DNA of 64,000 nt. Source: an uncultured Verrucomicrobiota bacterium. GTDB lineage: Bacteria > Verrucomicrobiota > Verrucomicrobiia > Opitutales > Seribacteraceae. Below the pieces are notes generated by a model. It did no database searches and was not told where the DNA came from. It was given only the letters and a program-made list of their open reading frames with translations. A program made the translations under genes and the position numbers. The stretch is from positions 1 to 64,000 of the forward strand of contig CACMBV010000006.1 in NCBI GenBank assembly GCA_902612125.1, written 5' to 3'. Of this stretch, positions 1 through 64,000 are shown in pieces. The stretch's first letter is position 1. Every line of letters starts with the position of its first letter.

Positions 1-531
1 TTCTTCGACTGGGGTTGAATTTTCTTCAATGGGGGGAAGGGAAGGAGGAGGAAGTTCTTCTTCAACGGGTTCTGCCTTCTCGACTGGGGGAATTTTTCCG
101 CCGGTCGTCACGCCACCAAATTTCTGATCATACCCACCGTTCGCCACCTTGCGTACCTGAACAACACTTACGCCGGTCTCGCGGGCGATGGCAGCTTTAT
201 TGGGGTTAGGTTTGGCAAGCAAAGTTTGAATGCGGTCATAGGTATCCTTTTCCATGGAAATCGTTTTGCGGCGACCAGTCGGAGAGGTGCTGATGATCTT
301 ATCGCGAACAGAAGGAGTCGCGTATTTGGTCAATGCCCGAATCAGGGCATTGACATTTTTGAAGTCGGAACCGATTTCCTTGTTTACTATTTCATGCAGT
401 TTGGAAAGGTAATTCGCCTCTTTGTCTTTTGCCTCACGCTTCGCCACTTCGGCTTCGGCTCTCTTTTGTATTTCCTGAAGTATTTTCTCAGGGTCCTGGC
501 TAAAATCTACATCAAAAGATATCTTGGTCAT
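1..531 (-). CDS. HTH-containing protein, 3' end cut by window edge
   Basis: An uninterrupted minus-strand frame of 177 codons starts at ATG 531 and runs off the left edge, so the C-terminus is missing. The N-terminal third is charged and probably helical (KRAEAEVAKREAKDKEANYL). Around residues 108-131 there is a resolvase-like helix-turn-helix (KAAIARETGVSVVQVRKV), preceded by a basic stretch containing TGRRKT. The last visible 25 residues are rich in Pro and Glu (VEEELPPPSLPPIEE), which looks like a flexible linker. This suggests a small DNA-binding protein, but I do not recognise the family. It lies 106 nt downstream of hisA on the same strand; a shared transcript is possible but not shown. 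Confidence 0.6.
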   Translation of the reverse strand, partial: MTKISFDVDFSQDPEKILQEIQKRAEAEVAKREAKDKEANYLSKLHEIVNKEIGSDFKNVNALIRALTKYATPSVRDKIISTSPTGRRKTISMEKDTYDRIQTLLAKPNPNKAAIARETGVSVVQVRKVANGGYDQKFGGVTTGGKIPPVEKAEPVEEELPPPSLPPIEENSTPVEE

Positions 532-637
532 GATAAGTGGGTAATCGGCGGGTTATTGTCTAAGAAAAAAGTGAGCCCCATCGTTTGGCAAGATTTTTTT
601 ACCACACAATATGTTTAAATAATCGTGGTTTTGAAAT

Positions 638-1366
638 CTACTGATTGATGACCGAAGCTAAATGGATAGTCTGCTCATAAAGAGCTTTTCCGATGATGAC
701 CCCTTCGATATTGGGGCATTCGTTTGCAAGTTCCCGTAGATTCACGATATCGTCTTCGCAGGATACTCCTCCTGAAGCTATAATATTACATGAAGGTACT
801 GCCAGTGCGATTTCTCTTTGAGCCTCCAAATTGGGTCCCTGCATTGCTCCATCCGTGGAAACATCGGTGTGTACAACCCAACGAAGACCTTGAGCGACTA
901 AAGACTTGGCTAGGTCAATCGCATGTGTGGAAGAGGTTTCAACCCAACCCTGTGTGGCCACCAGGCCGTCTTTTGCATCAATTCCCACGACTACCCGGTC
1001 GACTCCGAACTGATTAATCATGGATATGACCCATTCCGGTTCGGCACAGGCTCTGGTACCAATGATTACTCTGGAAAGACCGATATCCAAGGCACTTGCA
1101 ATGACCTTTTCATTACGCATGCCACCACCCAGTTGCACCGACAACCCTTCCACCTCGAGGATCTTTTTGACTGCTTCCAGGTTCTGGGAACTTCCGGAAA
1201 AGGCACCGTCCAAATCCACCAAATGTAGATGGGAAGCACCTGCTCCCTGCCATAACTTTGCAGGCTCGACCGGATTTTCATAATACACGGTTTCCTGATC
1301 GGCTTTTCCCTGAAATAGTCGTACGCAACGCCCCCCCCGTAAATCAATCGCTGGATAAATGGTCAT
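638..1366 (-). CDS. hisA: HisA, ProFAR isomerase
   Basis: 1-(5-phosphoribosyl)-5-[(5-phosphoribosylamino)methylideneamino]imidazole-4-carboxamide isomerase, the fourth step of histidine biosynthesis, cytoplasmic. The 242-residue length is normal for this TIM barrel. The N-terminus IYPAIDLRGGRCVRL carries the catalytic Asp at residue 8. The second catalytic Asp is at about residue 130 in VVVGIDAKDG. Phosphate-binding loops are visible in QLGGGMR and IASGGVS, and the TDVSTDGAMQGPN segment matches the family. No other his gene is nearby. It is divergent from the M42 peptidase, sharing a ~95 bp intergenic region. Confidence 0.96.
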   Translation of the reverse strand: MTIYPAIDLRGGRCVRLFQGKADQETVYYENPVEPAKLWQGAGASHLHLVDLDGAFSGSSQNLEAVKKILEVEGLSVQLGGGMRNEKVIASALDIGLSRVIIGTRACAEPEWVISMINQFGVDRVVVGIDAKDGLVATQGWVETSSTHAIDLAKSLVAQGLRWVVHTDVSTDGAMQGPNLEAQREIALAVPSCNIIASGGVSCEDDIVNLRELANECPNIEGVIIGKALYEQTIHLASVINQ

Positions 1367-1461
1367 CGGTCTTGATCTATTCAGCGATGGGTAAAAGTGC
1401 GATGCAAAAGATTTGTATTTTTCGCATTGTCGATAGATTAGTTTTAACTGTACTCAACTTC

Positions 1462-2553
1462 ATGGCTAAAACAACCAAACCGAAACCTTTACCAAAACGC
1501 CCAAGCGTGCCCCCTTTCCTACAAGAATTACTGGATGCACGGTCTCCCTCTGGAATCGAAGAGGAAGCTCGTGAAGTCGTACGCAAACGGGTGGAGAAAG
1601 TGGCGGATTCTTTTTTCATTGATGCCCTCGGGAGTTGTCATGCGACCCTGGGTAGTAAAGGCAGTCCAATCTTAATGCTTGCGGGACATATCGACGAACT
1701 TGGTTTGATTATTAAACATGTAAGTGACAAAGGATTTTTGTATTTTGATGCGATAGGTGGACACGACCGGTCGATTATTTCCGGCCGTCGGGTTGATATT
1801 TTGACCAAGAAAGGAGCCATTCGGGGTGTAACCGGGAAACGGGCCGTTCATTTAATGTCCCCGGAGGATCGCCGGAAAGTGCCCGAAATGCACCAAATGT
1901 GGATCGACATTGGAGCCAAGAATCGGGATGAGGCACTCGAACGGGTCCAAATTGGAGATGCCGCTGTCTATGATCACGGTTTTGAGCGATTGCATGGTCC
2001 ATTGGCCGTATCGCGAGCTTTCGATGACAAAACAGGTGCTTACACCGTGAATGAAGCTCTTCTTCGCTTAGCCAAAGGCCGTAAACCAAGCTATAAAGTA
2101 GTGGCAGTATCCACGGCTCAGGAAGAAATCGGCACCCGCGGTGCGATCACCTCGGCTTATCTGGCCAATCCGGATGTGGCCCTTGCGGTGGATGTCAGTC
2201 ATGCCACCGATCATCCCGATGCGGATCATCGCAAATACGGACGCTTTACTCTCGGCGGTGGTCCTATCCTGACCCGTGGACCCAATATTCACCCGGCTGT
2301 TTTTGACCGCTTGGTTGGATGTGCGGAAAAAGCCAACATTCCCGTGCAAATTGAGGCGGACCCTCGACCCACCGGTACGGACGCCCGATCTATTCAGGTT
2401 GCCCGCGAAGGCGTGCCCACGGGTCTGGTGGGAATCCCCCTTCGATACATGCACACACCTAGTGAGGTCATTGACTTGGACGATCTGGAGGCGGTTGTGC
2501 AATTGCTGGTGGCTTTCACCCGCTCGCTTACAAAAACTACCAAGTTTATATAA
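1462..2553 (+). CDS. M42-family metallo-aminopeptidase
   Basis: Zinc-dependent cytoplasmic aminopeptidase of family M42 (FrvX/glutamyl aminopeptidase type), 363 residues from ATG 1462. The open frame extends upstream to 1258, but that part overlaps hisA and has no family similarity, so the later ATG is preferred. Metal and catalytic motifs are visible: GHIDELG near residues 75-81, AFDDKTGAYTVNEAL near 186-200, the catalytic Glu pair in AQEEIGTRGA near 220-229, DVSHATDHPDADH near 240, and the C-terminal HTPSEVIDLDDLE. Function inferred from the family is trimming of peptides from the N-terminus. It is the last gene before the accessory island; the first att-like scar begins about 40 bp after its stop. 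Confidence 0.92.
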   Translation: MAKTTKPKPLPKRPSVPPFLQELLDARSPSGIEEEAREVVRKRVEKVADSFFIDALGSCHATLGSKGSPILMLAGHIDELGLIIKHVSDKGFLYFDAIGGHDRSIISGRRVDILTKKGAIRGVTGKRAVHLMSPEDRRKVPEMHQMWIDIGAKNRDEALERVQIGDAAVYDHGFERLHGPLAVSRAFDDKTGAYTVNEALLRLAKGRKPSYKVVAVSTAQEEIGTRGAITSAYLANPDVALAVDVSHATDHPDADHRKYGRFTLGGGPILTRGPNIHPAVFDRLVGCAEKANIPVQIEADPRPTGTDARSIQVAREGVPTGLVGIPLRYMHTPSEVIDLDDLEAVVQLLVAFTRSLTKTTKFI

Positions 2554-2594
2554 GCTTAGGTGTTCATTGATGCAACCTGACGGGATGGTTTGTG

Positions 2595-2621
2595 TAGCAG
2601 AATAGACGAGACTAGAATCCG
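2595..2621. repeat. Degenerate att-like scar of tRNA-Asp 3' end (site A)
   Basis: Twenty-seven positions align without gaps to the tRNA-Asp 3' end at 25610-25636, with about six mismatches. The core atagacg and the end ccg are kept. Sequence on both sides also matches the better-preserved site at 15355-15381: to the left, tcattgatgcaacctgacgg; to the right, a match to the 15382-15420 segment. I read it as the distal, oldest attachment scar of the island. Confidence 0.55.
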
Positions 2622-2679
2622 AATTCGAAAAGTATTTAAGTAGTTGATAGTCATTAGTTAAATGCCCCGGCGAAAATCG

Positions 2680-2766
2680 TCAGATGCTTACCCGAATTGT
2701 CCAGAGATTGAGCAGTCTCAGCGAGGACTTGAAAAGGGCAGTTTTGAGAGTGGTGGTTAGGTTTAT
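2680..2766 (+). pseudogene. Recombinase C-terminal tail remnant A
   Basis: The plus-strand frame reads RQMLTRIVQRL then SLSEDLKRAVLRV. This is the same tail found at 12250-12368, 15470-15561 and 23315-23375. Nothing of the catalytic domain is present. From memory of Verrucomicrobiota and Planctomycetota proteins, such tails end tyrosine recombinases; that family link is inferred. The frame continues past the usual stop for about 20 unrelated codons. Confidence 0.5.
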
Positions 2767-3047
2767 ATTTTATAAATACTTATTTTTAGAAATCGATCGC
2801 TTGAGTATATGTTGTGGCTTCATTTAAAGAGTCCTCGACCTCAATTTTTATTTGCAATTTTTTATGGATGGTGAGCCTCGATTGGTAACGGCAAAGTGGA
2901 AAATTGTCATCTGTCACCACTTCGTATTCTCATTTGCCCGTGATCGGGACTTTGAGTTTGCATGCCGCGTTTTGGTGAAATATAAATAAACTAAATAATG
3001 AGGAGTCTTTTGCATAAGATTAAAATGGTAAATTTTCTATTAGCATC

Positions 3048-4391
3048 ATGATTGGAGTAGGGAATTTCAAAGCTGCAGACTGCTCAGGTGTCGGAAGACG
3101 CTCGTTTCTCAAGACGGCTGCAGCAATCCCATTTACCTTAGGCTCGTCCAATCAAGTGATGGAAGCGGCTCAAGCGGCTCAAAAATCGGGAAAAGTTAAG
3201 TCAGTCATTCTGCTCTGGTTATGGGGCGGGCCAAGCCACATTGATACTTTTGATCCAAAGCCTGATGCACCGATGGAATATCGAGGGCCTTTTGGAACGA
3301 TTCCCACCAAAACCCCGGGGATGCATTTCACTGAGCTAATGCCGCTTATGGCGTCGCGTAGTGATAAATACACCATGATCCGATCAATGGTGACCACCAG
3401 TAACGATCACCCGACTGCAGGAACGATCGGCCTGACCGGTTTCAATGAAAACGCCGGACCTGTACAGCCCAATTTCGGTTCGATCATTGCTAAGGATCAG
3501 GTTTCGACCGAGGCGTTGCCTTCGTTTTTTTATGTGGGTCGGGGAATACCACGAGATCTTCCACGCCGAATCGAAGGTTATGGCGGCGGCACGCTGGGCA
3601 AAGCTTACGATCCTTTTTTGGTAAGAGCCGATGAACACGGCGAGGTGAGTATTCCTCAGTTGGATCTTTTGAAAGGCATAACGCCGAAACGGATACAGGA
3701 TCGTCAACGCCTATTACAACAGCTGGACAATGCCGAGCGTCGATTGGAATCGGCAGGGATTGACGAATGGCATCGCACTCACCAGAGTGCCTATGGCCTG
3801 CTTGCTGATTCCAAGGCTCGCCAGGCTTTTGACCTTACTCAGGAATCGGAAAAGGTACGTTCGCGATATGGACAGACGACCTTTGGCCAGGGCTGTCTAC
3901 TGGCCCGTCGACTCGCTGAAGCCCGTGTTCCCTACATTCAGGTAAACTGGAGCGAATATGTGGAAACTTTTTCGCCCAATTGTGATTTTGGTTGGGACAC
4001 TCATATTTTTAATTTCGAGCTTCTTCAGGATAGGCATTGTCCCATTCTCGACCGGGCCTATTCGGCCCTGATCGATGATTTGAGCGATCGTGGTATGCTC
4101 GATGATACCCTATTGATTGCTATGGGTGAATTCGGACGCACGCCAAAAATCAGTAATCGAGCTGCCCGCGAGCATCACAAGGACTGTTATTTCTCAATAT
4201 GGGCTGGTGGTGGCATCGAGCCCGGTCGGGTGATAGGTGAGAGCGATGCCAAAGCGGAGCATCCAATCACTCGACCCATCACGCCTTTGCAGGTGGGAAC
4301 GACGATTGCGGAGTTATGTGGCATTGGTGCTCGCAAGCGTGCGGAAATGAAAGTGCTAGATGGAGGCAGTGTGATCCATGAGCTTATCTAA
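3048..4391 (+). CDS. DUF1501 family secreted protein, Tat signal
   Basis: A 447-residue DUF1501 protein, a sulfatase-fold-like family abundant in planctomycetes and verrucomicrobia with no established biochemical role. A twin-arginine signal with RRSFLK at residues 17-22 and a short hydrophobic stretch predicts folded export. Family hallmarks are VILLWLWGGPSHIDTFDPKP near residues 53-72, the MRSM-type segment MIRSMVTTSNDHPTAGTIG, and GEFGRTPKISNRAAREHH near residues 363-380. It is the first gene of a five-gene plus-strand operon and overlaps the next gene by 14 nt. DUF1501 proteins are usually encoded beside DUF1549/DUF1553 proteins, as here. Role inferred: part of an exported complex for complex carbon substrates. 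Confidence 0.9.
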   Translation: MIGVGNFKAADCSGVGRRSFLKTAAAIPFTLGSSNQVMEAAQAAQKSGKVKSVILLWLWGGPSHIDTFDPKPDAPMEYRGPFGTIPTKTPGMHFTELMPLMASRSDKYTMIRSMVTTSNDHPTAGTIGLTGFNENAGPVQPNFGSIIAKDQVSTEALPSFFYVGRGIPRDLPRRIEGYGGGTLGKAYDPFLVRADEHGEVSIPQLDLLKGITPKRIQDRQRLLQQLDNAERRLESAGIDEWHRTHQSAYGLLADSKARQAFDLTQESEKVRSRYGQTTFGQGCLLARRLAEARVPYIQVNWSEYVETFSPNCDFGWDTHIFNFELLQDRHCPILDRAYSALIDDLSDRGMLDDTLLIAMGEFGRTPKISNRAAREHHKDCYFSIWAGGGIEPGRVIGESDAKAEHPITRPITPLQVGTTIAELCGIGARKRAEMKVLDGGSVIHELI

Positions 4392-5265
4392 ATTTGTTTT
4401 TATTGCTGTAAGTCTGGGGTTATATGGCCATGCAGAGGAAGAGCGCATCACTTATGATGGCTCCAACAAGCGCGACCCCATTTTCATCGCCCAAGGGAAG
4501 AAATTAATCTATTGCCTGGATGAAAAGGACGATCTGATAAGAGCTGTGAGCCTGGATTTGTCTGATCCTGAGTCCGAACCAGTTCCGCTTTTCGATGATG
4601 ACCGAAGTCACCAAACCGAGCTTGCCTATTCACCAGACGAGCGATTTGTCTCCTTCAGTGAATGCGTCAGCAACCTTACTGGAAAACTGGTGATCCGTGA
4701 TCTGGGGGCCAATAAAGATGCGATCATCGACCATTCCGGGCGAGGTGCTTATCGTACGCCAGTGTTCACAGTCGACGGCAAGCGGGTGATTTATGCTTTC
4801 GCAGAAAAAGGCCCCATGCAACTTTGGTCGGTGGATCTGGAAGGAAAGGACAAAATACAACTCACTGAAACTGAGGGACTCACTCATTGGCCATCTTTCA
4901 CTCCAAACGGCGAGCACATGGTCTTTGCCAATAGTCGTGAAAATAACTATGAGATCTACATTCGTGACATAGAAGTCGGCGAGGAACGTCGGCTCACGGA
5001 AAATCGCATCATGGATATCCGTCCAAGGGTGTCACCTGACGGCTCAAAAATCTGTTTTGTCAGTACCCGTGATGGCAATTACGAGATCTATGTGATGAAT
5101 ATTGACGGTAGCGATGTGGTCAGGATCACCGATAACGAGGAGCGGGACGATTTTCCTTCCTGGCATCCTGATGGTAATCGGATTGTTTATGTCAGTGAAA
5201 GGGATGGTCAGAAGGACATCTTCCTTGTTGACATCCCCAAACCTGTAAAGGTCACAGTCAGGTAA
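4378..5265 (+). CDS. Secreted TolB-like PD40 beta-propeller protein
   Basis: 295 residues with a short signal peptide (hydrophobic core up to about residue 18, likely cleavage after GHA). The rest is made of WD40-like PD40 blades; repeated signatures such as SPDGSKICFVSTRDGNYEIYV and HPDGNRIVYVSERDGQKDI recur at about 43-residue spacing. These resemble TolB propeller blades, but TolB's N-terminal domain is absent, so it is not TolB itself. A protein-protein or carbohydrate-binding role in the periplasm is inferred. Its start lies inside the 3' end of the DUF1501 gene, implying coupled translation, and 5 nt separate its stop from the next gene. Confidence 0.82.
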   Translation: MSLSKFVFIAVSLGLYGHAEEERITYDGSNKRDPIFIAQGKKLIYCLDEKDDLIRAVSLDLSDPESEPVPLFDDDRSHQTELAYSPDERFVSFSECVSNLTGKLVIRDLGANKDAIIDHSGRGAYRTPVFTVDGKRVIYAFAEKGPMQLWSVDLEGKDKIQLTETEGLTHWPSFTPNGEHMVFANSRENNYEIYIRDIEVGEERRLTENRIMDIRPRVSPDGSKICFVSTRDGNYEIYVMNIDGSDVVRITDNEERDDFPSWHPDGNRIVYVSERDGQKDIFLVDIPKPVKVTVR

Positions 5266-5270
5266 GAGCT

Positions 5271-6599
5271 ATGCTTACAGGATGCAAAACGATCTACTTG
5301 TTTGTGTTCGGATTCATGCTAGTGGGATGGACCAAAGCTGTCCCAAGGATCGATACGATTGAACCGATCTACTTGGAAGCTGGTAAAAAGACCAAGGTAA
5401 AGATTAAGGGAAATGAGTTCAAACTATTGGAATGGCCCATTCGAATCTGGACTAATCATCCTTCAAAATGGACGCTGTTGGAAGATGAAGAAAACACCAA
5501 TAATCAACACTTCTTTGAAGTTGAGATTGCCAAGGATGTACCGGCGGGGCCACTGGCGATCCGAGCCTGGAATCTTAAGGGTGTGTCCAAACCCTCATTG
5601 GCCTTTGTTGACATTCACAAAGCAACCTCTTTTACAACCAAAAATAGCGAGGCATATAAGCACCGATTCCAGGCGAAGAAAGGGGAACGACTGGTCTGTC
5701 AGGTCTGGTCGAATCGACTGAACAAGGACAGCGATTTGCAAATGATGATCTTTGATCCTGAGGGAAGGCCGATCGAGATGATTGACGATAGCGAAGTGCA
5801 CGGTAGCGATCCATATGTTGTTTTCGATCCTCCTGCAGACGGTGAATACTCCCTAAAAATTAACGATATTTTGTGGCGAGAAAATATTCAGGCGTGCGTT
5901 CAGGTATCACCCTTTGTTGAAATGCAGCCAAATGCGGATGAGATCGGGAAGACTCCCGCTTCCATCAATTTGGATTTGAAAAAAGGTCAGTATTTAACCG
6001 TGATGCCTAAAACTCTCGAACTGGGGTCGCCGGCACAGCTGTTGATGGATTTACATCAGCCAAAAGGAGGTCGCATCGCACGATTTGGCAATGGAGACTC
6101 TCTGCTTCAACCGCTGCGAAAAAGAATCCCAAGGGATGGGGATTACCGTCTACATATTTCCGATTTGCTCGATCGAGAGGGATTGCCCTTTCAAGTCGAT
6201 ATTTCTACCGAGGCTGCCCCTTTTGAATTGGCAACGACCTTTCATCAGGATTTTTACATTACCGAGCCTGGCAAGGAGGTAAAAATCCGGTTTCGGGTAA
6301 TCCGGCATCAATATGATGGCCCAATCACCATAAAAAGCCCAGTTTTCCAAATGAACAAAGCCGTGATCGATGAGAAGAGAGGCGATGTTGAAGCAGTGAT
6401 AAAGATTCCCAAGGAATCGGATCCCCTGCTAGTGACCAGTTTCTATGGTGAAGCAGAAATCGATGGTCAGACCTACCGTACCACCGTCGACACCAAAGAA
6501 CCGCTGAAGAAAACTCCCTTGAATATGATCCAATGGCCAGATGGCGTATCGGGAAAAATCTATTTTTTGATCAAAAGTAATGAGAGCACGGAGTCATGA
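5271..6599 (+). CDS. Secreted protein with TIG-like and PPC-like domains
   Basis: 442 residues. The signal peptide covers about residues 1-23 (hydrophobic run before TKAVPRID). Next is an IPT/TIG-like beta domain (PRIDTIEPIYLEAGKKTKVKI, about 25-112). A pre-peptidase C-terminal-like domain covers about 118-215 (HRFQAKKGERLVCQVWSNRL ... DGEYSLKINDI). Further beta-rich sequence follows without an obvious active site. This layout is a common companion of DUF1501 operons. It overlaps the following gene by 4 nt (ATGA), so the two are likely co-translated. Function is unknown; extracellular binding is an inference. Confidence 0.78.
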   Translation: MLTGCKTIYLFVFGFMLVGWTKAVPRIDTIEPIYLEAGKKTKVKIKGNEFKLLEWPIRIWTNHPSKWTLLEDEENTNNQHFFEVEIAKDVPAGPLAIRAWNLKGVSKPSLAFVDIHKATSFTTKNSEAYKHRFQAKKGERLVCQVWSNRLNKDSDLQMMIFDPEGRPIEMIDDSEVHGSDPYVVFDPPADGEYSLKINDILWRENIQACVQVSPFVEMQPNADEIGKTPASINLDLKKGQYLTVMPKTLELGSPAQLLMDLHQPKGGRIARFGNGDSLLQPLRKRIPRDGDYRLHISDLLDREGLPFQVDISTEAAPFELATTFHQDFYITEPGKEVKIRFRVIRHQYDGPITIKSPVFQMNKAVIDEKRGDVEAVIKIPKESDPLLVTSFYGEAEIDGQTYRTTVDTKEPLKKTPLNMIQWPDGVSGKIYFLIKSNESTES

Positions 6600-9139
6600 G
6601 ATCGTGGATTAAGCCCGTTAAACAGGGCATAGTTTCCCGTTGTACTTTATTTAGTCTGGTTTCTTTCCTTGGTGTATCGGCTCAGTTAGTTTTGGGAGAG
6701 AGCGCTCAGCATGAGGAGGCCGATCTGCCGATTACTCCCATACAAGTGGGCACTCCAGAGAGGATAGAGGTGTCACCGAGTGAATTCACTATTTGTGGCC
6801 CAAGGGATCAGTTGCAGTTGGTGATTACAGGGCATTACGCCAACGGAGAGATCGCCGATCTCACGCGTGTCGCTACCCTTATGTTTTCATCACCAGGCAT
6901 TGCCGAATCAGCAGAGCGCAGTGCCATCCAACCCTTAGCCGATGGTGAAACCACGGTTGCCGTTTCAGTAGGCGGTTGCTCGACATCGATATCTCTCAAT
7001 GTGACAAATCAAAAATCGAAAGATCCGGTTTCCTTTTATTACGAGGCATTGCCCGCGCTATCTAAAGCAGGCTGCGCCGCAGGTGGGTGCCACGGTGCTC
7101 CACACGGCAAAGGCGAATTCCGGCTTTCGTTGTGGGGATTTGACCCCGTAAGTGATCAACACACAATCATAAACGAAGAATTTGGTCGCCGGGTCAACTT
7201 GATCGAACCCAAGAAAAGTTTGCTGTTGGCAAAGCCCCGGAATGATGTGGCTCATGAGGGTGGTTTAAGACTTCGAGATTCTGATATCGAACATGAGGTC
7301 TTGGTGAACTGGATTAAATCGGGGTGTCATGTCGAGAAAAAGCCACCCCGCTGCACCGGGATACGCCTAACACCGGGAAAAGATCTCGCTCTCAAGCGTC
7401 CGCACCACACTCAGCAGTTCCGGGTCGAGGCCATGTTTGAAGATGGTTCCTGTAAGGATATTACCCACCTGGCGAGCTACGAAAGTTCAGATGAAAAGAT
7501 CTGTCGAGTCAGTCGACATGGCTTGGCGGTCGGTATGGGTAGAGGGGAGGCTGCGGTGATTGTTCGTTACCTGGAATACATCCAAAGCACCATCGTCAGT
7601 TTCGTTGAGGATGTGCCGGATCTGAACTGGGAAACCGAAACGCCTGCTAACTATGTGGACGAGCACATCTATGCAAAGTTGGAAAAGTTTAAATATCTAC
7701 CCTCCGGGATGTCTAGTGATTCCGAGTTTTTCCGCAGGGTTCATCTCGACTTAACAGGGTTGTTACCAGCACCAGCACAAGTGTCTGAATTTCTGGACAG
7801 CAGCGATGCTGATAAACGAAGCAAATTAATCGATGAGTTGCTGGAGACAGAGGAATTCACCCTTTTCTGGACTCAAAAATGGGGAGATGTGCTCAAGCTA
7901 TCGGCGCGGCAGATGGGGCACGGCGGGGTGGTAAAGTTTCATCGCTGGATTCGTGATTCCGTGGCCAGCAATCAACCCTACGATGAATTTGCCAAGGAGA
8001 TATTACTCGCCACTGGGAGTAATTTAATCAAACCTACCAGCAACTTCTATCGGGCCGGTTCGGATACCTCGGATATCATGGAATCGACCGCGCAGTTGTT
8101 TCTCGGAACCCGTATCGGCTGCGCCAAATGTCATAACCATCCCTACGAACCGTGGACCCAGGATAGCTACTACGGGTTGAGTGCTTTCTTCAATCGGATC
8201 GAAACTCGCAAAACCGGGCGCAAAGGCGAAATTGTTGTTTGGATGAATGATGAAGGCGATGTCAGGCATCCTGCCACAAACGAGATTGTGGAACCATGGG
8301 TTCCAGGTTCGCACCCATTGGATCTCGATCCGGAGTCAGATCGACGCAAGGCATTTGTCGAGTGGTTAACCGGCAAGGAAAATCCATTTTTTGCCAAGGT
8401 AGAGGTCAACCGGATCTGGGCTCAATTGATGGGTCGTGGAATTGTTGAACCATTCGATGATTTGCGCGATACCAACCCGGCCGCCAATCAGCCTTTGCTG
8501 GACGCACTGACTGCGGATTTCGTGGAGCATGACTTCAATCGTAAACACATCATTCGCACCATTGTGAATTCACGAACCTACCAGGCGAGTAGTAAAACCA
8601 ATCAGTGGAACAAAAACGATTATCGCTATTTTTCGAGATATTACCCAAGGCGCTTGACGGCCGAACAGCTAATCGATGCTCTCAGCGACCTCACTGGGAT
8701 CCGTGAAAATTTCGCATCCGTGCCACCGGGGATTCGTGCCACCCAGTTACCAGCCCCAGATTTAAAGAAACATGATCGAGAAAAGATCGGTGATATCGAA
8801 TTTCTCAAAGTGTTTGGTATGCCCGAGCGCCAGACCGTATGCGAATGTGAGCGAGGTGATGATTCCAGTCTCGGACAAGCCCTGGAGTTATTTAATGGAA
8901 AAACGCTCCACGGGATGCTTTCTGATCAAAATAACCGCTTCCACCTCGCACACCAGGAAAAACAGGCTACCGAAGCAATCCTTACAGATTTATACCTGCG
9001 TGCTTTTTCCAGAGAACCTAATGAAGAGGAGAAAAAGATAGCCGTAGAGTATTTTGACACGGCAAAGGACAAGGGGCAGGCACTAGAGGATATCGTATGG
9101 GTCGCAATCAATCGTGATGAATTTTTGTTTCAATATTAA
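6596..9139 (+). CDS. DUF1549/DUF1553 protein with haem-binding motifs
   Basis: 847 residues, exported (hydrophobic segment about 15-34). Order of parts: Big_2-like Ig domain (~47-125), cytochrome-like region with C-x4-CH (GCAAGGCHG, near 158-166), a second Ig-like domain (~250-335), DUF1549/PSCyt2 (~350-560) containing CAKCHNHP near residue 508, and DUF1553/PSD1 (~590-835) with VNRIWAQLMGRGIVEPFDDLR. The CxxCH motif and the family-typical C-x4-CH motif suggest covalent haem, so a redox role in the periplasm is plausible. The family is found almost only in the PVC superphylum and its reaction is not known. It overlaps both neighbours (4 nt upstream, 26 nt downstream). Confidence 0.88.
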   Translation: MRSWIKPVKQGIVSRCTLFSLVSFLGVSAQLVLGESAQHEEADLPITPIQVGTPERIEVSPSEFTICGPRDQLQLVITGHYANGEIADLTRVATLMFSSPGIAESAERSAIQPLADGETTVAVSVGGCSTSISLNVTNQKSKDPVSFYYEALPALSKAGCAAGGCHGAPHGKGEFRLSLWGFDPVSDQHTIINEEFGRRVNLIEPKKSLLLAKPRNDVAHEGGLRLRDSDIEHEVLVNWIKSGCHVEKKPPRCTGIRLTPGKDLALKRPHHTQQFRVEAMFEDGSCKDITHLASYESSDEKICRVSRHGLAVGMGRGEAAVIVRYLEYIQSTIVSFVEDVPDLNWETETPANYVDEHIYAKLEKFKYLPSGMSSDSEFFRRVHLDLTGLLPAPAQVSEFLDSSDADKRSKLIDELLETEEFTLFWTQKWGDVLKLSARQMGHGGVVKFHRWIRDSVASNQPYDEFAKEILLATGSNLIKPTSNFYRAGSDTSDIMESTAQLFLGTRIGCAKCHNHPYEPWTQDSYYGLSAFFNRIETRKTGRKGEIVVWMNDEGDVRHPATNEIVEPWVPGSHPLDLDPESDRRKAFVEWLTGKENPFFAKVEVNRIWAQLMGRGIVEPFDDLRDTNPAANQPLLDALTADFVEHDFNRKHIIRTIVNSRTYQASSKTNQWNKNDYRYFSRYYPRRLTAEQLIDALSDLTGIRENFASVPPGIRATQLPAPDLKKHDREKIGDIEFLKVFGMPERQTVCECERGDDSSLGQALELFNGKTLHGMLSDQNNRFHLAHQEKQATEAILTDLYLRAFSREPNEEEKKIAVEYFDTAKDKGQALEDIVWVAINRDEFLFQY

Positions 9140-10421
9140 TAGGCTTTCTGTGGTGGTTGCTTCGCTGATCACTCCTCTTTTATTACTCGCCGAGCAGCCT
9201 GTTTCTTTCAAAGCAGACCTAGCTCCCATTTTATTAAACCAATGCCAATCCTGCCATGGACCCAAGAAATCAAAGGGTGGCTATCGGGTCGATACCTTTG
9301 AGCGGGCCATGGAAGTGGGGTTTGACGAATTGCACTATCGAATGGTGACCGAGGAGGAGGATGAAATTATGCCCCCCGACGCAGACCCGTTACCAGCAGA
9401 GATGATAGCTCTGTTCAAACGTTGGCAGGAAGAAGGTGAAACTTTTGACGGTGATGATCCCCAAGCATCCCTGACTGAAATTATTCCGGGGTTGAAGCAT
9501 CCGGATCCACCCCCACAATATGCCAGGGCGATTCCAGTTACGGCAGTTGCGTTTGCAAATGACGATCAATCCATTTTGACCAGTGGTTATCACGAGATGC
9601 TGGTTTGGACCGCAAGAGACGGGAAATTACAACGAAGGATCTCAGGCCTACCGGAGCGAATTCTCTCAATCGATATTCATTCAGGCGGCAAACAGGTGGC
9701 AGTCGCCGGAGGCAGCCCGGGACGTTCTGGTGAAGTCAGAGTGATTGACCTCTTGGATGGATCTCTGGTTCAATTACTCCATAAGTCAGATGACCTCTGT
9801 TTATCTGCAAAATTCAATCCCACAGGAACCCGGCTGGCAACCTGTGGAACCGATGGTTCGGTCCGTGTATTTGATTGTGAAACCTGGGAGGAAGTCGTTA
9901 CCTTTGCCAATCACTCCAACTGGGTCAATGATTTGGCCTGGAGTGCCGATGGAAACAAAATCGTTACAGGCAGTAAAGATCACACTTCTAAGGTGTTCGA
10001 TTTGACCACAAACAGCCGAATCTCCACCTACACCGGACATGATGGTGGCGTCTACAGTGTGATATTCGATGAAACCGGAGAATATGTTTTATCTGCCTGT
10101 AGTAAGGGTAAAGTGCTTTATTGGAGAACTGAGAGTGGTCAAGCCGTAAAAGAGTTGGCGAATCAAAGCGAATCTATCTACCAAATAGCTGCACTCGATT
10201 CAGCTGAACATTTTATTTTTTCAGGCGCAATGCCCTCGGTTGAAATGATAGATCTCCAAAGTGGTAAAAAAGGCAAAGAATTCACTTCTACCTATAATAA
10301 TTTGTCTCTAGCGGTCTCAAGCGATACCCGGCGACTTTTGACTGGGGATTCACAGGGCGGACTTCGCTTGGTCGATATTGAAAGCGGGGAGTTACTCACT
10401 GGCTTTACAGCAGCCCCGTGA
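9114..10421 (+). CDS. Secreted PSCyt1 cytochrome c / WD40 fusion
   Basis: 435 residues with a signal peptide (NINRLSVVVASLITPLLLLA). A planctomycete-type cytochrome c domain follows with CQSCHG near residues 44-49 and axial-ligand-like MPPDADPLP near 85-93. A WD40 propeller occupies about residues 140-430 (for example WSADGNKIVTGSKDHTSKVFD). It closes the DUF1501 operon and its start overlaps the previous stop by 26 nt; a nearer in-frame start is ATG 9117. It may pass electrons to or organise the DUF1549/DUF1553 partner (inference). A short hairpin (ctacgg/ccgtag, 10427-10446) without a T-run follows. Confidence 0.85.
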   Translation: MMNFCFNINRLSVVVASLITPLLLLAEQPVSFKADLAPILLNQCQSCHGPKKSKGGYRVDTFERAMEVGFDELHYRMVTEEEDEIMPPDADPLPAEMIALFKRWQEEGETFDGDDPQASLTEIIPGLKHPDPPPQYARAIPVTAVAFANDDQSILTSGYHEMLVWTARDGKLQRRISGLPERILSIDIHSGGKQVAVAGGSPGRSGEVRVIDLLDGSLVQLLHKSDDLCLSAKFNPTGTRLATCGTDGSVRVFDCETWEEVVTFANHSNWVNDLAWSADGNKIVTGSKDHTSKVFDLTTNSRISTYTGHDGGVYSVIFDETGEYVLSACSKGKVLYWRTESGQAVKELANQSESIYQIAALDSAEHFIFSGAMPSVEMIDLQSGKKGKEFTSTYNNLSLAVSSDTRRLLTGDSQGGLRLVDIESGELLTGFTAAP

Positions 10422-10574
10422 ACACTACGGATTTTGATTCCCGTAGCTCCTCACGAGGTAGGCCCGTTCGTTATTTATACGGTAGCTCGAAAATAAAAGA
10501 GATCTAGTTCTGGATCAAAAAGAATGATTTGATCAAACAAAACAAAAAAATGGCCAAATCTCAGAGTAATAAAA

Positions 10575-10805
10575 GTGAACCATAAGGTTATGACCACATT
10601 CAGCAGGGCCTTTACCCAAGTTGAATTGGCTAAACTGTTTGAGCATGTTTCTCATTACCCACGGGTTGCTTACCTAATGCCAACAAGAACTGGATTAAGA
10701 GACGGAGAGTTTTCCGAATGTATTTTTTACAAACAAACGAAATCAACAATGAACAAGATAAATCTGTTATGCCTACCAAGTGCACTGGGTGTAGGCTGTA
10801 TCTGA
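10575..10805 (+). pseudogene. Tyrosine recombinase core fragment
   Basis: The plus frame reads FSRAFTQVELAKLFEHV and then VAYLMPTRTGLRDGEFSEC. This matches the start of the tyrosine recombinase catalytic domain, where an F/LT-x-x-EL helix precedes the TGLRxGEL box carrying the first catalytic Arg. After about residue 50 the similarity stops (SECIFYKQTKSTM), so the fragment lacks the HxxR and Tyr regions. With the recombinase tails elsewhere in the island it points to a decayed integrase. The 10422-10967 interval holds nothing else I can support. Confidence 0.6.
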
Positions 10806-10967
10806 GCGATTAAGGAATACGATGTACAGGTTTTGCCTAATCGAATTACATTATTTTCATCCGATACGAAATCCAGATCTTTTGCCTTTGACTTAAATAT
10901 CATTCATTTCAGTTTAACCAAAGATTATCGTTCTTTTTTTGCGTATAACCCCAAAGTCCTCCTGAAC

Positions 10968-12146
10968 ATGAACCAATCTACCCAAAAGCAATTCAATGAT
11001 ATCCTTCGCCAGCAAGGACTTCAGGTTGGCATTAAACCAGTTGAAGACATTCCAAACGAGAAATGTCGTTTGGACGAAGTGGAACGATTGGGTGTCCTTG
11101 AAAAGGACTTCTCCGCAGATTCAGATTACACTTCACTTACACAACTCGCCACCATCACTACTGGCACTCAGATTGGACTGATTAATATCCTGGGCTCGGA
11201 CATTCAAAGATGTAAGATGGATTTCGGCTTCCGTGCTGATCAGAGTGCCATGGCCCAAGAGTTACCGAGAGAAATTTCCGTTTGCCAATACAGCCTTCTG
11301 ATGCCCAAGGAACCTCTTATCATTGAGGATTTGTTTTTGGATGAAAGAACCAAGAACTTTCAAAAACTTGAAGCTTATTCTAGCCTACGATTCTACGCTG
11401 GTTCACCGCTTGTCACCTCGAAGGGTTATTCCATTGGCACTTTGTGCGTTCTTGGTACGGAACCAAAGAAAATCACGCACGATCAAATTGAAGGACTCAG
11501 GATATTGGCGGATCTGGTCGTTGGCTCGATCGAAAATGACTTCCTGAAAAAACAGGATACCGGAAAAAAAGATGCCCCATCCATCAATCAGAACGAATCG
11601 ATGGTGAAGTACTTTTCTACATCCTCGATCCTGTTCGCGGATTTCGTTGGCTTCACAACGCTTGTCGAAGAGCTCGAAGCGGGAGATCTTATCGAGACAT
11701 TAACCGTCTTTTTCAAAGGATTCGACAGGCTTGCCCAAAAGCATAATGTAACGAAAGTTAAGACCATAGGAGACTGCTACATGTGCGTTTCCGGAATTCC
11801 CAGACAAGAAAGAGAACATGCTTTGCAAATGTGTGCCTTCGCCTTGGATATGTTAAAATTTGTCGACGGAATAAATATTCAACACGAAGTCTTGGAGAAA
11901 CCTATATGGAAATTACGCATTGGAATTCATTCGGGTCCTTTGATAGCCAACTTTCAAACCGGTGCCTTTGATGTTTGGGGAGATTCCGTAAACATTGCAG
12001 CGAGGATGGAGAGTTCGGGAGAAGCCGGAAAAGTCCACATCTCCGAGAAAACAGCAGATTACATCGGCTCTGACGACTCCTTGACCGCAAGAGGAGAAGT
12101 AGAACTGAAAAACAAAGGGTGCTTCCGAACATTCTTTATAAATTAA
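10968..12146 (+). CDS. GAF domain class III adenylate cyclase
   Basis: About 392 residues from ATG 10968 (MNQSTQKQF); the open frame reaches back to 10833 but that part is unlike the family. A GAF sensor domain (about 40-215 of this start; e.g. GYSIGTLCVLGTEPKKIT) precedes a class III cyclase homology domain. Key residues are visible: metal Asp in FADFVGFTTLVEEL, the second metal Asp and the adenine-selecting Lys in KVKTIGDCYMCVSG, and FDVWGDSVNIAARMES with the adenine-contacting Asp and the transition-state Asn and Arg. This predicts a soluble ATP-to-cAMP enzyme controlled by a small ligand or by redox. It stands alone between two recombinase remnants, so it looks like island cargo. Confidence 0.88.
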   Translation: MNQSTQKQFNDILRQQGLQVGIKPVEDIPNEKCRLDEVERLGVLEKDFSADSDYTSLTQLATITTGTQIGLINILGSDIQRCKMDFGFRADQSAMAQELPREISVCQYSLLMPKEPLIIEDLFLDERTKNFQKLEAYSSLRFYAGSPLVTSKGYSIGTLCVLGTEPKKITHDQIEGLRILADLVVGSIENDFLKKQDTGKKDAPSINQNESMVKYFSTSSILFADFVGFTTLVEELEAGDLIETLTVFFKGFDRLAQKHNVTKVKTIGDCYMCVSGIPRQEREHALQMCAFALDMLKFVDGINIQHEVLEKPIWKLRIGIHSGPLIANFQTGAFDVWGDSVNIAARMESSGEAGKVHISEKTADYIGSDDSLTARGEVELKNKGCFRTFFIN

Positions 12147-12165
12147 AGGCTCTCTGAAACTTTGT

Positions 12166-12189
12166 TGGAGGTGGCGGGAATCGAACCCG
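12166..12189. repeat. tmRNA-3'-end-like scar (site B)
   Basis: The 24 bases beginning tggaggtggcgggaatcgaa match what I recall as the reverse complement of a bacterial tmRNA (ssrA) 3' end. Similarity ends immediately after cccg, and no tmRNA body follows. A diverged copy is at 15125-15148. tmRNA 3' ends are common integrase targets, so this is read as an attachment scar. It starts 20 bp after the cyclase stop. Confidence 0.5.
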
Positions 12190-12368
12190 AAGCACCATGT
12201 GCCGAAAGCCCTGTATCCATCAAGGATTCAGACTTTCCAACAGAGGCGTTGACTGAGATATTGACTGAGATTTCTGGGACAGATCGTCAAATGCTGACTA
12301 AAATTGTCGAAAGATTGGTCAGTCTCAGTTATGAGTTGAAGAGAGCGGTTTTGAGAGTGTTAGACTGA
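12190..12368 (+). pseudogene. Recombinase C-terminal tail remnant B
   Basis: The plus frame continues from the scar and reads LTEILTEISGTDRQMLTKIV then LSYELKRAVLRVLD and stops at 12368. It is homologous to tails A, C and D. The same frame runs open through the scar upstream. It is only the terminal part of a protein and has no plausible start of its own, so I treat it as a remnant. Confidence 0.55.
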
Positions 12369-12797
12369 TTGTCAGGGCTTGATACCACTAATTTTAAAAA
12401 CGCATCAGACATCTTGACTGCACTGATGATTTGGGTTTGATTTTCATTATTAAAGTTCATCTTTCAACTTTGCCTTATTATCTGACTGCCTTTTCTGGCA
12501 GATGAAGCCTTCATCTTTGTTAACGACAATGCGTTGCTAGGTGGAGATGGAAGTTCTTGGGGTAACGCTCATAAGTATTTGCAAGTCGCTGTTTCCGCTG
12601 ATTCGATTGGTGATGAAATTCGGGTTGCGGAAGGAACCTACAAACCTGTCCGGGGCATGGGTAAGACTCCAGGAGACCTTACCGCAAGCTTTAATCTCGT
12701 AAGCGGTGTTGAAATGTATAGCGGATTTCTTGGCACAGATTTAACAACTAATATTTAAGAAAAAATAACTAGAATTACCTAAAACTAAGGAGTGTAC
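12369..12797. other. Intergenic region with gene fragment and hairpin
   Basis: This stretch holds a small inverted repeat (ctgcc ttttct ggcag, 12486-12501), the beta-helix gene fragment described separately, and the ribosome binding site of the sulfatase gene (taaggag, 12786-12792). I see no other feature in it. Confidence 0.5.
12486..12758 (+). pseudogene. Fragment of a parallel beta-helix surface protein
   Basis: The frame reads FVNDNALLGGDGSSWGNAHK, then a DEIRVAEGTYKP motif and LTASFNLVSGVEMYSGFLG. This matches the N-terminal repeat unit of secreted right-handed beta-helix proteins, usually YVD-A-x-GGDGSSWxNAFxxLQ ... GDEIRVAxGTYKP. There is no ATG, an in-frame stop lies just upstream at 12483, and the frame ends after about 90 codons, so it is a broken remnant. 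Confidence 0.55.
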
Positions 12798-15074
12798 ATG
12801 ACCGTATTCAAATTAATTGCCATTATTACTATACTGTTTTGCAACTTGGCTATTCAAGCGGGAGACAGACCAAATGTCCTCTGGATTGTCAGTGAGGATA
12901 ACGGGGTTAAATGGATCGGCTCTTATGGCGGGGTTAATGCCAAGACTCCAGCTATTGATGGTCTAGCCAAAGAAGGTTTTCGGTATACAAATTGTTTTGA
13001 TAACGCTGCTGTATGTGCGCCAACTCGTTCGACTTGGCTGACTGGAATGCTGGCAAGTTCAATCGGTACGCAACCGATGCGTAGTACTAACAGGGTTCCT
13101 GTAATGGTGAAATACTACAATGAGCAGCTGCAAAAGGCTGGATACTTCACTTCCAACTCTTCCAAAACTGATTACAATTTATCAGGTATGAAAGGAAGAG
13201 ATCCAATGCAATTTTGGGATTATCAGGGTAGAGATTGGGCAAAGCAGATCCATGATCGTAAGGACGGAAAGCCATTTTTCATCGTTGTTAATGTGGGCCA
13301 TAGTCATGAATCCCATGCTTTCCCACAAAAAAATCCACCAAGGAATGACCCGGCAAAGATGAAGTTACATTCTTATCATCCGGACATTCCTGAGATGCGT
13401 GAAACCTATGCGACCTACGCAGATGCGGTTGAGAAAATGGATGAAGATGTTGGCAAGGTCCTTGCGGAATTAAAAAGTGCTGGCCTGCATGAAGATACCA
13501 TTGTTGTCTATAATTCAGACCATGGTGGCGTTTTACCCCGTAGCAAGAGGTTTCTGTACTCCAGCGGTATTCACTGCCCCTTGATTGTTCGTATTCCGGA
13601 AAAATATAAAGATTTTTGGCCTGCTGAAAAGCCGGGAATGACAGTTGACCGCATGGTTAGTTTTGTCGATATGCCTAAGACATGGATAAGCCTTGCAGGG
13701 GGAGAAATCCCTGAAAATTATCAAGGCACCATTTTTCTTGGTAAAGATATTGAGTCAGAGCCGAAATATCACTTTGGTTTTAGGGGCAGAGCGGATGAGT
13801 GTTATGACTCCTCAAGAGTCATGCGTGGTAAACGCTATTCCTATCACAAGAACTATGCGCCTTTCGTTCCGAATGGTCAATTCCTTCCGTACATGCATAA
13901 TATGATCGCAACCCCTGCTTGGAATAAGCTTCACAAGGAGGGGAAAACTAATGCCATAACAGGGCGTTTCTTCCGTCCGCGTCCCTCTGAGGAATTTTAT
14001 GATAACGAAGTCGATTTTGATAATGTAAACAACCTTATCGATGCACCAGAACATCAGGAAAAGATTGCTGAGCTACGCGCGGCAATGCGTGCAGAAATGG
14101 TAAAAACCTATGACACAGGCTTAATGCCAGAGAGTATGCGAAATAGACGGAGGATTCTCAATAAAACGACATTTTATGAAATGGTTCGTGACCCTAACTT
14201 ATACCCGCTTGAGAAATATCTTGATACTGCAGATATTGCCTTGGCACGCAAAAGCGAAAACATGCCGACCTTAGTTGAGTACTTAAAAGATGAAGATGAG
14301 TGCATGCGTTATTGGGGTGTGATCGGTTGTTTGTTACTGGAGGAAAAAGCGGCTGCAGCGAAAGATGAGTTGGTGAAGCTTATGGATGATGAATCAATAG
14401 AAATTCCTATATTTGCGGCATGGGCTTTATATAAAATGGGTGAGAAAAAAGTAGGACTTGATAAATTGAGCTCAATTCTCCATGAGACCAACTCAGATAC
14501 TGTTGGAGGTATCCTTGATCGCATGGGAGAGGACTCAACACCGATAATAAAAGCATACGCACAGAAAAGAATGTTTGCTAATTCATACTTGAGTAAGGTC
14601 GTTCAGCGAAAGGGGCTACCGGCTCTTAACAGGGATATGCCTGTGGTTATTCCGACAGAAAGCTTCTTTACCAATGAGAACGGAGCAAAGGTAAATGGTC
14701 TTACTGGTGAATATTTCGCAACAGGTAATTTCACCGGAGATGTTAAACTTACGAGGCTTGATAAAAATATCGATTTCAAATGGAAGGAAGCTTCACCAAC
14801 AGAAGAAATTCCAGTGGACCAGTTTTCAGTTCGCTGGACAGGCAAGCTTCTTTCTAAGGATGCAGGCGGCTACATTTTTTCGGCCTTCAACTGTGATGAC
14901 GGCGCAAGATTCTGGGTTGATGGCGAGCAAATTCTCCAACACAAATTTGGCAGAATCGTGCTTGAAGCAAATAAGGAGTATGAGATTAAGTTTGAGTTCA
15001 TGGAAAACAGAGGTCTAGCTACCGCAATTCTCGAATGGATGGAGCCGGCTAATGTTCCTGTTAAATTGAAATAA
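12798..15074 (+). CDS. Exported sulfatase with C-terminal PA14 domain
   Basis: 758 residues from ATG 12798, chosen because taaggag lies 5 nt upstream; a GTG at 12792 is the alternative. A signal peptide covers about residues 1-21. The sulfatase domain (about 24-450) carries the formylglycine motif CAPTR at residues 73-77, which needs maturation by a sulfatase-modifying enzyme, plus GRPN-like N-terminal DRPNVLWIVSEDNG and the metal-binding HSHE and NSDHGG segments. A helical repeat-like middle follows, then a PA14 beta domain (about 628-755; GLTGEYFATGNF, CDDGARFWVDGEQIL), a likely carbohydrate-binding module. It probably removes sulfate from marine polysaccharides outside the cytoplasm (inference). 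It is flanked by tmRNA-type scars at 12166 and 15125. Confidence 0.92.
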   Translation: MTVFKLIAIITILFCNLAIQAGDRPNVLWIVSEDNGVKWIGSYGGVNAKTPAIDGLAKEGFRYTNCFDNAAVCAPTRSTWLTGMLASSIGTQPMRSTNRVPVMVKYYNEQLQKAGYFTSNSSKTDYNLSGMKGRDPMQFWDYQGRDWAKQIHDRKDGKPFFIVVNVGHSHESHAFPQKNPPRNDPAKMKLHSYHPDIPEMRETYATYADAVEKMDEDVGKVLAELKSAGLHEDTIVVYNSDHGGVLPRSKRFLYSSGIHCPLIVRIPEKYKDFWPAEKPGMTVDRMVSFVDMPKTWISLAGGEIPENYQGTIFLGKDIESEPKYHFGFRGRADECYDSSRVMRGKRYSYHKNYAPFVPNGQFLPYMHNMIATPAWNKLHKEGKTNAITGRFFRPRPSEEFYDNEVDFDNVNNLIDAPEHQEKIAELRAAMRAEMVKTYDTGLMPESMRNRRRILNKTTFYEMVRDPNLYPLEKYLDTADIALARKSENMPTLVEYLKDEDECMRYWGVIGCLLLEEKAAAAKDELVKLMDDESIEIPIFAAWALYKMGEKKVGLDKLSSILHETNSDTVGGILDRMGEDSTPIIKAYAQKRMFANSYLSKVVQRKGLPALNRDMPVVIPTESFFTNENGAKVNGLTGEYFATGNFTGDVKLTRLDKNIDFKWKEASPTEEIPVDQFSVRWTGKLLSKDAGGYIFSAFNCDDGARFWVDGEQILQHKFGRIVLEANKEYEIKFEFMENRGLATAILEWMEPANVPVKLK

Positions 15075-15124
15075 CTGAAAGTACGCTAATTAATTTAGGC
15101 CCAAAAGTGTCCTTGGAACTTTGG

Positions 15125-15148
15125 TGGAGGTGGAGGGGATCGAACCCG
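15125..15148. repeat. tmRNA-3'-end-like scar (site C1)
   Basis: Twenty-four bases, starting tggaggtggaggggatcgaa, differ slightly from site B at 12166-12189. The following ~60 bp also match B (aggattcagact...agaggcgttgact). B and C1 therefore bracket the sulfatase module as imperfect direct repeats about 2.96 kb apart. Confidence 0.5.
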
Positions 15149-15206
15149 AAACGCCAAGTACTAAAACCCTAGTAACTATGCAGGATTCAGACTTCTCAGT
15201 AGAGGC

Positions 15207-15381
15207 GTTGACTTAGATATTGACGAATATTTACGGCAAAACCTGTCATTTGGGGTCGCGGGTTGGCGAAATAGGTGAGAAGGGTGAAATCGCAGAAAGC
15301 CCTTTAATAGTGGGCTCTGGACGCTCATTGACGCAACCTGACGGGAGATTGCGATGGCGGGATAGACGGGACTCGAACCCG
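15207..15381. repeat. 175-bp direct repeat, left copy, containing tRNA-Asp-type att core
   Basis: This segment aligns along its whole length, without net indels, to 25462-25636. The last 27 bp (15355-15381) are identical to the 3' end of tRNA-Asp including CCA. Immediately after the core the two copies diverge: here the sequence enters a recombinase tail, at 25637 it enters the tRNA body. That is the arrangement expected of att sites made by sequential integrations at the tRNA. Confidence 0.8.
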
Positions 15382-15561
15382 AAATCGAAATGTATTCAAG
15401 TCGTTGATAATCATGATTTAAAAGAATTTACGAGAGAGCAATGGACACAGATATGGACACAGATTTCTGACGAGGATCGTCAGCAGTTGTCTCAAATTGT
15501 CCAAAGATGGGGCAGTCTCAGCGATGAGTTGAAGAGGGCGGTTTTGAGGGTTATTTCGTGA
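15382..15561 (+). pseudogene. Recombinase C-terminal tail remnant C
   Basis: The plus-strand frame is open from 15220 through the att core to the stop at 15561, 113 codons. Its end reads EDRQQLSQIVQRWGSLSDEL then KRAVLRVIS. It is the best preserved tail. The part before the core (CHLGSRVGEIGEKGE, RSLTQPDGR) matches the integrase C-terminus at 25353-25636. The last 61 bp recur at 23315-23375. The six-gene operon's final stop codon is only 5 bp beyond this end. Confidence 0.6.
15501..15561. repeat. 61-bp direct repeat, left copy
   Basis: 59 of 61 positions match 23315-23375 in the same orientation (ccaaagatggggcagtctca at the start). The two copies lie at either end of the six-gene chaperone operon, 7.8 kb apart. 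Confidence 0.85.
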
Positions 15562-15566
15562 GCCGG

Positions 15567-16121
15567 TTAAGAAAACTGCCCACCAATTTCTAAATCTAGG
15601 GCATTCAAAAGATCACTTTTAGAGACGCTCATTTTCTCCATTATTTCATTCCTTTGGGCTACATTCTCTCCAAGAAGTACTTTCAGTAAATGAAGAGAAC
15701 TTACCTTATCACCCATAGCGTTCTTTTTCGCCAACTGAACACACCCCACAGTGCACGGAGCATACTTTAAAATCTTACCCCCGTTCTCATTGGGTGTATC
15801 TGATATACGAATTTGTTCACGATAGATCTTTCGGAACGAACGGGCATCCACTTTGCCAAGAGAATATATTTTCCTCAACTTTGTGTTTTCAGTCAGCATA
15901 GAAACCAAAAGCGGATCACGCTGTAAAAGTGGTAGACCAAAATCAATAGTCGCCAAATCCACATCAACTGATTTTAGAATCGCCAAGAAAAGGTGAGACT
16001 TTTCAGTGGATGAAGCTCCTACTTGTCTAGCCTCAAAATCAGCTATTTTTAATAAATAAGATCCAAGGGGTGTTAATTCAGGAAAACTTTCCGGATCTTT
16101 CCAATCATTGAGAAAATTCAT
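15567..16121 (-). CDS. ClpN-like repeat domain protein
   Basis: 184 residues. Two segments resemble the Clp N-terminal repeat used by ClpA/ClpB/ClpC to bind substrates or adaptors: about 17-65 (TPLGSYLLKIADFEARQVGA, EKSHLFLAIL) and about 118-172 (KYAPCTVGCVQLAKKNAMGD, SSLHLLKVLLGE, ending in a helix like VSKSDLLNAL). There is no AAA+ domain, so it is not an unfoldase and could be a substrate- or partner-binding module. It is the last gene of the operon and overlaps the TerB-like gene by 4 nt (ATGA). Domain assignment is by eye. Confidence 0.6.
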   Translation of the reverse strand: MNFLNDWKDPESFPELTPLGSYLLKIADFEARQVGASSTEKSHLFLAILKSVDVDLATIDFGLPLLQRDPLLVSMLTENTKLRKIYSLGKVDARSFRKIYREQIRISDTPNENGGKILKYAPCTVGCVQLAKKNAMGDKVSSLHLLKVLLGENVAQRNEIMEKMSVSKSDLLNALDLEIGGQFS

Positions 16122-16642
16122 TCTGAATCAGATTCATCACTCTTAAATTCCTTAAAAGTTATGTGTTCAAAATTCTCAATCTTAGGAGCTTCAAATTCTT
16201 TTACCTCCGCACTCGTGTTGTAAGTTTGTTGTTCTGACAGTCCCAGCAGATTTCTTATGGAGCCAAATCGCTGCTCTAGCAGCTCAGGAAGGATTCCAAG
16301 AATAGAGATTATCTTGTTTAGATACATGATCTCATTCTCATCAATTCTGCCATCTGCATAGACAACACGGATCACAACCTCCACCACTTGTATTTGATCT
16401 GACAATTCCAGGTTTGCGGACTGGACTTCAGAGAAGAATTTCCTAAAGGATTCTCTGGTACTTTGCTGAAGTTCTTCTGATAAACGCTTCAATTCGGAAT
16501 TCAGGTCAAGCTCTGCGAATATCTTGGACTTTTCGGAGAGTGTACGGATGGAATCCAATTCGTCCTGATGAAGTTCCCCGTCACAAGTCATGGCATGAAA
16601 TGCGGCACTGAGAAGTAATTTTCTGTAATCTAAATCAATCAT
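16118..16642 (-). CDS. TerB-like domain protein
   Basis: 174 residues, soluble and all-helical. Two acidic helix-loop motifs of the TerB/DjlA type are visible: AAFHAMTCDGELHQDELDSI (about 13-32) and VVYADGRIDENEIMYLNKI (about 93-111). In TerB domains these DG-x-x-x-x-E segments form a metal site. The C-terminal 45 residues are charged and poorly conserved-looking. TerB domains are known from tellurite-resistance loci and from several bacterial stress or defence gene sets; no terC or terD gene is here, so the tellurite label is not used. It overlaps the kinase gene by 8 nt and the ClpN-like gene by 4 nt. Confidence 0.7.
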   Translation of the reverse strand: MIDLDYRKLLLSAAFHAMTCDGELHQDELDSIRTLSEKSKIFAELDLNSELKRLSEELQQSTRESFRKFFSEVQSANLELSDQIQVVEVVIRVVYADGRIDENEIMYLNKIISILGILPELLEQRFGSIRNLLGLSEQQTYNTSAEVKEFEAPKIENFEHITFKEFKSDESDSE

Positions 16643-17516
16643 TTTGGTGTGTTCTGGAGGGTAATTGTTTTAGTGCTTCAAGAAATTCTCCTGCATTGCG
16701 AAATCTTTTGGAAAGATCCTTTTCCAACGAAAGCATGACGATTTCATCCAGTTGCTCAGATACATTAGCATTATATGCACTTGGTTTTGAAACTTGATTC
16801 TTGCGGGATGAAAGAACCTGACTACTCACATCCGCATAGGAATGACAGGTGGAGTAGGAGCACTGCCATGGATAAACCCCAGTAAGCATTCGGTAGAGAA
16901 CCATTCCTGAGGAAAACACATCGCTTGAAGGGAGGTAGGAACCAAAAAAACATTCCGGAGCCATAAACCCATATCTGCCTGCGGATGTATTACTCCATGA
17001 AACTTCATCAGAAATAGCTGCCAATCCAAAGTCAGCGAGTAATGCTTTGGTACTGCCCTTAGAATAGCTCAGAATGATATTGTCGTCATTAATGTCACGG
17101 TGAACAATGGGAGAATTCCTGTCATGTGCGTAGGATAGTCCAGCAAGGCAGTCCTTCTGTATCTCCATGGCCAGATCTAAGTCCAGAGGACTTTTTCTTT
17201 CAACCAGACTTGATAAGCTTTCGCCTGAGATGAATTCCATGGTCAGGTAATACCTTTCCTGCTCTCCATCATTGAAAGAATTTGCCTCAAAAACACGAAC
17301 GACATTCGGGTGGGAGAGCCCTGCAAGAATCCTTGCCTCGCTGATTACTCCTGCAAAAATTTGCTCGTTTACAATTTCCGCCTTGAGAAGCTTCAGCACC
17401 TGATTGCCCAGATGTTTGTGCTCAACGCGATAAACTTCTCCAAATGCACCCGCTCCGACTCTCGTCTTAATGGTGTATGTGTCATTAATGACAAAGCCTT
17501 TGGAAAGACTGCTCAC
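16635..17516 (-). CDS. Soluble Hanks-type Ser/Thr protein kinase
   Basis: 293 residues forming one kinase domain with no membrane segment or extra sensor domain. Motifs: Gly-rich loop GAGAFGEVY (21-29), ATP-binding Lys at 42, catalytic loop HRDINDDN (139-146), DFG at 162-164, MAPECF (186-191). The catalytic Asp is present, but the usual Lys of HRDLKPEN is Asn, a variant seen in some bacterial kinases. Activity is therefore likely but unproven. It is 5 nt downstream of the Hsp70 gene and overlaps the TerB-like gene by 8 nt, so the Hsp70, GrpE-like or TerB-like proteins are the natural candidate substrates (inference). Confidence 0.9.
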   Translation of the reverse strand: MSSLSKGFVINDTYTIKTRVGAGAFGEVYRVEHKHLGNQVLKLLKAEIVNEQIFAGVISEARILAGLSHPNVVRVFEANSFNDGEQERYYLTMEFISGESLSSLVERKSPLDLDLAMEIQKDCLAGLSYAHDRNSPIVHRDINDDNIILSYSKGSTKALLADFGLAAISDEVSWSNTSAGRYGFMAPECFFGSYLPSSDVFSSGMVLYRMLTGVYPWQCSYSTCHSYADVSSQVLSSRKNQVSKPSAYNANVSEQLDEIVMLSLEKDLSKRFRNAGEFLEALKQLPSRTHQND

Positions 17517-17521
17517 TTAAA

Positions 17522-20038
17522 TTATAATGCAGTTACATCCGCACCACCGGGAGTAGCTATTGCTGATGGATCCTGCATTTGGCGATTTATCTCCTGATGG
17601 TGTTCCATGAGATTTTCAAGTTCTGGATTCTCCCTAATAGCATTTCGGGCATTATCAACAGCTATTCTGGCCTGAGTGGAGTTCTTCCATTCTATTTCAT
17701 CAAACTTTTGATGGGTCTGCTCAATAAGATAGACCCAAAAACCAGGTTGCTCACGAAGATAGGAAAAGCCGGCAGATCTCATTTCACTAGCTAACTGCAT
17801 GGCAAGTTTTGTATCTCTTCGCTCCTTGATTAGCAGAACCTGTTTTTCAAATTCATTGCTTAACGCATGATCATCACCACCATAATTGGACTCAAGCTCC
17901 ACAAGCCCACTCAAGGCTCTGTTCAATTCATCCTCCGCCCTTGGCCATTCGGCATCGTCCTCCATTTTATCAATCTTTGCCCATACCTTCTTTAATGAGT
18001 CTTTGGCCCTTTCTCTCTGATCTTCATCATCCTGCTGGTTCAACCCTGTTTCGATACTTTTCAATTCATCTAAGACGCCTTCAGCTAAATCAGGGAGGTC
18101 ATCCCCAAGTGTTAGCTTTGTCTTTGCCTTACTAATCCGATGCCTAACTTCTTCAGAGGAAAGAATAACCTTTTTTGTTTTCGTTTCAAACTCAACAGTC
18201 TCATCAAAGCTACTCAAAAAGGCTTCCCCTGTAATATTCATTGATTCATCAACACGAACCACTAGTTCTACTTCGCTCCCCTTAGGTAAGAATCCTGGAA
18301 TGTCATCAGCGTCGATTGTAACCTTTGCGAGTGTTTCAAAAGCTTCTGTTCGTGTCCCTTCTTTGTCCTCAGCCTCTCCCTGAAGGAACTCAAAGGTCAG
18401 ACTGTCATCATCCGCTGGATTTATATCTTTTGTTGTGCCAAGGGAAATCTTACCTTTGGCTGGCATAGTGACATTTCTTTCCAATCCTGGAATAGTTTTA
18501 AAGACTGAATCCTTATCAGCGGTCGCCACTGCAACACCCAAAGAGTAAGCCATAGGGGCATTACCTATTTTCATGCCTTGAAGAATACTAATACTTGCGG
18601 GCTCACTCTGTATCCGGTTTCCGGCTTCATCAAAAAGACTGATGGAGAAAACATTCTGCTTTCCCTGATTGAGATTAACCATGACGACATCCGCATCATT
18701 TTGCATTTCGCTTCTTGGGCTTTGCCAGCTGCCATCCTGGTTTGCCATCTCTACAAATATTTTACCCGGTAATTCTCTTTCTGTGGCATCCCTGTTAAGC
18801 ACAATTGCCACTGGTTCTTCCTCTTCCACTGAAGTGTCCGGGCACTCAATATCCAGTTGGGCCTTAGCCATATCTCTTTGCTGAAAATCAGCAGGGAGCT
18901 TTTTGGTGGATGCAAATATACCAGCACCGACTCCGACTGCTGTCATTGGGTCAGTACTTGTATCAACTTCAGTTCCTGAAAATGCATTTCTAATTTTTGC
19001 ACAAAATAAATGAGAAAGGGTAGGGCCTCCAACCAAAATTACTTTTAGCAAATCTGAACTTTGCATATCATTTCTCCTGACAAGGTTGGATGCTATGGCA
19101 ATAGCCTTGTCAAACCACGGCCCAACAGCTTGATCATAGGAAGAAAACGGAATCTCAAGCTCTAAAATTATTTCATTACCGTCGTCGTCTTCTCCAAGTT
19201 CTTCTTGCCATGCCTTGTAGCTTGTGCAGTCCTTATTGGAGAAAGCAATTTTTACATTTTCAGCCGTTCTTTTCAGAGCATCTTTCAGAAGTGACGAATA
19301 TCCTTCATTGGAAACCTTATTTTGAATTGGGAAGTTTTCACAAATATGAGGAAACAAAATTTCATTTACAATTGCATCGTCCAAGTTCTTGCCTCCCAGC
19401 AAATTATCACCCTCCGTGTCCTTTACCGTAATAACTCCTTCTTCAACCTCCATAAGGGCGGCATCAAAAGTTCCACCCCCAAAATCAAAAACCAACCACT
19501 TGCCTTCAATATCTTTTCCACTCAAACCATAGGCTACTGAGGCGGCAATGGGCTCTTGTAAAAGCTCGCAATAGGAAAATCCTGCTTTTTCAGCAGCATT
19601 TCTTGTTGCTTCATTTTGTGGATTTGTAAACTTAGCCGGAACTGTAATCACAACTCCTGGAATCACATCTTCATCCTTAACATAGCTTTTCAGTTTTTTG
19701 AGAACTTCAGCGGATAAGTCTTCGGGTGTAAGCGAGCGATCAAGATGGACTGAAGGCTGAACCTGATCGGTCCCCATTAATCTTTTAAATTCAGAGAAAG
19801 CATCAGAGACAGTTGCATTAGGGTTTTGGTTCTTTTTGTTACGAGCTCTCTCCAACTCCCTGTATGCATCGTCTCCTACCAAGATAGCCCCAGAGCGGTT
19901 TACCGCAACGCATGAAGGAGTGGTGTCTTTTTGTGAACCATCACTTTTAATGATCTTCGCATTACCCGCGTCCATACGGGCAATGGCTGAATTGGTGGTT
20001 CCTAAATCTATTCCGTAATCAATATTCGTTCTTTTCAT
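17522..20038 (-). CDS. Hsp70 (DnaK-like) chaperone with linker-region insertion
   Basis: 838 residues against about 600-640 for housekeeping DnaK. The nucleotide-binding domain (about 5-381) is well kept: DYGIDLGTTNSAIA (7-20), VVITVPAKFTNPQ (129-141), FDFGGGTFDAAL (184-195), ILVGGPTLSHL (334-344). The canonical hydrophobic DVLLLDV-type linker is not recognisable. Instead about 100 extra residues (395-492; acidic start VEEEEP, beta-strand-like) precede the substrate-binding beta domain (about 494-620; YSLGVAVATADKDSVFKTIP, TFEFLQGE). A long helical lid (about 625-830) ends in PGGADVTAL. The gene is 12 nt after the GrpE-like gene and 5 nt before the kinase gene. Predicted: specialised chaperone for a membrane-linked pathway. 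Confidence 0.93.
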   Translation of the reverse strand: MKRTNIDYGIDLGTTNSAIARMDAGNAKIIKSDGSQKDTTPSCVAVNRSGAILVGDDAYRELERARNKKNQNPNATVSDAFSEFKRLMGTDQVQPSVHLDRSLTPEDLSAEVLKKLKSYVKDEDVIPGVVITVPAKFTNPQNEATRNAAEKAGFSYCELLQEPIAASVAYGLSGKDIEGKWLVFDFGGGTFDAALMEVEEGVITVKDTEGDNLLGGKNLDDAIVNEILFPHICENFPIQNKVSNEGYSSLLKDALKRTAENVKIAFSNKDCTSYKAWQEELGEDDDGNEIILELEIPFSSYDQAVGPWFDKAIAIASNLVRRNDMQSSDLLKVILVGGPTLSHLFCAKIRNAFSGTEVDTSTDPMTAVGVGAGIFASTKKLPADFQQRDMAKAQLDIECPDTSVEEEEPVAIVLNRDATERELPGKIFVEMANQDGSWQSPRSEMQNDADVVMVNLNQGKQNVFSISLFDEAGNRIQSEPASISILQGMKIGNAPMAYSLGVAVATADKDSVFKTIPGLERNVTMPAKGKISLGTTKDINPADDDSLTFEFLQGEAEDKEGTRTEAFETLAKVTIDADDIPGFLPKGSEVELVVRVDESMNITGEAFLSSFDETVEFETKTKKVILSSEEVRHRISKAKTKLTLGDDLPDLAEGVLDELKSIETGLNQQDDEDQRERAKDSLKKVWAKIDKMEDDAEWPRAEDELNRALSGLVELESNYGGDDHALSNEFEKQVLLIKERRDTKLAMQLASEMRSAGFSYLREQPGFWVYLIEQTHQKFDEIEWKNSTQARIAVDNARNAIRENPELENLMEHHQEINRQMQDPSAIATPGGADVTAL

Positions 20039-20050
20039 GATGTAATAACT

Positions 20051-21193
20051 TTATTCGCACTCGCTTACCTCAACTTCGCCCCGTTGGATCAGCTTGTCGT
20101 TGTGAAAAATGGAAGGTTTGTAAACTCGAGTAATGGTTGGAGTCTCATGCGCCGGGTCTTTACTTGGGATAAAGCGAGCTTCGTAATTCTTGCCCTCCAC
20201 ATATTTTGCACCGATCAACTTTTCTCGTTCATATCCTAGTTCAGAAAGGGTTTCCTCTAATCGCTCCAGAGCCTTCATCATAGGCTTCCTGTTCTTATCG
20301 CTCTCATCGTATTTGGTCAATCTGGCTTCTATCCTTTCGATTTCATTGAAAACAGCCAGCTGGAGAGTATGTGGCTTTTCCTCTTTTGACTTTGAAGCTG
20401 AGAGAGAAACTGATGCTTTGCCCTCATCATCAGATTGAATTTTCTCCAGAGTCGAAGTAAGTTTTTCCCAAGTTTTTTGATCAAGAGTGCTTAACGCAGT
20501 TGAAAGATTGTCAGTCTTTGATCTCAGGTGCCTAATTTCACTCTGTGAGAAAATTAATTTTATAACTATTGCAGCACAAAGCGTGATCAATAGAAACCCT
20601 TTCCAATCAAATGAGTTCAACTCTTCACTAAGACTTTCCTGCTTTTCAGAAAGTCTCTGAATTAAAGATGAGGAGTTTTTCTCTGCCCTTAAAACTTGAG
20701 CGGATGCGAATTCCTGAGCCTCCTCTTTTGCTAGTCTGATTTCAGCTAAAAGTGAGCGATTATTATCAGAAATTTTGCTATTCAACGAAATCAGTTTTTC
20801 TTCAACATCTTTGCTCAAAGATTTCAGGTCGTTCTTGTATTTCAAACTTTCTTTTTCTAATTCCTTTTCTCTTAGTGAAAGCTCTTGGGTAAGAGTATTT
20901 AATTGGTCACGGATAGACTTATTTGTTTCAGCTAAGCTAGATTCCAAGTATTCAGCTTGTTTCTCAATTTTTCCCGAAAAACTTTTATTTTGATCGCTAA
21001 TTAACTCTCTAATTTCCACTTCAATGGAATTTAGTTTTTGGAGGTAATTATTATTGGTGGTAACAACTTGTTTTTTAATTATCTCAATTTCATCTTGTAA
21101 ATTAATATTTGGAGAAGATGAGTTAGAATCGTTGTTCTCCTGTGCCGTGGCCCCCAACAGGAATGCAAAGAATGCTATTACGGTGAACTTCAT
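20051..21193 (-). CDS. Membrane protein: extracytoplasmic coiled coil, TM, GrpE-like domain
   Basis: 380 residues from ATG 21193, chosen because it overlaps the upstream stop as ATGA; the frame could start at 21208. Parts: signal peptide (1-17, cleavage after ATA), a long coiled coil (about 30-192), one membrane helix (about 198-216; FLLITLCAAIVIKLIF), a charged linker (about 217-275), and a C-terminal domain (about 278-380). The latter looks like the distal helix and beta-wing of GrpE: LERLEETLSELGYE, then a G-x-x-Y/F-x-x-x-x-xEA-like GKNYEARFIPSKD and a final strand DKLIQRGEVEVSE. By topology the coiled coil is outside the cytoplasm and the GrpE-like part inside, next to the Hsp70 encoded 12 nt downstream. 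GrpE assignment is by eye. Confidence 0.65.
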   Translation of the reverse strand: MKFTVIAFFAFLLGATAQENNDSNSSSPNINLQDEIEIIKKQVVTTNNNYLQKLNSIEVEIRELISDQNKSFSGKIEKQAEYLESSLAETNKSIRDQLNTLTQELSLREKELEKESLKYKNDLKSLSKDVEEKLISLNSKISDNNRSLLAEIRLAKEEAQEFASAQVLRAEKNSSSLIQRLSEKQESLSEELNSFDWKGFLLITLCAAIVIKLIFSQSEIRHLRSKTDNLSTALSTLDQKTWEKLTSTLEKIQSDDEGKASVSLSASKSKEEKPHTLQLAVFNEIERIEARLTKYDESDKNRKPMMKALERLEETLSELGYEREKLIGAKYVEGKNYEARFIPSKDPAHETPTITRVYKPSIFHNDKLIQRGEVEVSECE

Positions 21194-23145
21194 TTCCCTG
21201 AAATACATTTTATGATTTTATTTAGCAGATACCTGATTGGTTTGTGAACGAATGGGATATCCTTGGTTAGACTAACGAATGGTGGTGATACAAAGTAATA
21301 GGTTTTTATGAAAATTCTACCAAAGAGATGCTGTTTCAGTTTTTGGTCACGATAGTTTTGTAAAATCATCACTTCAGGGCAGTCATACGAACCGTAAACC
21401 ATAGTGGCAATGTAGCAACCTGAGGAAGCTTTCCTCTCAGCTTCAGATGCAGCATAAGCATTTGATGAAAGAATTGTCATGTTTCTATTGAAGTAATCTC
21501 TGACTTGACCGCTCATTTCAAGTTGCTTGATTACATTCATTACTTTTACCGCTTCGTTGTACACTGAGGCACTGTGACTACTCTCATTGCAACATTGGAC
21601 GCAAATACTTGTGGCAACAGAAGCAACCCAGTCCGAAACCTTTATGTAAACCTCATAACTATTCAAAATCTTCTTTGCCTCTTCAATTTTAGGAATACAA
21701 TTCCGAACTAAATTTTGAGCAGCACTTAGCGTGGCTGTCCTTTCAGCTCTCTCAATATTTGACTTAATAGACTCTGCCAATTCAGTAGCTTTTTTCCCGC
21801 TCTCCCTCTGATCTTTATTTTCTATCCAATCTTCAAGGAATTCTTTATCTTCCCTCAATTTCTTACCTGTTCCGCCCTCAGAATACAGAGCAAGAGCCTC
21901 GTTTACCAACTTCAGGCAATCATCACCAGGATCAAAAGAAGGAGATGCTTCACTTGCATAGTTAAAATATGTCAAAGAACCTTGACGCAGTTGCGATGCT
22001 ACTTCATTGCACAACCCCTTATACTTCAAATCATCTTTACCCAAAATTTCTGAGAGAAGTTTTAGATTGTTTTTTGTAGCACTTAAGAGGTTGTTGGCTG
22101 ATTTTAAAGCTTCAGCGGGTTCCTCTGCAGAGGTTCTCTTTGCGTTCTCCACCTCTGTTTCAACAAGAGCAATTTCCTTTTTTGTAAACTTTGATTTTAC
22201 CGAATCAACAGCGGCCTTGGGGAAATGCTCAAAATATTCGATAAACTTGTTTAAAGTTATGTTAGATTTATCGAGAAACTCACTAAGTGAATTCACGACA
22301 TGATCGGCAAAATCTTTCGTATGGTAGTGACTATCAGGATTCTTTTTTGGTTCCACCGGAAGCGAATCGAGATAGGTGTCAAGATATTCACTAGAGAAAA
22401 ACTTACCGGCCAGACTGAGACTATCCCTTAATGATTGTTCAGACAAATTTCCACTGTTTCCGGCATTTGCCAAACGATAAAGGCTTAAGTTTCTTGCTGA
22501 TGAAAAGTTAGATTTACTGACGGATTTATCTTTGCAGACCCTCTCCCAAATTTCGCTCGCTCTTCCCTCGTCTTTTTTCTCAATTGCATCAAAAGCCATC
22601 TTGTCGATGGCAGATCCTTCCCAAAACCAGAAAATGGATGATCTTATTCTTCTTTCAGGCTGATCGATATCTGACTTGGCCTGCTCAAGCAGATCCATGG
22701 AAACACTAGGACTAAAAGGTAAGCCGTAATCAGATTTCGGTGACAAAGGTTTACCCACTTTGGCAAAAGCTTTTGCCTTGGTTAATGACTTTTCGATTTC
22801 TCTTTTTGTTGCAGTTACCGGGATATCCAGCAAGCGAAATGGATTTTCATTTATCCAGGGAAGTTTGAGGATGGAATTTTTTGAAATTTTTGTTTCCTCA
22901 GAATTTTTAGATGTTTCGCTACTGCTACTTTTAGGGATGGTAGCTGTAGATGCACTCCCCTTATTGCTGAAATCTTCTTTGAATTCCGTAAAAGAGCTCG
23001 CAACCACCCAATTTTTGGATGCAGTGAACATCCAGTCGCTAGACTTAATTTCACCCTTTTGTATTAGCTCCGATATCTTTTCAGCATCAAATGGACCAAG
23101 GGTGTCCATATCTTTTGAATAAAAATACTTTTCTGCTTCTGGCAT
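21190..23145 (-). CDS. GYF_2 / J-like / CFI-box C-terminal protein
   Basis: 651 residues from ATG 23145; an in-frame TTG at 23172 is possible, but the GYF_2 domain begins right after the ATG. GYF_2 (about 1-50; LGPFDAEKISELIQKGEIKS) is followed by a Ser/Thr-rich linker and then a J-domain-like helical segment (about 95-180; NPFRLLDIPVTATKREIEKS, RRIRSSIFWFW) that lacks the HPD tripeptide. A long helical middle follows. The C-terminus (about 570-651) is a CFI-box-type domain: GCYIATMVYGSYDCPEV then a basic helix region. It is the first gene of the six-gene operon. A co-chaperone or scaffold that recruits clients to the Hsp70 is inferred. Confidence 0.75.
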   Translation of the reverse strand: MPEAEKYFYSKDMDTLGPFDAEKISELIQKGEIKSSDWMFTASKNWVVASSFTEFKEDFSNKGSASTATIPKSSSSETSKNSEETKISKNSILKLPWINENPFRLLDIPVTATKREIEKSLTKAKAFAKVGKPLSPKSDYGLPFSPSVSMDLLEQAKSDIDQPERRIRSSIFWFWEGSAIDKMAFDAIEKKDEGRASEIWERVCKDKSVSKSNFSSARNLSLYRLANAGNSGNLSEQSLRDSLSLAGKFFSSEYLDTYLDSLPVEPKKNPDSHYHTKDFADHVVNSLSEFLDKSNITLNKFIEYFEHFPKAAVDSVKSKFTKKEIALVETEVENAKRTSAEEPAEALKSANNLLSATKNNLKLLSEILGKDDLKYKGLCNEVASQLRQGSLTYFNYASEASPSFDPGDDCLKLVNEALALYSEGGTGKKLREDKEFLEDWIENKDQRESGKKATELAESIKSNIERAERTATLSAAQNLVRNCIPKIEEAKKILNSYEVYIKVSDWVASVATSICVQCCNESSHSASVYNEAVKVMNVIKQLEMSGQVRDYFNRNMTILSSNAYAASEAERKASSGCYIATMVYGSYDCPEVMILQNYRDQKLKQHLFGRIFIKTYYFVSPPFVSLTKDIPFVHKPIRYLLNKIIKCISGK

Positions 23146-23251
23146 AGGGGGTATATATCGGATAAAATACAATCGCTGTTCCGATCAAGCATTTATTTTA
23201 CACTATTTAATGAAAATTCGGTTTTTACATATTTTTGTTACATACATTACA

Positions 23252-23296
23252 TGTAATACCTAAAAGAAAGTTCCGCCCGTCTAAGAAAACAAACCC
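23252..23296. repeat. ~45-bp repeat, left copy
   Basis: The segment tgtaatacctaaaagaaag followed by tccgcccg and taag matches 25139-25181 at roughly 80 percent with one gap. In the right copy the same sequence forms a hairpin; here the complementary arm has decayed. Together the copies bracket the HNH gene and the 61-bp repeat. Confidence 0.6.
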
Positions 23297-23314
23297 ATGA
23301 TGCAATTGCTAAGG

Positions 23315-23375
23315 CCAAAGATGGGGCAGTCTCAGCGACGAGTTGAAGAAGGCGGTTTTGAGGGTTATTTCGTGA
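23315..23375. repeat. 61-bp direct repeat, right copy (recombinase tail remnant D)
   Basis: Matches 15501-15561 at 59 of 61 positions, same orientation. It encodes only the last ~20 codons of the recombinase tail and stops with the same tga. Upstream the resemblance ends at once, so this copy is a pure fragment. Confidence 0.85.
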
Positions 23376-23516
23376 ACAGGAGTTAATGTAACTTCAATCA
23401 GCCCAGTCAACCTGTGCCTTGACTGTGTATCTCAAAAGTTAGAGTTGAAGCCATCAGGATTTAGTTAGACAGTTAAATAACAGATAAATACAGTTATTGC
23501 TTGGAAGATAGAAGAA

Positions 23517-25118
23517 ATGAAAGCAAAAACTCCTAAACAGCGAAAAAATGATTGGGATGCATTCTTCAAAGGAGACATTGATCCTAATGAGATTCCAACT
23601 AGGGAACTTATAATATCATTACTCACTGAAAAGAGTAATATTAAAGATAAACAAAGGGTTAGAGATGAAATTGAAGACAAAACTGAAAAATTCATTTCTG
23701 AAGCAAGAAAAGTTTGGCCAAAAGAAGAATTTAATTACTCACACACAGTTTTTTATGGAAGAGGAATAATCGTAATTCATAAAGATTTTGGGCCTGCATG
23801 GCAAAGACCTGAGGCACATCTTAAAAAGGTATTTCCATTCGGGAATAAAGCCTTTCCTCTGAGAAAAGAAATGGAGATCGTCCTGCTCAACAAGAGTGGA
23901 TTAAGTACCATAAAATTGGCCAAAAAATTTGGTACATCTGATGCAACTATATCTAATATTTTAAAAAGACATAATCAAAAACCTAAAGGCTCCAAAATTG
24001 TTAATGATGAGATTGAAAAACTGATCGTGAATATGTGGGACAAGGGTGAGGTACTTAGTGAAATTAAAAAAGTAACTACTTTATCACACGGGACTATTTA
24101 TAAAGTACTAGATAAAAACAGTAGACTTAGACAGGGCCAAAGACAGAAAAAAGAGAGATTAAATAGGCGAATAATTCCTCCGGAGATTGAAAAAGAATTA
24201 GTAAAAAAATACAAATCTGACAGCCAACCGACTGCAGCCTATTTAGCAAAAGAGTATAATTATTCTGATGACTTAGTCCTTGATTGCCTTAAGAGAAACA
24301 AAGTGAAAATTCGTCCAAATTGCAAAATAACTGAAGACGAATTCAAGAAAATTATTGATCGTTATGAGCAAGGTGAAAGCTCTTACCAATTGTCAAAAGA
24401 CTTTGGTGTCGCTCCAAGTTCAATAACATCAAGACTGCACAGGAATAAACAAGAAGTAAGGGGATCTCTTGATTATAAAAATACCATAAACCATCAAGAA
24501 ATCCCCAAAATCATAGATTTGTATACCAAAGCTAATCTTGGTTCTTCCTCTATTGCGGACTTACTAGGTTATGGAAAAAAGCAAATATTAGATGTCTTAA
24601 ATGAAAACAGAATCAAGACAGACAGAGCACCCTCATTCTACAGTAGGTACAATAACGAATCTGAAAGAAAATTAATCAAAAGTCTAAGAGGAGGGCTAGA
24701 GAAATTATACAAAAATAGTAAGAAGAATGACATAAGTCTTTCTCTTACAGAAAAAGCTCGTGAATTCGTTGGTTGTTCACCAAGTCAACTCCTGGAACAT
24801 TTAGAGGAGACTAAACCAGATTGCGATGAAGACACGATTTTACACTTGGATCACATAATTCCCATTTCGGCATTTGCTAGATTTATTAATGACGAAGAAA
24901 AGCTGAAAGTTTCATGCCATTACCAGAATCTTCAATTATTAACCAAGGATGATAACGAGTCCAAGAATGACTCAATGGAAATTGGTCTCGAGATGTTGAT
25001 GAAAAAAGAAATTAAGGACGAAAGTGTTTACGAATTACTTATTGAAATAGCAGAAAAGGAAATAAGAAATAAACAAAAGATCATTTCAGATATTTTGGAG
25101 AAACATTCACTCAGCTAA
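23517..25118 (+). CDS. HNH endonuclease with five HTH units
   Basis: 533 residues. After an unassigned N-terminal 110 residues come five successive helix-turn-helix units of about 45-50 residues, e.g. TIKLAKKFGTSDATISNIL (~129-147), LSHGTIYKVL, AYLAKEYNYSDDLVLDCL, SYQLSKDFGVAPSSITSRL and SSIADLLGYGKKQILDVL. An HNH nuclease domain of the phage and intron-associated type ends the protein: GCSPSQLLEHLE (~419), LHLDHIIPISAF (~440-451), CHYQNLQLL ... DDN (~463-477). A stand-alone homing-type or island-protecting nuclease is plausible. Codon and base use are clearly more AT-rich than the neighbours, suggesting recent transfer. A terminator hairpin follows at 25152-25185. Confidence 0.8.
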   Translation: MKAKTPKQRKNDWDAFFKGDIDPNEIPTRELIISLLTEKSNIKDKQRVRDEIEDKTEKFISEARKVWPKEEFNYSHTVFYGRGIIVIHKDFGPAWQRPEAHLKKVFPFGNKAFPLRKEMEIVLLNKSGLSTIKLAKKFGTSDATISNILKRHNQKPKGSKIVNDEIEKLIVNMWDKGEVLSEIKKVTTLSHGTIYKVLDKNSRLRQGQRQKKERLNRRIIPPEIEKELVKKYKSDSQPTAAYLAKEYNYSDDLVLDCLKRNKVKIRPNCKITEDEFKKIIDRYEQGESSYQLSKDFGVAPSSITSRLHRNKQEVRGSLDYKNTINHQEIPKIIDLYTKANLGSSSIADLLGYGKKQILDVLNENRIKTDRAPSFYSRYNNESERKLIKSLRGGLEKLYKNSKKNDISLSLTEKAREFVGCSPSQLLEHLEETKPDCDEDTILHLDHIIPISAFARFINDEEKLKVSCHYQNLQLLTKDDNESKNDSMEIGLEMLMKKEIKDESVYELLIEIAEKEIRNKQKIISDILEKHSLS

Positions 25119-25138
25119 AAGTACTTTAGGAAGTAACC

Positions 25139-25181
25139 TGTAATACATAAAAAAAGGTCCGCCCGCATAAGCGAACGAACC
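25139..25181. repeat. ~45-bp repeat, right copy
   Basis: Related to 23252-23296 at about 80 percent with one gap. It overlaps the hairpin at 25152-25185, so the repeated unit may be a mobile or recurrent terminator sequence. Confidence 0.6.
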
Positions 25182-25185
25182 TTTT
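25152..25185 (+). terminator. Intrinsic terminator-like hairpin after the HNH gene
   Basis: Arms aaaaggt (25152-25158) and acctttt (25179-25185) pair perfectly. The inner segments ccgcccgc and gcgaacga pair partly around the loop ataa. The flanking A and T runs make it potentially bidirectional. Confidence 0.6.
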
Positions 25186-25215
25186 GTAATATCACCACAA
25201 CCACGCCTTAAACAT

Positions 25216-25352
25216 TCAGGCAATGCCCAGCTCTTGATCAAAGACCCCCGTTAGAATCCTGCTTCTTTCAGGAAGCAAATGAGGCTTTTCCTTCATGGTT
25301 TCCGTGAAGGCGTTATGTAACGACCACGCCGTCCTTGGTACGAACTCCTCAT

Positions 25353-25356
<4 letters not shown>
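25216..25356 (-). pseudogene. DUF932-like C-terminal fragment
   Basis: The minus frame encodes WHEEFVPRTAWSLHNAFTE and continues through KPHLLPERSRIL to EQLGIA-like end DQELGIA and a stop. The TAW-x-L-x-NA-x-TE pattern resembles the C-terminus of DUF932 proteins, which are found on phages, plasmids and islands. Only 46 codons remain, an in-frame stop lies just upstream, and its broken end abuts the recombinase fragment at about 25353. The family call is tentative. Confidence 0.4.
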
Positions 25357-25686
<330 letters not shown>

Positions 25687-25702
25687 AAATTGCGAATCGA
25701 AG

Positions 25703-25731
25703 ATAAAAACAAGCCGGTTGCTGTAAGTCAA
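25703..25731 (-). promoter_or_regulatory. Sigma-70-type promoter of tRNA-Asp
   Basis: On the minus strand TTGACT (25726-25731) and TTTTAT (25703-25708) are separated by exactly 17 nt. The -10 box ends 16 bp upstream of the first tRNA nucleotide at 25686. The promoter lies outside the island, consistent with integration at the 3' end leaving expression intact. Confidence 0.6.
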
Positions 25732-25823
25732 GATACAAGATTCCCTGAAATTTTGTCAGTAATTCGCTTTTTCTCTTCCGAAATTGGCTTGGAGAACCGC
25801 TCATTTAATGCAGTCTGTTTTTT

Positions 25824-26468
25824 ATGAAAAATTTGTGTGTGGAAAAAATGGAACTGGGGCCAATTGCCACCAATGCGTTTTTAATATGGGAAGAAAATGG
25901 CAACGGAGAGGCTGTATTGATTGATGCACCTCCCTTTTCAAAGGAAACGGTTCAGCAAGTGCTGGAAAACGAGAAACTGAAATTGAGGGCGATCTGGTTG
26001 ACCCATGGCCATTGGGATCATATGGGAGGCGTGGCCGATTTTTCTACCAATAAATTGGAAATTATTGGGCACAGGGATGATCAAGTAATGTTTGAGCAAC
26101 CGGGGATTATGTCTTCCTTTGCGATTCCAGGGCTGGAGCTCAAACCGGTGCAAATTACTCAATGGGTAGGACATGGAGAAAAACTTGATCTTTGGGGTAG
26201 GGAGATCGAGGTGCGTCACTGTCCTGGTCATTGCCCGGGCAATGTGGTATTCTGGTTCAAAGAGGAGGGGCGATGCTTTGTGGGCGATGTGATATTTGCG
26301 GGTAGTGTGGGCAGGAGCGACTTGCCGGGCGGGGATTTTGCGGTTCTGAAAAAATCGATTCATGAAAGTATTTACACTCTGCCTGATGATACTCTTTTGC
26401 ACCCTGGACACGGGGAGGATACCCGGGTGGATCTGGAAAAAAGCTCCAATCCGTTTGTCCAGGCGTAA
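25824..26468 (+). CDS. MBL-fold (glyoxalase II-like) hydrolase
   Basis: 214 residues, a soluble metallo-beta-lactamase-fold hydrolase. The zinc motif THGHWDHMGG lies at about residues 59-68; further ligands are in HCPGHCPGN (about 133-141) and FVGDVIF with the bridging Asp, and HPGHGEDT near the C-terminus. This matches the YcbL/GloB-like subgroup that hydrolyses thioesters such as S-lactoylglutathione; the actual substrate is not determined. It is the first gene on the core side of tRNA-Asp and 27 bp ahead of the helicase gene on the same strand. Confidence 0.9.
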   Translation: MKNLCVEKMELGPIATNAFLIWEENGNGEAVLIDAPPFSKETVQQVLENEKLKLRAIWLTHGHWDHMGGVADFSTNKLEIIGHRDDQVMFEQPGIMSSFAIPGLELKPVQITQWVGHGEKLDLWGREIEVRHCPGHCPGNVVFWFKEEGRCFVGDVIFAGSVGRSDLPGGDFAVLKKSIHESIYTLPDDTLLHPGHGEDTRVDLEKSSNPFVQA

Positions 26469-26495
26469 AGATTCCAATAACCTAGCTTCCGTTTT

Positions 26496-28550
26496 ATGAT
26501 CAGGGTGCTTGGCAATGAAGAACCACATGGGGTGGGTGAAAAAAGCGTTGTTGAAAATATATTCAAAGACGGGGGAAGTCTGATGAAGGTGCTTGATTTC
26601 GAACATCGGAGGGAACAAACAGAGATGGCGATAGCGGTGGTGGATGCCCTGCAAAATGGTACTCATCTCTTGTTTGAAGCAGGCACGGGGGTGGGGAAGA
26701 GCCTGGCTTACCTAATCCCGTCCCTGATTCACGCCATTCAGAATAATCGCCCCTGTGTTGTGGCCACCAACACCATCAATTTACAGGAACAATTGCTGGA
26801 AAAGGACATACCTGCGGTGAGAAAAGTATTTGAATCGGATGAGAAATATCATTGGTTTGCCGATTTTCAATGTGCCTTGCTGGTGGGGCGGGCCAACTAT
26901 CTTTGCTCTACCCGTTTGCATCGTGCCCTCAGCGGACAGGCTGATTTTCTGGACGGGGGGCAAAGGAAAGAACTTGAGAGAATTGCGGAATGGTCAAACT
27001 ACGGAGCCATGGAGGGTATCCGGCAGGAGATGTCCCCGCCTCCTTCGACTGTGGTGTGGGATCAGGTGAATGCGGATTCATCGCTTTGCTCCAACAAGAG
27101 ATGTCATCCTGATCATTGTTGTTACCGCAGGGCCCGGGCCAGGGTGGAGGGGGCCAACTTGGTGATTATTAATCATAGCCTGCTTTTTTCTTTGCTGGGA
27201 GCCGGATTTGGACCCGGTGGTGATGAGGGAGGGGTGCTCTTTGCCGATGATTTTATTGTTTTTGATGAGGCCCATGAAATGCCGGACGTGGCCAGTGATC
27301 ATCTCGGCCTGTCCATCAGTTCCTGGGCACTGGAAACTTTTTTGCGGCGGCTCTACAACCCCAGGAGGGGGAAAGGCTTGCTTAAATTGGCGGGCAGGCT
27401 TTCTGATTTAGAGGCGGTGGAGAATGCGATACAGGCGGTGGAGGACTTCTTTCAATTTCTAAATGTGGAAAGTTTGGGTCAAAGGGAACGTTCCCGATTA
27501 GTGGAGAAGGGGAGGCTCCCAATGGAGGTTTTTCCACCCCTTAGCTTGGTCCTGAGGAAACTGGTGGAATTAGGAGAGGTGTGTGAGGATGAGACCACCA
27601 AACTTGAAATCAAGGATCAGGCTAAACGGATGCAGGGATATTTGAACGGGTTGTCCGAGGTGTTTGACCTGAAGAATCCAGACGCGGTTTACTGGATGGA
27701 AAGGACGGGAAAAAAGAATCAAATCATCCATCTTCGGAGTGCTCCTCTAAAGGTTGCCGAGATTTTACGGGACGAGCTTTTTGCCAAAAAATCATCCATT
27801 ATCATGACCAGTGCAACGCTAACACGGAAAGGGAAGGCGGATTCCTTTCGTAAAGAGGTGGGGGTGGATAATGCGGATGAACGGGTGGTGAAATCGCCTT
27901 TTGATTACCAGCACAACATGCAGATTCGGATTATGTCTGATTTTCCGGAACCACAGAGCCGAGACCGGTCGTTGTATTTGAATTGTCTGTTTCAAGCGAT
28001 TGATATGGCGGCCCGTTCGATGGAGGGTGGCACGCTCGTTTTATTCACCAACTACGCGGATCTGGAGTATTGTTATTACAACCTGCGAGGTCCCTGGTCC
28101 AAGCTGGGACGATCGGTCTATGCCCAGGGCCAAGGCTTTTCCCGCTCTGAATTACGGTCCAAGATGCTGGACGAGGGGGATGTATTACTTTTAGGTGCGG
28201 AAAGTTTCTGGAAGGGATTTGACGCGAAGGGGGCTTGCCTGTCTCAGGTTATTTTGACCAGGTTACCCTTCGAGAACCCGGGGCATCCGATTATGGAAGC
28301 GAAAACAGAAAGACTGGAGGCGGAGGGGAAAAGTTCCTTTTTGGAAATTACCATTCCCAAGTCGGTGATTCGTTTCCGGCAGGGAATTGGTCGTTTGATT
28401 CGTTCTCATACGGATATGGGCGATTTATTGATTCTGGATTCGCGGATTCTGCACAAACGATACGGAGCTCATTTTCTCTCAGAATTACCCAACCGAGACT
28501 ATAGATTAGAGCAAATGCAAGAAATAATGGGTGAAATGGAAAGTGACTAA
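26496..28550 (+). CDS. DinG/XPD-family ATP-dependent DNA helicase
   Basis: 684 residues (or 655 from ATG 26583). Superfamily 2 helicase of the DinG/YoaA type, acting on DNA with a 5' tail or R-loops during repair. Walker A is FEAGTGVGKSLAYLIPSL near 56-73, motif Ia is ATNTINLQEQL, the DEAH box is FDEAHEM near 254-260, and the C-terminal motif VI is RQGIGRLIRSH near 629-639. Four or more Cys for an Fe-S cluster are present: YLC near 135, then SLC and CHPDHCC near 199-211. It follows the MBL gene closely. No nuclease domain is fused to it. Confidence 0.92.
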   Translation: MIRVLGNEEPHGVGEKSVVENIFKDGGSLMKVLDFEHRREQTEMAIAVVDALQNGTHLLFEAGTGVGKSLAYLIPSLIHAIQNNRPCVVATNTINLQEQLLEKDIPAVRKVFESDEKYHWFADFQCALLVGRANYLCSTRLHRALSGQADFLDGGQRKELERIAEWSNYGAMEGIRQEMSPPPSTVVWDQVNADSSLCSNKRCHPDHCCYRRARARVEGANLVIINHSLLFSLLGAGFGPGGDEGGVLFADDFIVFDEAHEMPDVASDHLGLSISSWALETFLRRLYNPRRGKGLLKLAGRLSDLEAVENAIQAVEDFFQFLNVESLGQRERSRLVEKGRLPMEVFPPLSLVLRKLVELGEVCEDETTKLEIKDQAKRMQGYLNGLSEVFDLKNPDAVYWMERTGKKNQIIHLRSAPLKVAEILRDELFAKKSSIIMTSATLTRKGKADSFRKEVGVDNADERVVKSPFDYQHNMQIRIMSDFPEPQSRDRSLYLNCLFQAIDMAARSMEGGTLVLFTNYADLEYCYYNLRGPWSKLGRSVYAQGQGFSRSELRSKMLDEGDVLLLGAESFWKGFDAKGACLSQVILTRLPFENPGHPIMEAKTERLEAEGKSSFLEITIPKSVIRFRQGIGRLIRSHTDMGDLLILDSRILHKRYGAHFLSELPNRDYRLEQMQEIMGEMESD

Positions 28551-28625
28551 ACCGTTCCAAATTCTTCTTTTGTCAATTGACTTCGGTAACAACTTTGTAT
28601 CCTTATAAAGATTCGCCCACCAAAT

Positions 28626-29339
28626 ATGATCATTACTTCCCATGGACATAGTGATGTCGGATTCGTTCGTGAAAACAATGAAGACTCTTTTCTTGTGGAT
28701 GAAAGCAAGGGGATTTACTGCGTGGCGGATGGGGTAGGCGGTCTGCCCTTCGGTAATTTGGCCAGTCGGATGGCGGTTAAACTATTCTCGGCCATGATTC
28801 ATAACTCCTCGGATTGTCTTTCCTCGGAGGAATTAAAGCAGATATCCCATCGTGTACATCATGATGTGGTGGAATGCGGACACCTGGTTGGCGGTGAGAA
28901 TGGGATCGGGACCACTTTCTCCGCGATACGACTTTTGCCGGACCGTTGTTTATTCTCTCATGTGGGTGATTCTTCGATCCTATACAGCAATGGAACGAGT
29001 CTGAAAAAAATCTCCAAGTGTCATACCCTCGGAGATGAACTGATTGAAAAGCACGGCCCGGATGCAGCCAACGATATGCCCGAGCATTACATGCACACCC
29101 TTACCCGATGTATGGGTCAGGACATCGATTTTGAAGTAGATATAGGCGAACAAGCTCTTTCTCCCGGTGACCAATTGGTTATTTGCTCAGATGGAATCAC
29201 CAATATGGTTAAACTGGACGAAATCAATGCGATGATGAAAGACCTTGAGCCTAAAGATTTTATTCATTCGCTAATCGACGCGGCCAACCAAAACGGAGGG
29301 GTTGATAATTCAACCGCGGTCACCATCCGGGTTTCATAA
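28626..29339 (+). CDS. PP2C-type Ser/Thr phosphatase
   Basis: 237 residues, a bare bacterial PP2C catalytic domain without membrane segments. Metal-binding motifs: SDVGFVRENNEDSFLVD (8-24), YCVADGVGGLPFG (31-43), the FSHVGDSSI segment near 110, SDGITN near 189-194 and the C-terminal DNSTAVTI. It reverses Ser/Thr phosphorylation and could oppose Hanks kinases; the only kinase of that class in the window is in the island at 16635-17516, and no direct link is implied. TTGACT (28578) and TATAAA (28605) lie upstream, but at 21 nt spacing they are not an ideal promoter. A TPR gene follows after 15 nt. Confidence 0.92.
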   Translation: MIITSHGHSDVGFVRENNEDSFLVDESKGIYCVADGVGGLPFGNLASRMAVKLFSAMIHNSSDCLSSEELKQISHRVHHDVVECGHLVGGENGIGTTFSAIRLLPDRCLFSHVGDSSILYSNGTSLKKISKCHTLGDELIEKHGPDAANDMPEHYMHTLTRCMGQDIDFEVDIGEQALSPGDQLVICSDGITNMVKLDEINAMMKDLEPKDFIHSLIDAANQNGGVDNSTAVTIRVS

Positions 29340-29354
29340 GCATGTTGTGAAAAA

Positions 29355-29675
29355 ATGACCGATAAGATTTCGGCCCTACAGGAAAAGCTAGCATCAAAAC
29401 CAGACCAAGTTTTCCATCGGTACAGCCTGGCTCAAGCTTATTACGAGAGTCAACAAGTGGATCAGGCTTGCATTGAATTTAAAAAATGTCTGGAGGTAAA
29501 ACCCGACTGGATGATGGCGGCTCTTTTTTTGGGTAAAGCCTGTTTGGAGGTCGGCAATAAAGACCAAGCCAAATTCTACCTGGAGCGAGCGTTGGCCTTG
29601 GCACAAGACCAAAACCATGATGATCCCGGGGAAGAAGCCAAGAAACTCCTGAAGGAATGTTCTCTTTCCGGCTGA
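29355..29675 (+). CDS. TPR repeat protein
   Basis: 106 residues, soluble. Two to three tetratricopeptide repeats are visible (HRYSLAQAYYESQQVDQACI, AALFLGKACLEVGNKDQAKF), covering nearly the whole chain. Such proteins act as adaptors. It sits between the PP2C and murJ genes on the same strand and is likely co-transcribed with them; no partner is evident from sequence. Confidence 0.85.
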   Translation: MTDKISALQEKLASKPDQVFHRYSLAQAYYESQQVDQACIEFKKCLEVKPDWMMAALFLGKACLEVGNKDQAKFYLERALALAQDQNHDDPGEEAKKLLKECSLSG

Positions 29676-29702
29676 CTTATTTTGTGATTTAGGCAAGAAA
29701 AG

Positions 29703-31247
29703 ATGGGGAAACTAATGGGGCGGTTATCTCTTGTCAGTTCCCTGACCCTGATGTCGCGGATTCTCGGACTGGGAAGGGATGTCCTCTTTTTTAGTTGTTT
29801 TGGGGCGTCCCTGATCGGAGAAGCCTTCATCCTAGCCTTTACTTTTCCCAACCTGTTTCGGCGAATGCTGGGTGAAGGAACCCTAAGTTCGGCATTCATT
29901 CCAGTATTTACGGATACACTGAGAGCCAAATCGAAAGAAAAAGCTCTTTTTTTACTTAATCAGGTGACTTCCCGGCTGTTTGGTTTTTTGGGACTGGGTA
30001 GTTTTTTTGTTTGTACGGTTTCCTATTACGTGAGCAGATACGGGATACTCGAACATCCCAAATGGGCTGAAGGAATTTTTCTGAACAGTCTATCCTTTGG
30101 CTATGTTGTACTCATTTGTGGTTCTGCCATTTTGGTGGGTTCCCTTAACAGTACGGGCCGTTTTTTTGAAGGTGCTTTTTCCCCGGTGATTTTGAATTTA
30201 TTTATGATTCTATCAATGGTGGCAGGAAAGTTCATTTTCGGGTTGGATTTATCTAAACTTGCGGCAGTCCTTTGCATCAGTGTTATGCTTGCCGGGATGG
30301 TTCAGTTATTGCTTCCATGGTTAAAGCTAAGAAGCTCACTGAACTGGAAGTTCCAGCTCATTTTTTCCGGTTCTGCGGAGATGGATCAAATTAAATCTCT
30401 TTTCTGGGTCGGAGCCCTCGGGGCTGCGGTCGGTCAAATCAATATTCTGGTCTCAAGGTTTTTTGCCTACTCCCTGGATGAAAGTGGGGGGCTTTCCTAC
30501 TTATTTTTATCGTCCCGTCTGGTCGAACTACCATTGGGTGTTTTTGCGATTGCGATTAGTACGGTGTTTTTTCCGGAAATGGCCCGGGCGGTAAGTGGGG
30601 GAGAACGTTCTAAATTTCTGGAATCAGTACACAAGGGCTTGCGCCTAACTGCGGGGATTACCATACCCGCAGCGGTTGGCTTAGCTACCCTCGCTGAACC
30701 CATCCTGACCACGCTTTTTCAGTGGGGTGAATTTGGAAAAGAGGAAGTACTGGATGCCTCCGAAATCTTACTGATTGCCAGTGCTGGACTCCCGTTTTAC
30801 GCGATTTCCACTTTTTTAGTCAAAGTTTATCATTCCAAAAAAAGAATGAGTTTGCCCTTGCAAGCCGCCATTATCAGTCTAACGGCAAACTTGCTATTCA
30901 GTCTTTTTTTGATTGGAGAGTATAAAGTGCACGGACTGGCCTGGGCAAATGTTCTGGCAGCGATAATGCAGACCTTATATCTGGTATTTCGACTGGAAGA
31001 AATCTCTCTGAAAACCCTGCTGGGATATCAGCCTTTGCATCTTTTTACGATTTTACTCTCCTCCTCTACCATGGCTTTGGTTGTATGGATGGCCCGACAG
31101 GTCCTTTTTATCCCGAGCAACAAGGTTGAAAATCTGTTTTATCTCTTTTTAACCATTCCCTTGGGGTTGGTAACCTATGGGGCAGTTCTTTCCATTTTCA
31201 GGTTTCCGGAAGCAAGAAAATTAATCCAAAAAATTCTTTTCCGATGA
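29703..31247 (+). CDS. murJ: MurJ, lipid II flippase
   Basis: 514 residues with about 14 hydrophobic segments, the expected length and topology for MurJ/MviN of the MOP superfamily. It moves lipid II to the outer face of the inner membrane for peptidoglycan synthesis. The N-terminal signature SRILGLGRDVLFFSCFGAS and FTFPNLFRRMLGEGTLSSAF (about 18-65), with its essential Arg residues, is intact, as is the later LVELPLGVFAIAISTVFFPE. It starts at ATG 29703. It shows that this bacterium makes peptidoglycan in the normal way. Confidence 0.95.
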   Translation: MGKLMGRLSLVSSLTLMSRILGLGRDVLFFSCFGASLIGEAFILAFTFPNLFRRMLGEGTLSSAFIPVFTDTLRAKSKEKALFLLNQVTSRLFGFLGLGSFFVCTVSYYVSRYGILEHPKWAEGIFLNSLSFGYVVLICGSAILVGSLNSTGRFFEGAFSPVILNLFMILSMVAGKFIFGLDLSKLAAVLCISVMLAGMVQLLLPWLKLRSSLNWKFQLIFSGSAEMDQIKSLFWVGALGAAVGQINILVSRFFAYSLDESGGLSYLFLSSRLVELPLGVFAIAISTVFFPEMARAVSGGERSKFLESVHKGLRLTAGITIPAAVGLATLAEPILTTLFQWGEFGKEEVLDASEILLIASAGLPFYAISTFLVKVYHSKKRMSLPLQAAIISLTANLLFSLFLIGEYKVHGLAWANVLAAIMQTLYLVFRLEEISLKTLLGYQPLHLFTILLSSSTMALVVWMARQVLFIPSNKVENLFYLFLTIPLGLVTYGAVLSIFRFPEARKLIQKILFR

Positions 31248-31308
31248 AAAAGGGAAGGGCACGAAATCATTGACAAAGGAGTGGGATTGCAAGAATCTTC
31301 GAATCACT

Positions 31309-31929
31309 ATGGAAGAATCTGGAAATAAGGTTCGCGGGTTTACACTAATGGAATTGATGGCCGTTTTAGTCATCATTGGGATTCTATTTGGAATTATTTT
31401 TACGGGGGCCAGTTATCTTTTTAGTGCCCAGGAAGATAAGAAAGCAAAGGCTGAGGTTGAGACCATTGCCCTGGCTTTGAAACAATTTCATTCTGAGTTC
31501 GGAGACTATCCAAATGCTTCTGTCAATCAGTCTGAAGAGCAAAGGGGTAAGATTTTGTTCATGACCTTGTCGGGATGGATGGATGTATTGGGATATGAGA
31601 TTGAAAAAGATCTCAGGGGAAAATCGTTTTTGCCATCCGATAGTTATGCATTGGGCAAGGCGGACGGGGATATTATTGAGACCTACACCCTTACGGGCGA
31701 TCAATTATTGGGAGATATTGGTAAGAATGAAGAGATTTTTCTGATCGATCCGTGGTCCGCCGCATATGTTTATGAATATCCTCGGTCGGACGGACATACG
31801 GGCTACCTGCTTTACAGCAAGGGTCCGGACGGTCAATCCTCCTACTTCACAACTGAACTTACCAGCACTCCGGAAAAACAGTCCATTGATGAGGACAACA
31901 TTCCATCAAGTGAACCCGGTAAATGGTAA
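31309..31929 (+). CDS. Prepilin-like protein 1 (type II/IV pseudopilin)
   Basis: 206 residues from ATG 31309; an upstream TTG at 31270 is less likely because the leader would be too long. The short leader ends at G followed by FTLMELMAVLVIIGILFG: cleavage by a prepilin peptidase is predicted between G and F, with the conserved Glu at +5. The C-terminal domain contains SEFGDYPNA and a GPDGQS-type segment of GspG-like pseudopilins (YLLYSKGPDGQSSYF). It is the first of four tandem prepilin genes in one operon. Confidence 0.85.
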   Translation: MEESGNKVRGFTLMELMAVLVIIGILFGIIFTGASYLFSAQEDKKAKAEVETIALALKQFHSEFGDYPNASVNQSEEQRGKILFMTLSGWMDVLGYEIEKDLRGKSFLPSDSYALGKADGDIIETYTLTGDQLLGDIGKNEEIFLIDPWSAAYVYEYPRSDGHTGYLLYSKGPDGQSSYFTTELTSTPEKQSIDEDNIPSSEPGKW

Positions 31930-31948
31930 ATCATTGCCCTTCAAAATT

Positions 31949-32617
31949 ATGAAAAATAAAAACAACAAAGGATTTACCCTGATTGAATTGCTTGTGGTAA
32001 TTGCGATTCTGGGCGTATTGATGGGTTTAATCGGGCCCAAAGTTTTTGATTTGCTCAGCGGGTCCAAAGCCACGAAAACCCAAGCAATTTTTAAGTCCTG
32101 GGTAACCCAACTTTACCAGTACAAAGAATATTATAAATATTTCCCGCCATTCCTTTTGGAATATGAAGAAGGGGAACCCGTTTTGCTCACAGATGATGAG
32201 GCTCACGCCGCTTTCATTGCTGCGTTGAAAGGAATGCAATGGGATGTCGGCAACCAGTCATGGTCGAAGTTAGATGACAATATGCTCCGGGAAAATAAAA
32301 AGTCGAGACAGTTCCATTCCTTTACCGATGATGAATTTAATGAAGAAGGGTATCTTGCGGATGCCTGGGGTGGGCGTAACATTCAGTTGGTGGTGGATCA
32401 GGATGGTGATGGGTTGATTGAATTGTCATCCGAGGTGGTAAATGAAATTAAAGATGCCCTGAAAAGCGAGTATGACGGAGAAGTAGTGGAAGAGGCGGCG
32501 GAAAAATTTAAAGTAGTCCGGGATAAAGTTGGGGTCTTTGTTTTGGAGGATAAAACCGGTGAGTTTGATTCGGGCAATGTTTTTTCATGGGATATTCAAA
32601 AGTTTCTTACAGAATAA
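31949..32617 (+). CDS. Prepilin-like protein 2 (GspG-like)
   Basis: 222 residues from ATG 31949 (MKNKNNKGFTLIELLVVIAI); the longer open frame from 31766 overlaps the previous gene and is rejected. The class III leader MKNKNNKG is followed by FTLIELLVVIAILGVLMGLIGP, with Glu at +5. The globular part has a DAWGGRNIQLVVDQDGDGLIE segment with GspG-type DxWG and a possible calcium loop. Probably a pseudopilin of a type II-like secretion or pilus system whose motor genes are elsewhere. Confidence 0.85.
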   Translation: MKNKNNKGFTLIELLVVIAILGVLMGLIGPKVFDLLSGSKATKTQAIFKSWVTQLYQYKEYYKYFPPFLLEYEEGEPVLLTDDEAHAAFIAALKGMQWDVGNQSWSKLDDNMLRENKKSRQFHSFTDDEFNEEGYLADAWGGRNIQLVVDQDGDGLIELSSEVVNEIKDALKSEYDGEVVEEAAEKFKVVRDKVGVFVLEDKTGEFDSGNVFSWDIQKFLTE

Positions 32618-32635
32618 CCATATCCAAATTTGCCC

Positions 32636-33328
32636 ATGAATAGTCGCCTGCAGGGATTCACGCTGATGGAACTGCTGGTGGTGCTGGCCGTGATGGGGGT
32701 AATGATGGGACTGATTGGTTTCACTCTGTTGGGTGGAGGGGGAAATGAGTTGGGAGCCGCCCAGCGGGAACTTTTGGGAATGATCCAAAAAGCCCGCTCC
32801 CAAGCTGCCCTTAGTGGCCGAGAAACCCGGTTACTTGTCTGGAACGATCCAGAGGATGAGGACAAATATCACCGCTATCTCGAAATTGTAACCAGGGATG
32901 CCAATGAGAGTGACAGTTGGATGGTGGCTGGCGAGGAATTCTTTTTAACCGACGGGGTATATTTGGTGCCCAGTGATGAAAGCCTTTCGTTGCAATCGGA
33001 TGATTGGAGAGAAGATGCTTTTTCGATTTGGAGCCATGAGGATGCGGAGGAGTTCAAACTCGAATCTGCCTTTAAGGGTGTAAGAAAAGAGGGGGGGAGC
33101 GAGGATTTTATTTATTTGGCCTTTAGCGGGACGGGAAATTTAATTTGCCGGGAGGACAGTGGAGGCATTCTCCAACCGCCCAAATTAGTCCTCGCGATCG
33201 GAGAGCCAAACCCGGTTGATGAAAACAAGGCCCTGCGTTTTAATGATGCCAATGCCATCGCGGGTATTTTGATGAGAAGATTTGGGGGTTTTGCAGTGCT
33301 GGATGTGAATGATTTTATCCGTCCTTGA
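32636..33328 (+). CDS. Prepilin-like protein 3 (GspH/FimT-like)
   Basis: 230 residues from ATG 32636. Leader MNSRLQG then FTLMELLVVLAVMGVMMGLIG, Glu at +5. The segment AQRELLGMIQKARSQAALSG followed by RETRLLVWND matches the GspH/FimT helix and first strands, where a minor pseudopilin begins its beta-sheet domain. Located 18 bp after gene 2 and 5 bp before gene 4. Confidence 0.85.
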   Translation: MNSRLQGFTLMELLVVLAVMGVMMGLIGFTLLGGGGNELGAAQRELLGMIQKARSQAALSGRETRLLVWNDPEDEDKYHRYLEIVTRDANESDSWMVAGEEFFLTDGVYLVPSDESLSLQSDDWREDAFSIWSHEDAEEFKLESAFKGVRKEGGSEDFIYLAFSGTGNLICREDSGGILQPPKLVLAIGEPNPVDENKALRFNDANAIAGILMRRFGGFAVLDVNDFIRP

Positions 33329-33333
33329 AGCCA

Positions 33334-34056
33334 ATGAGGAAGAGAATAAAAAAAGGATTTACTCTGATCGAGGTGGTGATTGCCCTCGCTGTGTTTGCTT
33401 TTTTGATCGGAGGCTTGTTGGGCTTTTTGCCCTGGAGTGTGGAGGGAGTAAGTAAAGTTAGGGAGCAAGATGCTGCCTATGGGTTGGTCGATGGCATACA
33501 AATTGAGCTGGAGCGAATGGGTTTTTCCCTTGTGGAGGCGGGGACCAACCGACTTCAGGGTATGTACAATGCCTTTGATTCACCCAGTGAGGCCGCTAGC
33601 AAATTTGATATTCTACTGGTTGCTCGAAGATCAGGAGGGCAGGTAGCTTTGGAGCAGGTGGTGGAAGAGGCATCTCTAGCTTTGATGAATAGCAATCAAT
33701 TGGAGGAAGGAGTGAATCAAGATCTTCTCACCAAAGAAACCGGTGGGGTCGTTTATTTCAATCTTACAGAAAATCAGGAACCTATTTCGCTGATTGGCTT
33801 TGATGATAGTCACAAAGAGCTCTATCCATATTCAACCCGGTGGATTCCGGAGGGAGAGAGATATTTTCTGGTTAAATGTTCTCAGTTTCCTGTAGAGCAC
33901 CGACACCAGCATCACCCAAGTAATGGTTTTCTTGCCCTGCAAGTCGATGTCCAGTGGCCTTACAAAGTACCTGATCCTTCATCGGAGGAAGGTTTTCGCA
34001 GGATTCCAATGAAATACCGCAATCATTTCCGATTGCCGATGGCTATCACCCGCTAA
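33334..34056 (+). CDS. Prepilin-like protein 4 (GspI/GspJ-like minor pseudopilin)
   Basis: 240 residues from ATG 33334. Leader MRKRIKKG then FTLIEVVIALAVFAFLIGGL, Glu at +5. The remainder is a beta-rich globular region without clear signatures. The set of one or two GspG-like, one GspH-like and one minor pseudopilin resembles the pilin part of a type II system. The menA-like gene begins 14 bp later. Confidence 0.82.
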   Translation: MRKRIKKGFTLIEVVIALAVFAFLIGGLLGFLPWSVEGVSKVREQDAAYGLVDGIQIELERMGFSLVEAGTNRLQGMYNAFDSPSEAASKFDILLVARRSGGQVALEQVVEEASLALMNSNQLEEGVNQDLLTKETGGVVYFNLTENQEPISLIGFDDSHKELYPYSTRWIPEGERYFLVKCSQFPVEHRHQHHPSNGFLALQVDVQWPYKVPDPSSEEGFRRIPMKYRNHFRLPMAITR

Positions 34057-34069
34057 ATTTTTTCTTTCA

Positions 34070-34942
34070 GTGCTGAAGCATTGGTTATTGGCTTCCCGTC
34101 CGAAAACTCTAGTTGCCTCTTTGTTGCCAGTGGTTGCGGGTTTCCTACTTGCTTACGAACAGGCTCCTAATGTTTCAAAAGTGACAGGCATTCTTTGCCT
34201 ATTGTATTGCCTACTTATTCAAATAGGTACCAATTTCGCCAACGATTACTTTGATTTCTTAAAAGGGGCTGACGAAAAGAGAGAAAATGCTCCCCGAAGA
34301 ATGGTAAGTAGCGGGTTAATATCTCCTAAATTTATGCTGTTAGGTACATGTCTGATATTTCTCCTAAGTTTCATGGTAGGACTATACCTTATGGAGTCAG
34401 TAAAAGGTAGTCGGTATTTGCTCGTGGTGGGGGTAGCGAGCATTCTTTTTGGTCTGGGATACACAGGAGGTCCTTTTCCCTTAGCTTACAATGGATTAGG
34501 AGATTTATTTGTGGTGGTTTTTTTTGGGTTTGTAGCCGTTTTAACCACTCAATATGTCATAACTTTGTCGGGTAATTCTGATTGGCAACCGAATTGGATA
34601 CTTCCATTGGGTGTAGGGCTTGTAATCAATAACCTGTTGGTGGTTAATAATTATCGTGATTATGAGGAAGATAAACAAGTAGACAAGCGAACCATTGTGG
34701 TTTTGTTGGGGAGACCTGCCGGTTTAGCTCTTTTTAGTCTGAGCGTCTTGATCTCCACCCTTTTAATTCCATTTCTAGTACCTAGCACTTGGCCTACTAT
34801 ATTTTTACTTCCACTCGGGATTTATGCGTTTTTACAATTACGTAAATCTATGAAAGGCAGTGATTTTAGTAAAGTTCTTTCCCTTTGTGCGGTTAAGGTT
34901 CTTTTATACACCTTCTTATTGATGCTTGGATATTTAATGTGA
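34070..34942 (+). CDS. menA: MenA, 1,4-dihydroxy-2-naphthoate polyprenyltransferase
   Basis: 290 residues, an integral membrane UbiA-family enzyme that attaches the isoprenoid tail to DHNA in menaquinone synthesis. The first Asp-rich motif is FANDYFDFLKGAD (about 61-73) and the second lies in NNYRDYEEDKQVDKRTI (about 197-213). The N-terminal WLLASRPKTLVASLLPVVAG is typical. The start appears to be GTG 34070; no ATG fits. Its stop overlaps a possible GTG start of the next gene. Confidence 0.9.
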   Translation: MLKHWLLASRPKTLVASLLPVVAGFLLAYEQAPNVSKVTGILCLLYCLLIQIGTNFANDYFDFLKGADEKRENAPRRMVSSGLISPKFMLLGTCLIFLLSFMVGLYLMESVKGSRYLLVVGVASILFGLGYTGGPFPLAYNGLGDLFVVVFFGFVAVLTTQYVITLSGNSDWQPNWILPLGVGLVINNLLVVNNYRDYEEDKQVDKRTIVVLLGRPAGLALFSLSVLISTLLIPFLVPSTWPTIFLLPLGIYAFLQLRKSMKGSDFSKVLSLCAVKVLLYTFLLMLGYLM

Positions 34943-36150
34943 AAAGGTATTGTAAATGTATGTATATTCCGCAAATTCATAATTTTCCATCCTTTGATCT
35001 AATCAAGCTTTTATCAACTTGCTTTGGTAAACCTACCGTGGACACGAGAGTATGTATTCTTATCGATCTGCCTGATCTCAAGGAAATGGTTGATCTCAAA
35101 TTTTTGAATTCAGATGACTTTAAAGTCCAAACCCATGCAGTCGACAAATTTTATAATCCACTGGGTGGTAAGCTGGGTAAAGAATTTAATGTTTCCAAGG
35201 TCGATTTATTTGCTTTTAAAACAACATACGGTAGCAACCTTGATCCGGACGATGAGGCGTTGGATGCAACTGGAAATTTATTTTCTTTGGAAAAAGATAT
35301 TTATCCAAATTACCAAATTATTCTCGCGATCACTGATTACTCCCTAACTGCACCCCTTACTGCGCAGTCTAAAATACATGGTTTTAGGGGAGCTACTCTC
35401 CACGGCCTAAATGACATCATTCTCAACTCGGGTCTTTCTGTTGATTACAATGAAATCAGCAAACAGGCTGAAGTATTCCGCAAAGTGCTTACCCGGGCTG
35501 AAAGTTTTGACTTAACCTTTGAAACTTCTCATGGGCAATATTTTCTCCGGATTGACTGTGAAAAACAGGAAGCTCAGAAGAGTCACGGCCTATGCCCACC
35601 CGGCAAACCTGATGTTGCCAATCTTCCTGCCGGTGAAGTGTATTTCGTACCTGTAGGTGCAGATGGTTCTTTCCCATTTAGGTATGCAGATGGAACTCTG
35701 GCTGAAATGATCGTAGAGGAAGGTAAGATTACCTGTGCCAAAATACTCAGCGGCGACGAAGAAAAAGTAGAAATGCGCAACCGGCAACTCTCGGAAGATC
35801 CTGCAACCGGAATTATCGGGGAACTGGGTTTTGGAACGCAATTACTTCCTTTTTCAGGCAAAGACATACAGGACGAAAAAATCTTTGGAACTTGTCATGT
35901 TGCGACAGGAAGGAGTGATCACTTAGGAGGAAACTTGACTCCGGATCTCTTTAATTCAAAAATGAACGCTTCACACGACGATATACTATACGCACCTCCG
36001 AAAACACCAGAAATCAATGTTGCAAGCGTTAAAATATGCAAAGATGGATGTACCCACGAAATCTTTTCAAATTACGAGCCTTCCCCCTGGTTACTTGATC
36101 AAATTTCTTCCGAATATCCGATTGAAAAGCTTGGGGCAGTCACTGTTTAG
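34939..36150 (+). CDS. M29-like aminopeptidase
   Basis: 403 residues from GTG 34939, which overlaps the menA stop (GTGA); ATG 34960 (MYIPQIHNF) is equally possible and gives 396. The sequence resembles the group of proteins labelled leucyl aminopeptidase, aminopeptidase T (family M29), that I associate with PVC bacteria: ITDYSLTAPLTAQSKIHGFR, SHGLCPPGKPDVANLPAGEV, IGELGFGTQLLPFSG, GTCHVATGRSDHLGG and NASHDDILYAPP. The Glu, His and Asp of these segments are candidate metal ligands. Cytoplasmic; the substrate is unknown. Family assignment is from memory of motif patterns. Confidence 0.65.
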   Translation: MKRYCKCMYIPQIHNFPSFDLIKLLSTCFGKPTVDTRVCILIDLPDLKEMVDLKFLNSDDFKVQTHAVDKFYNPLGGKLGKEFNVSKVDLFAFKTTYGSNLDPDDEALDATGNLFSLEKDIYPNYQIILAITDYSLTAPLTAQSKIHGFRGATLHGLNDIILNSGLSVDYNEISKQAEVFRKVLTRAESFDLTFETSHGQYFLRIDCEKQEAQKSHGLCPPGKPDVANLPAGEVYFVPVGADGSFPFRYADGTLAEMIVEEGKITCAKILSGDEEKVEMRNRQLSEDPATGIIGELGFGTQLLPFSGKDIQDEKIFGTCHVATGRSDHLGGNLTPDLFNSKMNASHDDILYAPPKTPEINVASVKICKDGCTHEIFSNYEPSPWLLDQISSEYPIEKLGAVTV

Positions 36151-36580
36151 TTTCTGCCTTTTTTATTTTTTTACCAGTCATTTGTTCGGATTCCGGACTG
36201 TGCCCAGTGTTCCCGTCGTCCCAAAGGTTTCCGTAGTCAGGTCAACTCCTTCCTTTGCTTCGTTTGTAAGAGCACCCAAAACACCCCTTGCTCCAAGAGT
36301 AAGATTCGCACCCCGGGCCCCAGCCACTAATTTCCCTCCCAGGGTCACGAGACCCACATTACCCACCCGCCCTAAGCCTACACGACTAGTCCCTTTTGTA
36401 AAAAGAGTCCCACCCGTTTCCCGACCTAAGCCAGTCAGGGTCGTACCACAGAGACTTTTTTAATTTAGTTTTTTTGTTTTTGGGCATGCTGAATAGTTTT
36501 GCATAAATTAAAGTTTTAGCTGTAGTTTACAGCATGCGTGAGCAACACAGCCCATCTGCTCTAAATAGACATTCTGGCTA
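36151..36580. other. Intergenic region with 9-bp-periodic tract and inverted repeat
   Basis: It contains the periodic tract at 36197-36448 and a short T-rich stretch. An 8-bp inverted repeat, gcatgctg (36484-36491) and cagcatgc (36530-36537), has a 38-nt AT-rich spacer just ahead of the giant surface gene. The latter could be an operator or part of the 5' leader; that is a guess. Confidence 0.5.
36197..36448. repeat. Pro-rich / Gly-x-x 9-bp-periodic tract
   Basis: About 28 units of 9 bp. In the plus frame they read as tripeptides mostly ending in Pro or Arg (TVP SVP VVP, then RAP KTP LAP, FAP RAP). In the matching minus frame they read as Gly-x-x triplets (GTT GTL GTV). A plus frame could begin at TTG 36131, overlapping the peptidase end, and gives 110 residues with a hydrophobic start (SLFSFCLFYFF) like a signal peptide. 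The minus frame has no ATG. I cannot decide whether either frame is translated. Confidence 0.5.
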
Positions 36581-39500
36581 ATGAATAAGAAGCTATTTTC
36601 TTGTTTAATTTTTCTTTATATCAATGTTCTTCATTGGTCCTCTTTTGTTCAGGCTAGTGTATATCCTTACTTCACTGAAATTAATGACCCCAATGGATCC
36701 TATCAGTTTTTCGAAAACCAATATTATAAATTTACCACTACGAGTCGTAATCTGTTCATAAGTGGACAAGTAAATTCGGATGCAAATTTGAGTGAAGTCT
36801 TTCCTTCGAGGCAGGTTTCCAGCAATGAATATTTACTCTTCAACGCCTCGAATAATTCTCCCAGAATGAATTATTATTTCGATCCTGATGATCTTGATTT
36901 CAATGGTTCAATTGCAGTGATTCCTTATCTAGAGCAGGGGCCTGTAGTTTCCACATCATTGGCTTCAGAAGATTATTTTGGATACGAGTTGGCAATTAAT
37001 GATTGGAATGAAACTATCGTTAGCGCACCTAGCAAAAATTCGAATCATGGTAGTATCTATGTTTTTGAATATAATGCAAGTAACCAACTTGTTCAGAAGA
37101 GTATGCTTCAACCTATTTCTGGTGATGAAGGGTGGTGGGGGACCTGTCTTCAAACTTCAGGAGATTTACTTTTCATTGGAGCACCAAATGCAGCTTTGAA
37201 TGCAGGTAAAGTACTTATGTACAAAAGGATAAATGGAACTTATACAAAGCAAACTGAACTTGCAGACCCACGCACAGGAATAACACAATTTTTCGGTTCT
37301 TCCATTTCATTTGGAGCTAACCAAGAAAAGCTAATTGTTTCTCCCAATGTCGAGGGGAGTGATAGGGCTGGCCGGGTTGAGATATTTAATTTGGATACAT
37401 CAGGAAACTTGACCCATGCCCAAACCCTTTGGTCAGATGATAATGTTTCGGGAAATTATTTTGGGATTGATCATGCCTTGAATAAAGATTTTCTCCTGAT
37501 TGGTGCTCCTGAAGAGAATAATAGATATGGTCGTGCCTATGTATTTGATCGGGAGAATGACGGGAGCTGGTCAAGTAACCCTGTAAGCTTAGCTCCAAGT
37601 TCTTTATCCTGGAATGACCAATTCGGATACACTGTGGAGATTAGTCAAGACTTTGCATTTGTTGGAGCCAAGCAAGGAGATGGAAATGTAACTGACTCGG
37701 GGGTTGTTTATATTTTTAATAGGCAAAATTCATCATGGGTTGAAACGGCCAAATTAATTCCGCCCATTGGAGATAGTAATCAGACATTTTCGGCAGCCCT
37801 TGAAGCCTTGGATGATTTAATCATCGTGGGTTCAATTGGAGTAGGGAGCGAGGGAATGGCTTATGTTTACAAAATGCATGAAGGAAATGCGAGTGATTGG
37901 CGTTTGATTTCAACTATAGATAACAACGGATCTTCGACTACGAACAGGAATTTTTTATCCATCACTGCCCATGAGGGAATTATCGCAGTTGGCAGCCCGG
38001 AGGATTCAAGCACTCTTTTAGACGGGGGTTCCTTTAAAATTTTTAGCAATCCAGGATGGCAGCAGCAAAACCCAATGCCCTTGGACCCCTTGTTTGTTTC
38101 CAGTCCTTCCTCAACCATAAATATCCTAGAGGATTCATCAAGTGGTGCATCCTACGCCTTTCGAGTGGAACATCCATTTGAAAATAATTTTACCTGGAAT
38201 GTCTCTTCGGATAATGCAGGGGCGAATACTTTTTCGATTTCCACGGAAGGTAATTTCACTTATCTGCCTGAGGGGAACTTTAGCGGAGTAAAGAACTTTT
38301 CCATTGAAGTTAATTCCATCAACGGGCAGTCCATTCGCTCGTTTCAGGTTAATGTCGTATCTCAAACTGATGCTCCTGTTTTTGACTACAATCAATCGCA
38401 TGAGCTTCAATCAATTTGGATAGGAGAGGATACAAATCAGGCAATCCAAGTATTCGATGCTGATTATGATACACTCACGATAACCGCAAATTCTTTACCA
38501 AGTGGGTTACTTATTTCAGGTCACTCAATCCAAGGAAAAATAACTGACGATGGATTACTCAATGGTGCGTCTTTTAAGGATTTTCAAATTGAACTTAATG
38601 TTTCTGACGGGACACCTGAAACTGTGGACGCATCTAAACTGTTTAATTTGAGAGTATATTCGAGAAATTCTGCACCCTATTTTACCGACGAGAATGGCAC
38701 TCTGGTTACAAGCAGGAATGTCACTTTGAATGAAGACTTTTCTATCTCCGACTGGGCACAAGCTTTGGGTCAATTAAGGTTTGGGGACGATCACACTCAG
38801 AATGGGTTTACCCTTACATTAGAAACAGCTCCGACTAATGGAGTTGTTCAACTGGATCCTTTATCCTCCACACCTGTTGTTTATTCATCAAACGAGAATT
38901 ATTTTGGAACCGATGTTTTCTCCGTTGCCCTCCACGATGATAACAACCCTTCGAAGTCCGTTGTCTTGCCCTTAAATGTTATCATTAATCCAATAAATGA
39001 TGCTCCGGTTTTATCGTCTTCCATTAATGTTCAGGCAAACGAAGGCATTCCTTTCAGTTATAATATTGCATGGACAGATGTTGATCATGGTTCCGGTCAT
39101 ATTGTCACGGTCTCAGATATACCGGGATGGATCACCTATGATAATTTAAATCATACCATTCAAGGAACCCCACTATGGGCAGATTACAAAGAAGAGCCAT
39201 ATTCTGTAATAGTTAAAATTGAGGATCCCGCGGGTGCGTCGAGCTCTTATTCAGTTAAAATTGAAATTATACCCCAGAATTATCCGCCTAAATTTAATCA
39301 GGGTGATTTGTCTCTCTCTATCGCAGAGGACACACAACTGAACATTCCCCTCACTGCCTATGATCAAGATTTGGTTGATGGTTTGGTTACTTGGAGTATT
39401 TTAACCAATTCATCGCACGGAGTAAGTTCAATCTCTGCAAATGACTACCAATGCTTCGTTGAGTATAAACCTGATGCGAACTATACGGGAAGCGATTTTT

Positions 39501-42500
39501 TGGAAATTAAAATTTACGATCCAGTGCATCCTCACTTATTTGATATTTTAAAAATCAATCTGGTTATACAAAGCGTTGAGGATAGCCCTGTTATTATTCC
39601 GGGAATAAAGTACACGGATGCAGTGGTCGGTCATGCATGGGGTTTTGAATATTCTGCTTTGGACGGTGATATAAATCAAGAATTACGATTCCTGGTTCCG
39701 AGTTTGCCGTCCTGGTTATCCTATCAGGACCATGTTGATGGGAACAAATCACGAGTTAAAATTTTTGGAGTCCCTACTTCTTCTGCTTTGGGGTCCACAA
39801 TTATTTCACTCGAAGTTTCTGACAGTACAGGGCTTCTAGGTAATCAAACTTTTAAGCTTAATGTTTTAGCCGAAAATTTTGCTCCTAAAATTGTTGAGGG
39901 TGAGTCTCTTTCCGTTGAATTAGTCGAGGACGGTTATTGGGATAAGGTGAATGCACTGACAAGCTACGATCAGAATAAGCAAAAACAGATCTGGACGATA
40001 CTTTCGAAACCCAAAAATGGAGTGGTTCAACTTACTGCGGAAGATGAAAATTTGAAAAGAATAAGGTATGAACCTGCTAGTGATTTCAATGGCGATGATT
40101 CTTTTGTAATTCAATTAAGTGACGGGATTGATAGCGATCAATTCACCTATTATTTAAAGGTAATCGGCGTGGACGATGTTCCTTCCTTTACTTCAGTCCA
40201 AAACGGGGTTGAATACAGGGTTGAAGATGGTGAATTATTTGAACAAACGGTCACCTTCTTTGACGGGGATTCGGATTTGTCTCATTATACTGTGGATGGT
40301 CTTCCTTCGTGGGTGAAACTGGATGCAGAAAATTTTGCCAATGGTAATCTTCGTTTCTCGGGATATCCATCGGTCACGGACGAAAATAAATCTAAAATCG
40401 AAACCACTATTTTTGATCAAAAAAATCTTTCCAAGAAGCTATCTTTCGATCTTGTGGTTTATGTTAATAATTATCCACCGGTTTTAACTTTTTCTGATTC
40501 AAAATTAGAGTTCGAGGAAGATCAATCAATAGTGCAACTTGGAGTCTTTACAGTTAGTGACAAAGATCAATCCAGCGGCCACAACTGGAGTATTCTCAAG
40601 CAGCCAATAAGTGGAACTGCTGCCTTTACGATCTCTGGCGATAAGCGAATATTAAATTATTTACCGGATGGTAATTTTTCGGGAGAAGATGAGCTAACCA
40701 TAAGTGTTAGCGACTCCGGTACAGTTTTGGGAAAACAAAAATCAGCAAGTAAAAATCTTAAAGTAAAAATAAATCCGATTATGGACGCACCAATTTTCGT
40801 CTCCGCACCGAATCAGCAGGCTTACTCGGATGAGGAGTTCAGCTACCTTATAAAAGCCAAAGATGGAGACTTGCCATTAGACAACATTAAGCTTGTGCCA
40901 GTTTCGATACCCTCTTGGCTTTCTTTCAAGGACAACGGAGATGGTACAGGTGTTTTAAAGGGAGTACCAACTTATAGAGATGAGGGACTGGTTGAAATTG
41001 AATTAAAAGTTCAAGATACTATTGGGAATTTGAGCAAACAATCCTTTTTGCTTGAAGTAACAGTCTTAGACTACCCTCCGCTTTTTAGATCTAGGAAAAC
41101 CGATGCAATTCTGGAAAAAGTTATCCTCAATGTGAATGAAGATCAGTCACTCGACACCTGGACAAACCCAAGAGATTTTTATGCTTACAATCCTGATCCC
41201 GAACCTGATGATTATCAGGCAATAAGGTGGTATCTCGAAAAAGGCTCGGAACAGGGTAGCCTACTACAAATAAGTGGAAGTGGTGATAAACCCTCGCTTT
41301 TTAAATATCAACCAAGATCTAATTTTAACGGAACGGACTATTTCACTCTAGTTATGGATGAAGGTGATCAAAAGACAGTCTTGCCTTTCGAAGTTCAGGT
41401 TGCCCCCGTGGCAGACCCGCCATTTTTTTCCTCTGACTTCCAATCAATCTATTCAGCTAATCAAGGTGAACCCTTTGTATTGAGTATAAACGCAGAGGAT
41501 ATAGATTCCACACAGATACAGTTCAGATTGCTAGGTCCGACTTGGAACGAAAAATCTTGGTTAAGTATAGAAGATTATAACTCAAGTGGAAGCGTTTTGC
41601 TGAGTGGCGTCCCTCAAGTTGCTCCCAATGGTAATGTTTATCAGTATTCCATTATAGCTATGGATGAAAGCGGACTGCTTGCCGAAAAAGGTTTTTCGGT
41701 CGAGGTCAAAGGAGCCAATTCGCCTCCCAATATTATTCCTGATGAAATTGAAATTCTCTTTGATCCAAGTGGCACTCCGATCTCTGACATTACATCATTA
41801 TATGCATATGACCCAGATGACGATTCATTAACTTGGTCTTTAGTGGGGGAAGGTAAGCAACCTCTTTGGGGAACAGCACTAGTAGAGGGTAATGGCAGTA
41901 AACCAAGCAGGCTCAGTTATATTCCAAAGTCCCTCAAAGCTGAAGAGGATCAATTTTGGTTAAAAGTCTCGGATGGTATGGGAAGCGATACCATACTTGT
42001 ACGGCCAATCATTGACTGGGGAAATGGATTGTCAGTCGTTGGCGGAATAAAAGACTTTTCGATTAAAGAGAGACAGGGTTTTTCTGAAGAAATCAGTTTT
42101 TATCCTGAGAACGCTTTTGACGAAATCACATTTGAGATTAAAAAAGCACCTAGTTGGATTTCCATTACCAAGATTTCCAAAAATAAATTTAGGGTCAGTG
42201 GGGTGGCTCCTCCAAGAAGTTCAGCAGACTACCATGTGTCTTTAGAGGCTAAGGGTGAAGTTACCGATCCGCATGCGATCAACTTTAAACTAGAAGTACA
42301 ATATGGAACGCCTCCCACCCTAGAATTAGAAAATGATAGTGTAGTCAGGATATCTAGTTTTGAATCATTTGTGGATCCAAGCTTTCGGGCAATAGACGCC
42401 GATGGCAAGGACATATCGGCCGAAGTTTTAAGGAAGGAAAAAGAAGGAGAAAATTTTTCTGGTTTTAAAACATTTGAATATTCAATTTCAGATCAATTTA

Positions 42501-45500
42501 ATAATTTTGCAGCTGAAACGATTCTTGTGCGTCAATATTTGGAGTGCCCATTGCATGTGGATAAAAAAAGACTTAAGTTTATTGCCCAAAACTTAAGGAG
42601 TACCTGGACAGATAATGGAAAGGTGGAGATTTGTGCCGAGCAATTTCAAATTACTGAGAGAAATGGTTCTGTGGATATTTTTAAGCGTTATGAGGAGCCA
42701 AGCAGACATCTTATTTCCAGTAGTCTTGAACTTATGAACTCAACCCAATTTACCGGAAGTGAGGTAAGCATTTCTAATTTGGTAAAAGGTCCGAACTCCA
42801 CTTTCATTTGCGGGTATTTTTCTAAAAAAATTACTTTCGGATTAAACTCAATTTTTTCAGACTTCACATTCAATGCTTTTATCGGATCAATTGATCAAAA
42901 TGGAAATGTAATATGGGTAAAGTCGCTTGGTTCCGAACATCCAATTGAATCATTAAAACTTTCCTTGTTAAAGGACGATCAAGTAATTTTGGGCGGGACT
43001 TTTTCTAAATCTTTAACCTTCCGGGGAGCTGAGGATCTTAGGATTTTGGAAAAGGAAAAAGGTATTTTTTTATGCGAATTCCAAAAAAACGGAAAACTCA
43101 CGAATAACAAGACCTACGGGATCAATGCGGACACTAGTCTGGTAAGTTTTGTAACGGCAGAAGAGAATACTTTTCTGATCACCAATAATTGGGAAAAAAG
43201 CAACCAATCAAACTCCTCTCTTTTTGTTATAAAAAGTGACTCGGATAAAGTTGAAAGAATTGATTTAAAAAGTACGAGAGATCTAAGACTAGTTGATATT
43301 GAAGTAGTAAAGGGAGATTGTGTCTTGGCAGGAAATTTTGAAGGTTCCTTATCTTTCAATGGAGTTGATTTGCTTAGGAGCACTAACCAGTCTGCGTTTT
43401 TAATCTGCCTTGATGACAATTTAAATTCAACATGGGCCAAAGCAATACCAAGCACAGAGACTTCTCGTGTGCATGCATTGGAGACTGATTATTGGGGTGA
43501 CTTGCTCGTTGGAATTTCTTACTCCGGAAGTATTGAGACAGGAATAGGTTCAATTCATTCAGCAGGTTTTGAAGATTTACTCCTGGTAACTTACAAACTT
43601 TCAGATTCAAACCCTTTGTGGTTTAAGGGAATTGGCGGTGTAGGAGATGAGAGTTTTCATTCATTGAAGACTGGAGTCATGGGTACTCCTCTTTTACATT
43701 TCGAAACGCAGGAAGGATTGTATATGGACGGACACGATTTTTCTCCTACCACACATAATGAGGTTCACTCGGTTCGATTTCTTTCTAAATCAGGTATCCC
43801 TGAAATTAAATTAAATGAGATGATTGTTAATGAAATTGGAGATTTTTCTCATGAACTTAAAGTAGTATATCCAGAACCTGTATTTTTCGAAAAAGTTTCT
43901 GGACCTGACTGGATAAATATTAAGACCAAAAATAGTGGTTTGGGAACAGCTTCCATAGTCGGAAATAGCAAGTATGCTTCTCTCAATGAAATAAATAGGG
44001 AAAATATTTTGAAAGTAAGAGTATTTACGGTGGATGGTACTTACAGTGAAAAGAATATATCAATTATGTTCTCGAATAAAGAAGGCTTTGATGTACAAGC
44101 AGGAGCTCTACCTGAACACAATGAAGAAATTTCTTTTCATTTTGAAAATAACTCAGACCTTTCCTGTATCTCACCTTACCTGAATGGCGGGTGGATTCTC
44201 GCAGGAAATTTCCCTGAACTAGTCGGCGATATTCCGCAACCTTTCAAATTTTCAAGGCAGTTGGCTTTTCTTTCAGATTCCATGGATCTATCCCTAATAT
44301 GTTCCTTTTATTCCAGCGAGAAATTTAATTTTTCAGATATTAAATCTAGTTATGATAACTCAATTTTAGTCTATGGGACTTTTAGTGGTATGCTTAAATC
44401 TAATGAAATTGAGGTATCTTCATTGGGGGATAAAGATATTTTCTTGTTTCGGATAAGTGCCGATGGAAAAATGATCGATCACATAACCTTTGGTTCAATT
44501 AACAAGGATGAGTCTGCGGAATTGATAGTTATGGGAAAAGATGATGTGGTTATCTCTGGCTCTTTTCATGATCAGATAATAATCGGAACCGAAACATTAA
44601 TATCTACCGGTCAAGAGGACGGCTTTACTGCTTCGATTTTAATAAACGATTTTTCGAAAGTAAATTGGGTTGAAAATTTTGGATTCCATGGAAAAGACCG
44701 CATTGATTCGATATTTGAAATCTCTGATAATCATTTCATTTCTTCTTCAATTTCGAGAACTGATAAAATAGATTCCGGGTTTACTCCAACATTTCAGCCG
44801 CTATCTAGAATGGATCTCAGATTAGTTTACAGTGCTGATGGAACAACCAAGGAAAAACTTACCATTTATTCTAACGGGCGAATAAATAACGCAAAAGTTG
44901 TCTGTAATCCTTCATTAGATAATCCTATTATATCCGCATTTGAATTTGAAGGAAAACTTGAATGGCGTGGCGGGGAGGCAATTTCAAATGGTGGTTTTGA
45001 TATTTTCTCAGCTTCGATAGATGCGAGTTTTGCCACACCTTTAAAATTTTCTCTTCTTGGAGGAATGTGGAATGATCGATTAAGCGACCTGCAAAGTCTT
45101 AATAACCATTATTATATTTCATCAGAATTTTACAATAGGATTAAGGTAAACGATAAATCAATTAATTCAGTTGGTTCAAGTGATGCTATCCTGTTTAAAG
45201 TAGAATCTGGTTCCCATGAAATCTCTGACTTTTTCCGCTTGTCTTCTCCGGTTTCAGACTCAATCAAATTTATTTATCCCATCTCAGATGAATATATTTT
45301 GTTGGGTGGATCGAGTGGGGCAGTTCTTCCATCAATGCAGAATGAGAATGAGTTTATTTCTTTTTTAGGTTCAAAGGTTAGTCAACCAAGACTTTTATCT
45401 TCAGCACCTCTTGCTTTGCCTCTTTCTTACCCCTTTTCCTTTAGCATTAAAACAGGACCTTGGCCATTAATTGCCGAAGAATTAAAAGTCATATCTTATG

Positions 45501-46276
45501 AAGAAGAGTTTGGCTATGATTGGATTCAATATCAGATAGATGATTCAGGGAATTTACGATTTGAGGGAATTTCACCTCCGTTAGAACAGGTTTTTCCTTT
45601 TGATTTCGCAATTACCAACGCAGCCGGTAGTTATTCTCTTCCAATTCAGTTTACCATCAGTCTGTTAGATGATGGTTTCAATCTGCCGGTGATAGAAGTT
45701 GAATCCGAGATTAAGATAAAGTCAGGAGAGATGTATAATTCCAAGATTTCTTTTTTCGATCCCGATATGGAGGAATTATCTGTCTTTATTGAGGGACCCG
45801 ATTGGATAAAATTAAAAAATAATCAAAAGGGGGAAGCAGATTTGATTATAGACAGTACCAACCAAGTAGGTGTTTTTGAATTTCTGACGGTCGTGACGGA
45901 TATGAGTGGACATACATCAGAGCAAATTTCAAGGGTCATTATTTCACCGATCGATGATGATACTATTGGGGAGCAGACATCATCCACTATTGGTTTCTTT
46001 GATAGTTGGCTTGCTAGAAAAGTCAGTTTCCCTAACGGGTGGAATTACCACTTTGATTTCGGTTGGGTGTACCTAGAGAAAGATCAAAAAGGATCAACTT
46101 GGATGTGGAAGGAAGGGTGGGGGTGGCTTTGGAGCGAGAATAAACTCTGGAATGATCAGGGGGCAGGTTATTTTTATCGGGAAAACAAGTCATCTTGGAT
46201 ATTTTGGTCTCCAAAACCTAGCCAAACCGGTTTTAATGTCTATGATTTCTCCACCGAAGAATGGATGGCAATATAA
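36581..46276 (+). CDS. Giant cadherin-like surface protein, 3231 residues
   Basis: A single uninterrupted gene of 9.7 kb. Signal peptide about 1-25. Region 120-490 has FG-GAP/integrin-like propeller repeats (DYFGYELAINDWNETIVSAP, FLLIGAPEENNRYGRAYVFD). Region about 505-1910 is a chain of cadherin-like and He_PIG Ig-like domains with recurring (L/I)PSWLS-type strands (LPSWLSYQD, LPSWVKLD, IPSWLSFKD) and INDAPVL or DDVPSF linkers. Region about 2055-2940 has SBBP/PQQ-like blades (VILGGTFSKSLTF, VISGSFHD). Two more Ig-like units follow. The last ~95 residues are Trp-rich (YLEKDQKGSTWMWKEGWGW), probably a surface-attachment domain. Likely an adhesin or matrix protein. Not linked to an obvious secretion gene. 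Confidence 0.88.
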   Translation: MNKKLFSCLIFLYINVLHWSSFVQASVYPYFTEINDPNGSYQFFENQYYKFTTTSRNLFISGQVNSDANLSEVFPSRQVSSNEYLLFNASNNSPRMNYYFDPDDLDFNGSIAVIPYLEQGPVVSTSLASEDYFGYELAINDWNETIVSAPSKNSNHGSIYVFEYNASNQLVQKSMLQPISGDEGWWGTCLQTSGDLLFIGAPNAALNAGKVLMYKRINGTYTKQTELADPRTGITQFFGSSISFGANQEKLIVSPNVEGSDRAGRVEIFNLDTSGNLTHAQTLWSDDNVSGNYFGIDHALNKDFLLIGAPEENNRYGRAYVFDRENDGSWSSNPVSLAPSSLSWNDQFGYTVEISQDFAFVGAKQGDGNVTDSGVVYIFNRQNSSWVETAKLIPPIGDSNQTFSAALEALDDLIIVGSIGVGSEGMAYVYKMHEGNASDWRLISTIDNNGSSTTNRNFLSITAHEGIIAVGSPEDSSTLLDGGSFKIFSNPGWQQQNPMPLDPLFVSSPSSTINILEDSSSGASYAFRVEHPFENNFTWNVSSDNAGANTFSISTEGNFTYLPEGNFSGVKNFSIEVNSINGQSIRSFQVNVVSQTDAPVFDYNQSHELQSIWIGEDTNQAIQVFDADYDTLTITANSLPSGLLISGHSIQGKITDDGLLNGASFKDFQIELNVSDGTPETVDASKLFNLRVYSRNSAPYFTDENGTLVTSRNVTLNEDFSISDWAQALGQLRFGDDHTQNGFTLTLETAPTNGVVQLDPLSSTPVVYSSNENYFGTDVFSVALHDDNNPSKSVVLPLNVIINPINDAPVLSSSINVQANEGIPFSYNIAWTDVDHGSGHIVTVSDIPGWITYDNLNHTIQGTPLWADYKEEPYSVIVKIEDPAGASSSYSVKIEIIPQNYPPKFNQGDLSLSIAEDTQLNIPLTAYDQDLVDGLVTWSILTNSSHGVSSISANDYQCFVEYKPDANYTGSDFLEIKIYDPVHPHLFDILKINLVIQSVEDSPVIIPGIKYTDAVVGHAWGFEYSALDGDINQELRFLVPSLPSWLSYQDHVDGNKSRVKIFGVPTSSALGSTIISLEVSDSTGLLGNQTFKLNVLAENFAPKIVEGESLSVELVEDGYWDKVNALTSYDQNKQKQIWTILSKPKNGVVQLTAEDENLKRIRYEPASDFNGDDSFVIQLSDGIDSDQFTYYLKVIGVDDVPSFTSVQNGVEYRVEDGELFEQTVTFFDGDSDLSHYTVDGLPSWVKLDAENFANGNLRFSGYPSVTDENKSKIETTIFDQKNLSKKLSFDLVVYVNNYPPVLTFSDSKLEFEEDQSIVQLGVFTVSDKDQSSGHNWSILKQPISGTAAFTISGDKRILNYLPDGNFSGEDELTISVSDSGTVLGKQKSASKNLKVKINPIMDAPIFVSAPNQQAYSDEEFSYLIKAKDGDLPLDNIKLVPVSIPSWLSFKDNGDGTGVLKGVPTYRDEGLVEIELKVQDTIGNLSKQSFLLEVTVLDYPPLFRSRKTDAILEKVILNVNEDQSLDTWTNPRDFYAYNPDPEPDDYQAIRWYLEKGSEQGSLLQISGSGDKPSLFKYQPRSNFNGTDYFTLVMDEGDQKTVLPFEVQVAPVADPPFFSSDFQSIYSANQGEPFVLSINAEDIDSTQIQFRLLGPTWNEKSWLSIEDYNSSGSVLLSGVPQVAPNGNVYQYSIIAMDESGLLAEKGFSVEVKGANSPPNIIPDEIEILFDPSGTPISDITSLYAYDPDDDSLTWSLVGEGKQPLWGTALVEGNGSKPSRLSYIPKSLKAEEDQFWLKVSDGMGSDTILVRPIIDWGNGLSVVGGIKDFSIKERQGFSEEISFYPENAFDEITFEIKKAPSWISITKISKNKFRVSGVAPPRSSADYHVSLEAKGEVTDPHAINFKLEVQYGTPPTLELENDSVVRISSFESFVDPSFRAIDADGKDISAEVLRKEKEGENFSGFKTFEYSISDQFNNFAAETILVRQYLECPLHVDKKRLKFIAQNLRSTWTDNGKVEICAEQFQITERNGSVDIFKRYEEPSRHLISSSLELMNSTQFTGSEVSISNLVKGPNSTFICGYFSKKITFGLNSIFSDFTFNAFIGSIDQNGNVIWVKSLGSEHPIESLKLSLLKDDQVILGGTFSKSLTFRGAEDLRILEKEKGIFLCEFQKNGKLTNNKTYGINADTSLVSFVTAEENTFLITNNWEKSNQSNSSLFVIKSDSDKVERIDLKSTRDLRLVDIEVVKGDCVLAGNFEGSLSFNGVDLLRSTNQSAFLICLDDNLNSTWAKAIPSTETSRVHALETDYWGDLLVGISYSGSIETGIGSIHSAGFEDLLLVTYKLSDSNPLWFKGIGGVGDESFHSLKTGVMGTPLLHFETQEGLYMDGHDFSPTTHNEVHSVRFLSKSGIPEIKLNEMIVNEIGDFSHELKVVYPEPVFFEKVSGPDWINIKTKNSGLGTASIVGNSKYASLNEINRENILKVRVFTVDGTYSEKNISIMFSNKEGFDVQAGALPEHNEEISFHFENNSDLSCISPYLNGGWILAGNFPELVGDIPQPFKFSRQLAFLSDSMDLSLICSFYSSEKFNFSDIKSSYDNSILVYGTFSGMLKSNEIEVSSLGDKDIFLFRISADGKMIDHITFGSINKDESAELIVMGKDDVVISGSFHDQIIIGTETLISTGQEDGFTASILINDFSKVNWVENFGFHGKDRIDSIFEISDNHFISSSISRTDKIDSGFTPTFQPLSRMDLRLVYSADGTTKEKLTIYSNGRINNAKVVCNPSLDNPIISAFEFEGKLEWRGGEAISNGGFDIFSASIDASFATPLKFSLLGGMWNDRLSDLQSLNNHYYISSEFYNRIKVNDKSINSVGSSDAILFKVESGSHEISDFFRLSSPVSDSIKFIYPISDEYILLGGSSGAVLPSMQNENEFISFLGSKVSQPRLLSSAPLALPLSYPFSFSIKTGPWPLIAEELKVISYEEEFGYDWIQYQIDDSGNLRFEGISPPLEQVFPFDFAITNAAGSYSLPIQFTISLLDDGFNLPVIEVESEIKIKSGEMYNSKISFFDPDMEELSVFIEGPDWIKLKNNQKGEADLIIDSTNQVGVFEFLTVVTDMSGHTSEQISRVIISPIDDDTIGEQTSSTIGFFDSWLARKVSFPNGWNYHFDFGWVYLEKDQKGSTWMWKEGWGWLWSENKLWNDQGAGYFYRENKSSWIFWSPKPSQTGFNVYDFSTEEWMAI

Positions 46277-46290
46277 CCTCTCATTACTTC

Positions 46291-48207
46291 TTAAACTGCT
46301 AAACTCTTTTGTTTGATTTCCAACTCTTGGAGGAAGTATTCCACTTCTTTGAAAATACTAGTAAAATCAAGACCATGCCTTTCTCTTAAGGAATTCACCG
46401 AGCTGCCGTGTTCAATAAACTGATCGGGCCATCCGATCCGCTTGATGGGAAAATTCAGTTTTAGTAAATCAATCGTTTCGAGGACAGCCGAGCCAAAACC
46501 TCCTGCAAGAACATTATCTTCGAAAGTTATAATACCTTTATGGCTCGAGCAATGTTCTTGCAGGAGTATTTCATCGAGTGGCTTCACAAACCTTGGATCG
46601 ACAAGAGTGGGCTTGAAGCCATAAATGTTATGAATTGCATCTGAGATTTTTTTGGCCACTTCGACAAAATTACCAAGGGACCAAATCGTAACCAGTTCTC
46701 CTTCCTGAATTACTTTAGCCTCCCCTAATTTAAGAATACCCGGTTGGTTTTTTAGTTTGGCACCAATTCCATTTCCTCTGGGGTAACGAATAAAGGTAGG
46801 TCTTTTCAAACTGATTCCAGTTAGCAACATATCCTGAAGTAAATCTTCATTGGAAGGTGCCATAATAATGGCATTGGGTATGCACCTAAGATAGGAGATA
46901 TCGAAAAGCCCATGGTGCGTGGACCCATCATTCGGAGATAGACCGGCACGATCGAGACAAAAGGTTACCGGGAGTTCTTGCAGACAAACATCATGGATGA
47001 TCGGATCATAGGCTCTTTGCAGGAAAGTTGAGTAAATTGCACAGACTGGACTCAAGCCTTGCGTGGCCATGCCTGCGGCGAGAAGCACGGCGTGTTCTTC
47101 TGCGATTCCTACATCATGGAATCTTTCAGGAATTGCATTTTGCAGGGCATCAAGTCCGGTTCCACTGGGCATTGCTGCCGTGATGCCCACAATGTTTTTA
47201 TTGCTCTGGGCAAGTTTAGCTAGGCAACAGCCAAAAACATCCTGATATTTGGGGGGACTCTTCGTATTTTCCGGACGGCTTTTCCCGGTGACCAGATCGA
47301 AAGGTCCGGAACCGTGCCACTTTTCCGGTTCTTCAAGGGCAACTGGATAGCCTTTGCCCTTTTGGGTCAATAAGTGCAGAACAATGGGTTCATTCGATTT
47401 TTTGGCAAATTCGAAAAACTGAACCAAGCCCTGAATATCATGTCCATCAATCGGTCCCAGGTATCGGATCCCCAATTTTTCAAAAATACTAGAAGGGGCA
47501 AGCAGTTCCTTGGTATCTCTTTTAGCCTTAGAAACCAATTTGATAAAGGACTTTCCAAGAGGAATTTGAGAAAGAAAAGATTCCGCCTCCTGATGCAGAC
47601 GTGTGTACACCGGATTGGTAATCAGTTCGTTGAAATATTTAGAAAATGCACCGACATTTTTGGCAATGGACCACTCATTATCGTTGAGAATTAGAATAAA
47701 CTTTTTGGTTGTACATGAAATGTTATTAAGGGCTTCGAGGGTAATTCCGCAGGTGAAAGCGGCATCTCCAGCTATGGCAACGACATGATGATCTTTAGAC
47801 TGCAGGTCTCTTGCCACGCACATGCCCAGAGCACTGGATAAAGCAGTGCCTGCATGACCTGCACCAAATGAATCATGAATACTCTCCGCTATATTTAGGA
47901 AGCCACTAAGCCCTCTGTCTTTCCGAATTTCATCAAACCTCGAATCATTACGACCAGTGAGAAGTTTGTGAACATAACCTTGATGGGAAACATCCCAGGT
48001 GAATTTGTCGTTTGGAGAATCAAAGGAAAGGTGAAGGGCAATGGTGAGCTCAACTACCCCAAGATTGGGACCAACATGACCTCCGTTTTCGGAAGTTGAC
48101 TTGATTATACGACTACGAATCTCCTGGGCGAGAGTGGAAAGTTCTTTTGCTGATAATTTCTTTAAATCTTTTGGGGATTCAATATTTGATAAAAGGGATT
48201 GTTTCAT
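46291..48207 (-). CDS. dxs: Dxs, 1-deoxy-D-xylulose-5-phosphate synthase
   Basis: 638 residues, full length. Thiamine-diphosphate enzyme condensing pyruvate with glyceraldehyde 3-phosphate, first step of the MEP isoprenoid pathway. The substrate-binding His is in GGHVGPNLGVVELTIAL (about 42-58) and SHQGYVHKLLTGR (about 74-86). The TPP/Mg motif is GDAAFTCGITLEALNN (about 145-160) through LNDNEWSI, and the C-terminal half has EEHAVLLAAGMATQG with the catalytic Glu and RAGLSPNDGSTHHGLFD. xseB lies immediately upstream on the same strand (22 bp), an arrangement common in bacteria. Convergent with the giant surface gene. Confidence 0.97.
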   Translation of the reverse strand: MKQSLLSNIESPKDLKKLSAKELSTLAQEIRSRIIKSTSENGGHVGPNLGVVELTIALHLSFDSPNDKFTWDVSHQGYVHKLLTGRNDSRFDEIRKDRGLSGFLNIAESIHDSFGAGHAGTALSSALGMCVARDLQSKDHHVVAIAGDAAFTCGITLEALNNISCTTKKFILILNDNEWSIAKNVGAFSKYFNELITNPVYTRLHQEAESFLSQIPLGKSFIKLVSKAKRDTKELLAPSSIFEKLGIRYLGPIDGHDIQGLVQFFEFAKKSNEPIVLHLLTQKGKGYPVALEEPEKWHGSGPFDLVTGKSRPENTKSPPKYQDVFGCCLAKLAQSNKNIVGITAAMPSGTGLDALQNAIPERFHDVGIAEEHAVLLAAGMATQGLSPVCAIYSTFLQRAYDPIIHDVCLQELPVTFCLDRAGLSPNDGSTHHGLFDISYLRCIPNAIIMAPSNEDLLQDMLLTGISLKRPTFIRYPRGNGIGAKLKNQPGILKLGEAKVIQEGELVTIWSLGNFVEVAKKISDAIHNIYGFKPTLVDPRFVKPLDEILLQEHCSSHKGIITFEDNVLAGGFGSAVLETIDLLKLNFPIKRIGWPDQFIEHGSSVNSLRERHGLDFTSIFKEVEYFLQELEIKQKSLAV

Positions 48208-48229
48208 GCCTTGAATAGTAAATTATCTC

Positions 48230-48463
48230 TCAGTCTTGCTCCAGATCTGTCGAGTTTAGTTTAGTGAGTTTGAATTCAGCTTCGTGTATTTTATTCTGGC
48301 AAAATTTCAATAATGACAGTCCTGCCTGGTAGTTTTTAATCATATTATCCAAGTCAACATCCGAACTTTCCATACGATCCACGATATGATTCAGTTTCGT
48401 AACTGCATCTTCGAACTTTAGTTCTTGTGGGATTTCGAAAGCAGTGGAGTCATCTTTAGTCAT
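48230..48463 (-). CDS. xseB: XseB, exodeoxyribonuclease VII small subunit
   Basis: 77 residues, normal length. The diagnostic segment FEDAVTKLNHIVDRMESSDV followed by LDNMIKNYQAGLSLLKFCQN and the end KIHEAEFKL matches the helical-hairpin small subunit that binds XseA to degrade single-stranded DNA. It lies upstream of dxs in the same orientation, an order widely conserved. No xseA is in the window. Confidence 0.93.
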   Translation of the reverse strand: MTKDDSTAFEIPQELKFEDAVTKLNHIVDRMESSDVDLDNMIKNYQAGLSLLKFCQNKIHEAEFKLTKLNSTDLEQD

Positions 48464-48557
48464 AGACTTAAATTAATCTTTCTTTTGAAATTCGCAATCA
48501 TGGAAAAAATTGACGATAGACCTTCCACTTTCTTTCTCATTTAACTAAGCTAACATT

Positions 48558-49814
48558 ATGACTTCAATACAGGTGATCATTCTGATTGCAGCCTTTTTAC
48601 ATCTCTTGGTTCAGATCGTGCTTAAATATCTCGATCTTGTAAACACCTTGAGATTAAGAGGTCAGCAGCCAAAAGAAACAGTTTCGCTAATGAATGAACA
48701 GCAGTGGATCAAGACTAGCGATTATACCGTCTCCAAAACAAAATTGTCAATTTTTGAAGATTTATTTGGTTTTGTTCTAATTTTTCCCATTGTCTTATAT
48801 ATATACCCATGGACCTTCAACACTTGGAGTGCCTCTTCGCAAGATGGAGTTTTTGAATGTGCTTTTATTTCGGTCGTTTTTTTGATTACTCTGCAAATTC
48901 CCGGTCTATTTTTGGACTGGTACAAACAATTTAAATTGGAAGACCGTTTTGGCTTTAACAAATCTACAGTCAAACTCTGGATAACCGATAAAATCAAGGA
49001 GAACACGCTCGTTTTGATCCTCGGGGTTCTTCTCTTCGCCTTACTTATTTGGTTATTCAGGGAACTGTCGTATTTATCTTCATACTGGTGGTTTTTCGCC
49101 TTCACAGCTTTCTTTTTTTTGCAACTTTCTTTAATGGTGCTTTGGCCAAAATTTATATTACCTTTATTTAATAAGCTCACGCCATTGGATGATGGGGATT
49201 TGAAGAGTCGATTATTTGCCCTTGCGGATAGGACCGGTTTTGCTGCTAACTCCATTGAAATTATCGATGGAAGTAAAAGATCTGGTCACTCAAATGCTTT
49301 TTTTACGGGTTTTGGTAAGTTTCGCCGGATTGTCCTCTATGACACCTTGATTAATCAGATGGAAGAAGAGGAAATAGAGGCGGTTCTTGCTCATGAAATT
49401 GGCCACTATAAAGAGGGCCATATCCCTAAAAAGCTGATCCTTTCTTTCCTAACCGGATTACTTGGTTTTTATTGCATTTCAATAGTTCTAGAACAAGACT
49501 GGGTTTATGCGGGACTCGGTCTTTCCCAAAGCTATGCGGGCTCAATAAGTGTAATTTTGATCGCACTCATTCTCTTTATTCCCAATTTCACCTACTGGTT
49601 CACCCCCGTATCCAATATTTTTTCAAGAAAACATGAGTATGAAGCCGATCGATTTGCCAAAAAGGCAATGAACAATGCTTCTTCGCTGATCTCAGCATTA
49701 CAAAAACTTTACCGCGAAAACCTCTCGCATCCTCTGCCGCACCCTTATCTGGTTTTCTTTCATTATTCCCATCCCACTTTTTTCGACCGCAAGAAAGCCC
49801 TTGAGGAACACTAG
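48558..49814 (+). CDS. M48 (Ste24-like) membrane metalloprotease
   Basis: 418 residues with about seven hydrophobic segments. The zinc motif HEIGH is in VLAHEIGHYKEGH (about 275-287), and the third ligand Glu is in EYEADRFAKKAM (about 359-370). The N-terminal fusion of several membrane helices to an M48 domain matches CAAX prenyl protease 1/Ste24-type enzymes. In bacteria these act in membrane protein quality control. The end HPTFFDRKKALEEH is as in full-length family members. Divergent from xseB; convergent with the VanZ-like gene. Confidence 0.9.
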   Translation: MTSIQVIILIAAFLHLLVQIVLKYLDLVNTLRLRGQQPKETVSLMNEQQWIKTSDYTVSKTKLSIFEDLFGFVLIFPIVLYIYPWTFNTWSASSQDGVFECAFISVVFLITLQIPGLFLDWYKQFKLEDRFGFNKSTVKLWITDKIKENTLVLILGVLLFALLIWLFRELSYLSSYWWFFAFTAFFFLQLSLMVLWPKFILPLFNKLTPLDDGDLKSRLFALADRTGFAANSIEIIDGSKRSGHSNAFFTGFGKFRRIVLYDTLINQMEEEEIEAVLAHEIGHYKEGHIPKKLILSFLTGLLGFYCISIVLEQDWVYAGLGLSQSYAGSISVILIALILFIPNFTYWFTPVSNIFSRKHEYEADRFAKKAMNNASSLISALQKLYRENLSHPLPHPYLVFFHYSHPTFFDRKKALEEH

Positions 49815-49826
49815 AAAACACGGATT

Positions 49827-50300
49827 TCAGTCTTTGATGAGATTCCGGGTGAGGTTAGAGTAAGTTAATGTCGCAACCAAAACCCCGGCTAAATTCATCA
49901 ACAAATCTCCAGGGGAAGGGAAACGATCAGGAATTATGGCTTGGATACCTTCGTTGAAAAATGCGTAAAAAGAAGAGACAAATATCGCTTTGGTGTTGTA
50001 CCCATTCATCTTTCCAGAGTACGCGAAAAACCAATGAGCTAGCCATGTAAATACAAAAAAAAGGGGGAGGTGGCTCAGGTCTTGAAGCCAATACGGATAG
50101 TCGTAAAGTTTCTCGGCAAAACGAACGGCAAATTCATTCGCATCAAACTTTTCAAGAGCAGCCGGTTTCGGTATTCCTGTAATAGCTTGCAGAAAAAATA
50201 GATAGGCCAATGCCGTGCCCTTCCTGAACAAAGGGCTCTCAGGAAAGTACAACCATCTAATCAGATGTTTAGGTAACAAGGTCGTCCTGTTAATTTTCAC
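49827..50300 (-). CDS. VanZ-like membrane protein
   Basis: 157 residues starting at GTG 50300, with about four hydrophobic segments. The pattern DLSHLPLFFVFTWLAHWFF, then SSFYAFFNEGIQAIIPDRFP followed by SPGDLLMNLAGVLVATL, is the VanZ-like signature (H-x-x-x-F ... NE-x-x-Q-x-x-x-P-x-R ... D-x-x-x-N). The molecular function of most VanZ-like proteins is unknown; resistance should not be assumed. Convergent with the M48 gene, 12 bp apart. Confidence 0.8.
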   Translation of the reverse strand: MKINRTTLLPKHLIRWLYFPESPLFRKGTALAYLFFLQAITGIPKPAALEKFDANEFAVRFAEKLYDYPYWLQDLSHLPLFFVFTWLAHWFFAYSGKMNGYNTKAIFVSSFYAFFNEGIQAIIPDRFPSPGDLLMNLAGVLVATLTYSNLTRNLIKD

Positions 50301-50345
50301 TGTCTTGGCTTGAAAAAATAAAGTTTATTACAGATTATTGTAGGA

Positions 50346-50918
50346 ATGCCAATTTATGAATTTCATTCACCAGACTCAGGAAAAATTTATTCTTTTTATG
50401 CACCTTCGCTGAGTTATGCAAAACTCACCCCTCTTTGCCCGGATGGTGATGAAAAGAAGATGGTCAAGTTGCTTTCTGGTTTTTCCATTACTGGGCGAAA
50501 TCAGGAAGTTCCTGACTCTGCTCCTGAACATGACCAAGATGATCCCTTTGCAGACATGGATCCTTCCAAGTCCGCTGAGTTAATGAAAGAACTCGAAAGC
50601 TCTATTGCAGGCATGGACGAAGAAAATCCAGACCCAAGACAAATGGGTTCGCTGATGAGAAGAATGTGCGAACTAAGCGGTGAAAATATGGATGAACCGA
50701 TGGAGGAAGTGATCAGAAAACTTGAAGAAGGAACAAATCCTGAGGAACTTGAAGAAAGAATGGGAGATTTTATGGGTGAAGACGGGGAAGAAGGAATACC
50801 TCGGGGAAAGGACGAGGATGGCGAAGAAACCATACAGTCAAGGCTACGGAAATTACTCATGAAAACCCCATCAAGGGATCCTCAACTCTATGAATTTAAG
50901 GATTATCTTACAAAGTAG
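50346..50918 (+). CDS. FmdB-like protein with degenerate zinc ribbon
   Basis: 190 residues. The N-terminus MPIYEFHSPDSGKIYSFYAP and KMVKLLSGFSITGR matches the FmdB regulatory-protein family, whose ribbon normally reads MPIYEY-x-C-x-x-CG ... CPxCG. Here the first two Cys are Ser (residues 8 and 11) and the second CxxC has only one Cys (CPDGD), so zinc binding is unlikely. The rest is acidic and helical, rich in Glu, Asp and Met-Glu repeats (MEEVIRKLEEGTNPEELEER). Cytoplasmic; no function can be assigned. The following lipoprotein-like gene is 53 bp away. Confidence 0.7.
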   Translation: MPIYEFHSPDSGKIYSFYAPSLSYAKLTPLCPDGDEKKMVKLLSGFSITGRNQEVPDSAPEHDQDDPFADMDPSKSAELMKELESSIAGMDEENPDPRQMGSLMRRMCELSGENMDEPMEEVIRKLEEGTNPEELEERMGDFMGEDGEEGIPRGKDEDGEETIQSRLRKLLMKTPSRDPQLYEFKDYLTK

Positions 50919-50971
50919 TCTTTTATCCTGACCTGAACCGAATAATTATAGATTTTAGCTGCAGCATTCTA

Positions 50972-51367
50972 ATGCTCGCTTTATGTGCCTTTTCTTGTTC
51001 AGAAGATACAAATGAAAAAGAAGAGATCGACTGGAAAGGAGGATATGAGTCATTTGAAAATTCTTTCGAAACAAAACAAGAATTGGAATCTTCAGATGGC
51101 AGTTCGGTTCTGTACCTAAAAGGCACAAATAAACCTTTTTCCGGAACGGTCGAAATAAATTCAACCCAAAGAGTAAGCTTCGATGAATACAATATTGGAC
51201 TTCTCGAAGGGAAAAGCATAAGAAAATCAGTGGATGGATCTTGGGTGGAGGCATATTACAGAGCGGGAAAACTACATGGTAAAATGACATTCTATGACAG
51301 GGATGGGCAGATTCGCTCAATAATGAATTATGACAACGGTGTAATATCGCCAGAAGCCAGCGATTAA
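50972..51367 (+). CDS. Small MORN/YwqK-like lipoprotein candidate
   Basis: 131 residues from ATG 50972. A hydrophobic start ends in a Cys (MLALCAFSCSED), a possible lipobox AFSC, although the signal is unusually short; the open frame extends upstream but has no better start codon. The C-terminal half has two to three MORN-like strands (GTVEINSTQRVSFDEYNIGL, EAYYRAGKLHGKMTFYDRDG) as in YwqK-type proteins. Function unknown. Its stop lies directly against the stop of the convergent histidine kinase gene. Confidence 0.65.
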   Translation: MLALCAFSCSEDTNEKEEIDWKGGYESFENSFETKQELESSDGSSVLYLKGTNKPFSGTVEINSTQRVSFDEYNIGLLEGKSIRKSVDGSWVEAYYRAGKLHGKMTFYDRDGQIRSIMNYDNGVISPEASD

Positions 51368-51368
51368 T

Positions 51369-52964
51369 TTATAATTTTGGCGGACTTGACTTGCGTACTT
51401 TAACGAATTCTCGTGTAGCTCTTCTCTCTTTTTTGAGGTTTTTCTTTTTGGAAGCCTCGTTTACAAAAAGCGGAATAAATAGAAAAAAAGTACTTCCTTT
51501 TCCCTCCTCGGACACAAAGCCTATTTTACCGTTGTGATCTTCTATAAATAACTTCGAGTTGTAGAGGCCGAACCCTGATCCTTTCGTGGATTCCTTGGTG
51601 GAAAAGAAGGGGTCAAAAAGTTTATCTTTTATGGACTCAGCAATACCCTTGCCGTTATCAGATATACATACTTCAGCACCAGTGCACTTCGCAAACTCGG
51701 AATAACTTCTTTTATCCGCAAGTAAAGGAGCACCTTTATTGACCTTACGGACCGAAATGGAAATTCTCCCGGTTCTTTCAATTGCATCCCTTGCATTAAT
51801 GGCTAAGTTCAGAATAACCTGCCTAAATCCAGTTTCTTCGATAAAGGCGGGCAAGGCTTCCTTCCCAAAATTTGTTTTAATTTTGGCGCTTCTTGGAATA
51901 ATAATTTCAAGTAGATCCATTTGATCTTTTAGGAGTAGTCGCAAGTCCTGAACCGCACGGTTCGCTGGTTTTTCCCTGTGTAAGTCGATTATTCTTCTAA
52001 CAAGTTTTTGTGCCTGCATCGCACTTTTTTTAATCTGCCCCATACCATTAGCCATGGGGTCATCCTTTTCCATCATTCCAAAATATAACTCACTAATTGA
52101 GAAAATTCCGGCCATTAAATTGCTGAAGTCATGCACCAAACCGTTGGTTAGGGTTGCCAATCCTTCCCTCCACACAGAATTTGATAGACGATGCTCTGCG
52201 ATTGCTTGTCTCGTAATGTCGATTAAAACTCCATCGTAGCCTAAGAGTTTGCCTTGTGAGGTAATACTTGGAGTGCGAATGTCCAAAAGGTAAATAATCT
52301 GATGAGTTTTAGGAAGAACCACCCGGTAGGTGAAACTGAAGGTTTGTCCTTTTGGTTTTTGTAAACTGATTTCGTTGATGTAGTGTTCTCTGTCTTGTTC
52401 TAAAATCTTATTCAAAAATAATCCGCTATCCCTGGAAAATTCACGATACTCTTGAGGGAAAAGAAAGCGGATTCCCTTGGAAAGGTAGCTAAAGGTCATA
52501 TCAGGACGTTGGGTGAAGAAAATCCCGGGGAAATTGCTGATATAATCATCCAGACGGCTTTCAGCTTTTTGCAGTCTTACAAGGGTGCTAGCAATTGCTT
52601 TGGGGTTCTGCATTAAATCACCGAGGAATGCATCTTTTAAGGAGTCATGTGGAGCCAGTCCTGAGGTTATTGATAGAATTGAAATCTTGAGTTTAGGGTA
52701 TTTCTGATAAGTTATGTGTATTCCAATTGAATTTCTGTCACCCTTCCCTAGTGGTAAAAAGTATTTTGCTTTTTGCTTAACTTCAACTTTAGGGATTAGA
52801 AATTCCCACTCCTTTTCCATAGAAATCATGATTTGCCAAAAGGATTGCCCTTTGATTTTAGTGATTGGTTGTCCTACCCAATCACAAAATTCATCCGATG
52901 CTTCCAAGATGAAACCATTTGCCGCCAGAATAATTTGGCCATTTTCGAAGTGTGGTATCTTCAT
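51369..52964 (-). CDS. Soluble PAS-domain sensor histidine kinase
   Basis: 531 residues with no membrane segment. N-terminal PAS-like domain about 1-110 (IILAANGFILEASDEFCDWV), a second PAS about 140-265 (FPGIFFTQRPDMTFSYLSKG), then the phospho-acceptor helix with LVHDFSNLMAGIFSISE (about 278-294). The HATPase domain has NLAINARDAI (N box), ISDNGKGIAE (G1), and GSGFGLYNSKLFIEDHNGKI (G2). A basic tail follows. The architecture is like NtrB/FlgS/FleS sensors that work with sigma-54 activators. It is divergent from flgB, whose promoter is sigma-54 type, so control of flagellar genes is a reasonable inference; the response regulator is not in the window. Confidence 0.87.
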   Translation of the reverse strand: MKIPHFENGQIILAANGFILEASDEFCDWVGQPITKIKGQSFWQIMISMEKEWEFLIPKVEVKQKAKYFLPLGKGDRNSIGIHITYQKYPKLKISILSITSGLAPHDSLKDAFLGDLMQNPKAIASTLVRLQKAESRLDDYISNFPGIFFTQRPDMTFSYLSKGIRFLFPQEYREFSRDSGLFLNKILEQDREHYINEISLQKPKGQTFSFTYRVVLPKTHQIIYLLDIRTPSITSQGKLLGYDGVLIDITRQAIAEHRLSNSVWREGLATLTNGLVHDFSNLMAGIFSISELYFGMMEKDDPMANGMGQIKKSAMQAQKLVRRIIDLHREKPANRAVQDLRLLLKDQMDLLEIIIPRSAKIKTNFGKEALPAFIEETGFRQVILNLAINARDAIERTGRISISVRKVNKGAPLLADKRSYSEFAKCTGAEVCISDNGKGIAESIKDKLFDPFFSTKESTKGSGFGLYNSKLFIEDHNGKIGFVSEEGKGSTFFLFIPLFVNEASKKKNLKKERRATREFVKVRKSSPPKL

Positions 52965-53053
52965 AAAATCTTAAGGTTTACAGTGAGGTTCTAATCTTGG
53001 CAATCAACTTGCTCAAGAGACACACTTTAGTTTAAACCTTGAACAAGTTTTTT

Positions 53054-53069
53054 TGGCACAAATTCTGCA
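53054..53069 (+). promoter_or_regulatory. Sigma-54 promoter of the flagellar cluster
   Basis: TGGCAC (53054-53059), five nt, then CTGCA (53065-53069). The GG of the -24 element and GC of the -12 element are exactly ten nt apart, as required for RpoN recognition. It lies about 12 bp upstream of the flgB start codon at 53081, so the leader would be very short. Activation would need an enhancer-binding protein. Confidence 0.75.
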
Positions 53070-53080
53070 TTGTTTGATCC

Positions 53081-53470
53081 ATGCCAGCAGTCTTAGACAA
53101 CCTATACAATCAAGAAAATTATCTGATTTCAAAAAAGCTTCTTGATGCTACTCATCTCAGGCACGAAGCACTATCCAATAACATAGCCAATGTGGAGACT
53201 CCAGGATTCAAAAGGAGGGATCTGCCCCAAACCTTTTCCGTCGAGTTAAGGCGTGCTGTTGACCGAAAGGATTTTCGTAGGGTGAAAGCCTTGCTTCCTC
53301 GAAGTGCGGAAGACAGACAGGCTAAACCCGTACGGATGGACGGCAACACCGTCCAGTTAGACGAGGAACTCTTAGCGATGAACCGTAATGCTCTCAACTA
53401 TGAGTACCTTACTGGAGCAGTGGGCGGTACCATCAAAACCATCAATAAAGCCATTCGCGGTCGGGGCTAA
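53081..53470 (+). CDS. flgB: FlgB, proximal rod protein
   Basis: 129 residues. Flagellar basal-body rod protein. The N-terminal rod motif is HEALSNNIANVETPGFKRRDL (about 28-48). The C-terminal segment VQLDEELLAMNRNALNYEYL and TGAVGGTIKTINKAI completes the coiled ends that polymerise with the hook-rod family. It starts the cluster downstream of the sigma-54 promoter. flgC begins 15 bp after its stop. Confidence 0.95.
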   Translation: MPAVLDNLYNQENYLISKKLLDATHLRHEALSNNIANVETPGFKRRDLPQTFSVELRRAVDRKDFRRVKALLPRSAEDRQAKPVRMDGNTVQLDEELLAMNRNALNYEYLTGAVGGTIKTINKAIRGRG

Positions 53471-53485
53471 TAGGAAAATTTTACC

Positions 53486-53926
53486 ATGAGTATGAATCTT
53501 ATTCCCGGAATCGAATCCACAGGAAGTGCTTTGTCGGCTGAAAAGATTCGCCTTGAAATTATTGCTCAAAATATTGCCAACTCCAACACCACCCAAGATG
53601 CTTCGGGGAATGTTTACAAACGCAAGGAAGTCGTTTTTGAGGAATTTATCAAAATTCCCGAAAGGAGAATACCAGGTTATGTGGACGAAAATCTGTACCA
53701 AGGCGTCAGAGTTACGGATGTTATGGACGATCAAACCCCTGGAAGAATGATTTACAACCCTGGGCATCCTCACGCAAATGAAGACGGAATGGTTGAAATG
53801 CCAAATGTGGATGTTTCCCGTGAAATGGTAGATCTTATTAGTGCTTCGAGAGCCTACGAGGCTAATTTAACCGTCGTAAAAACCTCTAGAAGAATGGCCC
53901 AGCAAGCTTTGGCCATTGGTAAATAG
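53486..53926 (+). CDS. flgC: FlgC, proximal rod protein
   Basis: 146 residues, the usual size. N-terminal LEIIAQNIANSNTTQDASGN and C-terminal VDVSREMVDLISASRAYEAN then VVKTSRRMAQQALAIGK are the conserved rod signatures. Forms the proximal rod with FlgB and FlgF. It lies between flgB and fliE. Confidence 0.95.
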   Translation: MSMNLIPGIESTGSALSAEKIRLEIIAQNIANSNTTQDASGNVYKRKEVVFEEFIKIPERRIPGYVDENLYQGVRVTDVMDDQTPGRMIYNPGHPHANEDGMVEMPNVDVSREMVDLISASRAYEANLTVVKTSRRMAQQALAIGK

Positions 53927-53933
53927 TATTATT

Positions 53934-54341
53934 GTGAACGAAATATCTTCTTTACCCAGTCTCAACGATTTGCTCACGCAAAATCCTAATCTTCGCCCCA
54001 ACAGCCAAGCCGAACGACTCGCTCAAAATTTTGAGAATCGAACCAATGCCATTAGCTCTCCTGACCGCGTAGGGTCTCCTGTACAATTAGACCGAACCGC
54101 ACCTGTCGATCGCGTTACAGCTCCCGGTTTCGCTCAAATGTTCGAGAAGTTTATTAAAGGGGTGGATCAAAAAAAGAAAATCTCAGCAAGAGAGACTCAG
54201 GATTTGATTCTTGGCAGGTCCGATAACATACACGAAGCAGTTGTTAAGTCACAGGAAGCTGGGGTGGCATTCAATTTGATGATCGAAGTAAGAAACAAAC
54301 TCGTGGACTCTTACAAAGAATTAATGAGAATGCAGGTATAG
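53934..54341 (+). CDS. fliE: FliE, rod-MS ring junction protein
   Basis: 135 residues from GTG 53934, preferred over a TTG at 53916 that would overlap flgC. The C-terminal half (GFAQMFEKFIKGVDQKKKI, NIHEAVVKSQEAGVAFNLMI, and VRNKLVDSYKELMRMQV) is FliE; the N-terminal ~60 residues are longer than the ~100-residue standard and low in complexity. It links the rod to FliF. Confidence 0.88.
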   Translation: MNEISSLPSLNDLLTQNPNLRPNSQAERLAQNFENRTNAISSPDRVGSPVQLDRTAPVDRVTAPGFAQMFEKFIKGVDQKKKISARETQDLILGRSDNIHEAVVKSQEAGVAFNLMIEVRNKLVDSYKELMRMQV

Positions 54342-54358
54342 TTTAGAAGATTTCATAT

Positions 54359-55918
54359 ATGAAAGAAAGATTTGAGAAGTTAGGAAAATTATGGGGGAAT
54401 TTACCAGGCTCAAAAAAAGCAACCTTACTCACAGCAGCGTTGGGTGTCGTGGGGCTAAGTTTTGCGATTTTGCTGTGGTCGGGCGGAAGCACGCAGATGC
54501 GTGTATTGGTAAGCGGTGCAGATCCCAAAGACTTGGGTGAAGTCGTGGAGATTTTAAAAACCAACCAAATTCCCTTTGAGTACAACGAAGCAGGTGATTC
54601 AATTCTTGTTCCTGAAGATAAGAGAGCCTCGATGAGAATGGAACTGGCCATGAAAGGCCTACCAAAGACCGGGGATGTTGGTTTCGAGATTTTTGATGAA
54701 GGAAACTTTGGCATCAGTGATTTCGTTCAAAGAACTAACCACACCCGTGCCATTCAGGGTGAATTGGCAAGAACCATAAGCATGATGGATGCCATACGTT
54801 CGGCTAAGGTCTTCGTGGTTAAGCCTGAAAACAACCTCTTATTAAGTGAAGATCCCAATGACCGACCAAGTGCTTCTGTTTATGTGGATACCGGTGGAAA
54901 CACGCTTGATAAAAACTCCGTTATCGCAATACAGTTTCTTGTATCCCGGGCGGTCAAGGGAGTCAATAAATCTCATGTTTCCGTGATGGATAATCAAGGG
55001 AATCTTCTTTCGGAAGAGGGGGAAGATGGCGGTGGTGCAGGAGGGGTAGCAGGACAACTCATGAAGGCATATCAAGCTCAAGAGAGAAGGCTTGAACAAA
55101 AAATCGAAACCATGCTTGCGAGGATTGTCGGTAAAGAAAATGTGGTGGCAAGAGTTTCAGTCAATCTTGACACTAAATCTTCGACCTTACTGGATGAAAA
55201 ATTTGATCCCGAAGGACAAGTGCCTCGCACATCCACCACTGATAAAGATGAGGCAACTACCGTTGAGACTCAGCCACAAAGCAACGCGACTGGAATGGGG
55301 GCTAATGTGCCTAATGTGAGCCAGGATGCCACCCAACAGGAGCCGATCATGGCGCAAAGTGATGAAAAGAGGGAATCCAAGACCACTGATTTTGAGATAA
55401 GTCGTACCCTGAAAGAAGAAATGCAGGAACCTGGTGCGATTATCGGCCGAAGTGCCGCGGTCCTAATCGCCAAAGGTGAATCCCCGAGAACCGTGGATCA
55501 GATTGAGGATATTCATGATGCGGTAGTTAACGCAATAGGAGCCCGTTTTGATCAGGTTGACTTAGATACCCATGTTACGGTCCATGAAGTCGAATTTCTT
55601 CCTGCATTTATGGGACCTGCCGGTGAAACCTTCAATCAATTTGATCATATTTTGCAAACCTATGGACACCACATCAAGAACCTAGTTGGAGTTGTTTTGG
55701 CACTTGTGATTTTCGTGATGTTTCTGCGGATGCTTAAAAAGTTTAAGCCAAGTGATGCTGAGGTTCAGGTATTGGATGAAGACGATCAGCAATTGCTTAC
55801 TGGAACTAGGACTCTTGGCAGCGGGCTTACCCCAGAACTTTTAAATGATTTAATCCAGGAAAAACCTGATAATGTAGGAACGGCTCTCCGTAAATATCTT
55901 GAGACTGGAGCAAAATAA
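54359..55918 (+). CDS. fliF: FliF, flagellar MS-ring protein
   Basis: 519 residues with two membrane helices (about 22-42 and 440-460; NLVGVVLALVIFVMFLRML). Between them are ring-building motifs (RVLVSGADPKDLGEVVEILK, MRMELAMKGLPKTGDVGFEI, then NHTRAIQGELARTISMMDAI). The C-terminal cytoplasmic tail (LLNDLIQEKPDNVGTALRKY) is the FliG-binding segment. It forms the membrane ring on which the motor and export gate assemble. Confidence 0.96.
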   Translation: MKERFEKLGKLWGNLPGSKKATLLTAALGVVGLSFAILLWSGGSTQMRVLVSGADPKDLGEVVEILKTNQIPFEYNEAGDSILVPEDKRASMRMELAMKGLPKTGDVGFEIFDEGNFGISDFVQRTNHTRAIQGELARTISMMDAIRSAKVFVVKPENNLLLSEDPNDRPSASVYVDTGGNTLDKNSVIAIQFLVSRAVKGVNKSHVSVMDNQGNLLSEEGEDGGGAGGVAGQLMKAYQAQERRLEQKIETMLARIVGKENVVARVSVNLDTKSSTLLDEKFDPEGQVPRTSTTDKDEATTVETQPQSNATGMGANVPNVSQDATQQEPIMAQSDEKRESKTTDFEISRTLKEEMQEPGAIIGRSAAVLIAKGESPRTVDQIEDIHDAVVNAIGARFDQVDLDTHVTVHEVEFLPAFMGPAGETFNQFDHILQTYGHHIKNLVGVVLALVIFVMFLRMLKKFKPSDAEVQVLDEDDQQLLTGTRTLGSGLTPELLNDLIQEKPDNVGTALRKYLETGAK

Positions 55919-55923
55919 TCCGT

Positions 55924-57003
55924 TTGTCAGGAACTGGAGTCGATAGAGAAGTACGCATCATGGAAGAGGTCGAAGAAGAAGAGAGTGTAGCTGATAGGTA
56001 CGCTAAAATGGTTAAGCATGACAAACTAGCCTTGCTCATGATCGCCTTAGGTCCAGACGCTGCGTCTACCCTTCTTAAAAGGTTTGACGCCAAGGATGCA
56101 GAAAATATCTGCAAACGCATTGGTGACTTCCCAATTGTTGAACAGGAACTTAAAGATTGCGTGCTAGACGAATTTTCAGAAATTATTGAGTCTAGTGTAA
56201 ATTCGAATTTAGGGGGAATGAATTTCGCCCAAAAGACCCTCGAAATGGCACATGGTTCCTTGAAGGCAAATAACATTATGAACCGCATAGCCCCCGTCCG
56301 TGATTCCCTCGATTTCATGGACGACATCAAAGAGATGGATTCTGGGCAAATATACAATGTTTTGCGTTTCGAACAGCCACAAACCATTGCTTTCGTACTG
56401 GCAAATGTGGACCCCGATAAAGCATCGGAAGTGTTGCAACTTATGGCCCCCAATGTTCAGGAACAAGTGATTGAAAGAGTGGGTTCTATGGAAACCACGC
56501 CAATGGATCAAATTGAAGTTGTAGCCACAACTCTTGGCTCTCGAGTTGGTTCCAAGGGGCAATCCCCTCAAGTCAAAACTGGTGGCGTAAAATCAGCCGC
56601 AGACTTGTTAAATTGGTTCGACAAAGAGGAAGGAAAGGAACTGCTGAAAAGTATTGAGAAACGAAATCCCAAGTTGGGCGGCTCAATACGTCAGAGGATG
56701 TTCCGTTTTGAGGATTTGGTAAGACTAAGTCCCGGGGATATTGCAAAGATCACCAAAGAAGTGGATCAAGATGACCTCGTGATCTCTCTCAAAAATGCTT
56801 CAGCTGAACTCAAAAAAATCATTTATTCAACTATGTCCAAAAGAGCGGTTGAAGCGTTGGAAGAACAACTTGGATTTTTGGGGCCCAAGCGTTTATCAGA
56901 AGTCGAGGCGGCCCAAGATCGTGTAATTCAAATCGTTCGCGAACTCGAGGAGGATGAGGAAATCATACTCGATACAGGAGGCAGCGACGTTGTCGTTCAG
57001 TAA
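55924..57003 (+). CDS. fliG: FliG, rotor/switch protein
   Basis: 359 residues from TTG 55924, or 347 from ATG 55960, which has gagaag about 9 nt upstream and may be the real start. N-terminal FliF-binding domain (LALLMIALGPDAASTLLKRF), middle domain (RFEQPQTIAFVLANVDPDKA with EHPQ-like EQPQ, about 151-154), C-terminal motor domain (RQRMFRFEDLVRLSPGDIAK) with the charged torque helix and the MSKRAVEALEEQL segment. Overlaps the fliH start by 14 nt. Confidence 0.95.
   Translation: MSGTGVDREVRIMEEVEEEESVADRYAKMVKHDKLALLMIALGPDAASTLLKRFDAKDAENICKRIGDFPIVEQELKDCVLDEFSEIIESSVNSNLGGMNFAQKTLEMAHGSLKANNIMNRIAPVRDSLDFMDDIKEMDSGQIYNVLRFEQPQTIAFVLANVDPDKASEVLQLMAPNVQEQVIERVGSMETTPMDQIEVVATTLGSRVGSKGQSPQVKTGGVKSAADLLNWFDKEEGKELLKSIEKRNPKLGGSIRQRMFRFEDLVRLSPGDIAKITKEVDQDDLVISLKNASAELKKIIYSTMSKRAVEALEEQLGFLGPKRLSEVEAAQDRVIQIVRELEEDEEIILDTGGSDVVVQ
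56976..56981 (+). promoter_or_regulatory. Ribosome binding site deciding the fliH start
   Basis: AGGAGG ends 8 nt before TTG 56990, inside the 3' end of fliG. It favours this start over ATG 56954, which would be far longer upstream and sits within a Glu-rich codon run of fliG. Confidence 0.6.
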
Positions 57004-57667
57004 GTCTATACCATTCCCTGTGCCTCCGAGCGGGTTTAAGGTTTCGTTTATCGGGAAGCCTGACATTCCGGCGGAGCAATTTTCCTCAGCGAACACCGAA
57101 TCTTACAATCGCGGTAAATCCGAGGCAACCAGCTTTTACCAGACAGAAATTAAAAAATTGCGTGAAGAGATAGCAACTCAACAAAGACAACTTCTTGGTG
57201 AAATCAATCAGAGGGTAGTTTCGACCGTCGAAGAATTGAACAAAAGGTTGCCGGATTTAGTGATCGGAATTGCCGAGCGGGTTTTGGGCCAAATCAAACT
57301 AGACGGACAAGGGATCGAACAATTAGTAAAATCAATGATAGGAGAATTTGCTGATGAAAATGAGAAACTTGAAGTCTATTTAAATCCTCAGGATTTGGAC
57401 CTTCTAAAGGGATTGCGTAGAACCGAAAACGCAAGCGAGGCATCTGATGAAGAAAATGAAGAAGGTTTTGCCAGTGCTATTGCCGGGATTTTTGATGGAC
57501 TTGAGGGAGATGACGCATTACTGAGTGAATATCCTGAAGTGAAGTTTTTTGTTGATGACTCCCTGGAAAGTGGAGATTGTCAAATTAAAAGCAGATTTGG
57601 TCTATTGGACGGAAGGGTTGCTACGAAACTCAGAAAGATCGAAGAGGAGCTTCGGGGTAATGATTAA
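56990..57667 (+). CDS. fliH: FliH, export ATPase regulator
   Basis: 225 residues from TTG 56990 (strong AGGAGG upstream). The N-terminal SKSIPFPVPPSGFKVSF is followed by a long coiled coil (about 45-90; QTEIKKLREEIATQQRQLLG) and a C-terminal domain typical of FliH/YscL, including LVIGIAERVLGQIKLDG and YPEVKFFVDDSLESGDCQIK. It binds FliI and FliN and controls the export ATPase. It overlaps fliI by 8 nt. Confidence 0.9.
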   Translation: MSFSKSIPFPVPPSGFKVSFIGKPDIPAEQFSSANTESYNRGKSEATSFYQTEIKKLREEIATQQRQLLGEINQRVVSTVEELNKRLPDLVIGIAERVLGQIKLDGQGIEQLVKSMIGEFADENEKLEVYLNPQDLDLLKGLRRTENASEASDEENEEGFASAIAGIFDGLEGDDALLSEYPEVKFFVDDSLESGDCQIKSRFGLLDGRVATKLRKIEEELRGND

Positions 57668-58982
57668 TTCCCTGCACGAAAGATTTTCCCTTATGGAGCA
57701 GGGAATTCGCGGAGTGCGAACCACTGATAAAATTGGAACCGTCAAAAGAGTGACCGGGCTGATTATAGAATCAGAGGGACCGGAATGCTCTATCGGGCAG
57801 GTATGTTCGATTACCTCCGAAAGACACAATCAGAAAACAGAGGCACAAGTGGTTGGCTTTCGGGAGAATGTTGTTCTTCTTATGGCCTTGGAGAGTGTTC
57901 ATTTAATCCACCCCGGATGTAAGGTTGTATCCAAGAAGAATTCCAACGCCGTGCCATGCGGTCCTTCTCTTTTGGGAAGAATTATTGATGGGATGGGTAG
58001 ACCCATTGACGGCAAAGGTCCTTTGCTTGCTCCACAACGAGAGGGTTTTCATGCCGAGCCTCCAAACCCACTATCTCGAGGTTTGATTTCTGATCATTTT
58101 AGCACGGGCATTAAATCTATTGACACCTTCGTTCCCCTCGGGGTGGGGCAGAGAATTGGAATTTTTGCGGGTAGCGGAGTCGGGAAGTCTATTCTTTTGG
58201 GAATGATTGCGAGGGGATCGGATGCTGATATAAATGTAATTTCATTGGTTGGGGAGCGTGGTCGTGAGCTCAAAGAGTTTGTCGAACAAGATTTGGGATC
58301 CGAAGGTTTGGCTCGGTCCGTGATTGTTGTCTCCACCTCCGATCAGCCAGCACCCATGCGTATACGTGCTTCCATTCTCGCCACTGCTATTTCTGAAGGT
58401 TTCCGGAATGAAGGAAAGAAAGTTCTTCTGCTCATGGATTCTTTGACTCGTTTTGCCATGGCTCAACGTGAGATAGGCTTGGCTACGGGTGAACCTCCTG
58501 CCTCCAGGGGTTATGTGCCCTCCGTTTTTTCTATGCTTCCCAAAATACTCGAAAGAACGGGTACCGCCGAAACCGGTGCGATCACTGCAATTTATACGGT
58601 TTTGGTGGAGGGGGATGATATGAATGAACCGGTTGCAGATGCCGTCCGTGGTTTTCTGGACGGTCATATTGTGCTTAGTCGTAAGCTTGCCAATGCAAAC
58701 CATTTTCCCGCTGTTGATGTGTTGAGTAGCGTAAGTCGTTTAGATCGTGCAGTTTGTACGGAAGATGAGATGGCGTTCATCTCTGAGGCCCGTGATTTGC
58801 TCTCAGTTTACCGTCATAATGAGGACCTAATAAATGTCGGAGCGTATGTAAAAAACAGCAACCCCAAAATAGACCGAGCGATTGAAAAATTTGAACCCAT
58901 GGAATCTTTTCTAAAGCAGCGTTATGATAGCTTGAGTACTAGGTCTGATGCCTTTTCCGAGTTGGGGGATATTTTTAAATGA
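57660..58982 (+). CDS. fliI: FliI, flagellar export ATPase
   Basis: 440 residues from ATG 57660 (gaggag about 10 nt upstream); the longer frame from 57549 overlaps fliH and is unsupported. Walker A GIFAGSGVGKSILLGMI (about 168-184), Walker B KVLLLMDSLTRFAMAQREIG (about 259-278), then GEPPASRGYVPSVFSMLP and the arginine-finger region DGHIVLSRKLANANHFPAVD. F1-like hexameric ATPase energising flagellar export. Overlaps fliJ by 4 nt (ATGA). Confidence 0.96.
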   Translation: MINSLHERFSLMEQGIRGVRTTDKIGTVKRVTGLIIESEGPECSIGQVCSITSERHNQKTEAQVVGFRENVVLLMALESVHLIHPGCKVVSKKNSNAVPCGPSLLGRIIDGMGRPIDGKGPLLAPQREGFHAEPPNPLSRGLISDHFSTGIKSIDTFVPLGVGQRIGIFAGSGVGKSILLGMIARGSDADINVISLVGERGRELKEFVEQDLGSEGLARSVIVVSTSDQPAPMRIRASILATAISEGFRNEGKKVLLLMDSLTRFAMAQREIGLATGEPPASRGYVPSVFSMLPKILERTGTAETGAITAIYTVLVEGDDMNEPVADAVRGFLDGHIVLSRKLANANHFPAVDVLSSVSRLDRAVCTEDEMAFISEARDLLSVYRHNEDLINVGAYVKNSNPKIDRAIEKFEPMESFLKQRYDSLSTRSDAFSELGDIFK

Positions 58983-59431
58983 AAGTCTTTACTTTCAGAT
59001 TAGAGACTCTTTTGCATTTGAGAGAAATTGCTCGAGATAAAGCACTTGCATCCTATGCGAAAGCCATTAACCAAAGACAAGAAATGGAAAAAGCTTTGCA
59101 TGACCACAGTTTGTATCTTGAGGATTTACAACTGCAGATCAGCCTAAAAAGGAAAGATAGCTTTGTTGGTTTTTCGGAAGAAGCTTTTGATCTGTCTGTA
59201 AAAACAGCCAAGGAAAGAATTATCGACGCACACAAGGATCTACAAGAGTCGCTCCATTCTGAAAACGCCAAAAAAAAAATCTATCTCAAGACGGACACGG
59301 AATGTAAAAGTCTCCTCAAATTAAAAGAAAAACAACTACATGAACATTTATGTAAGGAATCCTTGAGGGAAGAAAGAGAATTAGATGATATTATAGGCGG
59401 CCGATTCGTTTTTAACAATATTAGCAACTAA
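58979..59431 (+). CDS. fliJ: FliJ, export chaperone
   Basis: 150 residues, almost entirely coiled coil, with the FliJ start KVFTFRLETLLHLREIARDK. FliJ sits in the centre of the FliI ring and escorts substrates. Start overlaps the fliI stop as ATGA. A MotE-like gene begins 6 bp after its stop. Confidence 0.88.
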   Translation: MKVFTFRLETLLHLREIARDKALASYAKAINQRQEMEKALHDHSLYLEDLQLQISLKRKDSFVGFSEEAFDLSVKTAKERIIDAHKDLQESLHSENAKKKIYLKTDTECKSLLKLKEKQLHEHLCKESLREERELDDIIGGRFVFNNISN

Positions 59432-59436
59432 TTATT

Positions 59437-60102
59437 ATGAAAATCTCACCCACTTTGCTCGTCCTACTTGCCGTTGTGCTTTCAGTTGGCAGTTCCGGTG
59501 CCATGTTATGGTTAAATTACGATGCCATTTTTAAACCTAAGCCAGTGATTAAAGCTGAGTTCACCAGTGTGGAGTTTGATGCGGATGATACAAGTTATTC
59601 TCCTGCAGAAACTCATTCAATGAATCAGTTGTCGAAAGAACTGACGGCATTGAAAGAAAGACTGCTTGAACGAGAAAACGAATTGGACGCTAGGGAATCA
59701 GCCATTTCCATGGATTTGGAATCACTTGAGAAACAAAAAAAAGAATTGAAACAAATCAGGGAAGATCTTGCCTCGAGGCTTGCCGATTTTGAAGCGAGAC
59801 AAGGTCAGGACCTTAGTGAGGAACAGCTAAAAGAATATAAAGATACTTCAAGAAGATGGATTGAAATGGGACCGGAAGTGGCCAGTGTTGAACTCCAAAA
59901 CTGGAGGCAAAAGAGGCGATTTGAAGAAGCTCTGACCATTTTTGAATTTCTAAAGCCTGAAGAAAAAGCCCCTATCATAGCCTTTATGCTGAATAGCGAT
60001 GAAGATTCCCTCATTGAGTTGGCGGATGCCTTGGCGATGAGGGACCGTGGTCTTTTGCCAAGTGTCGAGGCTGAGAGCATTGCTAATCCTCTGCAAAACT
60101 AA
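59437..60102 (+). CDS. MotE-like flagellar coiled-coil membrane protein
   Basis: 221 residues. One N-terminal membrane helix (about 5-27; LLVLLAVVLSVGSSGAMLWL), a long coiled coil (about 70-135; ELTALKERLLERENELDARE), and a C-terminal domain with MgtE-N-like helices (FEEALTIFEFLKPEEKAPII, DSLIELADALAMRD). In many flagellar operons a MotE/FliJ-adjacent protein of this type stabilises the stator protein MotC or the motor; the exact role here is inferred from position and layout. Confidence 0.65.
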   Translation: MKISPTLLVLLAVVLSVGSSGAMLWLNYDAIFKPKPVIKAEFTSVEFDADDTSYSPAETHSMNQLSKELTALKERLLERENELDARESAISMDLESLEKQKKELKQIREDLASRLADFEARQGQDLSEEQLKEYKDTSRRWIEMGPEVASVELQNWRQKRRFEEALTIFEFLKPEEKAPIIAFMLNSDEDSLIELADALAMRDRGLLPSVEAESIANPLQN

Positions 60103-60109
60103 TTTCTGG

Positions 60110-61063
60110 ATGGATTCAATCATCAACTCTTTTACTGCAAGGCTTGCCAACATTCCAAGCCATAAGACAGTAGGTAAAAACGGTACTTTTTGGCTGCCAC
60201 CTGAATCAACCAATTCTTTTTCATCAAAACTTAAAGACTTGAGCAGCAGGAATTCGCGTTTCAACGAAAAATCATCAAAAAACAATCCCGCAGAAACCAA
60301 TAGTAAGGCAAAATCTGTTGGGAAAATTCAGACCCAGTCCAACAAAGGGGTTCTCTCTAACTTGAATCAGGTAACGAGAGTACGCAATAGTCAAGTACTT
60401 CAATCCGTCAATACTACAAGTCCTCACCCTAAGGGTATGTTCAAGGGAGTGCTAGCTCGATCGATTCCTCCAACCCATAAAGCACACATGGAAAGCTTAC
60501 CGGTCCACAAAAATGTAGTAAATCGTGGGGTCGAAAAAATATCATCTGAAAGCGAAAACCTGCAGCTTAAGGACAAAGAAAACCAATTTCTCATCGGAGA
60601 TAAAGAAGAACATGAGGGGCAAAAGAATAACCAAAATCATGGCACAAAACATGCTCTTTTACACAATCTAATGTTTTTATCCGAAAAACTTAATCTCATT
60701 CTTACTCAAGCTTCTTCGATTGCAAAGTCAGAAAATCGCTTGCATGACAAGTCGTGTAAACTCCTTGAGTATTTAGCTAAGGAAATAGCATCCAAAATTG
60801 CCTGCCTGAATAAAGACGAATCCAAAATTGTGCGATTGGCATTTGATTTGCCTAACGGCTCTGCTGTCAGAGTCCGAATTGAACAGAGACCCTCAAGTCT
60901 TTCGATTTCTTTTATTACCCGGGACTCGGAAACCCAAAATGTAATTGAATTTATCCAAGAATTTTTGGGTAGAAATGAAAATCTAGACACCTCTGGTGCC
61001 CTTTCGATCTATTTGTTTAAATCATATCAAGACATGGACACCTACTTTCACCAAGCTGCTTAA
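60110..61063 (+). CDS. fliK: FliK-like hook-length control protein
   Basis: 317 residues from ATG 60110. A long low-complexity N-terminal part rich in Ser, Asn and Lys, expected for a secreted ruler, is followed by a C-terminal domain (about 230-305) resembling Flg_hook: IVRLAFDLPNGSAVRVRIEQ then SLSISFITRDSETQNVIEFI. Position between the MotE-like gene and flgD is where fliK commonly lies. Sequence similarity of FliK proteins is always weak, so position carries part of the argument. Confidence 0.65.
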   Translation: MDSIINSFTARLANIPSHKTVGKNGTFWLPPESTNSFSSKLKDLSSRNSRFNEKSSKNNPAETNSKAKSVGKIQTQSNKGVLSNLNQVTRVRNSQVLQSVNTTSPHPKGMFKGVLARSIPPTHKAHMESLPVHKNVVNRGVEKISSESENLQLKDKENQFLIGDKEEHEGQKNNQNHGTKHALLHNLMFLSEKLNLILTQASSIAKSENRLHDKSCKLLEYLAKEIASKIACLNKDESKIVRLAFDLPNGSAVRVRIEQRPSSLSISFITRDSETQNVIEFIQEFLGRNENLDTSGALSIYLFKSYQDMDTYFHQAA

Positions 61064-61074
61064 CAAAAATAATT

Positions 61075-61512
61075 ATGATAGAAGCAATCTCCTCCTCAAT
61101 GGCGACCAATCCCAGATCACAACAGTTAGTTGAAAAGGGAAAGCGGGAAGGTTCCTACATGGAAATGGATGATTTCCTACAACTTTTAACCGCTCAAATA
61201 AGTAATCAAGATCCATTGGAACCGATGAAAGATACAGAATTTATCTCTCAAATGGCCAACATCGCGTCCCTTGAGCAAATGCAACAATTTTCTAAAGGTT
61301 TTGAAAATTTTGCTGATTCTCACAAGGATATGGTGACTCAGGCTTATTTGGGCAGACAAGTTAGCGTCGAGAATGAGAATGGGCTTGTTAGTGGAATTGT
61401 GGATGCGGTCAATAAGGCTGAAGACGGTAATGTAACAGTCCAAGTTAAGGGTAAAGATTATGACCCTGAGAAAATTTCCCGTGTTTCTCTACCTGGGTTT
61501 TCTGATCAATGA
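61075..61512 (+). CDS. flgD: FlgD, hook cap/scaffold protein
   Basis: 145 residues, a short FlgD. The conserved core is MDDFLQLLTAQISNQDPLEP followed by MKDTEFISQMANIASLEQMQ (about 31-71). After it comes only one small beta region (AYLGRQVSVENENG ...), so the Ig-like C-terminal domains of longer FlgDs are missing. Needed to assemble the hook. Overlaps flgE by 4 nt (ATGA). Confidence 0.92.
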   Translation: MIEAISSSMATNPRSQQLVEKGKREGSYMEMDDFLQLLTAQISNQDPLEPMKDTEFISQMANIASLEQMQQFSKGFENFADSHKDMVTQAYLGRQVSVENENGLVSGIVDAVNKAEDGNVTVQVKGKDYDPEKISRVSLPGFSDQ

Positions 61513-62375
61513 TAGCCTCTCTTTACAATGGGATTACTTCCCTTAAGAGCCTCACTCAAGGTCTGCAAGTACTTGGGAATAACATAGCTAATGTCAATTC
61601 CTTGGGTTACAAAGCATCTCGAGCTAATTATTCGGACAATTTTTATTTACATTTGAATGATGCTGAATCTGGTGAGGGAGGTGTGCCAAGCAATAATATT
61701 CAGCAGCATGGTACGGGTGTGCATGTGAGTTCGATTTCCTCTGATTTTAATCAGGGTACGATTGAGGTAACTGGACTTGATCTCGATGTTGCAATCCAAG
61801 GAGAGGCTCTTCCTAATGCAGGAGGGTTCTTTCAGGTAGTTGATCCAAATACGGAGGAGGTTTATTTTACAAGAGCGGGTGCATTCGAAGCCACAAATCA
61901 GGGACTTGTAGTTACGCGCGATCAGTACCGCTATCAATTACAAGGGATAAACGGGGCTTTGCAAGTTTCATTGGAGGAAGGAGAAACCCTCCTTGCAAGA
62001 AGAGTCGAAGAGGATGGAAAAATCAACTTAGTTGTCTCCAAACAAGACATTAACGGGGGAACAGAAGATGTGATTCGTAATGTAGGTCAGATCAGCATCG
62101 TAAATTTTCAATCCCCGCAATATTTAAGGAGAGCAGGCAATGGTTTTTATTCAAACGGATCTCCCGGTCAAGATCTAGCAGGTCAGGTAGATAATTTTTT
62201 TCCAGCAAGTGGCTCGAATGGTAAAATTAAGCAATATTCCTTAGAACTTTCGAATGTTGATTTAACCAACCAATTTGCTTCCATGATTTCCCATCAACGT
62301 ACTTTCCAGGCTGGTTCCAGAGTCGTTACTACTTCGGATGCTATTCTGCGGGAAGCAGTTAATCTTAAAAGATAA
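61509..62375 (+). CDS. flgE: FlgE-type flagellar hook protein
   Basis: 288 residues, shorter than the ~400-residue hook proteins. N-terminal NGITSLKSLTQGLQVLGNNI then NVNSLGYKASRANYSDNFY, with SISSDFNQGTIEVTGLDLDV in the core; C-terminal ELSNVDLTNQFASMISHQRT and the following helix. This is the hook/rod family; FlgE is chosen because it follows flgD, but FlgF or FlgG cannot be fully excluded from sequence alone. A reduced middle domain explains the length. Confidence 0.82.
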   Translation: MIASLYNGITSLKSLTQGLQVLGNNIANVNSLGYKASRANYSDNFYLHLNDAESGEGGVPSNNIQQHGTGVHVSSISSDFNQGTIEVTGLDLDVAIQGEALPNAGGFFQVVDPNTEEVYFTRAGAFEATNQGLVVTRDQYRYQLQGINGALQVSLEEGETLLARRVEEDGKINLVVSKQDINGGTEDVIRNVGQISIVNFQSPQYLRRAGNGFYSNGSPGQDLAGQVDNFFPASGSNGKIKQYSLELSNVDLTNQFASMISHQRTFQAGSRVVTTSDAILREAVNLKR

Positions 62376-62401
62376 TTTTAAACCCTCAATATCTACTTGA
62401 C

Positions 62402-62947
62402 ATGTGTGCGGCACAACTAGACGAAATTCCTGAAGGTGATGAACCCAAAGAAAAGAAAAAAGATTCCGGCGGAGGTAATTTAGTACCTGCATTGATTGCA
62501 ATTCTTTTAGCACCGACTTTGGCTGTTGGTGCGATGTATGTTGTAATCAATCTAAACAAACCTCAGGAAACTGTAAAAGCTCAAATTACGGAAGGAGGTC
62601 AGCCTTTAAATATGGAACCTTCTGGGGAGGAAAAGTTTTATGAGTTAACTCAACTCATAACCAACTTAGGCGGACCTATTAAATCTAGGTATATTAATCT
62701 AGACCTCAAGTTGGAAGGTTTAGCCGGAGATTTTGAAAAAATTCTTGAAATGAATGAACACAGAATCCGTGACAAGGCATTGTCCATAATGGGAGGTTAT
62801 AGTTATGAAGATGCACAACTGGACGGTTTTCAGGAAAGGGTGCGGGTTGATTTGAAAAAAGGATTTTCTTCCGTTTTGAGGAAGTATCGGGATGGTGAGA
62901 GTGATTTGATTAGACAGATTTACTTTATGCAATTTGTTGTTCAGTGA
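62402..62947 (+). CDS. fliL: FliL, stator-associated membrane protein
   Basis: 181 residues with one membrane helix (about 28-50; LVPALIAILLAPTLAVGAMY), a short linker, and the periplasmic FliL domain (about 75-181; YELTQLITNLGGPIKSRYIN, ending in RQIYFMQFVVQ). FliL sits around stator units at the basal body. The gene is followed by fliM after 18 bp. Confidence 0.88.
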   Translation: MCAAQLDEIPEGDEPKEKKKDSGGGNLVPALIAILLAPTLAVGAMYVVINLNKPQETVKAQITEGGQPLNMEPSGEEKFYELTQLITNLGGPIKSRYINLDLKLEGLAGDFEKILEMNEHRIRDKALSIMGGYSYEDAQLDGFQERVRVDLKKGFSSVLRKYRDGESDLIRQIYFMQFVVQ

Positions 62948-62965
62948 TAGAGATTTGATACGCAA

Positions 62966-63982
62966 ATGCCGGAAGACGCAAAGTTTGATGATGAAAGCTT
63001 CGATGTAAGTGAAATCGAAGGCTCCGTCACCACGGGTCCAGTTTTTTTGCATGACGGTACTAAAATTACTGACTCTTCTATTGTCAGTGTTAAAAAGTAT
63101 GATTTTACCAATCCGATTGTCTTATCTGATGCTGACCTGAGTAAACTTAGAACTAAATCAGAACAATTTGTTTACTATCTATCTGGTCATCTCTCTATGT
63201 TTTTAAGAACTGAGTTCAACCTTGAGCTCGAAGATCTTAATGCTGATTTATATTCAAATTTTACCCAGTCCATTAAAACCCCATCATGCATATCTCTTTT
63301 TAAAATTCAGGAACTGAATGGGGTGTGTCTTTTAGATGTTAATTCTCACCTGTCTGTCACTGTTGTTGATCGAATTTTGGGAGGTAGAGGGTCGACCAAT
63401 CCAGAGGAACGAGGACTCACTGATATTGAGAAAGCTCTAGTTGAGGATTTCAATTTAATCATTCTTGAGGAATGGTGTAAACAATGGGCGAGTTCTATGC
63501 AATTAACTCCTTCGATCATTGGTAATGAAAGTACAGGTAAGTTTTTGCAGACATCTCCCTCTGACGCAATGGTTTTGGTTTTAAGTATGGAAGCCTCTTT
63601 TGGTGATGTTTCAGGTCCCATGAGAATTGCGGTTCCTTACTATACAATGGAACCGGTTTTAAGCAGGCTTCTTTCGATGGCTTCTGCCGAAGAAAAAAAA
63701 CCGGTTTCTAAAATGCCTAGGTGGCATGATATTTATGACGATATTCCAGTGGATGTTTCCGCAGAATGGGACGCTTTTCAATTAACACTCCGCGATCTTT
63801 CTAATCTTCAGGTAAATGATGTCATTGAGATGGACCCTGATTTGATCACGAACACTCATTTAAGGGTTGAAGGACGGACCTGTTTTACCGGAGAAATTGG
63901 TCTAGAGGGTGATCAGGTAGCATTTCAGGTGAATGAAAGTATTTCAGAAGCAGTTAAATTAATCGGCAAAAAAAATGGATAG
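62966..63982 (+). CDS. fliM: FliM, flagellar motor switch protein
   Basis: 338 residues. The middle domain shows LFKIQELNGVCLLDVNSHLS with LSVTVVDRILGGRGS and RGLTDIEKALVEDFNLIILE. The C-terminal SpoA-like domain contains VNDVIEMDPDLITNTHLRVE. The N-terminal CheY-binding LSQxEID motif is not clearly seen, although an acidic N-terminus (DVSEIEG) is present. Overlaps the start of fliN by 8 nt. Confidence 0.92.
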   Translation: MPEDAKFDDESFDVSEIEGSVTTGPVFLHDGTKITDSSIVSVKKYDFTNPIVLSDADLSKLRTKSEQFVYYLSGHLSMFLRTEFNLELEDLNADLYSNFTQSIKTPSCISLFKIQELNGVCLLDVNSHLSVTVVDRILGGRGSTNPEERGLTDIEKALVEDFNLIILEEWCKQWASSMQLTPSIIGNESTGKFLQTSPSDAMVLVLSMEASFGDVSGPMRIAVPYYTMEPVLSRLLSMASAEEKKPVSKMPRWHDIYDDIPVDVSAEWDAFQLTLRDLSNLQVNDVIEMDPDLITNTHLRVEGRTCFTGEIGLEGDQVAFQVNESISEAVKLIGKKNG

Positions 63983-64000
63983 CAAAAAAATGGATATTGT
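63975..64000 (+). CDS. fliN: Start of probable fliN, cut by window edge
   Basis: An ATG at 63975 overlaps the fliM stop (tag, 63980-63982) and opens a frame MDSKKMDI that leaves the window. Only eight codons are visible, so the name rests on the usual fliM-fliN order. Confidence 0.5.

What the first reader, a model, noticed from the sequence alone, without database searches (positions are those of the whole stretch)
15567..23145. Six-gene membrane-coupled Hsp70/kinase operon (candidate undescribed system)
In transcription order the minus strand encodes GYF_2/J-like/CFI-box, signal-coiled coil-TM-GrpE-like, Hsp70 with an inserted domain, Ser/Thr kinase, TerB-like and ClpN-like proteins. Overlaps are 4, 8 and 4 nt and gaps 12 and 5 nt, so it is one unit. 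It contains a possible complete chaperone triad (J-like, GrpE-like, Hsp70), each divergent from the housekeeping forms, plus a signalling kinase and two adaptor-like domains. It sits inside an island between recombinase scars. I know of no named system with this set. Hypothesis: an envelope signal alters the GrpE-like domain, which resets the Hsp70 and the kinase output, as a stress or anti-phage response.
Basis: partly seen in the sequence, partly recalled or inferred. Interest (0 to 1): 0.92.

Follow-up and report, generated by a model that had tools for sequence, protein, structure and literature searches.

The report
Envelope-anchored Hsp70 machine on mobile islands
A tRNA-flanked genomic island carries one copy of a widespread but apparently undescribed gene set that builds a second protein-remodelling (Hsp70) machine tied to the cell envelope, and its relatives in many phyla often sit beside anti-virus genes, so it may be a new branch of bacterial defence or envelope quality control.

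Summary
The six-gene operon is real: coordinates, overlaps and gaps are as stated. It lies in a roughly 10-kb island flanked by a duplicated tRNA-Asp 3' end. It is not a one-off. In 80 related loci from at least eight phyla the same order recurs: J-like solenoid, membrane GrpE, Hsp70, kinase-CDC48-like ATPase, TerB. GrpE-like lies upstream of Hsp70 in 75 of 80, kinase/AAA downstream in 68, and all five genes occur in 44. The GrpE assignment is settled by structure: the top 13 Foldseek hits are all GrpE, Z 9.8. The Hsp70 has a ~100-residue insert between ATPase and SBD-beta. The J assignment is weak (22 columns, HPD motif in 0 of 62), as is ClpN (below Pfam cut-off). This copy has lost the AAA+ half, keeps canonical kinase motifs and has gained the ClpN-like gene. 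Genes beside the relatives match 197 PADLOC models, against 4 for random genes. No description was found in the papers held. I read it as an envelope-tethered Hsp70 machine, probably used in conflict with phages or mobile elements. Function is inferred, not shown.

The parts
21190..23145 (-). Gene 1: N-terminal GYF_2-like segment (subthreshold), NPFRLL J-like remnant, alpha-solenoid, CFI-box C-terminus (651 aa; TTG start at 23172 also possible)
   Evidence: NF041770 70.9 bits; AF2 model pLDDT 86; family in 68 of 80 loci; no HPD
20051..21193 (-). Gene 2: signal-like N-terminus, ~155-residue coiled coil, TM helix, cytoplasmic GrpE head (380 aa from ATG 21193; ORF opens at 21208)
   Evidence: AF2; Foldseek top 13 all GrpE; Z 9.8 to 1dkg_B over residues 274-384; TM 200-225
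17522..20038 (-). Gene 3: Hsp70, 838 aa, NBD + ~100-aa insert + SBD-beta + divergent C-terminus
16635..17516 (-). Gene 4: Ser/Thr kinase, 293 aa, orthologous to the kinase half of kinase-CDC48-like fusions (46-47% to L014-L019); AAA+ half absent
16118..16642 (-). Gene 5: TerB-domain protein
   Evidence: Pfam TerB 1.6e-12; DjlA model 1e-5; TerB in 49 of 80 loci
15567..16121 (-). Gene 6: possible double Clp_N-like protein (subthreshold; not found in the other loci)
   Evidence: 15.9 bits, cut-off 20.7; found in the window only; no PDB hit
15206..15381 (.). Left flank repeat; its right end copies the 3' end of tRNA-Asp
25461..25636 (.). Right flank repeat, 87% identical, ending inside tRNA-Asp
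25610..25686 (-). tRNA-Asp (gtc), presumed insertion site
15501..15566 (.). 66-nt repeat, left copy (94% to the copy at 23315-23380); abuts the end of gene 6
23315..23380 (.). 66-nt repeat, right copy, upstream of gene 1; with the left copy it brackets the operon

Best explanation
It is a mobile, accessory Hsp70 machine anchored to the cell envelope. Gene 2 places a GrpE-type exchange head on the cytoplasmic face of the inner membrane, joined through one TM helix to a long coiled coil on the other side. The dedicated Hsp70 works there, with the J-like solenoid protein as client or partner adaptor. In most relatives a CDC48-like AAA+ ATPase fused to a kinase or kinase-like domain pulls apart or extracts the Hsp70 clients; TerB acts as a small membrane-near helper. 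In this copy the AAA+ half is lost. The kinase, which keeps its HRD and DFG motifs, is retained as a switch, and a Clp_N-like adaptor may borrow the host ClpB/ClpC-type ATPases. The most likely use is conflict: remodelling or disarming an invader's protein, or relaying damage, at the membrane. Shown: gene set, recurrence, GrpE fold, Hsp70 architecture, TM segment, island, mobile and defence context. Inferred: topology, client, AAA+ substitution, biological role.
For: Conserved order in 80 loci; intergenic gaps between GrpE-like and Hsp70 mostly 2-36 nt. GrpE fold. Hsp70 family forms a separate clade from DnaK (100) with phyla intermixed, and 11 of 11 tested carrier genomes also have housekeeping DnaK, DnaJ and GrpE, so it is a second machine. 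Envelope anchoring recurs by a different route: in distant Gammaproteobacterial and Aminobacter operons GrpE is small and soluble and a PG_binding_1 TM protein, or the J-like protein fused to PG-binding domains, takes its place. AAA+ half is CDC48-like, 1e-53 to 1e-56. Patchy: 3 of 289 genomes in its phylum, 6 of 296 in the phylum of G292. Defence neighbours: Type I R, GajA, PbeA, DrmD, HmaC, Cas1, LmuB against 4 models for random genes; BREX next to the Haliscomenobacter plasmid copy; Tn7-like cargo in Shewanella and Aeromonas.
Against: No experiment. The J-like subunit lacks HPD, so a normal Hsp70 cycle is not assured. No effector nuclease, NADase or pore is fixed in the operon. Many loci have no recognised defence gene close by. 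The AAA+ loss in this copy could mean decay. ClpN is subthreshold. Periplasmic orientation is predicted only.
Confidence: 0.55

Rival explanations
1. A horizontally moved envelope protein-quality-control island, comparable in role to TLPQC/LHR: it protects membrane or secreted proteins under heat, oxidative or envelope stress; defence neighbours merely share the same islands.
For: All identified parts are chaperone-type; TLPQC shows that mobile proteostasis islands exist, insert at tRNA genes and duplicate core functions (PMC7685784). TerB plus Hsp70 plus membrane anchor resembles DjlA, a membrane co-chaperone that feeds the Rcs envelope response (PMC11709261).
Against: Defence-gene enrichment; very patchy spread; TLPQC core genes sHsp20 and ClpG are not among the six genes.
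Confidence: 0.3
2. A signalling switch: an envelope cue changes the GrpE head, the Hsp70 state shifts, and the kinase phosphorylates targets.
For: Window kinase has HRD/DFG/APE and a GAFGEV loop; GrpE head is physically linked across the membrane.
Against: Among the 68 fusions compared only 5 show HRD; HNE and HND dominate and DFG is lost in some. Distant operons have AAA+ without a kinase. So kinase output is not conserved.
Confidence: 0.12
3. This copy is a decaying remnant: the AAA+ half was lost, the island is flanked by partial repeats, and no integrase was recognised.
For: No AAA+ partner in the island; the other strong AAA match in the 64%-complete genome lies in a 685-aa frame elsewhere, probably FtsH; repeats at the edges; long Hsp70 branch.
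Against: All six frames are intact, with tight overlaps and gaps and catalytic kinase motifs; the extra downstream gene overlaps TerB by 4 nt.
Confidence: 0.15

Closest known systems
DnaK-DnaJ-GrpE housekeeping machine
   Same: Hsp70 NBD, SBD-beta and GrpE head are homologous
   Different: GrpE is membrane-anchored on a coiled coil; ~100-aa insert between NBD and SBD-beta; J-like protein without HPD; AAA+/kinase and TerB in the operon; carriers tested keep their own DnaK, DnaJ and GrpE
DjlA-DnaK-Rcs (Escherichia coli)
   Same: Membrane-anchored Hsp70 co-chaperone containing a TerB domain, linked to envelope signalling (PMC11709261); the window TerB weakly hits the DjlA model (1e-5)
   Different: The anchor here carries GrpE, not a J domain; the Hsp70 is dedicated; no Rcs genes in the operon
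GAP1-N2 GTPase conflict systems, HSP70-GrpE-DnaJ theme (Kaur et al. 2020, PMC7159879)
   Same: HSP70 with GrpE and a DnaJ- or TPR-type protein in a predicted conflict system near the membrane
   Different: Those are centred on DO-GTPase, GAP1 and FNIII proteins; no such domain turned up in the six genes here
CoCoNuT type IV restriction (Bell et al. 2024, PMC11090510)
   Same: Hsp70-like units and, in some, CDC48-like ATPases and Ser/Thr kinases in defence operons
   Different: There Hsp70 is fused to McrB/McrC homologues, with nucleases; none are in this operon
TLPQC/LHR mobile proteostasis islands (PMC7685784)
   Same: Mobile, tRNA-inserted chaperone islands that add copies of core functions
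   Different: Core is dna-sHsp20-ClpG; no Hsp70 operon with anchored GrpE in what I read
ClpB-DnaK bichaperone
   Same: Idea of Hsp70 handing clients to a AAA+ unfoldase
   Different: The AAA+ here is CDC48-like and fused to a kinase domain; in the window it is missing

Membership tests
Hsp70 (DnaK superfamily) | ATPase NBD with DLGTTNS, phosphate and adenosine motifs | tested here: met
   Pfam HSP70 1.4e-59; motifs conserved in the alignments
Hsp70 (DnaK superfamily) | Substrate-binding beta domain | tested here: met
   hhalign to DnaK 390-482, E 3.6e-8
Hsp70 (DnaK superfamily) | Short interdomain linker joining NBD directly to SBD-beta | tested here: not met
   ~100-aa family-wide insert with no DnaK match
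GrpE nucleotide exchange factor | GrpE head fold | tested here: met
   Foldseek top 13 all GrpE, best 4.6e-6; Z 9.8, rmsd 3.6, 105 aligned to 1dkg_B
GrpE nucleotide exchange factor | Pfam GrpE above gathering score | tested here: not met
   Window domain E 0.082, 13.0 bits, cut-off 25.8; 10 of 56 full-length family members hit it, best 7e-7
GrpE nucleotide exchange factor | Accelerates ADP release from its Hsp70 | not testable with these tools
   needs biochemistry
J-domain proteins | HPD motif | tested here: not met
   0 of 62 family members with the NPYR-type start
J-domain proteins | J fold | tested here: inconclusive
   22-column match to DnaJ helices I-II, E 1.3e-4; whole-protein fold search dominated by solenoids
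Clp_N (Hsp100 N-domain) | Pfam Clp_N above gathering score | tested here: not met
   15.9 bits, cut-off 20.7
TerB | Pfam TerB above gathering score | tested here: met
   48.2 bits, cut-off 24.4
Active Ser/Thr kinase | Lys, HRD and DFG motifs | tested here: met
   window IVHRDINDDNI and LADFGLAA; activity not shown
Known PADLOC defence systems | System-defining proteins other than generic kinases | tested here: not met
   Only generic kinase models hit the operon convincingly
CoCoNuT | McrB NxD GTPase and McrC homologue | tested here: not met
   no such match in the six genes

The most novel reading that the evidence does not exclude
A previously unnamed, phylum-crossing immune system in which an envelope-tethered Hsp70-GrpE-CDC48-like machine, not a nuclease, is the antiviral effector: it captures and unfolds phage or plasmid proteins at the membrane during entry or assembly.
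Probability: 0.35. Interest if true: 0.93.

Novelty: new variant of a known kind. Interest (0 to 1): 0.8.

Why it matters
Bacterial chaperones are known as host factors that phages exploit and, recently, as a route by which an immune protein senses infection (DnaJ and bNACHT25, PMC12169576). A dedicated, mobile Hsp70 machine whose exchange factor is built into the envelope would be a new way to use protein remodelling, either as immunity or as envelope quality control. It also offers a testable module: a membrane-anchored GrpE, an Hsp70 with a domain in the linker, and a kinase-CDC48-like ATPase fusion, found in culturable Bacteroidota, with more distant forms in Shewanella, Aeromonas and Pseudomonas.

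Tried and rejected
CoCoNuT and GAP1-N2 systems: read and rejected as the same thing, because McrB/C, GTPase and FNIII parts are absent. Known PADLOC system: only generic kinase hits. J domain: no HPD in 62 members; fold search showed only solenoids, so left open. ClpN in relatives: found only in the window; no PDB hit. GrpE by sequence against PDB: failed, the full-length profile caught only coiled coils and the domain profile gave no GrpE; settled by structure instead. Phage origin: 39 phage records match the Hsp70 but none over 80% of its length; those listed match the NBD only. A separate AAA+ partner elsewhere in the genome: one other strong AAA match, in a 685-aa frame, probably FtsH, with the genome only 64% complete. 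Key 2012 Ter review (PMC4104200) is not held, so prior mention of this operon there cannot be excluded. Searches for membrane-anchored GrpE and CFI-box returned nothing relevant. Not done: a structure of Hsp70's insert or of ClpN (prediction cap reached), and a per-protein defence count.

Full report
What is there. The minus strand from 23145 to 15567 carries six intact genes with the stated spacing. Pfam confirms Hsp70 (1.4e-59), a Ser/Thr kinase (8.9e-41) and TerB (1.6e-12); NCBIfam confirms the CFI-box C-terminus of gene 1. GYF_2 and Clp_N are below their cut-offs.

The island. A 176-nt repeat (87%) lies at 15206-15381 and 25461-25636. Its right end is the 3' end of the tRNA-Asp at 25610-25686, copied at the left flank. 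A 66-nt repeat at 15501-15566 and 23315-23380 brackets the operon. This fits insertion at a tRNA gene, with a nested unit that is the operon itself. G+C is 0.401 inside, 0.466 to the left and 0.421 to the right. No integrase was recognised in the island.

It recurs. A tblastn search of plasmids found a 38%-identical, 98%-covering Hsp70 on a Haliscomenobacter plasmid, with CFI-box protein, coiled-coil protein, Hsp70, AAA ATPase and TerB in the same order, next to BREX genes and, further upstream, a SIR2 protein. A scan of 84,980 genomes gave 347 relatives, of which the best 80 are held. Among these, GrpE-like lies upstream of Hsp70 in 75, J-like in 68, kinase/AAA downstream in 68, TerB in 49, and all five in 44, with many contigs truncated. 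The set is patchy: 3 of 289 genomes in its own phylum and 6 of 296 in the phylum of G292. In the Hsp70 tree the family is separate from DnaK and phyla are intermixed; the window branch is long and its place uncertain. All 11 carrier genomes tested also have housekeeping DnaK, DnaJ and GrpE.

Anatomy. Gene 2 modelled with 56 sequences has a long coiled coil, a TM helix and a confident C-terminal domain, pLDDT mostly above 90. Foldseek's first 13 hits are all GrpE chains, best 4.6e-6, and VIA-align gives Z 9.8 to E. coli GrpE over 274-384, well above unrelated rows near 5-7. The GrpE assignment therefore holds although the sequence is too divergent for Pfam in the window copy. The Hsp70 SBD-beta aligns to DnaK 390-482, while the preceding ~100 residues match nothing in DnaK, so the inserted domain sits where the allosteric linker should be. 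The J-like protein has an NPFRLL motif, matches DnaJ over 22 columns only, and lacks HPD in all 62 relatives checked; its body is an alpha-solenoid. Canonical J activity is therefore not supported.

The kinase and the missing AAA+. In the relatives gene 4 is a fusion of a kinase domain to a CDC48-like AAA+ domain. The window kinase is 46-47% identical to the kinase half of five such fusions among L014-L019, so it is a shortened orthologue. Most fusions have HNE or HND in place of HRD, so kinase catalysis is not a general feature; the window copy is canonical. The only other strong AAA match in its 64%-complete genome lies in a 685-aa frame on another contig, probably FtsH, while ClpB/ClpC-sized Clp_N proteins exist elsewhere. 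The ClpN-like gene 6, if real, could be an adaptor to those; this is inference.

Envelope anchoring by two routes. In distant operons (Shewanella, Aeromonas, Vibrio, Aminobacter) the GrpE-like protein is small and soluble. A TM protein with PG_binding_1 is present instead, or the J-like protein itself is fused to PG-binding domains. That the tether persists while its carrier changes is, to me, the strongest hint that envelope attachment matters. The small GrpE-like proteins were assigned by sequence similarity and position, not by structure.

Context. For 129 genes within two positions of the operon in the loci with enough flank, 197 PADLOC models matched at E 1e-12 or better, with full-length Type I R, PbeA and GajA hits plus HmaC-, DrmD-, Cas1- and LmuB-type proteins. 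For 129 random genes from 11 of the same genomes the number was 4, best 2e-26. The tool counts models, not proteins, and the control set holds fewer residues, so I claim enrichment but not a precise ratio. In Bacteroidota a ~228-aa lipoprotein and a DUF6804 protein are further frequent neighbours.

Mechanism. Best supported: a second, mobile Hsp70 machine that works at the inner membrane, in most members coupled to a CDC48-like unfoldase, and probably serving conflict with phages or mobile elements. Main rival: envelope protein quality control, with TLPQC and DjlA as precedents.

Novelty. No named system with this set was found in ten searches of the held literature, nor in PADLOC or NCBIfam. 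Related but different: GAP1-N2 HSP70 theme, CoCoNuT, DjlA, TLPQC. I file it as a new variant of the Hsp70-machine kind, with a real chance that it is a new immune system.

Noticed in passing
window 23517-25118 (+): 533-aa protein with several HTH repeats (CRISPR-repeat-binding Cbp1-like model 3.9e-13) and an HNH-like C-terminus, divergent from the operon inside the island; no relative in the 80 loci.
   Followed up: partly
window ~15123-15150: Second tRNA-3'-end-like fragment (GGAGGTGGAGGGGATCGAACCC) just left of the island, suggesting tandem or nested insertions.
   Followed up: no
L033, L035, L036, L042, L046, L048, L050, L052, L055, L058, L086: A ~220-235-aa lipoprotein-like protein (CESEAERK start, coiled coil, conserved C-terminus) sits between Hsp70 and the kinase-AAA gene in Bacteroidota.
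   Followed up: no
neighbouring genes of the operon in Bacteroidota loci: DUF6804 small protein in 9 of 129 neighbouring genes; possible extra subunit.
   Followed up: no
KIN+AAA proteins of the 80 loci: Most have HNE or HND in place of HRD, a possible family of atypical kinases fused to CDC48-like ATPases.
   Followed up: partly
L008, L011: Hsp70 operon carried beside Tns genes of Tn7-like elements in Shewanella and Aeromonas plasmids.
   Followed up: partly
window 36581-46276 (+): 3231-aa giant surface-type protein with Big_9, cadherin-like, putative Ig and FG-GAP repeats.
   Followed up: no
window 12792-15074 (+): Sulfatase with HEAT repeats and a C-terminal PA14 domain directly left of the island.
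   Followed up: no
G289 (Desulfonema magnum, genome of L020): 17 Hsp70-type matches and 7 GrpE-type matches in one genome, several embedded in long ORFs; an unusual expansion.
   Followed up: no
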